This document shows positions 1-64,000 of a stretch of DNA of 64,000 nt, piece by piece. Source of the DNA: Agarophyton chilense (taxonomy: Eukaryota; Rhodophyta; Florideophyceae; Gracilariales; Gracilariaceae); contig JARGXX010000071.1 in NCBI GenBank assembly GCA_030374765.1, forward strand, positions 1,426,001 through 1,490,000, read 5' to 3'. The notes beneath the pieces were generated by a model. The model was not told the origin of the DNA and did not search any database. It saw only the letters and a list, made by a program, of their open reading frames with translations. The position numbers and the translations under genes were made by a program. The first letter of the stretch is position 1; each line of letters starts with the position of its first letter.

Positions 1-3000
1 ACTATGACTGGCGTGTTATTCATACTCCAGATATACTCTGTCCCATAATCCGCGAACAGCTCCTCTCCTTTTTCTATATCTCGAATTGCTTGCACAGAAA
101 GCAATCTATAGTCTCTCAACTGAAATGGGGTCCGCCCCGTCCCCGGAGTTCTGATGACCCGAACATTTGCAGTTCGGCGTCTCATTAACCCGTCTTCAAC
201 CGCATCCCTCTCCCTATCCCCTTCCACATACTTAGGGTCGTTAATTGTTCCCCCCAAGCAAAATGGAGCAGGGACAATCCACACCGGAATAAGAGACACC
301 CCACTAGTTCTTCCTGGTAGCTTGTGAAACACTTCCCCTCGGACGCTTATCTCCATCGCGTACTGCCAAAAACGATCAGCAGTCGCTTTCAATAGCCCCC
401 CTCCGTATGCCTTATGAACTTCCTTCCGCTTTGAAAGATCATGGTACACCAAAGTCCCGTAAAAGTAACAAACAGTCTCACCTTGTATCACCCGGCGTGT
501 TGTGTACACACCAACTACAGCATTTGCAATCCGACAACCACATACTGTCGCCTCCACTGCCAGAATAGCATTCCAATCCAACAGTGACATCTTTCCTTGA
601 AAACTTCTTGGCCACTCATACAGCGCCTGCCGTCGCCCAATCTCCGATATATTCTTATCCTGCCTCATGGAGGAGAGAAAATCCACGATATGGGGTGGAA
701 ACATCTGATGCTCGGGAAATCCGGTAGGTGTTTTCCAGGACTTCGAACGCTTTATGACGACGTCCGGAAACAAGCATGTCACTCGAGTCACAGCGTTCCG
801 AAAATCTTGCGTTATATGAATGTCCGTCTCGTTGTTCCGCATGCATGACGCAAATTTCACTGTAGCGGCGTGCTTCGCATGAGCAAAGCACTGCGGATCT
901 GGCTCACACCCTAGAAACTGACGGTGCTTTTCCAGTTCCATGCATGCCATGGCGGTTGAAAATGTTCCGGCGAAGAGGTCCACCACTATGTCTCCCGGCT
1001 GAGAAAACCTGCTGATGAGCTCCTTCAGCAAAGCGCGTGACTTCTATTCCGCCTGCACTTTTTGATCCGTAACTGCTCCTTTGGCATTCTTCCTTCTCCA
1101 TAGAAGTGTTTCACCATTCGACATGGGAGGCACTTGGTCAATCACGCTATGGTAACCCGGATATCGCGATGGTACATAGCTGAAGTTCTCATAGTTCACC
1201 ATGCCATGTTGTTCGGCGTAGGACAACCCGCTGCGAACTCCATGAATGGCGTACTCTGTTCCGGGAAACAGGGAGCACGAACTACGTCCGGGAGTACGCA
1301 TCGGATTGTCTTGAGAGCAAATGAAGTGCAGCTGGACCTTGTCCACGACAAATGACCTGCTCTTCTGTCCATTCTCATCCTTTGCACCAATTCGACCCAA
1401 CACTTCTTTCCATTCGTTCACCTGCTCAATCGCGCAGAATATAACGAAATGCCATCCCGGACGCAGAAGTTTAGAGATGAGCTTCGCCATCTTCACCATG
1501 TCTTGCTGGTTAAGAACGTCGTACCAGCTGTTTTTCCTGTTCTTCTTCGCACGTATATTATACGGCGGGTCCGTGAGAACCAACTGCACTTTCCCTATCG
1601 GAGAGACCCCATTGCTGCGCAATGTCTCGTCAATCTCGACCAGGTTCTCGAAAGTACAATTGTACATTCCGACAGTGCTTATCCATCTCCGACTCGCACT
1701 TTTGGAGAGACATTATATCATCCAGAGAGGTAAGGTCGTGAGGCGGCAGAATATCCACCGACTCAGATTCGACCGACCTTGGTCCAGCTGTGGAAGAATG
1801 CTGACCAACACCCATGTTCTCTTCCTCATTCCCGGTCCCACCCTCCACTGCCTCTCCACCCTCCACCGCCGGAGCCTCCGAATCTTTCTCAGGGGGTACA
1901 ACTTCTATCTCGTCTTCTTCCATAACCATAGTAGGTTCCGCCTTTGTCGCAGCCACCACTTCCACCTCCACACTCCCTCGCAGCTTTAATGGCGATATGT
2001 ATTCCGAGATGGTAGAGATAAGAGAGTTCGAGAAGCAGTCGAATCTCTCCGCAAACACTCTAGGCAAAGTGTATGTAAACGGTTTTAGAACGTCCCATCT
2101 TTCCGGAGCTGATATAGAGTAAAGCTGCTAATTCACCACCACTTTGTGCAGGTCAGCGAGAAACTCTTTGGCCAACATACGAAGTGGAGTGTCAACGTAC
2201 TCCGGCAGGTTCCACGCCCATGGGACGACATCCTCCTCCAATAGAGTACGGTTTCTACCAGGAGGGAGTCGTTGGGCCATGTCCTTGTGAGAGAACCCAT
2301 CCCTTCTGTTTCCGATTGCCTTGAATTGCATATCAGAATATCGTAGATGGATAAAGGGCAAAACCATGAATTCCACGCCAGGGAATCCCAAATACTGGAC
2401 GAAGATGTCCCACGCGTTATTGACGAGCTGCACACCAAAGCCCACACGCTGAGCTACTGGTTTGTCCTAAATCGCCACCTTCGAAAATGGCGTATCGTAG
2501 GTTCTGTCCTGCTTTCTTCGCTTACGGGAGACTCTTCTCTTCTCCATAGAGACCGACTGAATACAAATGAGGAACAGAAACCTCTGGAACATTGTAGGGA
2601 AGTCGGTCGCGAATGGAGCCCGGCTTTTGCTCGCCTTCGTTCGGGTTGTATCCAGACCTTTGAAGAACTCTGTCAAAGTGACATTCTTCGGGATGCCCTT
2701 GAACTCCACCGCCTCGTACGCGTTCCAAAAGTCCCTCACGCGCCTATCTGGGTCCCCATCCCTTGTATCCAGCAACCTCGCCGAGAAATAATTCTGACAG
2801 TTCGAGCCCCTCATTCCTACAACTCGAAGCTCATCTTCTGTGTAATTGGTGTGGTCGGGACCTAGGAGAGTATAAAAAAACTTCGCGGTCTCCGGTAGGA
2901 TGTGGCGATTGGCAATTGCGAAATCGATGAATGCAGTGTGCCCCACTTTTCGCGGCTCATCTTCCTCCCGCCTCGTTGATGCGTAACGATCACGCAAATC

Positions 3001-3123
3001 CAGACACGCCCTGATAACTTCATCCCCGTACCAAACAGTTTACCCATTTCGAAGGTGTCTGCCGCAGGCGATGAAGAAGTTCTCGTGGGTTCTGGAGCCA
3101 TTTATGTACGTGTTCAAATAACC
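1..3123 (-). pseudogene. DNA methyltransferase-SET domain fusion, decayed
   Basis: One reading frame on the minus strand holds a beta-class DNA amino-methyltransferase followed by a SET domain. Seen: motif IV DPPY at 1560-1571, then the SAM-binding motif DLFAGT at 963-980. This IV-before-I order is typical of beta-class N6-adenine/N4-cytosine enzymes. After about 100 residues without a stop the same frame gives a SET-like domain (590 to 1) with an N-terminal GVYTTR and a terminal GEELFADYG motif at about 41-70. The frame runs off the window. Upstream lie about 450 codons of unrecognised, coding-looking sequence and a Glu-rich linker (1700-1900). Breaks: TAA 3040-3042, TAG 2467-2469, TAG 2128-2130, TAG 1044-1046 and one frameshift near 1650. 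The start is not clear. The RxxNHS-type SET core is not obvious, so histone methyltransferase activity is inference. It faces a ParB-like gene from which it is divergently arranged. Confidence 0.72.
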
Positions 3124-3258
3124 TCACGGGCGGCCGTCACGAGAGCCTGAGTGAAAGAGAGCAGCGGGTGCGGGTGGGTACGGAAAGATTGTGAGTACGG
3201 TTGAGGAGCGCGCACGGAAGAACGGTTGTTGCGGAACGACTTCGCAGCTATCCTGGTT

Positions 3259-3346
3259 GCATTCTGTCGGCCGTCAGAGGAGCGCTTCGACTTCATCGGG
3301 GGTCCCGATGAAGTCCCCGCGCACCTCTGTCGGCCGACAGAATGCA
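3259..3346. repeat. Palindrome 1 (two inverted boxes)
   Basis: Left arm 3259-3300 and right arm 3304-3346 are imperfect reverse complements. Both arms begin (from outside) with GCATTCTGTCGGCCG and end at the centre with CTTCATCGGG. The TGTCGGCCGACA core is itself a palindrome. A large hairpin or cruciform is possible. The same box recurs in palindrome 2. Confidence 0.85.
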
Positions 3347-3392
3347 CCGTGTACACCTGGGCGTCCTAAAAATTACAAAATTATATGTATTA

Positions 3393-3468
3393 TGTCGGCC
3401 GACAGAGGTGCGCTCCGACTTCATCGGGACCCCCGATGAACTCGGAGCTCACTTCTGTCGGCCGTCAG
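3393..3468. repeat. Palindrome 2 (two inverted boxes)
   Basis: Left arm 3393-3429 and right arm 3430-3468 are again imperfect reverse complements built on TGTCGGCCGACAG at the outside and TTCATCGGG at the centre. Together with palindrome 1 this makes four copies of a box of about 38 bp in alternating orientation within 210 bp, followed by an AT-rich run at 3469-3495. Confidence 0.85.
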
Positions 3469-3554
3469 GGTATTTTTAATTTTTTATTTTCTTGTATCGC
3501 CTACCAAGCCAATAGGCGTGTTTGCGATGGAAAGAGACAAGGAGTTTCTTGAGT

Positions 3555-3606
3555 TTGAAACTAAGTGGACGTAGCTCAGGTTGAAACTAAGCGGACGTAG
3601 TTCAGG
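3555..3606. repeat. 26-bp tandem duplication
   Basis: Two adjacent 26-bp units, 3555-3580 and 3581-3606, start TTGAAACTAAG and differ only at two C/T positions. They lie about 145 bp upstream of the ATG at 3752 and could be promoter elements. That is inference from position only. Confidence 0.85.
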
Positions 3607-3751
3607 CTGACTGCAACGAACTGCTCTCGGGAGTGTTCCGGATAGTCGCCACCAAAGGAGCTCGATCCAATACGTCTTAGTCTGTATACCATAAATGGCT
3701 CAAAGCGCTCTGCGACCATTTGCAACCTCGACCGACTACGATCCGATTTAA

Positions 3752-6700
3752 ATGATGACTCGAGGCAAAGCGAAAGCGAGGGGTACTCCGCGGGGTACTC
3801 CACGGGCCACTCCGCGAAAAGCTACATCGGGAAACAATCTGGCTGGTGGGGATAGGGTGGCGTTGTTCCTGGCGGATGGGACAGGGAAGAAGAAGGGTAC
3901 TATGGTTGGCACTGCAGAGTTGAGAAATGTTGGGGGCAGTGGAGCGGCCGGGAAGGCGCTTTGCAGAGCGATGCATGGCCATTCGTTGCGCGAGTCTGCG
4001 AAGCCGGGAGAGGACTTGATGGCCATCTGAAGGACTGAAATTAAGGAGGGGATCAACTCCAAGTACCCGTACTCCTTCAAGGGAGCAGAGGAGCCGCCGG
4101 AGTTGCTGAAGGATATGGTGTCGGCAGGTATATACGCATGGGATACCTCGATGATGACACGCGTCTCCTCTGTGCTGACTCCAGGGCTTCCTCGGCCGGA
4201 GACTCCCAAAAGCGCGACCCCCTCGAAGGAGTCTGCTACGCCTTTGAGGGGGAAGAGGGCACAGCCAACAACAGTGCCGCCGGCCATGAAGCAACCCGTC
4301 AAGCCGAAAAAGAGGGTGACGATAGTGGATGATTCTGATGAAGATGTTGTGGAGGTGGGCTCAGCGGTGAATGTACGCGGGGATTCGCACACCGGTCCCG
4401 AGTTGGAGTTGTTTGATGACGGCGATGCCGTTCCTTCGCAGGAAGTGGATAGGACTCTCGTGGAAAAGAAGATCTCTGTTTCAGACTATGACCAGTGCCG
4501 CTTGATTGTGGACATAGATGACATACAAATCCCCGAGAAGACTGTCAGAAGTGTGAATGCGGAACACAAGGCGGCGACGATGGCAAAGTGCAAAAAGTTT
4601 GGCTGGCTTGCGTCGGCAGGGTCGATTGCTGTTGCCATCGTCGGGGGAATGGAATTAGATTTCAGTGAAATTGTTTACAATGGGAGGGTAGTGGTGCCTG
4701 TCATACTCATTGACGGTCATCACCGCGTCTTGGTTCTGCGAGATCTGAAGAATGATCCCTCTGAAGAGAGAAAGTGGTTGGAAATTGTGCGGTCTCTTGA
4801 TGTCGTTCTTTGGAGATGCAAGGACCGGAAGCCTTTATCGCTGAACGAAGTGCTCGGTCTTGGTAATGTACTCAATGAAATGAGTTCAAATGTGTTGAAG
4901 ATGAGTTTCGCCGACAAGGTTCATTCGACAGTGTCCTTCATTTGCAACTTGATTGACGATAAGAGAAACAAGTTGGCTGACCTTACTCCGACACGGATAG
5001 CTGGGGCGCTGAAGACGAGCGAAGCTATAGGACTCTACAGCTTGCGCCACTTGAATCGCTATGCGACTCTTGGGTTGAAATTCGTCAGGAGCGAAGGTCT
5101 CCTGGAGTTCTTTGAGAACGTATGCAAGGAGGGTCCAGTGCTAACGCTTGCGCATGTGTCGAGTGACTTGTTGTTAGGACTCGAAGACGAAATAATCCGT
5201 TTCGCAATCCGTTGTTTGCAGCTACATGTGACGGTTAGGATGGGTTCTACGGGGAATATGGGACGTTTCCAGGAGACGCGAAAGCAGTTCTTCCAATGCG
5301 CCATAGGAATGTTCCAACTATGCGAAAGGGCGGGAAAGGAGAAGGGTCTGACGGCGGGGAAGGTTCTAGACAGCACAATTGTGATGGGAAAGAACGAGGT
5401 GTCTTTAAGGGAGTACCTTTGCATGCAAACGGCGAAGATGGAGCTCAGTGGTTCGAAGCGGTTGTGGCCGGGGTTGGTGTCAAAGAGGATGAAAATCGCA
5501 CAAAGGCGGATTGAAGGCGGTCTGAAAGTGAGTCTGGCGTCCCCAAGTGCGGAGAAGGATGTGGTGGAGGTGCCACCTTCTGTGAATGTTCCTTCGTCTA
5601 GTGCTGGGGAGTCTGTACCCCACCAGGAAACCGTGGTTCCCAGACGCATCACACGAACTAGAAAAGGTACTGAGCGCGGGCTGGATGCTGCCCGTGAGAG
5701 GGTCATGGAACCTAGACAGAGAAAGGGGAAGAGAAAGGCTGTGGTCATTAGTGATGATGAACGCGAATATGAACAGCCTTTAAAGCGGAAGAAGAAGAGG
5801 AGAAAGACGGTGGGCACATCTGCGGCTCAAATACCGGCTGACGTGGTGGATGTGTTCAAGAAGATGAGCAGGAAAGAGCTGAAGCGCTTCTTGAAGGAAC
5901 ATGTACTCAATGTTTTCTCATCGAGTGAGGATGAACTGGATGATGACGGGGGGCAGGGTGCATTTGTAGGGGACGAAGAGGAGGAAGGTGTGCAAATGCG
6001 TGGCTTCGAAGACAATAATCCGGAGGGTGTTCCGAAGGGGCTGAAGAGGGCGGGACCGTATGCGGGGGGGTCGGGTATGTCGTGGGTGTACTTGGTGAAT
6101 GCACTTCCGAGCGAGTGGCCGGCGGGTGAAAATGGAGTGAAGCATCAGCACCTCTGGATGCAGATGATTTACCTACGGAACAAGCACAGGGCGGAGTGCT
6201 TGAGGGTAGAAGACTTGAAAAGTGTGCACCATGCGGTTTATTGGCGTGCTGCTCATAACAGGCACAAGGAGCTGAGTTCCACGAAAGAACCGGTTCTTGG
6301 GGTGATTCTACCGACGAAGGACCACCCTGTGAATGAAGAGCAGGCGATATGGATGGCAGCAATGGAGAGGAATGACTTGGCCCGCGAGTACTTCGCGACT
6401 AAGAGAAGTGAGCTGATGGAGAAAGGAGTTTGTGTGCTGGAAGAGTTTGCCACGGACGAGGGGATGGCGGATGAGGCGAAGAAGAGGGGGGTAAACTTCG
6501 ATAGGGATGTGACTGGGACTTTGCTAGAGGTCTTCCAGACGGATTTTTTGAACCAGCCGGACTTGACGATTGAAGGGAATAGAAAGAAATGGGACCCTAT
6601 AATCAACGCTGGTGAGGAGAGAGACGCTGGAGATAGAATGAAGGGAGTTGGGCGGTACATTACGACGAAGGTGGGGATTGTGGATTCTGTGGAGGGGGAC

Positions 6701-7438
6701 GAGAACAACGTTTTAATGGTGAGGAAAAGGGCATTGTTGGATGCGAGGTTTGGACATATTGCGACCGCTCTTCGGTTGTGCAACAACCGGTCGGGGAAGA
6801 AGAGGATTTATGCCCCTGAAACAGGGGGGCGAGTGCTGTGTACGGCGGAGGGCTGTCCAAGGCAGGTGTTACATACGGACTTTCGAGGACTGACCGATGC
6901 CGAGAAGAACGTCGGAGAGGTTCCAGGGTTCTTCATGATGGCGTCGGGAGCGAGTTTGTTTATGCTTTGGGTTTGTGAGAGGTCACATAACATGTACGTG
7001 CCCGACGACAGGAGCTTGAAGCGGCTGTCTCGGACGATGGTAGTGAAGAAGTTCAGGATTCCGCCGTACTCCATTTTTATTGGAAGAGGAGATGTGTTTC
7101 ATGCTGGAGCTGGATACGAGGATGCATTGGTTAAGGAAGTTTGCATGAGGTATCACATGTACTTGGTACCGGAAGGGTACAAGCTACCGGACGCAGTGCA
7201 TAGGCAACCAGCATTTCGACCTAAGTTCGAAGAGGATGATTCCAACAAGGGTGATAATGAAGACGTCCGGGTAGATGAGGATGAGGAATTGGATGAAGAC
7301 TATAAAATGGAAGATGTTGAAAGTGGGGAAGAGGAGTATGAAGAAGAGGATGATGAACCTGGGATGGGTCTCAACTCGGCTAACACAGATGGAGACTATG
7401 AAGACGGCGGTATGATAATGGATGACGACGACGACTAG
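3752..7438 (+). CDS. ParB-like / 2OG-Fe(II) oxygenase-like nuclear protein (one in-frame TGA)
   Basis: The frame runs 1228 codons from ATG 3752 and is broken once by TGA 4028-4030. Without that codon's repair the longest open part starts at ATG 4115. Seen in order: a TPRGTPRATPR N-terminus; a ParB/sulfiredoxin-type motif IDGHHR (codons near 4709-4725); about 200 helical-looking residues; a Lys/Arg-rich segment with KRKKKRRK (about 5790), a likely nuclear signal; then a C-terminal region starting ELMEKGVCVLEEF with HTD (6872-6880), FHAGAG (His codon 7100) and a downstream RYH. This HxD...H...R order fits the double-stranded beta-helix 2-oxoglutarate/Fe(II) oxygenases such as the phytanoyl-CoA hydroxylase-like group. 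The last 75 residues are Asp/Glu-rich. Role in DNA or chromatin modification is inferred from domains and from the divergent methyltransferase-SET neighbour. Both domain calls come from motifs by eye. Confidence 0.6.
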
Positions 7439-7519
7439 ATAGTATCTGTTACCTATTGAAAAATAAAGAGTACAATTTGAGGTAATATGTGGAGTAGTCC
7501 CCTTTTCTTGTAATAGTGA

Positions 7520-8670
7520 TCAGTCGTCTTTCAGTAGAAACTCCTGAACAACTGGATTGAAACGCGTGAGAGCAACACTTGCTTTCAATTTCTCATAGTG
7601 AATGACAACTGTCGAAGATATCAAGATTACGACATCCACTGTGTTACCAAGCAGTATAAGAACACCAGGGCCCTCAATGCGAGATGTGGAAAAGGCGGTT
7701 GAAGAGAGTGCAGCGAAAGTGCATGCGGACAGCCTCATACCGAGTAGTCGGAAGGTTACAGCCGGACTGGATATGAATAAAGCCTGTTGAAAAGAGTGGG
7801 AGAGGGCGCCAAGCACGAGGTTCATAAAAGAGGTTCTCCGTGGTTCTGGGGTCATTGTGAGCTTTGTGTTAAGATAGGACTCTGGAAAGAAGGATTTAGA
7901 AACAAGCTGGAGAAGATATGCCAAAGCGCCAACTGCGGCCCCTCCTGTGGAGAAGGCGATACAATTTGTCTTCACGTCTGATGAAAGGGTACCGCTGACT
8001 GGAATGAAGCGGTGAACGAGGAAAAGTATGGCGTTGAGGGGGATGAGTAGAGTAAGGAGTAGAGCCCCGAATTCCAGAAAGGCTCGTTTCTTCCAGGTAT
8101 ATCGCTGGTTTGGATTGAACGGCGTAGTTTGTAGAGACCCGTATAACGCGTTTATACATTGTACGCCTCCTTCGATTATGAGAATGTGTAGCAGGCTTTG
8201 GATAGGACACCTCAATAGCGTTATGAGAATGAACCGAAGGAGAGAGTTGAATCTGAATGGAAGCGTATATTGCAGAGCTGGGTCTATAACTCCGAAGAGT
8301 GTAGTTAGTGTGATTGTGAACGTTAAGTTCGATGTGAAGAGTGTTTGCTAACTGAACATCTTAGTAAAGGCGTTCCGGTTTGCTAGTCTTCCTTGTACGC
8401 TGCACATAGGTAACGATATGATACCGCTCTTTGAACAGTTGTTTCAGAGTATCTGAAGGAGGTGGGAGAGGAGAGGAGGAGAGCGAAAGGGTCGCCGGTG
8501 ACGCCAGGGAGACGCGGGGAGCCGGCTGGGATGAAGAAGGGGAGAGAGGAATGGAAAGGGGGAGGAGTTGGAGAGAGTCGGCTGAAGAAGAGGAGGGTTG
8601 GTAAGGATGTGGAGAAGAAGGGTGGGAATGTGTGTGTGGTGGGGCAGCCGGGTGTGAGGAACTTGAGCAT
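7520..8670 (-). CDS. Putative multi-pass membrane protein, two exons
   Basis: Exon 2 (7520-8347) encodes about 275 residues with four to five hydrophobic segments and no usable ATG. Directly upstream on the minus strand is an acceptor-like TTAG (8348-8351) with TTTACTAA (8362-8369), a yeast-like branch site, just before it. A donor GTATCA at 8424 joins in phase 0 to an open frame starting at ATG 8670. That predicts exon 1 (8425-8670), a 77-bp intron and a protein of about 357 residues with a Pro/Ser/Thr-rich N-terminus. I recognise no family. The splice model is inference. The protein tail ends LLKDD just before TGA at 7520. Confidence 0.45.
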
Positions 8671-8999
8671 TGGGGAGGTGGACGAGGTTGAGAATGCGGT
8701 GGTGGACTTCTTCAACCTCAAATACCCTCCCGGTGGAAGGCTGGAGCCTAGTAAGCAAAAGGGCCAGTAAGGACGTAGAAGGTACTGACGACTGCCTTGG
8801 TATGGATCTCCACCTAGAGCGGTCAAAAGTGACCAGTAAACTGCAAATGCAGATTAAACTGCATTAAGTGGTCAAAACACTAAGATGCATGGAGTTATTA
8901 TTTCCAAAAATTTTTTTCAGGTGCCTAACTAGCGCAATCTGCAAAATTCTTAGATTTTTGGGCTTTTTATTTACAAAATTAGCTATCTAACACACTTAT
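8671..8999. other. Non-coding, AT-rich
   Basis: No gene is seen. The sequence becomes AT-rich at about 8880-8990 and then meets the broken end of chromovirus B. Confidence 0.5.
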
Positions 9000-9553
9000 C
9001 TAGCATTCCGAGAACACAGACGCATTTTAAGCGGGCCAATAGGATGTCAATAGCTCGCTGGGAAGTAGCGGAGGCGTTGGTAAGACCAACGCGCATCCGT
9101 TTGAAACGTTAGAGAGCGGAGTGACACGCGAAAGCGGTTGTATCCTGGTCTTGCTTCCATACCGAAACTTTCCAGTATCCCCAATTGGCTTCAAGGATTG
9201 TAAAGACGGTGGCGGTGTCTAACGAGTCAATGTATTCGTCCATTCTTGGGATTGGATACACGTCCTTGACGGTGACGGCATTCAACCGGCGGTAGTCGAC
9301 GCAAACCCTCCAGGAACAATCCTGCTTTGGAGCCAGTACTACTGGAGAAGCCCAAGGCGACTGAGCCGGTTGAATGACTCCTGCTCGAAGCATTTTATCT
9401 ACTTGTGCCTTTTCCTCGGCGCGTGCGGCGGGTCCGGCACGGTAGGGGTGCTGAGAGATGGGTCGGGTGTCCGGTAGCGAATCAATCCGGTGTTCCGTAG
9501 AGGCAATCTCACCAAGGGAGCCGTCCCACATAGTGGTGAAGTCCCTTTAGAGT
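9000..9553 (-). pseudogene. Chromovirus B, reverse transcriptase fragment (3' piece)
   Basis: Minus-strand frame with reverse-transcriptase N-terminal motifs: MWDGSLGEI, PYRAGP, SPWASPVV, VDYRRLNAVTV, YPIPRMDEYIDSL, then (past a stop at about 9109) RFKRM..GLTNA.AT and IDILL, fading near 9000. It lines up with the same part of chromovirus C. Joined across element A it continues the frame at 20122 (RLREL | ..DFTTMWDGS), so this is the 3' piece of element B. Everything downstream of the RT palm (RNase H, integrase, 3' LTR) is missing. Confidence 0.85.
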
Positions 9554-10219
9554 TGTAGTATCCGCTCTAACGGAGAGAGCAGACACCTGCAACAGCGTTC
9601 GGACTGCCGATGGGTCGCTCGCGGCGAAGGAAAAGGGGTGGTAGAGCTACAACACCAGCGAGCTGGAAGTGGGGTGTAAGGCCACTACTCGCCAGCGAGG
9701 GTGAACAGTGCAACTGTAAAAAGTTGATGGAACGTAGGTACGAGACGGCTCGTGAGGTGGTTGGGGGCTGACTATCTATTATAGCTCGTCCGGATCTCCG
9801 GTTAAGGAATCCTAAGCGAGGAACAGAATAGTCATGATGCCCATGTTGTCTCCTTTACTTGGAGTCGGTGCTCACCTCTGGTACACTATATACTGTGTGC
9901 CAGGGTGAGTGTCCAAATAATACGTAAATAATACCCAGTGGTCAGCCACTTAGCCAAACCACTGTATGGGTATGGTCCCTAATGAACGTCTAGCTACAAA
10001 GGGTAGTAAAACCAGCCACGTGGATCGCCACTACATGCGCCGTTGCAAGCCACTCCACTCGTGATACCACGTGTCCCAACACTGTACCCTGCCTCCTGGC
10101 ATCCTACGCGGTGTGCCGTCTCATAGCACAATGCTGATGATATCACTCCCTTATGAGTTCCAACCGCGACTTCGCGAAAAACCAACCCATCGGATTCCCC
10201 GACATAGTAGAATACTACA
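9554..10219 (-). repeat. Chromovirus A 3' LTR
   Basis: 666 bp, same length as the partner at 19456-20121, differing at scattered positions such as near 9603-9625. Internal side is flanked by the polypurine tract CGAAAAGGGTA (minus sense of 10220-10230), as expected of a 3' LTR. Confidence 0.93.
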
Positions 10220-10387
10220 TACCCTTTTCGTTAAGCGCGAACCATGGGGGACGCAAGAAGCGTTTATACGCAGTCGGACCGGTGTTCCGGGTACTCATCG
10301 TCCTCACGAATTCCTCGCCGCCCGACCAACTCTTACAGTTCTCAACAGCATTCTGTTCCTCACCGCTCTTCAGCTCGATCTCTCGCG

Positions 10388-12060
10388 ATGAATCCGAACG
10401 CCGAGTCCACCCCGTTTCAGCCCTCCTCTGAGGATGTGCCTTCTGGGGCTCCGTCCAAAACTGCTGGTTATGCGTCGCAACCTACTGCTCAACTCGGTCC
10501 ATACCGTTCGTTTACCACACCGTACACCGGATTCCGGTCGGTACCGTTACCTCAGCCAACCGTGGCTCCGATGCCGAACGCGGCTTGGGTGTAATTCGAG
10601 CTCCTTCTCGTTGTGCTCAGCGGAGCTACCCGCATCCTGCGGATTTCTATGGATGAGATCCTCTCGACAACGTTGAACTTTTCGCGCAAGCGACCTGGTT
10701 TGATCCAGTTGCTATCCGCGATGACGCGTTGATACCACAGTATGTACACGGTGGGTACTTCCCCAACGGTATTCCGGAACACGCGATTTATAGCAACGAC
10801 TGGGCGAGCCATATTGCTTTGCCAGACCACCCGATTGCGCGATATTCAACGGAAACCTTGTCTGAAGCCCGTACGCGGTTCACTAAGCTGATTTACCAGC
10901 GTCTTCACCGATTCATCAGTACGGTTCTCCTCCCGCAGGACTGGGAACTAGATACCTGGAAAGCCCGTACCGACGGTGAAGGTTGCTCGTATATCGAGAC
11001 ACTCGTTGAAGTCGATGTTAGCGGTTGGCGCGGTGTGCGCGGTGTGCGTGATGCAGCTCTCTGCTTTCAGCAACCTCTTCTCCGTGCGGAGTTCCGCTTC
11101 CTTCGAAAGCGTGACATTCCCTATTGGGATTATCCCCGTTGGGAACGTCGCACTCGATCACGTTTGGGCCATTTGGTGCCGTATCAAATGATCCAGATTG
11201 ACCGCATCCGGCGGAACGCGCGCTTCGGGCGCTACATCGGTATTCCGGAGCATTGGGCGGGGATCGAGAGTCCTCGTGGTTGCCCTGTGGAGCTTCCACC
11301 GGCGATCTCCTACATCGGGTCTGCGTTGGTTAACGACCCGTTCTCGGGATATTGGACGGTGGTTTATACCGAGTTTATCGCCAAGATGGCCGTCTTCCCT
11401 CTGTGGGATGCTTATGATACCTTCAGAGTTTGGTACATGTCGCCCACAGCGCGAAAGTATGCGAGAGAACTCGATATTTTCCTTGTCCTGGGATCCCGTG
11501 CGAACCATGCCGACTTCCTCCATCTTGTGGATTTGATCGACAGTGTCGATTGGTCTGGAGTGCCAGCTGATCAATCTGCTCGGGGAAACCGTGCAAGACA
11601 GCACGACAATTCTCCTGGACGAACAGCAACTTCTGGAGATTTTGTTTGGTACGACCCCTGGACGGTCCAGTTGATCACCTCCGAGCAGGCTCGCTTTCTT
11701 CGGGAGAACCCGCTTGACATGCCACCGAACCAGCTTACTGGATACTTCTAAGATGCTTCTCCATCCGAGAACGGAGAGGAACCGTATGAGGAAGCGCTGG
11801 GAGCTGAGGCTGAACTCGGTTACGAGCACGAGCCAGAGCTGACAGGCGTAGCGACTTCCGTCGATCAATCCGCAGCGGCAGGAGTTGCTCAAGAGAACTT
11901 TCATGGGTTTACCCAACCACAGAGTGCAATGCCGGTCGAAGATCCAGGCTTGGATCCGCTGAGCCGGTTCTTCTTAGATGCGGGATTTCCCGTGGACCAA
12001 GTTGAGGGTGATCGCGCACAGCTTCTTGCGAACCTGCGTGCTCGCACGTCTCTTTCATGA
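10388..12060 (+). pseudogene. Antisense accessory ORF of chromovirus A (aORF-A)
   Basis: A long coding region on the strand opposite to gag-pol, between the pol end and the 3' LTR. Its clear core (10729-11751, 340 codons) continues past TAA 11749-11751 for about 100 further codons in the same frame to TGA 12058-12060. Upstream it passes TGA 10654-10656, and the ATG at 10388 is in another frame, so this copy is broken. It is homologous to aORF-C: shared blocks include WF.P.A.RD, QPLLRAEFR/RPLLRAEFR, VPYQ, ELPP, IDSVDW/IDSVHW and GDF..YDPW/GDF..FDPW. No known domain is recognised. It is tail-to-tail with pol. Conservation of the protein between two diverged elements argues that it once had a function. 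Confidence 0.8.
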
Positions 12061-12267
12061 TCCTAGAAAAGACTCCTAGTCAATATCCTTGCAGTGGTAT
12101 CTTGATACCAATAAAACTCCGGTGACGTAGTGTCTTAACGTTCCCTTCTTATCTTCTAGTCTTCATCTCTTCTCGCTTCTAGAGTTCTTAACTTCTTCTT
12201 CTCGCTTATCGAGTTCTTCAATCCTTCTTCTCGTTTCTCGATTTTTTACTACCTTTGTAGCCCATAC

Positions 12268-15200
12268 TTAGAAATGGGATGTGCCCATGAGCCCGACTAT
12301 CGAGGAGTCGATCTCCCTGGGGAGTGGTAGTCGCATGCGTCGATGATATCACACGAGCTGCGAACGGGTGATATGAGCTATAGGTTCCCACGTATCCGCT
12401 TCCGGAGGAAAACCGTACCAACGGACTCGATACAGTAATTCTCTAGTATCTTCATGCTCGCGATGTTCACATATGCGATCCATAACATATTTCTGAGCGT
12501 TTCCCAATGCTTTCGCTGTTGGCGCGAGACTCCTGTTAACAGGTTTGAAATGCCTTAGGGCTGACCCAAGCGTTTCTGTGTCAGCAGTCTCGGCGTTGCT
12601 AAGCGTTCGCTCGTCGACTAACTGTCGTTCTGCCCGCAGGGGCAGTGTACTCATCCCTTGAGAACCTTTCTCAGATAAAGAGCTATCCTGTTTTCCAGGT
12701 TCCATAGAACCGTACTTCTTGCTACTTCTCAATTCCATTCGTGGATGAACTTCCTTCGGTTTATCCGATTCTGACCGCTGTTCAATGGACGATGGTGCTT
12801 GCACCACGACAGGAGGCGATACCTCTTCTTCTTCCTGCCCACGAGGGATGGAAGCCGATATCGGCGGAACAGCGAATGGCGCTTCACCTGACGGTTCAGC
12901 CTGAAGCGACATCGGCGCGTTTTCGCGTGCACTCGGTTCCAAGTCCTTGGGGCCAAATTCCCAAACATCTTTCCTGCTTTCAGGTTCCACTTCTGTACTT
13001 ACAGGTGTGCGCGTGCCACGGGGCATATCCCGATACTTCGGAAGCTGTCCGTGATTGGCCTACGCAACCGCTGGCGGTGGGAGATCAGGAGCTTTCTCCT
13101 CCGCTCGAGCCTTTGGTGGCGGTTCACTCTCCCTAGAGTCACTTGGGCTTTTCCCTTGACGTTCCGTCGCACTTGCCTCCTTAGTTCTACCAGATACCTG
13201 GACTTCCACTTGCGGGTCAGGCGCGACTTCAACGCGATCGCGCGATACACGTTCAACGTCGTCACCTGTCTTGATGACCACTGTGTCTTCATTAAGGTCC
13301 ACCACTTTGAAGGGTCCAGCCGCTATCCGCAACAACTTATGACGAGATTCTTCCTGTTTGTCAGGTCTTTCGACTCGCACGAAGACGTGACCTCCTACTC
13401 AGATTGCCGGATTTCCTCTTCGCCTTCTGGCGTCATAGTTTCGCTTATAGCGAGCTTGCGTCTTTGATAACTCCTTAGCTGCTTCTTCCACTCTGGCCTT
13501 CAGGTCATCCCTCCATTTCAGATGGTACTTAGCCGGGGTCGGTGCGTCCAATTCTGTCTCGTCGTCGAGCGCAACCGGTAAAGCCGGAGGGTTACGTGAG
13601 AGCACGAGGTCGAACGGTGCCGTCTTTGTAGAGGTATGCACTTGCGTATTGTACGCGTAGCACAGAGTATCTGTAAACATGTCCCATTCTTTCGGGTGGT
13701 CCGCGATGTAGTGTCGTAATGCTGCTATCAGCGTGCGGTTGAAACGCTCCACCTGACCGTTGCATTGCGGATGATAGGTCGTGGTACACAAGTTTCGAAT
13801 GCCCATAATGCGGCAAACATTCTGAAAGAACTTCGCAACGAATTGCTTCCCATTATCTGATAACAGAACTTCTGGTGGTCCGTATATAAATACCCATTGT
13901 TTGATAAACGCCTGTGCGATTACGGTTGCGGTTATCCGCTTCAGAGGCATAGTCCGCACTAGCTTCGAGAAGTGGTCTGTGATTACCAATAGGTAGCGAT
14001 AACCTCGCCTTGAGCGAATCAATTCCCCTAGGATGTCGATACTGACGTATTGTAAAGGCGCTTCCGCCTGGAATAACGTTATCGGTTTCCGCTTCCTGTA
14101 AAGCTTCACGAGATTCTTCGAACATGTTGTGCACAACCTCACTGTAGCATGGCAGTCCATTGCCAAATTAGGCCAGTAAAAATCTCTTCTTAGAGTCATG
14201 AACAAATTCGTTCCTCCTGGATGACCAGACAGCCTGCTGTAGTGTGCCAGATGGAGTACTCGACTCTTCAAGACGTGTGGAATCAGGATTTGATCATGCT
14301 TTTCGACATGTCTTAACAGTATTCCTCGTGAATCGAGTGAAAAGGGGAGCTCCTCCCCCCCGTTAAGACGAGAGCGTATCGACGCACAAAACGCGTCGGC
14401 GTGTTGCTCATTGAGGAGCTCAGTGCACGAGATTCGCTCGAGTTGAACTGAAGGGTCAGTGTCTGCTAATGCAAGGAACGGGTCTGCATCCGAATAATCA
14501 TCAAGGGTCTCTTGTTTCTCTTCTTCAAAAGATGGCGAATGGGTCTCCATGTAGAAGCAAGGTATCTCTTCATCGATTTCGCCTTGGGTTTCGCCCAGTG
14601 TTTTGAGTCGCGATAGCGCGTCAGCTTGGATATTGGCCAATCCCTTTTTATACTTCACTTCGAAATCGAATTCAGAAAGGCGTAAGCGCCATCGTGTGAG
14701 ACGACCAGACGGGTCTGTAATGGACAGTAACCATCGTAGAGAAGAATGATCCGTGTTAACGGTAAAACGTTCTCCTTGGAGATACGGTCGCAATGTGGTT
14801 AGAGCCCAAACGACTGCAAGGCATTCCTTTTCTGAAACTGAATACTTCTTCTCAGCTGCGTTCAGCGATCTTGACCAGTAACCAATGGGTTTGCGTTCAC
14901 CATCAGGGTGTGTTTGAAAAAGGGCACACCCTACTTGGTACTCGCCAGAGTCGGTATCTACTGAGTATGGCACGTTGGGGATGGGCAGCGTAAAGACTGG
15001 GGCTGTAATAATCTTTGTCTTCAGCGTGTCGAACGATTCCACTTCAGCTTGTCTGAATTGTTCCAGCTGTACTGGTTGTCCTTTACGCAGCTTTGCGTTG
15101 AGTGGGCCGCTATATGCGAGTATCGCAGCACCAATCGTCGGTAGACGTTGCACAAGCCGAGTAAAGAACGCAATTGCTTCTGTGTCGACGGAGGTTGTAC

Positions 15201-17100
15201 TTCGCGGAGAGCCGCTGTCTGTGCCTCTTGAATGGCAGGCTGTCCCGGCTTGATCACATGTCCTAAATACCGGACGGTGCAAGCGAACCATTCGCATTTC
15301 TTGAACTTCAAGGTGATACCTGCGCTCTGCAGTGCTTTTAGGATCTCCTCGACATGCCGTAAATGGCTTTCTACATCCTGGGAAAAGATGATCACATCGT
15401 CCAAATAGACTAAACAAGTCTTCCACTTGTATCTTGAGAGCAAGATGTTCAGAGTACGCTGGAAAGTAGCTGGTGCATTCTTTAAGCCAAAAAGCATCCT
15501 TTTGAAACGGTAGAGACCGGCATGACACGCAAATGCGGTTTTATCTTGGTCTTCTTCCGCTACAGGCACCCCCCATTAGCCAGAGTTGGCGTCCAACGTG
15601 GTGAACACGTTCGCTTCTCCTAAGCTGTCAATACATTCGTCCATTCGAGGCAACGGGTATGTATCCCGAACTGTAACTGCGTTCAGTTTTCGATAATCGA
15701 TACAGAATCGTAAAGAACCATCAGGTTTCGGAACCAGCACTACTGGTGAGGCCCAAGCAGATTGAGCTGCTTCGATTACTCCTTCTTCCAGCATTTTGCT
15801 GACATTCTCCTCCTCGATTTGGCGAGTTCGCGGTCCCGCTCTGTAGGGTGGTTGGAAGATGGGTCGTGACCCTGGGACCAAATCAATGTGGTGTTTCGTA
15901 GCTGAGATCTCTCCTAGTTTTCCACTCCACATGGATGTGTAATTCTTTAGCATAGACCTGATCTTCGTTCTGTAGGGTTCCGACACATGTGCTAAGTCTA
16001 GCTCATCGACCAGGCTCTCTGGATCCTTTGCCGATTGCAATTGATCTCCAGACGGAGTTTGCAGTTCTTCGTCTGTGTCACCTACATGGGTTAATCCCAA
16101 TACATCTGCAGTAGAAACATGAGTAGGGACCACCACTGTGGGATGAGGCAAAGCTGTTGCAACAACCTCATTCTTCGGTATCTGATAATCGTTATCGGTG
16201 AAGTTACTCATTAGTATCCAAAAGGGGCTACCAGGATCAACCTGAACAATGCCGTTAGCGACTAGCAATCCACGGGATTCGTACATACGAGTATTCGGTT
16301 GAAATACCACGAGTCCGTGTCGTTCTGTTCTTACTTGAACCCAAGTTTGGGTTTGCGCCTTCAGCATGACACTCTTCGCTACTCGAATCCTCGGCGAGAC
16401 ACGTCCTCGGGATTTCCCGTATTCCATAGATGGTGGAAATGGAGGTGCTTCGGGGCAACGACGCATTGGCTTGCGAACAATTGGTACCATTGATCAATCA
16501 TCTAGTTCCACTAGTTTTCTTCGCGGGCGAATGGCTTCGACAAACCTATCGCAATAATCACATCCCAGTACCACTGGTGCAGCTAACGTCTTACAGACGA
16601 TGAAGTCGACTGGGACTACAAAGCGTCCCAAACGCACCACGAGTCGAACTGTTCCCAGTGTCTTCACAGCAATTTTGTTGGCATCCCGGATGTCCAGTGA
16701 AGGACCGTATCGAATAAGTTCTAATTCAGCAGGAGCGAGCTCCGATTCCCGTGTAAAGTTCGGACCAGCACCTGTGTCCAGGATAGTCAATCGACGAGAT
16801 AACAGATTCCTGTCAGAGCCGATGTTGGCATAGACCTTATTGTTTCTTTTAGACATTACCATGAGGTAACTTTCCCGTTTTGACGGACAAGTATAACGTC
16901 GCCGAGGACGATGTAACTCACAGTCAAACTGTACTCTCGTTCCGTCCGGCGGATTGATTCCGTACGGCGGAAATTTGGGAGGCCTCAAGAGAATCTTGGG
17001 CTTCCAAGCGCGGGAGCAGGGAGGCGAGCTCTCCTTGGTCAGCACTACGGGATGGACTAGTGCCGACCCCCTAGGGGCTCCCTCACTTAGTTTTCCGGTT
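12268..17100 (-). pseudogene. pol: Chromovirus A pol (PR-RT-RH-IN-chromodomain), broken
   Basis: Read in the -1 frame relative to gag. Order: aspartic protease with DTGAGPNF (about 16755-16780), RT with DYRKLNAV, YPLPRMDECIDSL and YLDD (about 15400), RNase H with DTDSGEYQVGCALF and TDHSSLRW, integrase with an H-H-C-C finger, SIDIL, SDNGKQF and QVERFN (the D, D, E triad), then a long polar linker and a chromodomain (YVMDR..., ADTWEP) at about 12350-12490. Breaks seen: TGA 16494-16496, TAA 15576-15578, a frameshift near 15100, TGA at 13399, TAG at 13060 and TGA 12349-12351. Family assignment is certain; activity is lost. Confidence 0.93.
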
Positions 17101-19240
17101 GCACCGGCTTATTCGCCTCAAAGGCGCCTCTTCCTACCGGGGTTCCGGGTTGTAACACTTCACCATTCTGAGCAACCGGCTTGTCCGTCCGGCGCATTGG
17201 TGTCTGAGAAAACCAACTTTTGGCTTTCCAATACATGCCCGCCGGTACGCGGCTCTTTTTCTCTTCTGAGAGTGCTTCATAATTCGTCGTGATACGACTC
17301 AGATCCTTTGCAGGAAGCGTGCATTCTGCACTCAAATGGTGTTTGCCATAACATGAATAACATATCAAACCGTCACGATGGTTGGTCAACAAAGGTTGTG
17401 AACGGTATGCCGTGCGAGTATCCACCCATCCGGGGTTCCCGTTCTTAAAACCTCCTTGTGGAGTCACCGTGTAGGAACGGTACATAGTGAGACGGCCCTC
17501 CATAGCCATTAGGGCTTCCTCGTCCTGAGATTCCGAGTGTGGGAGATCCACTGTGGGTACAGAAGAGTCCGTATATTCCATTAAATGGACCGCCTCCTCA
17601 TGCAAGTCACTCCCTTTGGGTGCCAACGACGAATCTCGTGAGTGCACTGGAGATTCTAGATGTAGCAGTTTTCTGCGCTGATTAACTCTGGCGGAGATCT
17701 TCCCCTTACCCATTGAGGTTCCAAAAGCCACTGAACGACGGGGGCTACCACGCGCTCTGGCCGCGTTTCCTTCAGCTTTCGCAAACTGAACTAAGTCCAA
17801 AAAGGAGACTCTTCCATGCTTCTCTCGATATCGAGCTACCAACGACTTGATGATCGGGTCCAGCCCATCGATGAACAAGGTAGTCTTGTCCTCCGTCGAG
17901 TGGACCTTTCCACAGCGGACTGAGGCTTTGTTAAGCCTTGAGCTGTACTCAGCTTCGCCCTCCTCAGGCTTTTGGGTCACATCAATTAGGTCCAGGATCG
18001 CCTGACGTATCGCGTTTGAAGTCGCGTAACTGCGCAGCAAATACTGCACCGCCTCTGGCCATGAGGTAACGACGCCTTCATCGGCTGTCAATGATCCGCA
18101 TGCGGAACGATATCGCTCTAAAGCAAAACCCCTCAGGAAGTGTGGTAAAGACACAAATGCCTGTGGTTCACTCATCTCTAGAGTGTCTGCTTTGGCAACG
18201 AATCGAGTGAGAAACTCGATAACGATAATAGGGGTTTTCCCATCAAATGTTAAATCATTAAGGCCGATCTTCAATCGTTTGATATGATCCTTCACCTTTG
18301 CGGTTTCGCGTCCTAAGCGCTTCTTGCTCTTCATCTTCAGACGATAGTACCTGTAATTCAGGAACTTCCGATATAGCGGATTCGTGCACGGGAGCACCTT
18401 CAATCCTCTGTAAGGTGAGCCTTTTTTTCTCATTAACCACGAAGACGTGTTCTTCTTCCGAGATCAAGACCTTCTATGACCATCATCACTGTCGTCGTCA
18501 TCTGACGTATCTGAATCATCAGAATCATAAGTATTGGAACTGAAGCCCTCTGTACTTGACGATTCATCACTCGAATCACGTGCGGACTTCCGCTTCTTAC
18601 GTCGTGACTTCGACTTCTTCGAACGAGCTTCCTTCAAAGGAGCTCCTTTCTCATCCAGCACGACTGGTTTAGCAGCAGTCTGTGCATGAGCTGCCGCCTC
18701 CAGGCGTTCTAAACGAGGATTAGCTCGAGTAAGACCTTCCTCTACATCCACGGTTAAGCCGGATAGCACATCGGGCGTACTCCCGTACCTCTCCAGTAGA
18801 TGGTTCAAATCCTCACGTACTGTTTTCACTGATGCAGAGACATGCTTCCCATCGTCTTGACGAACGAGTGCTTGATGCGCACTGCGTAATTGTTCGACAT
18901 CAGCGATAAGAGCAGCGATCTGCGATTCCAACGCAACCATGCGCACACGCGAAGCGCTTGAATCAGACTTGAGACGACACACTTCCCTGCGCAAAGCATC
19001 CTATTCTTAAGCTCCGACGACCTCAGGGTCAACTACGGCTTCTGTGGTGGGCGTGACTGCCGCTTCCACAGGGGCCGGTACATCCGAGAGATCTCGTTCA
19101 TCATTCACCGAGCGTGAGCGCGACATCGCTTGACGATACAGCCGCTCTCCGGCTTCAACAGATGAGGCGAGCCTCGGTTTCGGGGGTGGTTCCGCAGGAC
19201 CGGGGCGACCAGTACTCGACTGGCTTCGGGTCTTCGGCAT
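17087..19240 (-). pseudogene. gag: Chromovirus A gag, broken
   Basis: One frame of about 718 codons from ATG 19240 to TAA 17087-17089, interrupted by TAA and TAG near 19007-19015 and TGA 18464-18466. Contains a Ser/Asp and Lys/Arg-rich central segment (about 18470-18640), a capsid-type region beginning YRKFLNYRYYRL, and a CCHC knuckle CYSCYGKHHLSAEC near 17330-17375. The stop lies directly after GAAAAC, a candidate -1 slippage site for pol expression. Confidence 0.9.
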
Positions 19241-19455
19241 CCTAGACCAAACCTGAGTCCAGGTGCGAACCAAATGATGTCTTCGAATTCTCGACTATGT
19301 TTTCAACCACGATGAATTCTGCAATTGCCGGAGTTGGTTCGATAAACAATAACTGTAGTGATTCCACTTCTTCCAAGTATCGATATCGATTCCACGTTCC
19401 AGGAACGAATTGTTCAGTGCAGCTGACCACAGTGGTTCTAAGTCGGGAGACCACT

Positions 19456-20121
19456 TGTAGTATCCGCTCTAACGGAGAGAGCAGACACCTGCAACAGCGT
19501 TCGGACCGCCGTTGGGTCGCTTTCGGCGAAGGAAAAGGGGTGGTAGAGCTACAACACCAGCGAGCTGGAAGTGGGGTGTAAGGTCACTACTCGCCAGCAA
19601 GGGTGAACAGTGCAACTGTAAAACGTTGATAGAATGTAGGTACGAGACGGCTCGTGAGGTGGTTGGGGGCTGACTATCTATTATAGCTCGTCCGGATCTC
19701 CGGTTAAGGAATCCTAAGCGAGGAAAAAAATAGTCATGATGCCTATGTTGTCTCCTTTACTTGGAGTCGGTGCTCACCTCTGGTACACTATATACTGTGT
19801 GCCAGGGTGAGTGTCCAAATTATACGTAAATAATACCCAGTGGTCAGCCACTTAGCCAAACCACTGTATGGGTATGGTCCCTAATGAACGTCTAGCTACA
19901 AAGGGTAGTAAAACCAGCCACGTGGATCGCCACTACATGCGCCGTTGCAAGCCACTCCACTCGTGATACCACGTGTCCCAACATTGTACCCTGCCTCCTG
20001 GCATCCTACGCGGTGTGCCGTCTCATAGCACAATGCTGATGATATCACTCACTTATGAGTTCCAACCGCGACTTCGCGAAAAACCAACCCATCGGATTCC
20101 CCGACATAGTAGAATACTACA
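19456..20121 (-). repeat. Chromovirus A 5' LTR
   Basis: 666 bp, TGTAGTA...TACTACA. On its internal side (19437-19454) lies the candidate primer-binding site, minus-strand TGGTCTCCCGACTTAG, one base or two after the LTR end. The same site is found in chromovirus C and a variant in B. Confidence 0.93.
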
Positions 20122-21266
20122 AAAGTTCTCGCAATCGATGGCGGTATGACTCCGGGACGTGGCTGAGATCCAGGTCCTCGAGTTCTTGGACTGGATCGGG
20201 GCGGTCACCACTCGTTGAAACGGGCTGCGTCCCTGATATTACAGGTTGAACCCCGGGTACGGGCGATGAAACGGAATCCGGGCTGTCCTCCTCCTTAGAG
20301 TGAACGAGTCCGAGAACGTCAGCTGCTGTCAGCTTTGTCGGCACCATAGCGATGGGGTGCGGCATGACGGACCCTATCACTTGGTTCTTCACCAGATACT
20401 GGGGTACAGTCCCTAGATTGGCGATCAGCACGTGAAACGGTTGGTTTGGCTCCACATGGACGATTCCATTCGCGATTGCGAGGCTGTGCCTGTCATACAG
20501 TGACGAAAATGGTTGTAAGACCCGGAGTCCGTGTTGACGGGAGGTTACTTTCACCATCATTTGGGACTCAGGCAGGACTCACAACGACGATGCGATGCGG
20601 AGCTTATTAGACTCACGGTTATCGGGTCCAGGTTCTTGTGCTGCCGGTAGCGGGACATGCTTCTTCGTGGCACGCCTAAGCAGACGACGAACGATCGGAG
20701 TGCACGATCCATCCTCCATCTCGACACGCCGTTGGCGGGGGAAGATCGTTTCGACGAAGCGGTCGCAAAAGTTGCAACCCAAGATGACTGGGGCGGCTTA
20801 TTTCCGACATACGACGAAGTCGAGTTTCACCACGCGAGCGCCAACGCGGACTACCAGTTCTATGAACCCCACCGTATCCAACGGTTTGTTGTTCGCGTCA
20901 GCGACCTCCGGGACGTGGTCGTGGCGGATCCTAGACCGCAAAGCAGGCGGTAACACTTCCTCCACGACAAAGTTCGGACCGGCACTGGTGTCTAAGACGG
21001 TAAGGTGTCGCACCATAAACTGGGGTGAAAGGCCAAGGTCAGCATAGACCTTGTAATTTCTCTTGGCCATCACCAGAACTCTATCCGGGAACCGAGTATG
21101 GGAAACAAGTTTCCACGGACGACGCAGAACACTAAAGTGTTCCGAGTTCACGTCATTGACGGCCTCTTTCCTCGAAAGTATTTTGACCGGGGAGCGAGGC
21201 TTGGACGCCTCGGGCGCCGTCGACCTCGACTCTGAGGGCGCCCCTCCTTGAGAGGAGACTCCCACA
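20122..21266 (-). pseudogene. pol: Chromovirus B pol, 5' part (protease region)
   Basis: Protease and protease-RT linker in the -1 frame after gag. Motifs: SPVKILSRKE, KRNYKVYADLGLSP, DTSAGPNF where the usual active site is DTGAGPNF (Gly to Ser), GCNFCDRFVE, TRQHGLRVLQP, DLSHVPESYRHRLREL. Two short interruptions near 20570 and 20790. Element A inserted directly after the RLREL segment; the frame resumes at 9553. Confidence 0.85.
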
Positions 21267-21267
21267 T

Positions 21268-23320
21268 TTAGTTTTTCTGGGCCTGCTCCGCCGGAGGCGG
21301 CTGCTCAGGACGTTGAACAGGCAACGCCTGGGCATCAGGTCCAGTAGGTACCGCAGAAGCGGTGGGGTGACCGACCACGTCGGTGACACGGGATTCCGGT
21401 GCAGGTACCACCCGAGGTCGGGGAAGCGACACGTGACGTGGAACATCCGTTCGATCACGGATATATGATGCAATCGGAACAGCTGCTTTGTCCTCCGGGG
21501 ATAGGGCCTCGTAATCGACTACGACTTGTGCCCATTCTCGGAGAGACAACACACATTGTGGAGAAGTATGGCCTGGTTTGTAGCAGAGATGACAAAGCAG
21601 ACCAGAAGCCGGTGTTGGGTGGCGAGGCTCGGCGAACTTCACCGCGGGGCGGGTATCTCTCCAACCACGACGCGAAAAGCGGACGCTACCACTCTCGTGT
21701 GGGACGCGTGGCACACGAACGCGACCATTATGCGCATAGAGTAGCGTGTCATCCTCAATCACGTATTGTGACTGCTGAGGGTAACTCCGTTGTCGGGATG
21801 GAATGAACGTGGCTATGGGCTAGCTGTACGTTATCATAATCCCTTCGAGAGGCCTGTTCGTCCATCATCGAAGCTGACGGGGTACCCGGTTGTAACATCA
21901 ACGCTTTTGCGGACCTAACCCTGGAGTCAGGAGTGCGTGCGCGCAGGGCTTCACCTTCTGCACGAGCGAACTGCACTAGTTCCGAATAAGTGGCTTTAGG
22001 TCTATCTTCTCGACGTCGAGCAACAAGAGTCCGGATCGCCGGGTCCAAACCATCGACAAACATGGTACAACGCTCTTCAGCGGGGTAAACATTGCCAAAG
22101 CGGTGGAAGGCCTTGTTAAGGCGCGACGAATAATCGGTTTTCGACTCGCCTGGACGTTGGCGAGTGTCCCGCAGGGCGCGTATAGCCTGCTGAATGGCGG
22201 AGTTAGTAGCATACGACCTCAGTAGGTACTGAACTGTTTCAGGCCAGCAGGTTACCCCTCCTTCGGAAGCGCGTGATCAACCTCTGACAGAGTGATACTG
22301 GTCTTCTGCAAGCCCACGTTAGAAGTACGGTAAGGCAATGTAGGCCTGTCCCTCGTTCATTCCAAGGATGTCAGCTTCCGCGACAAAGCGTGCCAAGAAA
22401 TCCAACACCAATATTGGGTCTTCTCCAGAAAACAACTGGTTGCGAAGTGAGAGCTGCATTCGCTTAATGCAGTCCTTCACTCTTCCCGTAGCACGTGGTG
22501 TACGATCCAAAGAGGAGTCCTCCAAACGGTAGTACCGGTATGATAAGAGCTTCTTAAAGAGCGAATTGGTCGGTTTCAGCTCCTTCAAACCTGTGTGCTT
22601 CCTTCCCTTCGTGCGGGCGCGGATCACACCATGGGTGGCTGTTGACCGCTTAGAGCGTGAGGAACGCTCACGGCGAGCTACTTCCACCGATGAATCGGAA
22701 GAGTCGGACTCCGAGGAGGAGGAATCCGACGGTTCGGAATCCGTGTTTATTCGCTTCCTTCGAGCATGGTGGTTCTCTTCCTTATTTCTCTTGTGAGATA
22801 CCGCAACCGGCTCGCCCGGATCATTCCCCGACATCAGGGTTTGTTCCAACATCTCGAGACGGCTTCGGACGCGCGAGCACTTGTCCGCGACGTCCTTGAA
22901 AAAGACCGAGGGTCCACCAAAGGACTCTAGAATCGAGTTTACATCCGCACGGAGGACACGGAGGTCCTCAGAAGAATCCTGCGTAGCAGTGTCATTTACC
23001 TTCTTGCGAAGGGAATCGAACTCCTCTGCAAGGATGACTTGAGCTTCCCGCATAGAGCGGAGTTGCTTTTCCACAGCTGCAAGGCTGGGATGGAGAGTGA
23101 CATCCTTAGCAGGGGAGAGCATCTGGGCGGCGGCAGACGCCTGTCATACTCCACTTGCTGGGGGTGTCGAATCAGAGACAGGAGGTCTCGAGGTCCTTCC
23201 ACCTGGCACTCCAGTCGATCCACCGGTATGAGACCATGAACGGACCGGGATACGGGATGTTTGCCATGGTTCCGGTGCACCGGTTTGACTCCGCGTCCTC
23301 GGACGGTCTTTGGACGACAT
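21268..23320 (-). pseudogene. gag: Chromovirus B gag, broken
   Basis: From ATG 23320 (MSSKDRPRTRSQ) to TAA 21268-21270, with an early TGA near 23145, stops near 22315 and a frame change near 21760. Contains YRYYRLEDSSLDRTPR, LDFLARFVAEADILGMNEGQAYIALP, FVDGLDPAIRTLVARRRED and the CCHC knuckle CHLCYKPGHTSPQC. Highly similar to chromovirus C gag, more distant from A. The 3' end reads AAAAAC-TAA. Confidence 0.88.
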
Positions 23321-23485
23321 GAGATCAGTATCCGTTACACGTGAGTATCCAAACCCGATCAGCTAGTGGGGCCAAGAAACTTCCTCGAAGAGAGCAACTG
23401 AGATCAACCTCAATTTGTGAGTCCTCTTTCCGATTAATCGTGACTGAGTGTACCCGACTAAAACTTCTAAACCTGGAGACCAGTT

Positions 23486-24373
23486 TGTAGGACAACGCCT
23501 GGAGCGGAGACAACACGAAGATGTTCGGGATTTTCCTCTCTTGAGAGACACGCCTCAGGCGGAGGAGATGCGTCCCAGCAGAGCACAGAGACAGAGCCAC
23601 CCTGGAAAGGCACGACGAAGTCGGGTGTAAGACCGAGGCCAATCCGGCGGGATATACCTAGAGTGTTTAGGTGAGAACGGCACAGCCCGGGGTGTGACCA
23701 GTCCTAGGCGGAGCGGTACCACGGCGATTGTCGGAAAAGGAGCGAGGAAACACTCGTTTGAGATGGACGAGCGGGGGGAGTGGGGCGGCCACTCACGAGA
23801 GCCAAAAAAGAGAAAAAGAGAAAACGGGGGCGAAACCCTATACAGAAGCGAGACTACGACAAGTGTCGGCGATTAAATATGAACCCACAGTGGTGGTAGC
23901 ACTCTAGTCGACAGAGGGGTGGATGAACTAACGTGCAACGGGCGCTCACGCAGTATGCGGTGAAGACGCGCCGAAGGCGAAAATTTCAGAGCCATGACTG
24001 CCTCCTTGGGATATCCCAAGAGGGTGTTTACTGGGGAGCAGTGCTCAACCTCCTAAGTACTGTGGCGCGCGGCCCCTGATAGTGGGCGCGCGCCCAAAAA
24101 ATAGACACTAAATAGCGATAGCGTAGCTAAATAAATTCGAAAAATAACTAAATAATACTAACCATTAGGTACAATCCGAGCCACGTGTGGCACGCCTCGC
24201 ACTCAAGCGTCGGCATCCGTGCAGTCCACGTGTTCCACCAGTGTGCACCTCCGGTCCTAACCGGCCGTCGGAACGCAATAGTGGTATAGCTTGTCATATA
24301 CCAAGCTAGTTCTCAAGCAAGCGAAATCTTTAAGTCCTGGGAAGAACCCCCCTTTCAAGGGCATTGCACTTCA
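23486..24373 (-). repeat. Chromovirus B 5' LTR
   Basis: Starts TGTAGGAC (plus sense) next to a primer-site variant, minus-strand TGGTCTCCAGGTTTAG (about 23468-23484), and ends GCACTTCA at 24373 by comparison with the C LTR, giving about 888 bp. Shares blocks with the C LTR, for example the segment around ACGAAGA.G.TCGGGAT.TTCCTC. The matching 3' LTR is not in the window, so the outer edge rests on homology only. Confidence 0.75.
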
Positions 24374-25662
24374 ACCCTGGAGAATTTAACTCGAGTAAAG
24401 TGGTTCAATTCCCCATTTTGGCAACCCATCCATTCTTTAGCACGGTATGAGTCTATTTTTTCATAAACATTGCGTCTCTCTCTCTTCTCTTCGTTGTTTA
24501 ATCCGCTCTCCACAGCAGCTATGCCGATTCATATTTCGATCTGGCACTTACATAGGCCTTTTTAGAGCTTTTTGTTGCTAACGTAATCGCGTCATACGGT
24601 GTAGGGTTCACACTCTATGATAATTAGGCCTTCATTCTAGACTAAATGAGAAGCACTGCTTCTTTGCTACAGTTTTCAAGTACTGAATTCTGTCTATCAT
24701 GCATATAGTGCCAACGTTTGTCATATTATTTAGCAAATACCCAGCTGTGACAGGCTTTTATTTTGAACTGGAAGCGGTCATCGTCACCAAAGAAGTAACA
24801 TTCAACACCGACTGTTCCCATGCTCCCAAATCTTTTAGCAACCTTTGCACCCAGCATATTGTTCGCGTCGTCACTCAACGTGAAAAATCTTTGCCACCGT
24901 TCTCCATCTCGTAAGTCTTCTTTGAAGCAATGTAACATCTGGTGCAAAAATGAGCAGAGCGTGTACCAATTGGAGTTTAGCTAAGGCGGCCTTATGAACC
25001 AATACGCGTTACAAAGTGCTTATTAATAATCTGATGTTTGGTTCCTTGTATACGATACCAAGTTTTTCGAAGTTTCTGATCTTCGAGTGCACTATAAAGG
25101 TGATCTCATTATGCCTGTACCTGCCACATATGTATTGATGACTTCATCATTCGCTCTTTCTACCTATTACACTCTATTCTGTCGTCCTCCTTTTGACTTT
25201 TTTTATTTGCCCTATTGTGGGCTGGTACTCTCGAGAGTATATCTATTACTTGTGTCCCCTTGGGTTGTAACCAGCCGCATTGTGTCCCCTTCCTATTTTT
25301 ACGGATATGTTCACAAGTATCATAGCGGCCACACTGTGACAACCGTTCCGTGGTTCAGTGCACCTTCTGCGCAGGTGCGAAAAAGTCAAGCAACTGGAGA
25401 CCTGAGTGGATTTACAGCAACAGTCTCATGCACATTGGCTTGCGCATCTTCTCTCTACAAATCGTTACTGAGCATGTGCATTCACAATACGCTACTGATT
25501 TTTAGTTCTTCTTTATTGGGGAACATCTAGATTCTGACAAGCGGAAGCCGCATCTTTTGAACTGCTACACCTTACCATCTTGCTTTCACATATCTGAACG
25601 ATCATAAACTGCGAGAAAGGAACTTCATAAATACTGAATCAAGCTTCTCACATTTTTCTTTC
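24374..25662. other. Intergenic, little coding signal
   Basis: No convincing gene. A 70-codon minus-strand frame (24726-24947) preceded by an acceptor-like TTTTTGCACCAG reads plausibly as an exon, but I recognise nothing in it. The stretch just before 25663 would hold the promoter of the hydrolase gene. Confidence 0.4.
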
Positions 25663-28290
25663 ATGTACGGTTCCTCAGATGTGCAAATGGGAATAGTGAA
25701 AGTGGAGGTCTCCAGAGCGCGTAACCTTCGAAGCTCTCTTTTTCACACACCATCAGCGGTCGTGGAGTTGCATACAATTCCAGGATTTCCAGCGGTTGCA
25801 GCTTCCGAACCTATACCAGGTGACGCAAACCCAGTTTGGGACTTCACTTATGAGTACGAGGTCAATCATTACCCGCCGCACAGGCTTTCTTTTATAGTAG
25901 TTGATGCTACGCGTCCGAAAGCGACCCCCCTTGGACGTGTATTACTGGATGTAATTCATCCGGTGACATCTGGATGGTTTTCTCTTTCCGAGGATGAAAA
26001 CAATTCTTCTGAACTGTTTGTCACTGTTACATGCAAGAACGTGTGCGATGGCCGTGCTTCCTTATCTCGTGTAATGAAGCATGAAGCCTCAATTTTTGAA
26101 ATAGGGAATAGCACACAGCTAGAACTGAGGCAAGTAGCTGCTTCTCCAGGCTTCTTGTTTCGATCGGGTGAGCTCTCGGTAAAGATTGAGGCTGTTGGTG
26201 TGCCGCAGTCTGTGAGAAAGCCATTTCTCAAGCTCGCTATAAGAGACCAATTCCTAAAAGTTGATGAAACCCCCGAGTCGAGTGCGGCATGGGAAAAGAT
26301 TTTGGAAGAACTCGCTCAAGCTGATGAACAGATTGAAAATGTGGATTCTGCTAGGAAGGAGAAGACGGGCGACGAAAGTGAAGCAACGAGTACCACGCAT
26401 GAGGATAAGCAAAACAAATCTGAGGACAACAATCGGGTATGGGATGGGGGCGACGCAGACTGTCGTGCGTTCGATGTGAAGGGAGAAAGTTCAAAAGAAA
26501 GAAAACATATCGAGCTCACTACGGAGGCAAAAGCTCATGAAGAGTCTGCGTCTTTTGACCATGAGTTAGATGCGAGTGATCACCTTCAGACCCGGTGGAG
26601 CAAGATTTTGAGCTTTGGAATAGAATCACGAAAGCTTTTGCAATCTGGAAGAGGAGCAAGACTTAAGAGACCAAAGCCCTTCACCCGAACTAAACCTTTC
26701 ACGGAAGCACGAAAAGAGGGTTTTGTGGCTCATTCTCATTCTCCACTTGAAAGTGAGTTGGAGACAGGGGTTGTAGTTCGGCAGAATTCAGAACCCGGCC
26801 CTCATTATCGTGAAAACACTGAGTGCAGTACCCTTTCGTCTAAGAGCAAGGATGATCTTTCCCGAGATGTAGCCGCCGAAAATGAGTCGTACAAGACGAA
26901 ATGGCGTTTATCTGGTTTGAACTCTTCTGTTCGCAATGATTCTACCAAATTCTCAGAACACCAACGATCTGCACAATCTTTCGCGTCGATGACTTTCTCT
27001 GGTGTTTCGAAGAGACGACGAGGCGTCCGTTTTGGAGCCGTGAAGTTTGCTCTCTTTGAAGGAGAAGATCCTGTAAAGTTGAAGGTACAGTTGGTTGACA
27101 GAAGTTCTAAACTCCCAGGTCTAATGAGTGTATTCACTGACCAGGCAATTGATCTGAAAGAAATCAAGGATCTATTGTGTTCTTGCAGCGACGATTGCAA
27201 AAGGCATGTACTGCAATATCAAATGAGTGACCGTGGTCCGGTGAATAGAAAGATAATCTTGCGGGTGCTCATACACTTACGAACATGGAAACCGAAAGCT
27301 GCGAGTAATAACATAACGCACCACTTCCTGAATACACTGCGCCGCGTTGATGAAATGTCTCTACACTTTAAAGAAACTTTTCCAGAGGCTGAAAAACTGA
27401 CATATCTCCTTGTTGGTGGGTTGTTTACTGATCACTACCCAACATACTTTGAGAAGAACATCCAATATCTGCAAGAAACCCTATGTCTGCCTCGAGTACA
27501 GTCTATACCAATACACACAGAAGGAAGCGTTAAAAGGAACGCAAAGATAATCAAAGATTCTGTTTTGAAGACCTGCCGAGGGGCTAAGTCAGTTGTGTTG
27601 ATAGGGCATTCGAAAGGTGGTATTGATGCCACTGCTGTTTTACAGGTGCACCCTGAAGTAATACCTTTCATTTTCGGTATTATTACCTTTCAAGCTCCCT
27701 TCGGTGGTACGTTCCTCGTCGACTTTGTCGCACAAAGCAAAATCGTCATGAGTACAATCAAGGGAATCATAGAAGGCTTATGGAAAGGAGATAAGCAAGC
27801 TATGCAAGACATGTGCTATTCGTCCCGTCTCAAAGCTCTTGGATTTTTTTCGAATCCTATTGAGAACACGAGCCATGCTGCGCAAGATGCAGGGGTTGGA
27901 GAAACACTCGTAAGTCGCGTGGTCGATGAAATATCGCAACCGGTTTCCACCCCTGACATTGATGTCTTTAGGCGTATACCCATTGTAAGTTTCGGAAGCT
28001 TTGCTTCTTTTGACCTGTTAAGTATTCGGAGTGCTGCAACAGCTGCGGGAATTGCATCCATGTCACCAGCAGCTAAAGCTATACTAGACCATACTGGTTT
28101 TCTTTGCGATGGGCTAGTGATTTTGAATGATGCCAGAATACCTTTCTCGGATTTTGTCTCACTTAATGACATGATGCACACCGAGCCTGCTCTTTATGTC
28201 CCTGGAACGAATTATCCTCCGGGCAAACTCACCGCTTCGGCCCTAGTTATGTTGTTTCATAAGACTCGACGCGCGCAGGGAGGGAAGTAG
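25663..28290 (+). CDS. C2 domain-alpha/beta hydrolase (lipase-like) protein
   Basis: 875 codons, single open frame. Residues about 8-125 look like a C2 domain (VEVSRARNLRSS..., NPVWDFTYEYEV), suggesting calcium or membrane binding. The middle (190-440) is charged and low in complexity. The C-terminal third is an alpha/beta hydrolase of the DUF676/PGAP1-like type: strand YLLVGGLF, nucleophile elbow GHSKGG with Ser650, later FQAPFGG, CDGLVILNDA with candidate Asp, and MMHTEP with candidate His839. Substrate is unknown. Start chosen at the first ATG; a second ATG lies 8 codons further at 25687. No signal peptide is obvious. Intact and typical of host genes in this window. Confidence 0.78.
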   Translation: MYGSSDVQMGIVKVEVSRARNLRSSLFHTPSAVVELHTIPGFPAVAASEPIPGDANPVWDFTYEYEVNHYPPHRLSFIVVDATRPKATPLGRVLLDVIHPVTSGWFSLSEDENNSSELFVTVTCKNVCDGRASLSRVMKHEASIFEIGNSTQLELRQVAASPGFLFRSGELSVKIEAVGVPQSVRKPFLKLAIRDQFLKVDETPESSAAWEKILEELAQADEQIENVDSARKEKTGDESEATSTTHEDKQNKSEDNNRVWDGGDADCRAFDVKGESSKERKHIELTTEAKAHEESASFDHELDASDHLQTRWSKILSFGIESRKLLQSGRGARLKRPKPFTRTKPFTEARKEGFVAHSHSPLESELETGVVVRQNSEPGPHYRENTECSTLSSKSKDDLSRDVAAENESYKTKWRLSGLNSSVRNDSTKFSEHQRSAQSFASMTFSGVSKRRRGVRFGAVKFALFEGEDPVKLKVQLVDRSSKLPGLMSVFTDQAIDLKEIKDLLCSCSDDCKRHVLQYQMSDRGPVNRKIILRVLIHLRTWKPKAASNNITHHFLNTLRRVDEMSLHFKETFPEAEKLTYLLVGGLFTDHYPTYFEKNIQYLQETLCLPRVQSIPIHTEGSVKRNAKIIKDSVLKTCRGAKSVVLIGHSKGGIDATAVLQVHPEVIPFIFGIITFQAPFGGTFLVDFVAQSKIVMSTIKGIIEGLWKGDKQAMQDMCYSSRLKALGFFSNPIENTSHAAQDAGVGETLVSRVVDEISQPVSTPDIDVFRRIPIVSFGSFASFDLLSIRSAATAAGIASMSPAAKAILDHTGFLCDGLVILNDARIPFSDFVSLNDMMHTEPALYVPGTNYPPGKLTASALVMLFHKTRRAQGGK

Positions 28291-28851
28291 TTACAATGAC
28301 TCTTCGAAAATAAGATTCAAGGTACAAACGGTATGACGCACTTCACAAGAGATTTTACAGCAGACAAAATCTAAGCTGTACGGATAGAGACGACGATCTT
28401 AATATTTCAAGAAACGAAGAAGAATTTTCGAGAGGGAGGGAAGGATTAGGGTCTGGCTTGCTACATTTGGATGCTGAGAAACCAAGGGGATCAGAAGAAT
28501 GTGATCTGTAATCTACTAAATCCCTGGCATTGGTTTTAAGCTACGAAGGGTACAGAGATAGCACGCAACTGCACTGGTCTTCAGATTGTTCAAGCGCCTG
28601 AGCTCAGCTGTTCATTTGGCTTTTGATTTTCTATTTGAGTTCTCATCACAAGTAGCCTTGATCATTGCTGCGTTGGATTCTTTGTTGTATTCTTCGCCGT
28701 CCCGCCCACAATAGTTACCGCTTTTCATTGTGTTGGCCTGAGAGCAGCTTTCGCAAGCTTGGCAAGCTATCTGCGCGAGAAAAGCTCTCACTTACTGCGC
28801 GGCAAACACTCGCATACCCTACTAATGGAAAAGACTGTTCTGTACGAATAA

Positions 28852-28879
28852 GTACGAATATGCTACAGCATATTCGTAC
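28852..28879. repeat. Perfect 13-bp palindrome
   Basis: Arms GTACGAATATGCT (28852-28864) and its exact reverse complement (28867-28879) with a 2-nt AC spacer. Lies between two convergent genes. May form a hairpin in both 3' regions; function unknown. Confidence 0.9.
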
Positions 28880-28938
28880 AAAACACTCTCTTTCCCACCA
28901 TTGCCTGTGATAAAATGTTGCAGGTGGCGGGGTCGGGA

Positions 28939-28962
28939 GGGGGGGGGGGGGGGGGGGGGGGG
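28939..28962 (+). repeat. 24-nt poly-G tract
   Basis: An uninterrupted run of 24 G preceded by GGGGTCGGGA. Prone to length error in sequencing and able to form G-quadruplex structure. Confidence 0.9.
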
Positions 28963-29362
28963 AAGCTGGCACTCGGAATACCAGTTTTCCCCCTAATCAC
29001 CCCGCCACCTTCTGAAGTCATGATCTAACTTTATATTCGATCAAAATTATATGTTCCTGTTGACCCGCAGTTGGTCAAGTTAAAGGTTCCCTTTTTCAAT
29101 TGCATTCGAGCCCTATTCCTTTCTCGACAAAAGCTGCGTGCGTGTGAGATCAATGGACGTAGATACGTGTTGAAGACATAGAAAAGACATCGATAGAAGT
29201 GGCATATTTGGAACCGATCTGAGAGGGTACTGGCCTTCAATATGAGAGGTTCTCATGATGATAGTTCCTGTCGACAAGAAGGCTCAACGCTGTAAAGGAA
29301 CTGTACTAGCGTGATCGTAAATAGAAAGAGAGAGAAACGTTCTTGGGCAATGCGCCTCTGTT

Positions 29363-31106
29363 TTACGGTGCCTGGTCCATGGCATCGGCAGCTTGCATAT
29401 CGCGTGGCTTCGGTCCACCAGCCATCTTCGCCATGATTATCTGATCCACCCTCAGGATATTACAAACAGCGTCTGTTGCTAGCTTCATAGCCCAATGTTT
29501 GGTGATCAACAAATCGAATATTTGACTTTGCATGGAGTCAGCAACGACTCCTTCCTCAATGTCCAATCCAACTGTGGATTTTCCAGCCGCATGCGCTGCT
29601 ACCAGGCTACTTATTATATTTGTCGCATCAAAGCCTGAAGTCTCTGCGAGGACCCTTGGGATTACTTCCAGAGCTTCGGCATACTTCATTATTGCATATT
29701 GGTCTAATCCAGGTCGGGCTTCAGCAAATTCAATTAGCTTTCTAGAAAGCTCGATCTCGCAAGCACCAGCCCCGGCAACAAACCGCGGATCTCTTGTAAT
29801 TCCTTTAAAGACGTTAACTGCATCGTCTATAGACCGATCGATATCGTCGAGAAGATTTTGAGTGGACGCTCGCACGAGAATTGTTGCTATTCTTGATCCT
29901 TCTTTTTCTTGTTTGAAGACAACGCACTTGGTTGAACCAATTTCCTGAACTTCGACATGGTCTGCACGTCCCTGTTCGTCAGTTGTTGGTATATTCATCT
30001 TTGCCATAGCAATAGCTCCCGTAGTTCTCGCTATGCGACGAAGGTCAAATTTCGATTGACACCGAATAGCCATAATTTTGTACTTCTCCAAAAAGTGCAT
30101 GGCAACTTCGCCGAATTTGGGCGCAGCAATTACCGTTACTCCAGCTTCTGAGATCGATTTGATCTTCGACTCCAACATAACCTCTTCCGACTTGTTATAG
30201 TTCGTGAATTCTTTTGCGGACTTGAGTAGAACTGTGCCCTTTGTTTCAGCTTGGGCTGCTTCAAAATCACAAGTGTAAATAGCAACTCTTGCATTCTGAA
30301 CCTTTGTAATGGTCCCTTCAGCACCTCTCAAAAGTACGGCGCCGTTCACGACAGTCGAATCAGACACAGCACCTCCCAAAACCTTTGCAACCCTGATGTT
30401 CTCTACACTAAACATGTTAATATTTGCTGGTAGAACAGATATACATGCTTTCGTGACCAAGTGGGCTAAAGCGGGCTCGAGTCCATAGTGCTTCGATGCA
30501 AGAGATGGTGCTATGGCAGTTGAGACAGCGTCAACGTCTTTGATGTTAGGAACCTTATGCACAGTTAAATTCTCTAGAATTGCCAGAGCCTCTTCAGCCG
30601 CTCGTTCGTAACCTGAAGGTAGGGAGAGAAGAACAAACGTTTGTGTTATAAATCAATTGTTCGTAATGTTGATCTTGCAAAAAAAACAACCTTTCAACCA
30701 ACTTACCTTGAACTATATCAGTAGTCGGGAGACCCATACGAAGAAGTTTTTCAGCCTGATCTAAGAGCTCTCCGGCGAAGGCCACCACAAATCCTGTCCC
30801 ATCTCCAATTTCGCGCTCTTGGGCTTGACTCGCCATGACAATTAGTTTGGCAGCCGGATGAATAACTTCAAGCTCTCGAACAATGGTCGCTGCATCTGAA
30901 GTTACAAAAAGTTTTCCCAGATGATTTACGATCATTTTGTTCATTCCACTTGGACCAAGAGACGTGCGAACTATGGCACTGAGCTGTCTACAAGCGTCAA
31001 TGTTCCTTGCGACAGCTTCATCAAGACCAGAAATATGCTTGGTCCCTTCTTTCAATAGAGATGACAACCCCTGATTTGGAAGAAAACTTCCTGAGTTTGG
31101 TCCCAT
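29363..31106 (-). CDS. CCT8: T-complex protein 1 subunit theta (CCT8)
   Basis: Cytosolic group II chaperonin subunit, part of the hetero-oligomeric TRiC/CCT ring that folds actin, tubulin and other proteins with ATP. Two exons: 31106-30707 and 30612-29363, spliced length 549 codons, matching the usual length of about 548. Seen: LGPSGMNK (50-57) and GDGT (101-104) of the nucleotide site, VAGAGACEIELSR, and the near C-terminal LRVDQIIMAK..GGPKP characteristic of theta. Start ATG 31106 gives the expected N-terminus. Stop TAA 29363-29365. Full conserved sequence, no breaks. Confidence 0.96.
30613..30706 (-). other. CCT8: CCT8 intron (94 bp)
   Basis: Starts CAAG|GTAAGT and ends CTACCTTCAG|GTTACG on the minus strand. 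Removal restores DIVQG-YERAAEE in frame (phase 1), as in other CCT-theta proteins. A pyrimidine-rich stretch precedes the AG. Confidence 0.93.
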
Positions 31107-31609
31107 CTTGAAGTCTTAAGTGTTGAAAGTAGGACTCAGATCAAAGATTTGCGAAATCTCTTCGCAGACTACCTGAATCTTCAGCAATCTAATCGGGTTC
31201 CTTGATCGGCCGGATGAAGACTTCTGGATACCACAACAAATGAGTGGTTTCACACGAATGAGGGATCAAGGCCTCTGAAAATCGAACAATTTCGGAAAAC
31301 GTTGGCAGACGTGTAATCGTACCTTGCCCGTATTAATTAAGTTTGTTTTTTTATCTTTATTGATGGAACGTTTGAGTACAAAGGTCATTAGAAGTTTTTG
31401 TCCTATTCTAATTTCGTTGTCTGAGTAACAGTTTCTCATTTACTCGTGTAAAAAACGACTCGTTTGATTTCTTTTTGTGCCCGTTTATTTGTGATACACA
31501 CAATGGCGTGTGGCCATATAAAGTACTTTATGACTAGCTCAAGTTGCAAAAGGACCGAGAAAATGGAAAAACACGGGGGTGTTCGATTCCAATTTCGGTC
31601 ACTGTAGTA
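31107..31609. other. Intergenic
   Basis: No gene seen. The part next to 31106 must hold the CCT8 promoter; AT-rich near 31330-31500. Confidence 0.6.
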
Positions 31610-33019
31610 CTATTCGATTAAAAGGGTTTGCCTTTGAATATCGTTGAAATACACGAGAAGCTCGCCGTCGACTTTCACGGCATTCACGACGGGCCACTTT
31701 CCAGCAGTGTTGCACGTCCCGTCTTGCTCAGTGGCTGCAAGCTTCTTGATCAATCCGGTGAGGTCAAATGGCACTGACAATGCCGCAGTGCCGGCTTTCG
31801 GCCGAGTGGCCATGGTAAACACTAAAGAACACAATATTACAGCGGTGAGAAAGATCACTGACCATGTGCTTTGTGTTGCCAAGATTACGTCAGTGTAATA
31901 CTCTCCCATCTGCTCGGCATCGCCGCCATATCCGTCAACCATTGCCCGAAGTATTCGAGCCATTTTAGCCGCGTCTGTGTAGTATTCTTGAATGATTCGT
32001 CTTCCGGCTATGGACACCCCTAACACCAAATATCTCTTTGCAATCGACACAGAAGTTAACATAATTTCATATTCGGCCCCAGCGGTTGTGTCATCCAGTT
32101 CGATCCCTAATACATCGACGTAATCGGATCGATCAATGGTCAGCTCCAGGCCCGATGCAGCAGTTACGCGATGAACTTTGACAAGATACAACATTCGTCG
32201 CGTCGCTTCATTAAAGATAACAGCGCAGTGGCCATTCACGGTACCAACCTCAACATCGCTTTCTTCTCTCAAATCATGGCAGTACATGGAGACCTCGTCA
32301 TTTCTCCAGAATAAATACGTTTCCGAGTGTCCTTCTATCGCCACAGGCACTGCCTGGAACTTATAGTTCGTCCATTCATCTATTCCTATCAATCTCTGAT
32401 CACCATTCTTCTCTAAAAGCTCATCCTCCCTTCCCCGGATTGTTGCCCATGCACTAGGCTTGCTTTCCCTAGCTCTACAAAAACCTTCAACGGTTTGGTA
32501 ATAAAGTGCGTCCGCGCTCCCGGTGCATCTTTCGATCTCTACAACACGATCCAGTAGCACACCAACATCACCTGAGATTGCAGCCAAAGCACGTTTGAGA
32601 TCAGAATGACGCTTGACTGGTTTCTTGACCATCACTCTTTCATTTCTTGCACCTGCAGTCATCTCTGTGGAAACGAGTGCCGCAAGAAGCAGTGCGTTAA
32701 TCACTACGAGTTTCAACACAACAGAAATCCACTTCTTTATTTCCATCCGTTTCTTAGAGTTTCGCTTGTTTTCCTCATCTGAAAACGAAGGCTCCGTATT
32801 TTGGTTTTCCTCGGAGAAAGCAACAGTAACGGGCGTTAGCCATCCGAAGTCCACTGCTCTCACTTGGATAGATTTTCCCGATGAAACCATGCGCTTGGCG
32901 AGGTTCTCGAAGCTCTTTGTAAATAACGGCGCTGCAACCAGAGTTATTGCCGTTTCTAAGACGATGAATCTTAGGACGCTTGCTGCTGCAACTCCAATCG
33001 ATAGGTTGATGGTCTCCAT
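31610..33019 (-). CDS. Hypothetical membrane protein, three TM segments
   Basis: 469 codons from ATG 33019 (METINLSIG). Hydrophobic stretches at about residues 5-30, 100-120 and 393-415 are likely membrane spans. Between the second and third lies a large domain of about 270 residues with five or so Cys, predicted to sit on one side of the membrane; a short polar tail follows. I recognise no family. The frame is open throughout with codon use like the neighbours, which supports a real gene. Topology is inference. Confidence 0.65.
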   Translation of the reverse strand: METINLSIGVAAASVLRFIVLETAITLVAAPLFTKSFENLAKRMVSSGKSIQVRAVDFGWLTPVTVAFSEENQNTEPSFSDEENKRNSKKRMEIKKWISVVLKLVVINALLLAALVSTEMTAGARNERVMVKKPVKRHSDLKRALAAISGDVGVLLDRVVEIERCTGSADALYYQTVEGFCRARESKPSAWATIRGREDELLEKNGDQRLIGIDEWTNYKFQAVPVAIEGHSETYLFWRNDEVSMYCHDLREESDVEVGTVNGHCAVIFNEATRRMLYLVKVHRVTAASGLELTIDRSDYVDVLGIELDDTTAGAEYEIMLTSVSIAKRYLVLGVSIAGRRIIQEYYTDAAKMARILRAMVDGYGGDAEQMGEYYTDVILATQSTWSVIFLTAVILCSLVFTMATRPKAGTAALSVPFDLTGLIKKLAATEQDGTCNTAGKWPVVNAVKVDGELLVYFNDIQRQTLLIE

Positions 33020-34980
33020 GTCCACTTATATCTGGATATCAAACAGAATTTGCTGCACTTTCTGTTGTTCACTTTAGTGGAGATGTATTATCCGACGAAG
33101 ATTGGAGTGGACATTCCGCTTGGTCTGTGAACGTTAAAACGGTGGCAATTCTGTTTGGGGCGTGACGAAAGCAGCGAACTCTTCCATATGTGGTTGTGCT
33201 TAAGTCTGGTGCCCAGACCCCAATTCCCTACAATACTGAAAAGTGTCGAAGAGGTATAAACGGGAGTATAATCACGCGGATTCATGTACGAGTAAGCATT
33301 CTTAGCCCTGTCTCAATCTTGCCACTCATTAACCCTTACTAATCTTAGACGGAGTTCTTACTCAAGGTACTGTAATAAAAAACCAAAAAATCTACGAGCA
33401 AGTCTTTAATTGGCCCTTCTATAGCCTTTTCATGGCTTCATTTTGTTCATATCTTCTCGATTCTGCCTGCGTCGAAATTGCATGGATAAGGTATAGCCAC
33501 GTTACAATTGCTGGCTTTCTTCCCTGCACCCATGACAGTTCCTTCTGGAACTTTCTCTACAAGAGAGCATTGGGGTTGAAAGGTCAGTCAATTGCCTCCG
33601 GAGGTAATCTGGAGACACGTCTGCTCTTGTCTGTCACGTTGTTTTCTTGCTTTTCGCGCTTGGTAGCACCACTGAAATCGTGTCAAACGGTTGGTTTGCT
33701 CGCGCAAGCTCCCTGCGAGCTGTGGACGCCGCTGCATGAAGAGCTTGCTTGTTGTCCGGCAGTAACTGACACCTCTAGAGGATCTGCGCGACCAGAAATT
33801 ATGCTCATACGAGTACCGCACAGGACACGTGTGAGCCCAGAAATTACTAAAACTCAGTCCGCATTTATAATTTGAAAAGCAGGGCTTGGAGCAAAAAAGA
33901 AATAAACCTTGCCGAAGAAGCTCAGATATTTGGTCAAACAGAGCTTCAGTGTCCTTGGTTTGTCTGCATTTGTCACGGCAGATTTGTAGTTCGAGTGACG
34001 AACTCGTCACTCGAACTACAAATCCGCCGTGATTCAATCTGAATCAACCAAGATTGAATTGTGTGGTTACGTGTAGAATATTGAACAGTTCTGACTTTTT
34101 GTTTCTATTTGAAGATTTGTGTATGATACGGACCCTGAAGTGAAGACCCGTGAATATCAACTGAAAACATTTGTAGGCCGTACAATAAATTGATTGTCAC
34201 CAATGGTAAATTATTTGTCGATAAGAACCCCACATTACCATGACAATGTGACCAACATCACCATGAAAGCATTTGTGACATTTTGCCCAAAAGCACTGTA
34301 CAGAAGTACACGAGGGTAGAGTTTCGTTCTCCAGATATGGAGCCCATTCATGTTGACCACAGTTAGACCTAGCTCGGCTTCAGGATTGGAGTCTTGGGTG
34401 CAATATCTCGCATTATCTCACCGCTCAGCAAATTTTTTCAAACTTGCCCCCCATATCATACTGGGGCAGTACAAATATGAGATATCTTTGAACGGGGCAG
34501 AAATTTCGTGAGATAAGTGTCAGCCGTGGATCGTGTCCAGTGTGGCGCAAACCCAGTCCCTCGCGGCTGAAATACCAGAACCTGCCATAGAGCGCCAGAG
34601 TAGGGGGAAAAGAAGAAGGACAACAAAAAAAGTAAACGAAAGAATACGCTTGCTCAAAGACAAACATTTCATATTACCGCATCCTAGGTTCAAAGAAGTA
34701 ACAATGTCATAGTGGTCAGCTTTTTTCAGCATTGTTCTTACCGATATTTTGTCAGGCAACGTCAGACTCTTTTAGAGTACATAAATGACTTCATGCAATA
34801 ATTGTGACAAAAATACAGTCTTACCATTTTTGTGTCATTTACAAAAGACTGAATTTGATTACCCCTATACAAATTTCGGAAAGAAATATATCTTGACCGA
34901 AAAAAATCAAGGAGTACACCATCGTAAATTCAAAGTTTCAGGCGGAGATCAAGAAGACGCCTCCGGGGGAGAATGTACGA
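33020..34980. other. Intergenic; palindrome at 33973-34032
   Basis: Overlapping open frames on both strands at 33430-34040 have no recognisable content and I do not call them. Apart from the palindrome I see only AT-rich unique sequence. Confidence 0.5.
33973..34032. repeat. 29-bp-arm palindrome
   Basis: Arms 33973-34001 and 34004-34032 are reverse complements with one mismatch, spaced by AC. Weaker symmetry (CTTGGTT...AACCAAG) extends outwards about 20 bp on each side. Could be a hairpin-type small transposon remnant; no flanking direct repeat is obvious. Confidence 0.85.
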
Positions 34981-35131
34981 TAACATTTGGATGCTAAGCT
35001 TGACAGGATGAAATTGATGAACGCTTCAGCACATATTGATTCATTTTACACCCCTGATGGGTTTAACGACAACGCTTCTTTCAGATGCCTTTGCAATGAT
35101 GTCGCAAACATACTTTCTATGACTAGTTTAG

Positions 35132-35560
35132 TTGCATATCGTTACCCAAGCGACTAAGAGACGTTTAACAAATCATTCTTTGAAGAGGAGGCGGGCCGCG
35201 AGGGCTTCTTCTGAAAGAGAAGCTGATTTTGTTTTCACGGAATGGAAGAAGAAGATTCTCCCAAAACCCAGCGCTCGACTGGAAACCGCCCAACAAGTAT
35301 ACAGTAAGATTGAACAGTTGGTGGGGCAGATAGCGCAAACTACTCGGTTTGCCAAGAAAAAGGTCGAAACTTCTAAGACTTTTGAAGTCGAAGACTGGAC
35401 GCGTAGTTAATGCAAAATGTGGGAGCACGGCGCGAACATTTGACCGTTCAACCGGAATTGAGACAAGAGATTTGGCTGTTGTGAGAAAATGGGGCACTTA
35501 AAGACCACTTGTTTGTCTAGAAGTAAGAAGGAAGACACTTGTGTCGCCCATTTGGAGGGC
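35132..35560 (+). pseudogene. Possible gag fragment of another retroelement
   Basis: A basic 92-codon frame ends in TAA at 35408. After a degenerate gap the same frame gives GCCEKMGHLKTTC (about 35474-35512), which resembles a CCHC knuckle with the first Cys out of place. This is a weak resemblance; it could be chance. Confidence 0.25.
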
Positions 35561-35625
35561 ACAATGACCGACTCGATCGATTACTTGAAACTAAAGAAAG
35601 TAGACCGAGTCCATCATTTCGCTGT

Positions 35626-35843
35626 TGTACAGGAGAGTACTGCGGAAGATTTTATTGCCTTCTCGAAGAGGAATGCCGATTGTGGAGCAAAACCCGGCGA
35701 CGGGAAGTGCTCTCAAGGTGTTCGAAGCCTTGCTCCCTGGAAGAGGCAGACTCAGAGACAGAGCCCTCCGTTCCACCCGTAGTGTGGGGTGTAACTCCCA
35801 CAAGGGATTCCAGCAGTACCGACGGAGGTGAGGGGTAGAAACC
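35626..35843 (-). repeat. LTR-like remnant D, part 1
   Basis: Begins TGTACAGG and carries the GGGGTGTAA motif that the A, B and C LTRs have 110-160 bp from their edge. Chromovirus C interrupts it after AAACC. The continuation is at 47547. Old and not well delimited. Confidence 0.4.
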
Positions 35844-36687
35844 TGTAGTGCAATGCCCGCGTGCGAGAAAACACCACGAAGACGCTCGGGATCTTCCTCC
35901 ACGGGGGTAGCTGAGCAGAAAAGAGCCCTCCCAGAGGTGACACGACTTAGCCGGGTTGTAAGGCCGGGGTCACCCGTCGTGACTTGCGCAGGGAGGTGAA
36001 GAAGGGCTCCTCTTGTGCGTGTGCCTCGGATTGAGGAAAAGATCCACACGGTGGCCGTGATCCGACGTGTCGGTACAGCCGCGGATAGCGGGATGCTACC
36101 CGTAATCGGGGAACGAGGAAAAGGAAAAATGGAAAGAGGGAGAAGGAGGGGGACGAGGGGCGATGGCACCGAGTCACGCGAGTGGCTCTGTATGATACGC
36201 CACAGCCGGAGACAACCCCTTAACAAGGCGAAACACAACAACAGTGGGAAAAACACTCCCAGCGATGGGTCTCTTTAGGCGGGCAATGGGGATGGTCAAC
36301 CCGAGTGCTACGCGCTACTCCTCGTGAGAGGTGATTAGCCCGCGTAGGCGGTAGAGACCAGAGCCAAACCCAGATCGGCAACCTTGGGGAAGATTGAGAT
36401 CGGGACCCTTGATGGGGGAGTTTACTGGTGCGGCGGCCACCACCGTCGCACTAAGTACTGTAGCTCCCCTAGTGTAATAACTAAATAGATAAATAAATAA
36501 ATAGATAGGGAGTTCCCATCCACCCACCTACTGTGGTCATAACTACACCTGCCAACCGTCCCACACGTGTAGACATTCCGGCATTCCGGTGAACGGTCAT
36601 AGACTGTACTCATATAATGAGCAAGTGCCGGATGTTCCGGGAAAATACAAAGGCCAAGAAAACCCCCTTCAGAGGGCGTGCACTTCG
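35844..36687 (-). repeat. Chromovirus C 3' LTR
   Basis: Plus-sense TGTAGTGC...CACTTCG; the last base is G where the 5' LTR has A, so the terminal CA (TG in element sense) is mutated. Flanked inside by TATCCCCCCTG, the complement of the polypurine tract. It would supply the upstream region of the antisense ORF that starts 98 bp away. Confidence 0.93.
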
Positions 36688-36784
36688 TATCCCCCCTGTA
36701 AGACCAGGGGAGTACCCGCAAAGCGGGACGGAGCGCAGTCTGAGAACTCCATAAAAGCGCGCCCTCTTCCGGTTCGCCGGCATC

Positions 36785-38629
36785 ATGTCTCCTTCCAACA
36801 ACTCTTCTGCCCCTGCAGCCCACCGACCTCAAGCGAGGAACACTTCTCCGACTTTGTCGCGCCACTCGTGGCAACAGCTTCCTGCTTCCGCGTTCACCCA
36901 TCCTCCTCAGAGGTTCGAACATCCGTGTTTGACGCACCTTCTTCCGACGCCGTCGGCTACACGACCAATGTCCCACGCCGATTCGAACAATCCAGCGCCT
37001 TCTCATCCGCGTGGCGGGTCCGCGCGAAGCGGTGAAACAACCACTCGGCAGTGGCCATTCCACGACTCCCTAGTAGGGCAAAACCCGAATACTCGGCGTG
37101 GCGCGTTTGTACTCCGCCGCGCGCCATGGTTTCACCCGACCGCAGTGCGGGACGAAGAACTCTTGTCCCAATACGTGGACGGAGCCGACACCCTTCCGGG
37201 GGATTTGCACTTCGCAGTGGTGGCCTCCTGGGACTGGCGCAATCGAGATGCCGTACCCATTCACCACATCCGGCGCAACCGGGGGGAATCCGCTGAGGCG
37301 GCGCACACTGCGTTCGTGCGGATCGCGTACCAGCGGCAAGGCCGGGCGCCGATTGACGCACTCATTACCCCATCCACGGGGTTCGATGTGGAATTCTACC
37401 GCACGGGCGGGGAGATTGGGTACTGTTCCCGCTTGGCGGAGTCGGAGACTTTCGCTTGGCGAAACATTCCTGTTGCCAGGCAAGAAGCAATGTGCTGGAC
37501 AAGGCCGCTCCTCCGTGCGGAGTTCCGCTATATGCCCCGGACGTACAGGTCGAACTTCTTGCAGAATTTCATCCGCTTCGAGCGGCGAGCGCGTTCCCGA
37601 TACGGGTATTTTGTCCCGTACCAGAACATCGAGGCTGAACGGATCGCACCCGCGCACAGACAAGGGCAGTATGTCCCCCTCCCACCGTGGTGGAGCCACT
37701 TCGAGGCGTGCCGGGGGTGCTATATTGAGCTGCCCCCGGTGTTCACCTACTTAGGGTCATACCTTCTCAGGGATCCCCAAGCGGGGCTGTGGTCGGTCGT
37801 GATAACCGAATGGGCCGTCCGCACCGCGGCATTTCTCCTCGCGGAGGTTTATGACCGATACCGGTTATGGTACGTTCAACCGCGCGTGCGGGCTGCCATG
37901 CGTCGCTTGGACATGCAAATCCCTCTTGGGGGTGTTACAAATTGCGAGGAGGTGGCGGCCCTACTCGGTTTCATCGATTCCGTGCATTGGGCCGAGGTAC
38001 CGCTTGAACAAAGCGGCCGCCACGATGGCGGAAGTGGCAGAAGTGGTCCCGGGCTAGGGAGGAATACCCCGCTTGCGGGCGACTTCATATACTTCGACCC
38101 GTGGGAGCTCCGGGAGGTAGGCCGCGAAGAGGCGAAAGAGTACCGGGCGAGCCCGAGAGTCATTCCTGCGGGGCACCCGCGAGGGTTCGTCGACGCCGAT
38201 GAGTATTATCGGGTGTACGATGAGAACGACCCCATGGTGGACAACGATCCGGACGGTCCGGCTAACGGCACTCCCTTCGGAGATGACGGGTATGAAGCGA
38301 GGGGCGATCCCGAGGGCATGGAAGGCGTGGAGGTCCCGGTCCGGGGCGTGGGTGCGGGTCGCACGGCTACGCCGGAAGAGTTTAGTCCTCCGCCAGAGGT
38401 TTCCCACCACGCGGCTTCGCCGGTTTCCCATGTTCCGAACCCTGGGCCCTCGTCGGCAGGAGCGGGCGAAGAGCCTGCTGCAGGTTTGGACGAGGGTGCG
38501 ATCGTCGCCAATTTCCTCCGAGGAGTGGGTCTGAGCGTGAACGACCCCTCCGGTGACCTTGCCGCGATGCGGGAGAAGCTTGTTACCCGCCTTGGCGGAG
38601 TTCCTCCCTCGGATGGGGGCGATCGCTAA
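36785..38629 (+). CDS. Antisense accessory ORF of chromovirus C (aORF-C)
   Basis: A 614-codon intact frame on the strand opposite to gag-pol, beginning 98 bp from the inner edge of the 3' LTR and ending tail-to-tail with pol. The first 110 residues are Pro/Ser/Arg-rich. Residues about 115-440 form a conserved Trp- and Arg-rich core (APWFHP, RPLLRAEFRY, RFERRARSRYG, ELPPVFTYLGS, FIDSVHW, GDFIYFDPWE) shared with aORF-A. The C-terminal 150 residues are acidic and Gly/Pro-rich and end in a short helical segment, NFLRGVGL, also echoed in aORF-A. No transmembrane segment and no known domain. Additional ORFs in antisense are known in some plant Ty3/gypsy lineages; whether this is related cannot be told here. 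Confidence 0.82.
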   Translation: MSPSNNSSAPAAHRPQARNTSPTLSRHSWQQLPASAFTHPPQRFEHPCLTHLLPTPSATRPMSHADSNNPAPSHPRGGSARSGETTTRQWPFHDSLVGQNPNTRRGAFVLRRAPWFHPTAVRDEELLSQYVDGADTLPGDLHFAVVASWDWRNRDAVPIHHIRRNRGESAEAAHTAFVRIAYQRQGRAPIDALITPSTGFDVEFYRTGGEIGYCSRLAESETFAWRNIPVARQEAMCWTRPLLRAEFRYMPRTYRSNFLQNFIRFERRARSRYGYFVPYQNIEAERIAPAHRQGQYVPLPPWWSHFEACRGCYIELPPVFTYLGSYLLRDPQAGLWSVVITEWAVRTAAFLLAEVYDRYRLWYVQPRVRAAMRRLDMQIPLGGVTNCEEVAALLGFIDSVHWAEVPLEQSGRHDGGSGRSGPGLGRNTPLAGDFIYFDPWELREVGREEAKEYRASPRVIPAGHPRGFVDADEYYRVYDENDPMVDNDPDGPANGTPFGDDGYEARGDPEGMEGVEVPVRGVGAGRTATPEEFSPPPEVSHHAASPVSHVPNPGPSSAGAGEEPAAGLDEGAIVANFLRGVGLSVNDPSGDLAAMREKLVTRLGGVPPSDGGDR

Positions 38630-39016
38630 CAGTCGGTCCCACCGGTTCGCGCAGCGAAGGCGCTCTTTGCGACATAGACGTAGTAAAAGTGACCGTTGTC
38701 TTAATTACCCCCCCATCTTCACGCGAAGCGCGGAAACATCCCCCGGGAATACGGGATGGCCATGGCCAATGAATATCCGGTCAACCGGTGGCTAGGTCCG
38801 CGGCGCGGTGAGCGGCTGGTTTTCCAGTGTAGTTTAGCAGCAGCACGAACAAAGCGAACGTCCATCCCGATGGGAAAACCGTGATCACGGGATTTAGCCA
38901 GTGTTCTGGATGAAAACCATCTAGTGTGGGTTGCCTGCCCTGCGAGGAGGAACAAAGGCTGCTCGTCTCCATTCCACCTTGGTGGTTGTTTCCGTGTGGA
39001 CGGGGATCTAACCAAC

Positions 39017-42000
39017 CTAGGCGTTACACAGCGTAGCTCGAATCGCGGTACCCGCTTGGCGGTGATATCGTACCACCTGGGAACGGAGAAAATGCTCGAT
39101 TGGCTCGTCGGAGTCAAACGCAGCATCGTATCCGTACCAACGGACGAGGTATTGTAAAGTCCCGCTCTCGTCGTACGAGTGCCCGAGGATTCGGTCGACC
39201 ACATACTCTTGTATGTATACTTCCCGGCCTTGCCGTGTGATGGTAACACCAGCCGAAGTCTCGGTGGGTTCCCCGCTGGGGTACTTCCCGTCGGACAGGC
39301 GTTCCGCGCTTTCCTCCCGGTACTCCGGTCGTACCGCGAGTCTGCGGTTATCCCGTCGTAAACTACCGCTATTGCGGGATAGCGTCTTTGCTGCAGCGGG
39401 TGTCTGCCGTGCACGCCGGGGTGTGGTCGGGTCACGTGCCGCCTGAGACGGATGGCGGGCACGTGCTGTGCGATCCGCCTCCCCAGCGGGGTCCGTGGCC
39501 CAGCGCGAGCGGGCTGACACTTCGCTCGCCGTGGGACGCCGCTCGGCGGGCGCCAGCTCTTCCCCTCGGGGGGTGTCGCCGTGATGCGCCGCGTGCGAGG
39601 TCTCAAAAAATACACCCTTTTTTGGGGCAGCATTTTTTGAAAAAATTGCTTTGCCATCGGGCGCCGCGCGCGAGCCCTCAAAAAATTCACCCTTTTTGGG
39701 GCCAGGATTTTTTTTCAAAAATCCTCCCTTTCCACGGGCAGACTTCCCATTTCCAACGTGCGCGTCTCTCGGCTCTGCCGGTACTTGACTCTCCCCAGCG
39801 CCAGGGTCGGCTGTAACGCTTTTCGTGCGTTCTCGTGATCGTGGCATGTGCTGCTCCGAGCGCACTCCTGTGCGAAGATGACGTCCGTCCGCGGCGGTAA
39901 TTTCCGGCGCGGCCGGTTGACCATTCACTTGACGTGTTCCATGACTTCGAACGTCCCCTGCGGGGCTGCGCGGGCCAAGTCCAGGCGTTGGCGTGCCCAC
40001 TGTGTCTGACTTTTCCGCACTGCGGATAGTTGCGTCCAGCTTCCCTTGTTCTTCAGACACTTTAAGGCGCGAGCCTTCCGTTAGCGACGGTGGGTGTTCC
40101 TGAGAACCAAATGTGGCTTCATCGTCGCGTGCCGCGTTCGCGGGAGCGGGCGTAGCTTCTGGCGGGATGCCCGATTGAGTAGAGCTGCGTGACATCCGTT
40201 GCGACGGCGAAGATTGCTCCGAACGGAGGTGTCCCTCCCCCTCCCGAGGTGGAGCCACGGAGGGCAGCGAGCGAACCGCATGGCGGGAGTAGATCCCCGG
40301 TCGAGTGAGACCGGTTGTTGGCTGGCGAGAAAAGCCAGCCGGTGCCGGCACAGTCGGCAGGCCATCTACTAGGTATGGTAGGTCCGAGAATCCCCGGGTG
40401 GGGTGAGACAGAACGCTGGGGCGTTCAAGTGCCGGGGTACCCGGTGTTGCTGATGTCGTTGGAACCCCCGAGTCCTGCTCTGCAGGTGGTTGTAAAATAA
40501 CCTCAGGAGAGGCAGGCGGAGCCAAGGTAACCCTGTCACGGGAGAGTCGTTCGTGATTGTCTCCCATTTCTACGACGACCGTTGTCGGTGTGACCGAGAT
40601 AACCTTGAATGGTCCGTCCGCCACAGGCGAGAGCTTATGGCGTTTCTCCCTTTCGGGGTTATAGTATTCCTTACGTACGAACACGCGGTCGCCAGCCTTC
40701 AATGGGTGGGGGCGCTCCCGCCGTAGACGGAGATCAAAATCCCGCTTGTAGGCGGCTTGGGCGCGTGCCATTGCCTTCCGTGCGGCCGGTACCAGCTTGG
40801 TCAGCCATGTTTTCCAGCGTTGCCGGAAGTCACCCACTGATGGGAAGGAGTCCAGCGTAGCTTGGGGTTCGAGGGCCACTGGTGGTGGGGTCCTCGACAA
40901 CACCAATTGGAATGGGGAAACCCCGGTAGTCCGGTGCACTTGCGTATTATACGCGAAGGTGATAGCGTCCGTGTATAAGTCCCAAGTTTTTGGGTGGTCA
41001 GCGACGTAGGAGCGGAGCGAAGCCAGCATGGTCCGGTTAAACCGTTCAACTTGCCCATTACATTGGGGATGGTAAGTCGTCGTAAACAGGTTTTTGACAT
41101 CCAGGATGCGGCAGACATCCTGGAAGAGCCGCGACGCAAACTGCTTTCCGTTATCGGACAATAACTCCACAGGAGGGCCATAAACGAAGATCCAGTGCGT
41201 GACGAAAGCTTCCGCCACGGTGTAGGCCGTAATCCTCCGTAGAGGGACTGTCCGAACCAGCTTCGAGAAGCGATCCGTGATAACGAGTAGGAACTTCTTC
41301 CCACGCTTCGTGGCGACTAATGGCCCGAGGATGTCGATAGCGACAAATTCGAGGGGCGCCCTTGCGGGGAATAGGTGCAACTTCTTCGCGTTCCGACGGA
41401 GTTTGACCCGGTTCTTGGCACATTGCGTGCAGAAGCACACAGTTGCATAGCAATCAACCGCCATTGCGGGCCAGTAGAAGTCTCTTCTGAGGGTGAGGTA
41501 GAGTTTTCTTCCGCCGGCATGGCCGCTGACTTTCGCAAAGTGCGAGAGGTGTAGTACCCTTGTCTGCAAGGAGTGTGGCACCACGACTTGTGGGGTGTTT
41601 TCGACGGTACGGATTAGGTAACCGACGTCATTTACCTCAAACGGGAGGGTTTCACCACCGTTAAGGCGGGCGCGTACTTACGCGCAAAACGGGTCTGCAA
41701 ACTGCTCTCGGATCAGTTCCTCCGGTTGGATGGGTACGAAATTTCCCGGTACGGGGTTCTTCGTGGGGTCCTCGCTCGAAGCGAGGATAGCGTCAAATTC
41801 AGCGTCTGTTTCCCAGTCATTTGTCCACTCAGGATCACTCGGGTCCGGCGCTGCCGGTTTCGGTTCCTCCATTGTGAAGCATGGTATATCGTCATCCTCC
41901 GTTGGGAGTGCCTCCCCATTCGTGGGTAACCGGGACAGGGCGTCGGCCTGAGTGTTTTGCGCTCCTTTCTTGTATACGACCTCGAAGTCGTATTCCGCTA

Positions 42001-44440
42001 GGCGGAGCCTCCACCGCATGAGGCGGCCCGATGGGTCGGAGATGTTCATCAACCACCTCAATGAGGAGTGATCCGTGTAAACGGTGAAGTAAACGCCTAG
42101 AAGGTAGGGACGGAGCGTGCTGAGTGCCCATACTACGGCTAGGCATTCCTTCTCCGAGACGGAGTAATTCCGTTCGTGCACGTTGAGTGAGCGTGACCAA
42201 TACCCGATTGGATGGCGTTCCCCGTCTGGGGTTGTTTGGAAAAGAGCGCAACCAACTTGGTAGTCGCTCGAATCCGTATCCACCGAGTACGGAAGGTCCG
42301 GTTGGGGCAACGATAGGATCGGCGCTGAGGTGACAGCCTCCTTTAAGGAGTTAAAGGCATCCGCCTGGGGGCTGTCAGGGGGTCCAGTTTTGGCGGTTGG
42401 CCCTTCCGCAACAGGGCATTCAGCGGCGCTGCAGTGTCCGAAAAGTTCGGGATGAACCGTCGGTAGACGTTGACAAGTCCTAAGAAGGAGCGGAGCTCCG
42501 TTTGCGTCCTAGGTTGTTTTGCCTCTACGAGGGATTTAACTCGAGCCTTCTCGATCATGAGCTGCCCTGGGCGGATAATGTGCCCAAGGTACTTCACGGT
42601 GTCCGTGAAAAACTCGCACTTCCTCAGCTTGAGGGTAATCCCAGCATCCCGTAACACGGTGAGAACGTCCCTTACATGGGTGAGATGGTCCTCGAGATTA
42701 TCTGAGAAGACGATGATGTCATCCAGATAAACGAGACACGTCCGCCACTTAAAGCGGTTGAGCAGGATGTCAATCGCTCGTTGAAATGTGGCCGGGGCGT
42801 TGGTGAGGCCGAAAGGCATCCGCTTGAAGCGGTACGATCCTGCGTGGCAGACAAAGGCGGTCTTGTCGCGATCGCTCTCCCGAACGGGAACTTGCCAATA
42901 CCCCCAATTTGCATCCAACGCCGTGAACACGGTTGCTCTCCCAAGGGAGTCAATACATTTGTCCATACGAGGGATGGGATACCTATCCCGTACCGTGACG
43001 GCATGGAGCCGACGATAATCGATACAGAAACGCCAGGTTCCGTCGCTCTTGAGAACCAGGACCACTGGGGAAGCCCACGGCGATTGAGCCGGTTCTATCA
43101 CTCCGGCTCGGAGCATTTTCTCCACTTGGAGCTGTTCCTCCTCGCGAGCCTTTGGGCCTGCCCTGTAAGGGGGTTGCGAGCAAGGAAGTGAGTTCGGCAG
43201 CAAATCTATCCGATGTTCCGTCGTGTTAATCTCTCCTAAGGAGCCATCCCACATAGTGGTAAATTCTCGCAACATGCCTCGTAGCCGTTCGCGATGCGAG
43301 TCTGGCACGTGGCCGAGGTTAAGGTTCTCCAGCGCCTTCAGGGCATCGGTTTCCCTGGTGTCTTCGGGCTCTGGTAATCCTGTAACAGGCAGTGACTCCG
43401 AGTTTTTCGGCGTGGCGGACTCCGCTCCCCCCTTCCCAGACGAAGAGACGACGTCGTCGGTGCGGTCGTCCTTGGGGACTGAGATCCCGAGAACATCGGC
43501 GGCGGTGGTCTTCGTCGGAAGCATGGCCAATGGGTGCGGGGTGACCGAGCCAATTACTTGGTTCTTCACCAGATACTGGGGGGTACTGCCAAGGTTGGCG
43601 ACTAGGAGCCGGAAGGGTACATCCGAAGTCACATTGAAAATTCCGTTTGCGACGGCCAATTGATATTTCTCGTACAACGAGGCAAGGGGTTGGATAACCC
43701 GGAGACCGTGTTGACGGGGATTGACCTGCACCATAACCTGAATCTCAGGAGGTATCGCAACCGATACAGCAACACGAAGCTTGGGAGACTCCCGCTGGGC
43801 GTGTGGCGGTTCTTGCGCAGCAGGTAACGGTACTTGCTTTGGCGATGCCCGCTTCGGCGGTTTCCGAACTATGGCGACGGTGGAGCCGTCGTCGAGTTCG
43901 ATTATCCTCTGACGGGGTCTGATGGCCTCGACAAACCTGTCGCAGTAGTCACAGCCCAGTCTTACTGGGGTAGCCAGGGTGAGGCACACCACGAAGTCGA
44001 GCTTCACAACCGAGGTGCCCAGCGTCAAGACCCAAGTGATGGTCCCTACCGTTTTCAACGGGTTATTATTCGCATCCGCGACGTCGGGAACCGCTTCGGA
44101 GCGAATGTGAGACCGCAGTAGCGGGGGTAAAGCACTCTCGACGATGAAGTTCGGGCCAGCACCTGTATCCAGGACTGTTAAGTATCTCACCAAAAACCGG
44201 GGGCTCAGGCCAAGGTCGGCGTAAACTTTATAGTTTCGCTTGGCGATCACCATGACTCGATCCGGGATCCGGTTATTCTTCACCCGTATCCACGGTCGAC
44301 GCAAAACACCGAGGTGTTCCGAGTCTGCGTCAGCGGTGTCCTTCCTCGAGAGGATCTTCACCGGGGAGCGAGGCGATGACGCCTTGGGCGTCAACAGTCT
44401 CGATTCTGAGGACGCCCCTCCAGAAGAGGAGACTCCCCCA
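39017..44440 (-). pseudogene. pol: Chromovirus C pol (PR-RT-RH-IN-chromodomain), two breaks
   Basis: In the -1 frame after gag. Protease DTGAGPNF (about 44150-44175), RT with DYRRLHAV and YLDD (about 42735), then a frameshift near 42350; RNase H with DTDSSDYQVGCALF and TDHSSLRW; TAA 41678-41680; integrase with H..H and C..C finger, AIDIL, SDNGKQF, QVERFN; a long linker; and a chromodomain (YVVDRILGH...YLVRWYGY) ending near 39060. In the chromodomain the usual TWEP is SDEP, so an aromatic cage residue is absent. The linker contains two copies of a PKKG.FFE unit (39600-39720). The 3' frame (39017-41584, 855 codons) is open throughout. Confidence 0.93.
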
Positions 44441-44441
44441 A

Positions 44442-46576
44442 TTAGTTTTCCTGAGCGGGATCCGCTTGCGGCGGTTGCTCAGGGTCCTCGACCACCAAGG
44501 CATTAGCCCGTTGATCGCGGTTTCCCGCATTAGCGGCGTTTGGACCGCCAATGGCGGGTGGACCGTTGTCGTGCGGGGCCTGTCTAGCCGGTTGTACCGG
44601 AACATACCTTGCAGAGGTGGCGGTGGGCAGGGCGAGCGAAAAGTCCGTTTTAGCGCGGAGGTATGAAGAGACGGGCACGGTTTGCTTCTCCTGCGGCGTC
44701 AGGGCCTCATAATTCCCCACCACTTTGGGCATATCCCTCAGAGAGAGGAGACACTGGGGTGAGGTGTGGCCGTGCAAATAGCAAAGGTGGCAGATGAGTG
44801 CCGGCCTCGGCCGCGGGTTTGCATTCCGATTATCGGCAAAACGCACCGCTTGGCGGGTATCCATCCATCCTGGCCGTTGGAAACGAGTTTGACCTCCCGC
44901 ATGCGGGACTCTTGGCGGCGGAACACGGCTGTTCCCCGCATACAGAAGCGAGCCCTGCTGTGTGGTGTCAAACGAATCCGTCGTAGACGGCAAGTCCGTG
45001 GTCGGGATAGAGATCCCATCCTCGTGGGCGAGTTGCACGTTGTCGTACCCCTGCAGGGGCTTGTCATCCGCTAAAAGAGAGAAGGATGGAGAGCGGTCCT
45101 CCACCAACAATGCCTTGGTAGGCTTCAACCTCGCTTGAGGAACGCGTGCACGCAGTGCGTCAGCCTCCGCCTTGGCGGTTTGGATAAGCTCGAGATAGGT
45201 GATTCTCGGCTTATCCTCCCGGCGACGGGCCACGAGTATTTTGATGGCGGGGTTGAGCCCGTCGATAAACATCGTGCAGCGCTCCCTGGCGGGATAAACG
45301 TTCCCACAACGGTGGAAGGCCTTGTTGAGGCGTACCGAATACTCGGTTTCCGTCTCGCCTTGGCGTTGACGTGTATCTCGCAGGGCGAGGATCGCGGAAT
45401 GAAATGCTTCATTCGTCGCGTATGACCTCAGTAGATACTGGACGGCTTCGGGCCAACAGGAAACTTAACAGAGGTGTATTGGTCTTCGGCCATCCCCCGT
45501 AGGAAGAACGGTAACGCGATATAGGCTTGCCCTTCGTTCATGCCTAATATATCGGCTTCCGCTACAAAGCGGGCGAGGAAATCTAATACCAGGATTGGAT
45601 CCTCTCCAGAAAAAGTCTGGTTCCGCAGGGAAAGCTGCATCCGTTTGATGCAGTCCTTCACCCTTCCCGTGCCACGGGGTGTACGGTCCAGCGAGGAATC
45701 CTCCAGCCGGTAGTACCGGTACGAGAGCAACTTCCGAAACTTCGGGTCGGTGGGTTTCAGCTGCTTTAACCCAGAATGCTTCCGGCCTTTCTGCCGCGAC
45801 CGAATCGCACCTTAGGTGGCTGAGGACCGCTTGGAGCGGGAAGAGCGAGTGGGGCGCTCATTCTCCGAGGAGGAGTCCGTCGAGTTGGACCTCTCGGACC
45901 TGCTCCTACCAGAATCCGACGAGTCGGTGTCGGAGTCCGGGTACTTTCCCTTCCGCTTCCGGCGGTTCCTGCTGTTGCCGGCATGCTCGTCACGATGCGA
46001 CACAGCGACCGGCTTTGCCGGAGTATCATTGTCCATCAAGATGGTCTGTTCCGATGTCTCCAGGCGTGCGCGAACCCGATTGAATCGGTCATCAATTCCT
46101 TCAACAAAGGCAGGGGGTCTACCCAAACACTCCAACATTTCGTTGACATCCTCTCGTAAAGTACGGAGATCCTCAACAGTGCCCTTTGCAGGGGAGTTCT
46201 CCACGATCTCGCGGAGGGCCTTGAATTCCCCAACAAGGGCGTTGTGGGCGGTACGCAGGGTGCGCACCTGATCCTCCAGGGAGGGACCCCGGGGGTTGTC
46301 GCCAACGTTTGCGGTAGGCAGGGGCACCGCAGCTGCGGGTTCTAACCGGGACACGGGAGGTGCGCAGGCAGCAGCCGAAGGAGCCTCACCGTCCATAACA
46401 GGTTATGACGACGGGGGCAAAGGAAGGTTCCGGGATTCCCGGTTGCGGCTCGAAAGTCGAGAGCCACTACCCGTCACGGGGATGCGCGAGACGAAGGGGT
46501 CGTCTGCGCGGTCCGAACCGGTTCGGGACCGACTTCGAGTGACGGCCCCATCGGTTTCATTGGGCTTCCGATTCAT
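44442..46576 (-). pseudogene. gag: Chromovirus C gag, broken
   Basis: From ATG 46576 (MNRKPNETDGAV) to TAA 44442-44444. In-frame stops near 46410 and at 45812-45814, and a small deletion with frame change near 45465. Contains a Ser/Asp-rich stretch, YRYYRLEDSSLDRTPRG, LDFLARFVAEADILGMNEG, FIDGLNPAIKILVARRRED and the CCHC knuckle CHLCYLHGHTSPQC. Close to B gag. Ends GGAAAAC-TAA. Confidence 0.9.
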
Positions 46577-46695
46577 CGGCGGTTACCCTTGAGAGGGATG
46601 AGAAAAACGGAACTTTCCGGGTCAACACAGACAAGACCTCAAAAGAGGGAAACACACAAGTGGAACTCCTTTCTTTCTAAGTCGGGAGACCACTT

Positions 46696-47546
46696 TGTAG
46701 TGCAATGCCCGCGTGCGGGAAAACACCACGAAGACGCTCGGGATCTTCCTCCACGGGGGTAGCTGAGCGGAAAAGAGCCCTCCCAGAGGTGACACGACTT
46801 AGCCGGGTTGTAAGGCCGGGGTCACCCGTCGCGACTTGCGCAGGGAGGTGAAGAAGGGCTCCTCTTGTGCGTGTGCCTCGGATTGAGGAAAAGGTCCACA
46901 CGGTGGCCGTGATCCGACGTGTCGGTACAGCCGCGGATAGCGGGATGCTACCCGTAATCGGGGAACGAGGAAAAGGAAAAAGGGAAAGAGGGAGAAGGAG
47001 GGGGACGAGGGGCGATGGCACCGAGTCACGCGAGTGGCTCTGTATGATACGCCACAGCCGGAGACAACCCCTTAACAAGGCGAAACACAACAACAGTGGG
47101 AAAAACACTCCCAGCGATGGGTCTCTTTAGGCGGGCAAGGGGGATGGTCAACCCGAGTGCTACGCGCTACTCCTCGTGAGAGGTGATTAGCCCGCGTAGG
47201 CGGTAGAGACCAGAGCCAAACCCAGATCGGCAACCTTGGGGAAGATTGAGATCGGGACCCTTGATGGGGGAGTTTACTGGTGCGGCGGCCACCACCGTCG
47301 CACTAAGTACTGTAGCTCCCCTAGTGTAATAACTAAATAAAAAAATAGATAAATAAATAAATAGATAGGGAGTTCCCATCCACCCACCTACTGTGGTCAT
47401 AACTACACCTGCCAACCGTCCCACACGTGTAGACATTCCGACATTCCGGTGAACGGTCATAGACTGTACTCATATAATGAGCAAGTGCCGGATGTTCCGG
47501 AAAAATACAAAGGCCAAGAAACCCCCTTCAGAGGGCGTGCACTTCA
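46696..47546 (-). repeat. Chromovirus C 5' LTR
   Basis: 851 bp, TGTAGTGC...GCACTTCA. Next to it inside (46678-46693) is the primer-binding site, minus-strand TGGTCTCCCGACTTAG, the same as in A. Confidence 0.95.
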
Positions 47547-48283
47547 AAACCGTTGGGTCGGGAATGGGTCTGGGTATCCCAAAGAATGGGGGAAAATCCG
47601 GCGAAGAGGAAAAACGGGGCGAGGGTCGGGCACTAACAGGCACCGGACCCGAGAACCAGAAAAGGGGCGAAACAACAAAAGAAACCCAATACAGGGGCGA
47701 AAACCTGTCCTCGAAAGGAAACACAAAAAGCACGCAACAAGTAAGCAGAACCCCCATGGGGTATCGTGCACGCAGGTCGTCTGAGCGGTCCCAAGGGGGT
47801 GGTTGCACGGAACCCAAACGTGGGCACTCTCCAAATGGAGTCGTGTCCCTACGCAGGCGTTGCTAACCATAGCCCGTTCCGGGTTGTAAGGCCGAAACAA
47901 TGGCGACGAAGAACCTCTAAAGGTATCGAAGACCAACCTTGGTTCCCATTTTCCTCTGAGCTTCGGACTGTGAGATCTCGTCTCCCTAAGTAGGGCCCGC
48001 TAACTAAACTCTACTAATTACAGCAGTGCACACCTGCTCAGGGCCATACACGTGGAGATCCCACTGTCAGGGCCCAAAAGTCCAACGTTCTAACAAATAT
48101 CCGAAAATCGGTGCCGAAATTAAGCCACGTGTACCACGGGGCCAATCCAACCATGGGCCATCCGAATCTTCTCTTCATAGGCGAACTCTAACCAGAAAAC
48201 TGGGCCACCTCAGCACACCTTAGAGGGGATCATAGTCATAACCCTCGGAGGGTTCAACCCTCATTCTATGAGTTGCATCTTCA
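47547..48283 (-). repeat. LTR-like remnant D, part 2
   Basis: Continues the sequence interrupted by C. Ends GCATCTTCA at 48283 and is followed by AGTATCCCC, whose minus strand resembles the polypurine tract next to the C LTR. A second GGGTTGTAAGGCC motif at about 47883 suggests that more than one LTR piece may be present. No coding frame of interest. Confidence 0.35.
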
Positions 48284-48449
48284 AGTATCCCCTAACTGGG
48301 CGTTGCTCTACACCGATGAGAAAGCTGTTTTGAAGCAGCCTTGTGGTAACTTGATGGACATTGACGCCTTGCCCTAGAAGATTCTATAATGCGAAATACG
48401 GGTAGAACACGGAGTGTTTTTTTACTGTGTAGTGCAATTGCGGGTACAC

Positions 48450-48537
48450 GACGAGACAAAACTTTGAGCACCTGCTGTTGTCGCAGCCACACTTTGCATA
48501 CTTTTACTCCGTTTGTGACTTCTTGCAGGAAACTTGA
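48450..48537 (+). repeat. 86-bp direct repeat, copy 1
   Basis: Shares GTTGTCGCAGCCACACTTTG and TTGTGACTTCTTGCAGGAAA with copy 2 at 49167-49252, with few mismatches. Confidence 0.85.
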
Positions 48538-49166
48538 TTGTCTTACAATCACCTCTAAGGTATGCTACTGTCTTGTCTCGGGAGCGTGGTGACGCTCAAC
48601 CGTAGGGAGCGTGTTGATGCTCAACCTTAGAAGGTAGACGTAGTAAACCTCGATGGTAACAGGGCACCGTGAAAACCCGCAGGGGCAAACGGCGAGGCAA
48701 CTAGCTTATACCGTGTAGATAAACGATGGTAGGCGTCGACGCGCGGGAAAGCCTGTATGGTAGTTGAGAAACAATAAACCAAACGGTATAGTCGTGACCC
48801 AAGTGATGCCTATCTTTATCAGATTAGGATGGGGGAGGTGCAGACCCCTATTTGCAGTGGACTGCACTCTCCAGATCACCCGGGAGGTGCCAGCAAGGCA
48901 CGGTCTCTGACCTAGTGTCAGAGACCTGGCCAACACTGGCTACAGTGCCAGGTGGCCACTCAACTACTGTACTAAAATACACATAATTACAATCACTACC
49001 ACTAAAAATTACTCAACCAGAAGGTACATGTCAACACTACACGTGGCTGACAACACCTAGACGGTAGCTCGCCCGGAGCTGCATGACCGATGATTCCTCG
49101 CATCCATCACCTACAAGATCAGTGTAGGATATTGACAATCTCAAGGGTCAAACCTTCTGCCACTAT

Positions 49167-49252
49167 ACGACAGAACTTTAAGCACCTTCTGTTGTCGCAG
49201 CCACACTTTGCGTACGTTTACTCCGTTTGTGACTTCTTGCAGGAAACTTGAT
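49167..49252 (+). repeat. 86-bp direct repeat, copy 2
   Basis: Second copy of the repeat at 48450-48537. The 630 bp between the copies may be a solo LTR or other insertion, but its ends are not clear. Confidence 0.85.
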
Positions 49253-51529
49253 CACGGGTTTGTGTTTTAGTGCTCTGAAGTCCCTTGCTTTTGTACTTCA
49301 CATTTTGAGGACCATGTACTTAATTTAATCATCAGAAGATCGAACTGTACCCTGCAATTACCCCATAATTCACCCCCTTCTCCCATTTCTTATCGTTCCA
49401 ATGGCACCGGCGCATGGGGTTATCAATCCTAGCTGTCGGGCAGTCCGCCATCCTTGGTAACGTTACGACTCCGTATCTGTGCATCATGCCAGTGGACTTC
49501 GCATTCCGCCTTGCCCTCCCCCCTTCACCCCCGACCTCCGCTGCCGCCGCCGTTGCTCCCCTCTCAGTCGCCGCGGCCTTCGCGCGTTGGTCGCTCCATG
49601 GAAGTGATTCTTCTCCGGCCTGCACTGCTTTTCGTTCTCCGCGCGGGCCCCGTGACGGTCCATGCTCGCCGCCGTTAATCATAATCTGACCTGTTCGGCT
49701 GAGCTATTACCAGCTTGGCGCGCAAGATGTGATGTCTGATTAACAACTCTCGAGCTTTTAACTGTCGAGCGTTCGGGCATTTATCTTCCGCTCTGGCTTT
49801 CGCGTTTTCCGCAGTGCCAATGCATCACGTCGCCGCTCGCGTACGCAGTCCAACGTCACCTCAGGCAGTTACTTTGGCTCACAGCACAATTTTTCTTGCA
49901 CCACCGGTTGAAAATCGGCGCTAGGTAAACTTCCACTGCAACTTGCGCACCCCGTTTCGAAGCGTTTTGCTATAGGTTCCTCACGGGCCCTGTGCTATCA
50001 ATGTACAATGCCTCAAATCTGTTCCGACTACCTGCATGTAGAAATTCGCAGGTTAACCTCAACTCTCTAATAGGAATTAAAACATGAAGGCAATATCACT
50101 ATCTAACGCGTCAAAGCTTTGCCGGGTGCATCCATTGGTCAAATGCATTCCATGGAAACCCAGCGACAAGAGAGATATCTTTGTCGTCCTGTCGCGTCCG
50201 CTGGTCTGTTCGATGGCATCGTCAACAGAAAGTCTCACAAAAAGATCATGAACTTTGTAGACAAGCGGAAGAATGACATGATGAAACTGTTTTCAAAACA
50301 GGAGGATGTTCAATGTCATTTTTAAAGGCTTTCCAACTTCTTTGAAACGTCTGCGCTACTCCTGCAGAAGCTATTGTGTCAGCCACAGTTATCCTTCCAT
50401 CTGTCTTGAGCCCGATCACTCGTTCAATAGCCAATCGATTAACAACGGCATCTGGTACTCAATATATTTTGTGCTGCAAATGGGATCTAACACGTAACCC
50501 GTTGAAACACATGGCGCTACACGAGGCAATAACCATCACGAATCTGGTTCAATATCCATTCATGAATATTCGGGCGTTGAAGACAAACCCATGACATTTC
50601 ATCATCTCATCAATACATAATCTTTGTATTGTATCTCCGGCTCTTCAAGAGATCGATGCAAGGTCTGCTCTTGTACTTCATTTGAAAAGATATATTATCC
50701 CCAAGGATATGAGCCTACGACCACTATGAAGTGGCATGTGTTCAAGACTGGCTTGTTTTGGGTGGGCTAGAGTAAGACTCGTAAAGCGTCGTGGAACAGA
50801 TTGTTATGCAGGCCTACTCGTGATGCTCTCAGCTCCTGATACTATTCGACGGTGGCAAGCAAACATGCTGCAGTCTTTCTCAGATTTGCTCGACGAATAG
50901 AGTCAACTTGATCACGTCGAGAATCGACTGATTACTGACAGAAACAGAACTTTCACATGCGGTTCACTCGCTCGGATACGTATCATTGGTATAGAGGTGA
51001 TATTGAAACCATATATGAAGATAGGGACTGTCTCACGCGCAGTAAACATGGTCTATGCCCTGGAACCTGTAACCACAGAAGGAAAGGTTTTGCTGGTGCA
51101 AATCCGTGCACAAGTTTTAAGGTTAGATAGGTTTCTTCGGATGTATTCACTGGTATATAGATACCTGAGATTGCAATGAAGCAGGAACTGTGCAATTGAG
51201 TTGAGTTGTCAGCCACAAGCTTTTGGGTTGTGGATGACTCCCAAATGTCTCTGCAGAAACTGCGTATACAGTAGACACCCAAGAGTTAGATTACTAGCGA
51301 GGCTTTTATCACCCCCAACGTTCGTTGATAGTCAAAATGAAATCTGTTAGCCACAGATCGAGCATGGAGACATCCATGAGGCTGTCTCGGGCCTGCTCAA
51401 GCTCTCGACTTCATACAAGTTTCCGTATGCTCCTCATGATGCCCTAATGTTAAGTTTGCGGTATGTTGAACAGTCCAACCGTGTCCCTAAATACGACGAA
51501 GAAGTGCGGTGTGCTCAATTCAACGTGTA

Positions 51530-52604
51530 GAACAGAATAGACTAAAGACGCATCTATTGAACCCAAGGAGGGCCCTAAAATTAAGGGCTAGCCGCCTGCA
51601 ATGGCACAGCTGGGAATTCCTAAAGCATACAAAAGACGCCAGAGGAAGAAACGGCTTTTGCTGAGACACGACCAGCTTCGGCCCAATGATTCTTAACTCG
51701 CTTTGCTTCTCATCCAATATCAACATGCCTAGAACGTATGCCGAGGGCACTCGAGCATTTTTTATTATTATACCTTTCCCAGCTTTACATAACTGCAGCC
51801 CCTTGTTCAAACAGCAATGAGAGAAAATTTGTCCCAAAGAGCCCAGTAGTACCACTGCAACAGCTTTGTGGATATGTGCGTTTTTCTGAAGTGCTTCAAC
51901 ACCGCCATAACCTGCGGTAACAGAAACCCCCGACAGCTCCAAGAGCAAAAACGGAGAGCATAAAATTCACGCTCGTGTACATGCCACGTACACAAACATA
52001 AGCCCCTGCAGAAAACCAGGCGGCTATAAACACTAGTGCGACACCGAAGATGTCTTCATTGCTAGCACTTGGTCCTGCAATTAACGCCATTCCGAAGACT
52101 TTGACAAGCGCACCGGCTGCATCCCAGATGCTTGAGGCTTCTTTCAAAACACTCACGATAGCAGCATTGTTAGAACAGGACTATAGGCAGATATAAAACT
52201 AACTACACCTCCTGGGAGATATGTCACTGACTCTTACAACAAAACCATCGCAATCTACTCGCTTAGACCATGAACAAACAGTATTGTTCTTCGAATACAA
52301 GTAATATCGAGCTATGAGACCTTGAGAAAGCCTAAAAGCGATATAATTGAAAGAAAAAAAGTTGTACAACGCATCGAAAAAGCACTGCAGCGCTAGTGTA
52401 GAAACTATATCGCGTTATCACGAGACATACGGCGACTGCCGGAACAGCTAGTATCCTTGCAGAAAGCGTAATCCATGCCAATCTGTAGAAAACAGTGCGC
52501 GACTGCGTGGTATTAGACGGGGTAAACTGACAGACTCCCGCTCTGCACTGTAAAATGGCTTCGTATCCATTGCGTTTTGCAATTGCAGCGGTAAAGATAA
52601 TCAA
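51530..52604 (-). pseudogene. EamA/DMT-type transporter remnant
   Basis: Minus-strand pieces follow the order of an EamA (drug/metabolite transporter) protein. 52604-52332 has a hydrophobic segment and VLFRCVVQ, like the N-terminal FFRS..Q. Around 52180-52240 is YLPGGVVSFISAYSPVLTML, like the LP.GDA....SPV.T block, and then, in another frame, SIWDAAGALVKVFGMALIAGP. 51948-51640 has GSLGQIFSHCCLNKGLQLCKAG and VPSAYVLGML, the C-terminal repeat signature. Frames change and stops occur (near 51905 and 52155), which may be decay or unrecognised introns. It would have been a membrane carrier; substrate unknown. Confidence 0.5.
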
Positions 52605-53382
52605 ATTCCGCTGATCTCAATGAAGAGAGTTGCGCCAAGTTGGCCACACGCTTGAAGAGATGCTGTGAATATTGAAATTTTGTGAAGGAGTAATGGTTAG
52701 GGGTGGGTCTTTGCTGGCCAAAGAACACATCGTGTCCTATGGAAATGTGCATATGTTTTTATCGTCTCTGAACAGCTGTTTCTGTAGCAGTATTCTTAGT
52801 GTCGATGACTTCTTCTGACTCTCTCAACCGCTCTTTTCTTCTTCAGAGCAAAATTAAAAAACCATGCTCTCCTGGGTTGCACTGAACAGCATGTCGTTTC
52901 GGAGAATAAGGAGGTTTTGGAAAGTCCAGTGCGCGAGAAGACCTCTGAATCACTGTGTACGAATTTCGATGACAGATTGATGAACAATGCTTTCCTCACC
53001 TTTTACTGCTCTCTGTTTTCGTTCAAAACGCTGTTCAGGATCCATTCAAATCTCTGCAAAGTCTCGGGCGCCTTCGTTCCCCCGTAATCTCGCACATATC
53101 AACTTATACGTCGAAATCTACTGTTGAGCTGTTACTCCTGGTGTAATACCCTTTATTCTACTCTAGCTAGGTTAAATTATTTAAGGGCTGTGGAAAATCG
53201 TAGCATTGGTACAGTGGTGAGAGAGTAAGATGGATCACTGATTACCGACAACGATGGAAACGCACTGGTGATGATGATTCCGGGGTTGATTCCGCACATT
53301 GTGGGAAGCGTTTAGGAACAATTCTTTCAGTTGTTTCTCAGAGAGACTTGGGATGGACATTGAGAGGCTCTGAAACCCCATT
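52605..53382. other. Intergenic
   Basis: No gene seen on either strand. Confidence 0.5.
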
Positions 53383-53549
53383 TTGGTGTTGAGTGGCTAC
53401 AAACATTTGTTTGTGCTGTTGGGTTCCCCAAGATTTGTGAGCAAGCGTATCGACTCAACTACGTACACTCCGGCTTTTCGCCACCAATATGGCTGGGGTG
53501 GTGGCTGCTTAGAATATGCAATAGACTGTCAAGAGCGCATCGCAAAAAC

Positions 53550-54230
53550 TTGCACCCTATCTCCATTGTACACCCATTGTTCACGGTACGCGTACTCTGC
53601 ATCATTTTATCCGCTTTCGTCTCACCAAAAGTTTGGCGAAACGTTCATTATGCGGCCAGATGGGAAAATCTCTGGTTGGATGACGTAATGGCGAAAGAGG
53701 TTACTGAGCGAATTATTCCGGGCGGCGTTGCTTTGTTCGAGGAGACTTTAGTCGAGGAGAATGAAATGATGAGGAAGGCACGAGTTGCATTGGGTGTTCC
53801 TGTAGAGCCCAGGCAGTTGGGTCCTGAGGAGGGTGACGTGCGGTGAGATTCCTTGTGGTGTTTATCGTTAGGCACGAGTGTGTTTTCAACTACGGCACGT
53901 AGTACAAAGAGCAGCACGTTGCATCGAACTGGCGTCCCCCGCAAACATTTGTGGGACAGAGCAACTTTACAAACGCTTTTCGTCGTTCATTCTCCTGCAG
54001 CAGAGTTTCGTCAAGAAAATGGACGAATTGCGAGCATATCTCGTGAAGACATCCGTGCTATGACTGTACTATCCGAAAAGAAAGGCGCTAGGTTTTTTTA
54101 CCGCGCATCGCTCCATTCTGAAACGAACTGTATAGTGGCTTTCGTCGAGCAACTCAGACAACCCGTTAAATCCCGGCTAGCCGTGCTCTGCATACCCACA
54201 TGTGTACAACTACTAGAAATATTAGGTTAA
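53550..54230 (+). CDS. Hypothetical gene, two or more exons
   Basis: Two frames join across a possible 60-bp intron (53843-53902): donor GTGAGATT after GACGTGCG and acceptor GCACGTAG. Splicing keeps the frame (VR-TKSSTLHRTG). Upstream residues include MAKEVTERIIPGGVALFEETLVE; downstream ISREDIRAMTVLSEKKG and LRQPVKSRLAVLCIP. A further open frame at 54335-54598 (NEGIRRIVGYDSWE...) may be a later exon. No family recognised; the start and end are not established. Confidence 0.35.
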
Positions 54231-54599
54231 GTCGACTGGATATTGTGGCGCAGGCAGAGGTGCTTGAAGGCGCGGAGGCATTGATGAATACTTTGAAGCG
54301 TCACGGTTAAGCATATACCACTGCAATACATGCATTGGCAGCTCGGCATCATATGACAACTTCTAACGAAGGAATCAGACGAATCGTGGGCTACGATTCT
54401 TGGGAGCATATTATGATTGGCACTGCGAGAAGACATAGCCGCAAACCAAATTTCCAGGCCATAGCCTTATCAGTTGCAGGAATAGTGGTTGATGTCGGAA
54501 AAGAGCTCACGCAGGAGCGTTTGATGCATGCAGGGGCTGTCAAAACAGTTAACGGCGATGCGTCGCTTTTCGAACAGGGGAGCAAGGTTTTTTACTAGC

Positions 54600-56818
54600 T
54601 CCTACCTCTTTAGAGTTTTATTGCTTGGACGTGAGCAAGAAATGGCTGAACTTCAGAATGGTGAGAGGAGGTGTGGGTGAGCGATTGTTGGATTTGGTAT
54701 ATTGTATGGTACTAACGCCTAACTCATCGATATATATTGGTAACGCTGATTCCTTGGACAAAAGCTGAAAGCTTACTTGTGACAGGACACCGACGAAATA
54801 TTTGATAGTTTATACCAACTACAGAATATGGAATTGCTATGAAGCGCCTGTAGTATGTAACAGCTAGCATAAATGTATGTCAGGTAGCCTGAAACTCCAA
54901 GAAATGCATTATAGAATCACCTGATTTGTCTCTCCTTCGGTGACTGAAGGGTTCATCTCGAGATGGCACTTCTCTTCGGTGATATGTGCGTGCTCGAAGA
55001 GAACTCCGGCGCCAGAGAAAGTTAACACTTTCGGTCACCACATGCTCTTGTGCATTACCACGCCAGGGATGCATACGAGTAACCATATCGCATCGCGATT
55101 CATTCTAGAATTCAATCTGCTGCCAATACGAAGTAGATTAGGGGTTAACCTCTCTCACTCGTGGATTTGACAGATATCTGACACATGCGCCAATCTGGAC
55201 TGCTGGGTTCAAGTTCAATCCCGGTGTGGTTGTACAATACTTTAACAACCATCAACAAAAGCAGTGTTCTCTCATTAATGTAGCAGGCATTTATATAGTA
55301 TTTCGGGCTCTAAACTCGAAATTCTCAGTTTAAGGGAACACAGTGAACCAAACAAGGCAAACAAGATATGGTTGCGTACCTCATATTCCAAAGAAAGGTG
55401 AGGTCCAAATTAATACTCTCCACCAAGCCTCTGGAGCCATTCAACTCTGGCAGATTCGAACAAACTGCGCTTCAAATTGGCATCCATCCTATTCTGTTGC
55501 GCGGTGTTGTGAAGCACTCAGAGAGTTGCATCCTAACACTCTGGTCACGTAGGGTGTAGGGTATCGTAATGTTCAACATTTGCCGAACCTTCGACCTCCT
55601 GCTTCGGCGCGGAGCTACCAGGAGCGATAGGTAAGAAAACTAACTTTTTTGTTACGAAAACCGTTACCGTCTCCAGAAGAGCAGTTTCCAATTCTACATC
55701 AAATTAGGCAAATTGTGCCGTCCCTTGCACACTGTGTTGCATCATTTCCGGGTCAGAAGGGTTATCGAATGTTGGATGAATACATAAAGAATTCTTCGTC
55801 GCTTTGAACCAGTAACATCTTCGATTCAACAGAACACCAACGTCATATGCGTGGGGCACTTGGACTTCGTCAGATTTTATATCATGCCCCGAAAGAAAAT
55901 CAGTCATACACTGATTATACCTCAGATATACTCTCTACCAAATAGCTTTGGATGCGCAATTCAGCAAAATGGTGGTGTGGCGCTGTTTTCACAAGAATGA
56001 CATACATATGGAAAAGATGTCGCTTCGATTTAACCTCCCCATTCTGCTTCGGTTCTCTTTCCCGCCGGTACCTCTGTCTCGCATTCAGTAATTAGGACTT
56101 CGCTATGAAGCCATCAATGTGCCCTCCATCCCCATACAATCTGCGCGGAAGGCACTATACAGCCACTTCAGCGTCAGTCCTGCGGCGAACCAGGCATCCC
56201 GAACCGCGCGGACGCAGAGTAGAAGCTTCTCGACCGCTTTTTCTCTGAACCACGTCCACTTCCAAGTGTAACCTTGAAACTCTCCATCGAGCCATTACAC
56301 CCCGCAAACGTGACCTTCAGCAGTGTGTTGCGAATCATTTGAACTACCATCATTTCTGAATCAATCATCCTCGCCTTTAGTACAGTGATGCGCTGCCGAA
56401 CGCAATGCCAACACCCCCAGCGAGCGAAAACGTCCTCCGAAGAAAACCTTAGAAAAAAACCTCAAAGCGATCTTGAACCTATTCTCATCATCTCCCGATG
56501 AGTCCAGCACTGCCTAGCGAGTCTGAGCAACACTAGATGGATACGAACCAACGACTTTTCGCTCTCCATTCCTGGTCTTCTTTATGCCCAAAAGCCTCCC
56601 ATTCGTGGTACCAGTGATCTGAGATGTAAAGGAATGGTAGAACTGCGTAAATTCAGCCCCAAGTTCTACAGCTTCAACTTTGTAAACGCCTTGAATCTTC
56701 GACGGACATCCAATGTTACCAGAAACGCAGTGGCTCGAAAGCTTTGCGTTTTGTATACATACAGGCTCCTTGAGTACTCTCTCCTGAGCCTTGTGCAGCC
56801 TATATCGTTCTCGTCCCA
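54600..56818. other. Intergenic
   Basis: No convincing gene. A minus-strand frame of about 100 codons at 56514-56819 ends where the transposase frame begins; I see no support for it. Confidence 0.45.
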
Positions 56819-57831
56819 ATGAACAGATGGGTTTGTTTACCGTGGTATGAATGTCGATGCCCTCCAGGAAAGCCCGTAAGTCTTTTTACGATGCACAGGC
56901 ACAGAATGGTGGCCAATGAAGGCCGTATTGCTCTTAGTCGAGGAAAGTTTGGATGGGGTAAAAAGATCGACAGGAGTTTAACGCTGGGAGATGTACAATT
57001 TCATGCCTATGAAGAAATCGAAGGCTGGGAAGAACACGAGACTGATGATGAAAGGTCTGAAATCGATCCTCAATCAATGAACGACCCAAAATCACTACCT
57101 AAGAATAACGAAACGATGAAGCCAATCCTTGCACAACTCGATGAGTGGCTGCCTCTTGAAAACACGCAATTAGTGTCGAACGAACGTTTGGAAACATTAT
57201 CGGCTTTTCTGGCGCTTTCAGGGGTGAGGACTCCACTTATTCATTGTCCTCTTTTCCCGGAAGGTAGCTCGGACGCCATGGAAACAGAATCAGCAGATCT
57301 GGCGCTTGATGAACATCATTCTGTCGGGAACACTGCAGAACTCAATCTGCAAACTGAGTCAAAAGCTGTAAAAACTGAGTCAGCCAGCCTGCACCATCAT
57401 GGCGCTGATCATCAGATTAAAGGTACTGGGGCCAAGACCTGGCCGATAGACTCGGTTGCCATGGACAATACTCTTCAACTCTATGTTTTTTTTGTTTTTT
57501 CCAATACTTTTTTGGTATGACGGTGTACAAAGTAATCAACATTATCCATGTCACCGCGAGGATCATCCAAGATCGGCGAACAATACAAACGAAGGAAACG
57601 CACATAATCATGGTAGTAGAGAGGCTAGTGACTACTTACCTAACCGAGATGAGATCTGGGAAGAATATGCTAATCCAGCTGGAGAAGAAGAAGAATTTGA
57701 TTTTTCTGTGAGCCTTTATAATTCATACGACGGGCCCGATATGGAGACCGATGGTTCTGAAACATGGGACCATTAATACGGTCTCATTCACAATATGCCC
57801 ATTACGTTTTGGAACAGAGTTCCACACCTTC
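56819..57831 (+). pseudogene. Tnp2-family transposase relic, N-terminal part
   Basis: From ATG 56819 a frame of 233 codons starts with a Cys/His element (CLPWYECRC...LFTMHRHRM) like the C.C...S..T...H block at the N-terminus of Tnp2-type transposases, followed by an acidic, low-complexity stretch. A poly-T region at 57486-57513 shifts the frame; the reading continues as EIWEEYANP...ETWDH to TAA 57775 and beyond to the retrotransposon junction. The transposase core follows at 62794 after removal of element F. Confidence 0.55.
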
Positions 57832-58043
57832 TGTAATATAGTATTACGTGGCACCCGCTCGCCTTAATTCATAGCACCCGTTGTTACAAATGCATATGTT
57901 TGAATTCGAAGCCATTCAAACATGGAGGTAACAAACCTTGTTATATAAGCTACGATAGAGTTAGCGTAACCGAAGAAGGACAGCGTCACGGCAACACGAA
58001 CGTAAACGAAAACAAAAGCATTGATTGTGTTCCCACTCTTACA
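57832..58043 (+). repeat. Chromovirus F 5' LTR
   Basis: 212 bp, TGTAATATAG...CTCTTACA. Contains TATATAA at 57942-57948 as a likely TATA box for the element's transcript. Confidence 0.97.
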
Positions 58044-58045
58044 TT

Positions 58046-58058
58046 TGGTAGCAATCGC
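58046..58058 (+). promoter_or_regulatory. Candidate primer-binding site of F
   Basis: TGGTAGCAATCG two bases after the LTR. The first eight bases would pair with a tRNA 3' end of ...TGCTACCA, as in many initiator methionine tRNAs; the rest does not match that tRNA as I know it, so the primer is uncertain. Confidence 0.55.
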
Positions 58059-58084
58059 ACAATTTCAGGGACGTATTGGAAAGA

Positions 58085-59092
58085 ATGAGTTCCGGTACAC
58101 GCAGCCGCAAAAGCGCCGACGACGGCAACGAAGATAAAACGGTAGACGCTTCTGATTTTACGCAACAGTTTGCCTTATTGCAGACGACGGTACAGCAGCA
58201 AGCTAATTTGATTCAAGCACTACAAGCAAGCCTTAACGAGAGCCAAAGTAGTGCTGGGAGTCAAGTGAACGTTGGGGCAAACGCTTTCAAAGCTTCTCCA
58301 GTCCCAATATTCAAAGGATCTGTCGCAGATAGAAACTCGGAGCGCGTGAGAAGCTTTTTCTACTCAATAGAAAAGTATGGAACATTGTGCAATTATTCAG
58401 AGGCAAAGATGGTTGCCTTAGCTGAATGTCATTTGCAGGACCGTGCAGCATCCTGGATGCTCCGGTTGCAACGTGATAATAATAAGCCTGGCACCCTTGA
58501 AGAACTTAAACATGAAATGATTCGCGAATTTGTTCCGACTAATGAAAAAGCCGCCGCAAGAGTTCAGTTGATAGAGATAAAGATGAAGGACTTGAATGAT
58601 TTGAATGAGCACGTAGCCGCTTTTGAAGACCTTGTGACGCTATGTGGTACGCCAACGAACGAAGCATATATTTATTTCTTCAACAGTTTACCCAAGGTTT
58701 ACAAAGGAAAGTTTGCCGAGCGCTTTCCAGACTCGCAACCTCTTGACCGCACAGGTCAGCAGAGTATCTACGTTGCCTACGACTACGCTCGAACGCTAGA
58801 GCTTTCCATGAAATTGAGTGGGGAGTTTCAAAAGCAGCCCTACGTAGAAAAGAAAGGGTATGAAAAGAAAAAGAACAAGAGAGGAAACACAATCTCCGAA
58901 TCCAAGGATACGACGCACAACCAAAAGGATGATGACAACGTTAGCTGGGGTCCAGCTAAAAAAGGGGAAAACAACCTTTATAGAAAACACGATCGATGTT
59001 TCAAATGTGGACGCAAGGGTTGGAGCGACCCTAATCATCATTGTCGTGAAAACGGAAAAACCCAACAAGTCCAAAGTTCAAAAAACGAGTAA
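58085..59092 (+). CDS. gag: Chromovirus F gag
   Basis: 335 codons from ATG 58085 to TAA 59090-59092, intact. A Gln-rich coiled-coil-like segment (residues 25-60) precedes a Retrotrans_gag-type capsid domain (about 75-245: LAECHLQDRAASWMLRL, REFVPTNEKAAARVQL, YFFNSLPKVYK). A Lys-rich segment and a divergent zinc knuckle CFKCGRKGWSDPNHHC close the protein. Packages element RNA in virus-like particles in this family. The stop is 4 nt after the slippery heptamer. Confidence 0.93.
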   Translation: MSSGTRSRKSADDGNEDKTVDASDFTQQFALLQTTVQQQANLIQALQASLNESQSSAGSQVNVGANAFKASPVPIFKGSVADRNSERVRSFFYSIEKYGTLCNYSEAKMVALAECHLQDRAASWMLRLQRDNNKPGTLEELKHEMIREFVPTNEKAAARVQLIEIKMKDLNDLNEHVAAFEDLVTLCGTPTNEAYIYFFNSLPKVYKGKFAERFPDSQPLDRTGQQSIYVAYDYARTLELSMKLSGEFQKQPYVEKKGYEKKKNKRGNTISESKDTTHNQKDDDNVSWGPAKKGENNLYRKHDRCFKCGRKGWSDPNHHCRENGKTQQVQSSKNE

Positions 59093-59111
59093 CGCCGCAT
59101 GGAAGTGCGGC
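59080..59111 (+). promoter_or_regulatory. -1 ribosomal frameshift signal, F gag-pol
   Basis: Heptamer A AAA AAC at 59080-59086 in the correct phase (gag codons TCA AAA AAC), a 7-nt spacer GAGTAAC, then a perfect 6-bp hairpin GCCGCA (59094-59099) / TGCGGC (59106-59111) with a 6-nt loop. Slipping one base back moves from the gag frame to the pol frame, which is open from here to the protease. Confidence 0.88.
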
Positions 59112-62100
59112 ACAAGAAGGCAAAGCCGAAAGGCATCGCCTATCTGCCATTAAGATGGCAGAGGAAGAGAACTGGATGTACGACGCAACTCTGAATGGAC
59201 ATCCTGCTCGAGTAGTGGTTGATTCTTTCGCCTCTCACAATTTTATGGCCTTGAGAGCCGCGGAAACGTTTGGCCTTGTGGTCTCCGAGACTCATGGCGT
59301 CAACGTTGAACTTGGAGACAAGTCGATTAAACCCGTCGTGGGTAATTCTACTGTTGTATTAAACCTAAACGGATATTTGGCTACTGAAGACGTCTTTCTC
59401 ATCGACATGGACAGAGACGAAGGTCTACCTGTTATCATATTAGGACGATCGTGGCTAAAGAGTAAGAATCCACATATCAATTGGGATAAAAACGTATTGA
59501 TGTTGACAAGACCAGACGGATCGACGGTGAAGGTCTCACCAAGAACTAATGTCAACTATGACAGCACGAACACCTTAAAACGAATGTCTTTCAAGAAAAT
59601 GGCTCGGGTTTTGAAGAAAGGGAACTGTGAGCTATATATGGCACGAATGACGCAGCATATTCCAGGCCACTTAGAAAACGTGGAACCCCCCGAAGACTTC
59701 AAACACCTACTTGCTGAATACGAAGATATTTTTCAAGAAGACTTACCAGAAGAACTGCCACCAACACGAGGCATGGATTTCGAGATCAACCTGAAACCTG
59801 GAGAACCTCCACCTGTCAGACCCGTCATCCGCTTATCGCCGAAAGAACTGAAAGAACTGTAGCAACAACTACAAAAGTACCTCGAAAAAGGGTTGTTGCG
59901 CCCCTCTTCCTCGCCGTTTGGTGCCCCAGTTTTCTTTGTTAAGAAAAAGAACGGCGATTTACGTATGGTATGCGACTACAGGGCCTTAAACAAGATCACG
60001 ATTCCTGATTCTAGCCCGATACCATTAATCGATGAGACGATTGACCAAGTAGCCGGTGCAAAAATCTTCTCACAACTTGACCTTATATGGGGTTACCACC
60101 AGATGAGGTTAAAAGAGGAGGATTGCCACAAAACGGCAATACGCACAAGATTTGGTTCTTTTGAGTGGCGAGTGTTATGTTTTGGACTGACGAACGCTCC
60201 GGCGGCGTTTTACCGCCTTCTCTCCAACTTGTTTCACGACCTTTTGGGCGAATGTATGGTGCTGTATCTGGACGACATACTTATATACAGCAAGTCAGTC
60301 CAAGAGCACAAACAGCATCTGCTACAAGTGTTCAGTATATTGCGAAAGCACAAGTTGTATCTACGACCCAGCAAGTGCACGTTTGCACTTGAAGAAGTGG
60401 ACTACTTAGGTTACAAAGTCAACTCGCAAGGAATCGAAACACAGAAACGATTGGTGAAGGCAGTCGAGGATTGGCCTACACCTCAGAACGTTAGGGAAGT
60501 GCAAAGATTCTTAGGACTTGCCCACTTCTACCGACGCTTTATGAAGAACTATGCAAGAGTTGTATCGCCACTTACTGACATAGTTCGAAAGAAAGTGTTC
60601 ACGTGGACTGAAAGAGAAGAAAATGCGTTCGACGAAGTGAAACAGAAGCTTACGAATGCACCGCTTCTAAAACACCCGTCTTCGGCAGAAGCCTTCATCC
60701 TAACGACAGACGAGTCAAAGTTTGCCGTAGGAGCAACGCTTGAACAGAACGGGCACCCAGTCGCTTACCTATCTCACCGACTGACCGAGGTGGAAACGAG
60801 ATGGGATACGGGGGACCAAGAACTGCTGGCGGTGATGATTGCATTGAGGACATGGGCTGTATATCTACGTGACAGACCGTTCATTCTGAGAACAGATCAC
60901 GAACCAATCAGATATCTGCAGTCAAAGACGAAGCTAAGCGGAAGGCAGATGCGATGGTTAGACGAGCTGCAAAGCTATAGTTTTACTGTGTAACATCTAC
61001 CGGGCACGCATAACGGCGCCGCAGATGCTTTAAGTAGGAACATCAGTCACTCAATAATTCTCAACTCAATACGGCTGAAGAACCACACTCTTCTGCATAG
61101 AATCCAAGAAGCCTACGCTAAGGAACAATGGTCAAGAGACCTATTCGCATGGTTCGCAAACAAGGACGGTGATCATTCAAAAAAGGTTCGTATGTATTCA
61201 AGTAACTACGAAATCGAGAACAAGAATCTTTACTGGACGGGAGCCGGAACAAAAAGGCTTTACGTTCCTTGAGTACAAAATCTAAGAAACGATGTTCTCA
61301 CGGAAGTTCACGATAGCTCCCACTTTGGGGTGGAGAAAACTTTTTATCAGTGTGCCAAGTCATTCTATTGGAAAGGAATGTACAACGATGTTACCAAATA
61401 TGTAGCATCATGCCTTAACTGCCAACAAAACAAGGAGGAACGAAAGAACAACAAGGGCCTGCTGCAGCCGCACAGCATTCCAATGAATTGCTGGGAGGTT
61501 TTAACAATGGATTTTCTTACAGAATTTCCGACGACAAATAACGGAAATGACTCAGTGTTTGTCATTGTTGAGAAATTATCGAAACGCGCCCTGTTCATCC
61601 CCATTAACAAACAAATTACAGCCAGTGATGTTGTGCAGTTACTGTTTGATCATGTCTTCTCAAAACACGGAATTCCAGAACATATCATACTGGATAGAGA
61701 CCCGTTGTTCACTTCAAAGTATTTTGAAGGTATTACCCAAACGCTTAATATCAAAAAGAACATGGCAACAAAAGGACACCCCCAGACCGACGGACAAAGC
61801 GAAAACACTATACGAACGCTTAGCCAGATGCTTCGAAACATCATTCAGAGAAAGCCTGAAGATTGGGATTTATTTATCAGCGAACTCGAGTTTGAATACA
61901 ATTCAACCAAACACAAGAGCACAAAACTGGCTCCGTTTGAAATCGATTTGGGATACGTTCCATTTTCGAAATTGGAACGACAAATTTCTTCATCTTCAAA
62001 ATGTCAAGCAGCAGTGGAAACTTTACAGTCTAGGGAAATGTTTAGGCTAATGGCACGAGACAATCTCGCCATTGCACAAGCACAGCAAGTATTCTATGCT

Positions 62101-62586
62101 AATCAGAAGAGAAGACACGAAACTTTTGAAGTCGGAGACCTCCTTATGTTAAATCTCGAAGGCACCGGACTATCATCTAGGACGGATCTTCCCAAGAAGT
62201 GGAGACCGAAGTTCGTCGGTCCCCTATCAGTCAAACAAATTATGGGACCAGTTACCTACGAAGTTGAACTCCCCCCAACAATGAAGCGTGCTCATAACGT
62301 TTTCCATGTTTCCAAGTTGAAAAAGTATTTCAGGCCAGAAAACGACAAAGCCACACTCTCGGTAGTGATTGACGCTCAATGTAATGTAGAACAGGAAGTG
62401 AAGAAGATTCTTGGCAAGAAGAAATCAAGACGCAAGGTTTACTACCTGGTCCAATTTGAGAACGATACGCCACAAGACGCAATTTGGATGCCGAAAAGCG
62501 AGTTACAGAACTGCAAGGACAGTATTCGAGAGTATGAAGAATCAACGAGGACGCTTGATTCTAAAAAGGGGGTGAATGTAATATAG
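59083..62586 (+). pseudogene. pol: Chromovirus F pol with three in-frame stops
   Basis: One frame from the frameshift site to TAG 62584-62586, inside the 3' LTR. Protease with VVDSFASHNF (59218-59247; the usual DSGA is DSFA). RT with DYRALNKI, FGLTNAPA and YLDD (about 60268). RNase H with TTDES and TDHEP. Integrase with H..H/C..C finger (CLNCQQNK), TMDFL, DRDPLF and GQSENT, giving D, D, E. A C-terminal chromodomain (KVYYLVQFEN...) at about 62395-62530. Stops: TAG 59860-59862 before RT, TAA 60991-60993 at the end of RNase H, TGA 61270-61272 before integrase. Each could arise from CAG, CAA or CGA by one C-to-T change. The frame is otherwise undamaged. Confidence 0.95.
62563..62576 (+). promoter_or_regulatory. 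Polypurine tract of F
   Basis: AAAAAGGGGGTGAA directly before the 3' LTR; primes plus-strand DNA synthesis in this family. Confidence 0.85.
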
Positions 62587-62788
62587 TATTACGTGGCACC
62601 CGCTCGCCTTAATTCATAGCACCCGTTGTTACAAATGCATATGTTTGAATTCGAAGCCATTCAAACATGGAGGTAACAAACCTTGTTATATAAGCTACGA
62701 TAGAGTTAGCGTAACCGAAGAAGGACAGCGTCACGGCAACACGAACGTAAACGAAAACAAAAGCATTGATTGTGTTCCCACTCTTACA
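62577..62788 (+). repeat. Chromovirus F 3' LTR
   Basis: 212 bp, identical to the 5' LTR. The pol frame ends at its tenth base. Confidence 0.97.
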
Positions 62789-62793
62789 CCTTC

Positions 62794-64000
62794 TTTAATG
62801 GATAGATGCACACCGCGGATGTTTGGAGATGTATTACCGCTTATCGCTAAAAGAAGCAGTCATGGACAAGATCCTCAAGCAACTTCACTGTCCAGTAAAG
62901 TGCTTGCAAAACCGTACGAAGAGTAATATGTTCTATGTATGGTATTGCAGAAAACTTGGAACACTTCGCGATCTGTCCTGGAAACATGGCCTTCGTCGAC
63001 CTTGCAGATGAATCAAATAAAAGTTGTGTGGTTTGTGGTAAAAAGCAACCTGCATCGCCGCATCAATGGAAGTTTAAATTGTCATATATTCCTCTCCTTC
63101 CCCGGCTACAGTCCATGTTCGCTTGCCCAGTTATATGCGAAGATCTGTATCGCTACAGACAAAGCCCCTTTTATGATGATGAAAAGAACGACTTGATTCA
63201 AGAATAATTTTATGGTGATCACTACAAAGGGCTCGCGGACTCTTATGGAGAGAAGAACCTCAAGTGAGATGTATTCATTTCGGCTTCTACAGATGGATTA
63301 GCGGTATATAAGAACAAGATGTACACTATGTGGGCGTTAGCAGCCGTAAACTTCAACCCCTCACCTTTCGTGAGGTACAGGTCTCATGATGTCCTTCCTC
63401 TCGCCTTCATTCCTGGCCCAAGTCAACCGAAAGATCTGCAATAGTTCTTGAAACCCTTGGTTAACGAGATAGCAGCCACCTTGACTGCCGAAAGATTGTT
63501 CTTCAGGTTCCATGATGGAACGAAGAGTAAATTACGGGTGCATTTTGGTTGCATTCAGTGGTGAACAGCCTGCAATCTCAAAAGTATCGGGCCTAAAAGG
63601 TAATAATGGCAAAGATCCATGCAGAGACTGCTTCATTTAAGGAGTTTGTATAAATCACTACTATTACCCATCCAGAATAATACGCGGCATCGACTCGAGT
63701 TCAATGGAAGTTCTGTACGATATTAAAAACCTCCCCGTGAGAAATCGGGAGAAGAACATTTCCATTTTGGAACAGTTGAGAACAATGGCCGATGCCGAGA
63801 GATCCGAGCTTTAGAAAAAGATGGGAGTCAGAGAAAGTTGTGTGTTGTTCAAAATCCCAGGGATTGAGCCCTACTTTTCATTCCCTCATGACGTGATGCA
63901 TCTATTCTATAACATCCAGAGAGAGATGTTCCACATCATATTTAGCGATCTTGATGAAGTCTTCTGCATATCGGTGCAGCAAGTACAACATCTGGATAAT
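62794..64000 (+). pseudogene. Tnp2-family transposase relic, core part
   Basis: Reads through several stops and a frameshift (TAA 63205, TGA 63265, TAG 63442, TGA 63562 with a frame change, TAA near 63637). Conserved Tnp2 blocks in order: EMYYRLS, CVVCGKK...YIPLLPRLQSMFACP, STDGLAVYKNKMYTMW with FIPGPSQPKDL, FSGEQPAISKVSGLKG followed by PCRDC, and FPHDVMHLFYNI. These are the hallmark of CACTA-like and related transposases. It continues beyond the window and joins the N-terminal part at 57831 once F is removed. Confidence 0.85.

What the first reader, a model, noticed from the sequence alone, without database searches (positions are those of the whole stretch)
1..1667. DNA methyltransferase fused in frame to a SET domain
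A beta-class DNA methyltransferase (DPPY 1560-1571, DLFAGT 963-980) and a SET-like domain (590-1, GEELFADYG) share one minus-strand frame, with one TAG (1044-1046) in the stretch. A DNA-modifying and a putative lysine-methylating module in one polypeptide is not an architecture I know. It may belong to a mobile or viral element.
Basis: partly seen in the sequence, partly recalled or inferred. Interest (0 to 1): 0.85.

Follow-up and report, generated by a model that had tools for sequence, protein, structure and literature searches.

The report
Red-alga transposon carrying DNA-methylase–SET fusion
A red seaweed's jumping gene carries, in one protein, an enzyme domain that methylates DNA and one of the kind that methylates proteins such as histones, which suggests that the element rewrites its own chromatin; the copy read here is a broken one, but intact copies exist.

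Summary
The fusion is real. The window's left edge cuts a decayed copy of an 18.0-18.8 kb Plavaka-class DNA transposon in a red alga related to Gracilaria. Window 3101-1 (minus strand) is its cargo gene, with three in-frame stops and two frame breaks in this copy. Six of 10 copies compared keep one 1,036-1,043-residue frame, as do 12 of 44 scored genome-wide. The protein joins a permuted (DPPY) amino-methyltransferase of CcrM fold to a SET domain. Of 99 homologues, 44 carry both Pfam domains, one named Chondrus crispus; in the 160 bacterial or viral loci kept, matches cover only the methyltransferase. The element has 23-bp inverted termini, 2-bp target duplications (9 of 9 copies with both ends), a Plavaka transposase, and a divergent gene with a ParB fold and an oxygenase-like motif; iterated ~77-bp palindromes lie between. 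A second MTase-SET lineage, seen beside a RecQ-type helicase in a 12-kb repeat at one contig end, has related hits clustered at other ends. No C5 DNA methylase was found. Likely role (inferred): writing permissive marks on the element's own chromatin. Epigenetic enzymes on transposons are known; this combination was not found in the literature searched.

The parts
1..9022 (.). Right-hand part of the Plavaka-class transposon copy at G000:C71:1419155-1435022 (15,868 bp; its left 6.85 kb, with the transposase, lies outside the window)
   Evidence: Alignment of 10 copies and their flanks; termini and TSD; TIR pattern at C71:1419155-1419177 and 1435000-1435022
1..3101 (-). MTase-SET gene, decayed copy (three in-frame stops, two frame breaks); stop codon about 10 bases left of the window
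   Evidence: intact 1,036- or 1,043-residue frames in 6 of 10 copies compared
876..1589 (-). Permuted (beta-type) amino-DNA-methyltransferase domain, DPPY then DLFAGT (approximate limits, mapped from the intact protein)
42..512 (-). SET domain
   Evidence: Pfam PF00856 5.9e-6; profile hits to KMT2C, EZH2, SETD8; residues
2097..2519 (-). Family-specific conserved N-terminal region (residues about 195-335 of the intact protein; approximate)
   Evidence: 93 of 99 homologues by family-trained HMM; mostly confident in the model
3264..3468 (.). Two ~77-bp palindrome units (CTGTCGGCCGACAG or close variants at 3264, 3327, 3392, 3455; inner palindrome at 3294 and 3422) between the divergent genes; 1-7 inner palindromes in the nine copies where the interval was located
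3752..7438 (+). ORF2, divergent partner gene (one in-frame stop in this copy near 4030; uninterrupted 1,247-residue frame in 3 of 10 copies)
   Evidence: homologues P0100-P0103
4484..4963 (+). ParB/sulfiredoxin-fold domain of ORF2 (mapped from the model of L016)
6875..7159 (+). 2-oxoglutarate-oxygenase-like motif of ORF2 (HTD ... H.G ... RYH), mapped from L016
   Evidence: Conserved in 4 aligned sequences; fold not modelled with confidence, no credible Pfam match
9000..9022 (-). Right terminal inverted repeat; 2-bp target duplication CA follows at 9023-9024

Best explanation
Shown: window 1-9022 is a decayed copy of a large Plavaka-class DNA transposon of a gracilariacean red alga. Besides its transposase it carries a DNA-methyltransferase-SET fusion gene and a divergent gene for a ParB-fold protein, with an array of palindromes between them. 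Inferred: the ParB-like protein loads on the palindrome array (a parS- or operator-like site) and brings the MTase-SET protein to the element. There the MTase domain places an N6-methyladenine-type mark on DNA and the SET domain methylates a lysine on histones or another chromatin protein. The combined marks keep the element's own genes in transcription-permissive chromatin and so allow continued transposition. The 2OG-oxygenase-like part of ORF2 may remove or alter a methyl mark. Confidence in parts: identity of element and domains 0.95; both methylase activities present 0.6; self-directed anti-silencing role 0.35.
Against: No enzymatic, expression or methylome data. The SET motif is unusual: Asp in place of the usual His (57 of 68 rows), and no post-SET cysteines at the C-terminus by inspection. 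ORF2 has no credible Pfam match; Foldseek alone gives its ParB match only E 0.011; its C-terminal model is not confident. The profile link between ParB-like N-termini and ORF2 is modest (E 9e-5 over 61 columns, probability 59%; E 1e-3 over 19 columns, probability 22%), and the 2OG link to P0099 is not significant (E 0.016). Shorter elements with the same TIRs and a Plavaka domain appear to exist, so the cargo is not strictly needed for movement. After insertion the gene drifts neutrally: singletons 28 synonymous, 82 non-synonymous, 6 stop, close to the neutral expectation.
Confidence: 0.5

Rival explanations
1. Self-restraint or host-directed silencing: the MTase-SET protein writes repressive marks on the element, its relatives or competitors (as SET enzymes of the H3K9 or H3K27 type do), limiting copy number.
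For: The SET profile also hits EZH2 (3.2e-4). Many copies exist (at least 44), and no C5 methylase was found that could do the silencing.
Against: The best SET profile hit is KMT2C, not an H3K9/H3K27 enzyme. Two of 10 copies (C117, C10) have only 0-2 private changes in each of four pieces of 3.0-3.8 kb, which indicates recent transposition, so any restraint is incomplete.
Confidence: 0.2
2. Transposition accessory: methylation of terminal or internal sites regulates transposase binding, excision or choice of replicated daughter, as Dam methylation does for some bacterial transposons (recalled); the ParB-like protein aids segregation or target choice.
For: The element carries its own iterated palindromes beside the ParB-fold gene.
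Against: Shorter Plavaka elements with the same TIRs appear to exist; the palindromes are internal, not terminal; it does not explain the SET domain.
Confidence: 0.15
3. Captured host or bacterial gene with no function in the element (passenger cargo).
For: Post-insertion evolution is neutral; the MTase domain is bacterial in type.
Against: 99 homologues down to 27% identity to the query, with invariant MTase motifs in the 68 rows aligned; the fusion in two different settings of this genome; 25 family rows as one side of a branch at 100/100. A passenger would hardly be kept.
Confidence: 0.08
4. Artefact: two unrelated genes that happen to share a frame in one copy.
For: The window copy has a stop between the MTase motifs.
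Against: Uninterrupted frames in many copies and homologues.
Confidence: 0.01

Closest known systems
Plavaka DNA transposons of fungi, including those that encode a TET/JBP dioxygenase (PMC12730594, passages and introduction seen)
   Same: Plavaka transposase domain, 2-bp target duplications, TIRs, cargo enzyme that acts on epigenetic marks
   Different: Red-algal host, about 18 kb, termini CGTC[A/T]GTG..., cargo is a DNA-MTase-SET fusion plus a ParB-fold protein and a palindrome array; no TET/JBP family was named by Pfam in the frames scanned
HarbingerS and MuDR transposons of Phytophthora with a SET histone methyltransferase gene (cited in PMC12730594; original Repbase reports not seen)
   Same: A transposon that carries a SET domain
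   Different: Different transposase class; the cited text mentions no fusion to a DNA methyltransferase
Bdelloid rotifer N4CMT (PMC8885841, passages seen; PDB 8s9m)
   Different: N4CMT has a C-terminal chromodomain (a reader), not SET (a writer); the passages seen describe an allelic pair, not transposon cargo, and state that it has no eukaryotic homologues
CcrM / M1.HpyAVI bacterial adenine methyltransferases
   Same: Best structural and sequence matches to the red-algal protein, which has DPPY
   Different: Stand-alone bacterial enzymes without SET
Chondrus crispus 'adenine specific DNA methyltransferase' (P0020)
   Same: Same MTase-SET family, both Pfam domains precomputed
   Different: 38% identical over the part searched; its genomic setting was not available here

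Membership tests
Plavaka DNA transposon | Plavaka transposase domain (PF18759) | tested here: met
   1.1e-14, above cut-off; full-length transposase frames of 1,137-1,148 residues in 4 of 10 copies
Plavaka DNA transposon | 2-bp (or 3-bp) target site duplication and TIRs | tested here: met
   9 of 9 copies with both ends found have an exact 2-bp TSD and 23-bp TIRs within 2 edits; in the tenth the ends were not found
Fungal PlavakaA / PlavakaB subgroups | Termini 5'-TGT..ACA-3' (A) or 5'-CATCA..TGATG-3' (B) | tested here: not met
   Termini are 5'-CGTCAGTG...CACAGACG-3' (against the text); Plavaka class by transposase, but neither fungal subgroup
TET-bearing Plavaka | TET/JBP dioxygenase gene in the element | tested here: inconclusive
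   ORF2 has an HxD..H..R pattern but no credible Pfam match and a low-confidence model there
Beta-class amino-DNA methyltransferase | Permuted order: catalytic DPPY before the AdoMet FxGxG-type motif; N6_N4_Mtase fold | tested here: met
Beta-class amino-DNA methyltransferase | N6-adenine rather than N4-cytosine specificity | not testable with these tools
   DPP[YF] in all 68 rows suggests adenine (general knowledge); needs an assay
SET lysine methyltransferase | SET domain above curated score and independent similarity to known SET enzymes | tested here: met
   PF00856 27.1 bits in the window copy and 23.4 in L006, cut-off 22.4; KMT2C 3.6e-5, EZH2 3.2e-4, SETD8 1.4e-3
SET lysine methyltransferase | Canonical NH motif and catalytic Tyr (motif names recalled) | tested here: inconclusive
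   N961 in 63, N986 in 68 and Y1026 in 62 of 68 rows; the usual His is Asp in 57 of 68
SET lysine methyltransferase | Lysine methylation activity | not testable with these tools
   needs biochemistry
Bdelloid N4CMT type | C-terminal chromodomain | tested here: not met
   Pfam at E up to 1 finds SET and no chromodomain in L006
ParB protein (ORF2) | ParB/Srx fold with D-G-x-H-R motif | tested here: met
ParB protein (ORF2) | Binding of parS-like palindromes and CTP hydrolysis | not testable with these tools
   palindrome array lies next to the gene; binding not testable

The most novel reading that the evidence does not exclude
A mobile epigenetic system: in this alga the DNA methyltransferases may largely belong to selfish elements (the Plavaka transposon and a RecQ-helicase repeat at chromosome ends), and the fused MTase-SET enzyme writes a coupled DNA and histone mark that is nucleated by a ParB-like protein on iterated palindromes, a parS-like centre transplanted into eukaryotic chromatin.
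Probability: 0.2. Interest if true: 0.93.

Novelty: new variant of a known kind. Interest (0 to 1): 0.82.

Why it matters
As generally understood, eukaryotes couple DNA and histone methylation through separate proteins. Here both writer folds are in one polypeptide, spread by a transposon and with relatives in at least one other named red alga. It offers a natural test of whether one enzyme can set both marks, of what a genome without a recognisable C5 DNA methylase uses instead, and of how selfish elements control their own chromatin. The many near-identical copies would make long-read methylome tests direct.

Tried and rejected
Rejected: alternative genetic code. Three in-frame TAGs in the window copy first suggested TAG recoding, but the other nine copies compared have sense codons there, so they are private damage. 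Rejected: introns between the pieces; intact copies are one frame. Rejected: viral or prokaryotic origin of the fusion. The family SET profile (E up to 1) rang in none of their forward-strand frames of 181-1,499 codons with a [DNS]PP[YFW] motif, the only frames tested.

Led nowhere or weak: ORF2 against Pfam, NCBIfam and PDB sequences; 2OG link to P0099 (its PDB search gave only MTases); NCBIfam on the fusion gives only adenine- and DNA-methyltransferase hits below cut-off; Rfam on the window, 0 hits; MT-A70 search found nothing but its controls were silent too, so it says nothing. In the fold searches of the fusion model the 50 listed rows of each are methyltransferases of the MTase fold, so SET was not tested by fold. 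C-to-T changes among copies show no CpG-only excess (CpG 0.060, CpC 0.065, CpA 0.033, CpT 0.039 per site): CpG is about equal to CpC but above CpA and CpT, so 5mC decay is not indicated and not strictly excluded. The C5-methylase search reads six frames exon by exon in an assembly that may be incomplete. Literature: 10 searches; 'Plavaka' with 'DNA methyltransferase' and 'SET domain' gave 0 papers. No description of an MTase-SET fusion was seen in the listings and passages, but subscription papers are not held.

Not answered, tool busy: genome-wide count of the palindrome, ORF2 in the own genome, 18S rRNA, telomere repeats at the contig ends.

Full report
What is there. The gene is longer than stated. 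It begins at window 3101 and its stop lies about 10 bases left of the window. The window copy is a pseudogene: it has three in-frame stops and two frame breaks that the other nine copies compared do not share at those places. Six of 10 copies compared carry one uninterrupted frame of 1,036 or 1,043 residues; the window copy and three others (C73, C99, C13) do not. Genome-wide, 44 copies were scored out of 232 candidates (a lower bound): 13 have no stop inside, 12 of them full length.

The element. Homology to the window copy breaks off in the other copies at the same two points, as far as the fetched stretches reach. The ends carry a 23-bp inverted repeat beginning CGTC[A/T]GTG, and 9 of 9 copies with both ends have an exact 2-bp target duplication (the tenth copy's ends were not found in the stretch fetched). 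Eight of the nine are 18.0-18.8 kb; the window copy is 15,868 bp because of an internal deletion. Left of the window is a plus-strand Plavaka transposase (PF18759, 1.1e-14), full length in 4 of 10 copies. In the genome 123 Plavaka places were scored from 235 candidates, against none in 14 control genomes, a weak control because those named elsewhere are prokaryotes. Of 44 MTase-SET copies, 38 have a Plavaka domain 3' and convergent within 9 kb, 37 of them at 4.7-5.1 kb; chance predicts 0.3; for six no such place was listed. The TIR occurs 150 + 139 times with up to one mismatch, its reversed control 0 times. Pairs of facing TIRs about 3-5 kb apart with a Plavaka domain between them suggest shorter elements (for example C16:982452-986708). 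Two of 10 copies (C117, C10) have 0-2 private changes in each of four pieces of 3.0-3.8 kb, so transposition is recent; other copies are uneven along their length, as if mosaic.

The palindromes. Between the two genes lie iterated ~77-bp palindromes with CTGTCGGCCGACAG at both ends and CATCGGG(N3)CCCGATG in the middle. In nine copies where the interval could be located there are 2-20 outer and 1-7 inner palindromes (up to two mismatches), all in that interval and none elsewhere in the stretch of about 19-20 kb. In the tenth copy (C99) the interval could not be located, but it has 4 and 2. Shuffles of one copy give 0.1 of each per 20 kb. In the 64-kb window the outer palindrome occurs only there. 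One window unit folds at -46 kcal/mol as single-stranded DNA (z -13). Variable number, confinement to a divergent promoter region and a ParB-fold gene alongside suggest a parS-like or operator array. This is inference; a genome-wide count could not be obtained.

The family. A search returned 99 homologues, 44 with both Pfam domains precomputed (recounted). A family-trained HMM finds SET in 89 of 99 (most rows also trained it). Two bear a species name: Chondrus crispus (P0020) and Pyropia yezoensis (P0092, a record that ends where SET begins, so it shows the MTase half only). In a tree of MTase domains, 25 family rows (including this element, the contig-end lineage, P0020 and P0092) stand together against 28 bacterial and viral rows with 100/100 support. 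In the 80 viral and 80 prokaryotic loci kept, matches lie within query residues 449-776 and none reaches SET. The host is a gracilariacean red alga: a CCT-theta gene in the window is 92% identical to Gracilaria domingensis.

A second carrier. A PF01555 search of the genome gave 116 places. Besides the transposon it shows a second group, mostly with frames of 1,130 or 1,141 codons, near contig ends: 23 of 26 rows that match profile positions 1-216 lie within 22 kb of an end, where about 7% of the assembly lies. Three of the 23 are on contigs under 60 kb, where this says little. Contig C10 was read; that the other rows belong to the same lineage rests on their scores and frames. The one read is also an MTase-SET protein (Pfam 2.1e-16 and 1.3e-5), 35% identical to the transposon's and 59% to P0002. 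It lies in a 12.04-kb tandem repeat (99.92% identical over 9.97 kb) with interior CCCCTAAA arrays and no Plavaka TIR. The next gene is a RecQ-type helicase with an OrsD domain (DEAD 5.4e-12, Helicase_C 4.6e-10, OrsD 2.7e-6; RecQ 2.6e-20 in the PDB), resembling fungal telomere-linked helicases (resemblance recalled; PMC10532341, search listing only). That the contig ends are telomeres was not verified. PF01555 places outside these two groups were not assigned.

How it may work. No C5 DNA methylase was found in the genome (PF00145: 0 places; it rings in 10 of 14 controls), and copies show no CpG-only excess of C-to-T changes. A host without recognisable 5mC machinery, elements that bring their own amino-methyltransferase fused to SET, and a ParB-type protein with an adjacent palindrome array are best explained as self-marking of the element's chromatin. 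I favour a permissive mark: the SET profile scores best with KMT2C, and a 2025 survey reports 6mA in transcriptionally permissive regions also marked by H3K4me3 (PMC12695648, passages seen). A repressive or transposition-accessory role cannot be excluded. Shown: anatomy, mobility, conservation, folds of the MTase and ParB-like parts. Inferred: activities, targets, recruitment and benefit.

Known and new. Transposons that carry epigenetic enzymes are known: Plavaka and others with TET/JBP in fungi, and HarbingerS/MuDR with SET in Phytophthora (PMC12730594, passages and introduction seen). A bacterial-type amino-MTase with a chromodomain is known in bdelloid rotifers (PMC8885841, passages seen). 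The DNA-MTase-SET fusion, its place in a red-algal Plavaka element with a ParB-fold partner, and the second carrier at contig ends were not found in the 10 literature searches made; the library lacks most subscription papers. The Chondrus protein is in public databases under the name adenine specific DNA methyltransferase.

Noticed in passing
L189 744-4082 (+) and L192 3-5591 (+); G000:C10:1-22000; other contig ends by PF01555 hits: 12.04-kb tandem repeat at a contig end with a second MTase-SET gene and a RecQ/OrsD helicase gene; interior CCCCTAAA arrays; similar MTase hits cluster at other contig ends. Whether the ends are telomeres was not verified.
   Followed up: partly
window 13399-18433, 39017-44394, 59893-62586: Several LTR-retroelement frames, Ty3/gypsy-like (RT, RNase H, integrase, chromodomain, gag) in the window.
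   Followed up: no
L016 7784-8683 (-): The 2.2 kb that the window copy lacks contains an ORF with a weak ketopantoate-reductase C-terminal match (ApbA_C, 0.044, below cut-off): perhaps further captured cargo.
   Followed up: no
10 element copies: Private changes are unevenly spread along single copies (for example 37, 2, 0 and 5 in successive pieces of C86), as if gene conversion or recombination between copies is frequent. C-to-T changes at CC and CG are more frequent after a pyrimidine.
   Followed up: no
G000, for example C16:982452-986708, C79:834534-839094, C25:1014693-1017734: Facing TIRs about 3-5 kb apart with a Plavaka domain between them: apparently short elements that coexist with the 18-kb form.
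   Followed up: no
P0099: A metagenomic protein with MTase, SET and a C-terminal HTD..HAG..R stretch in one chain, on a long branch of the family.
   Followed up: partly
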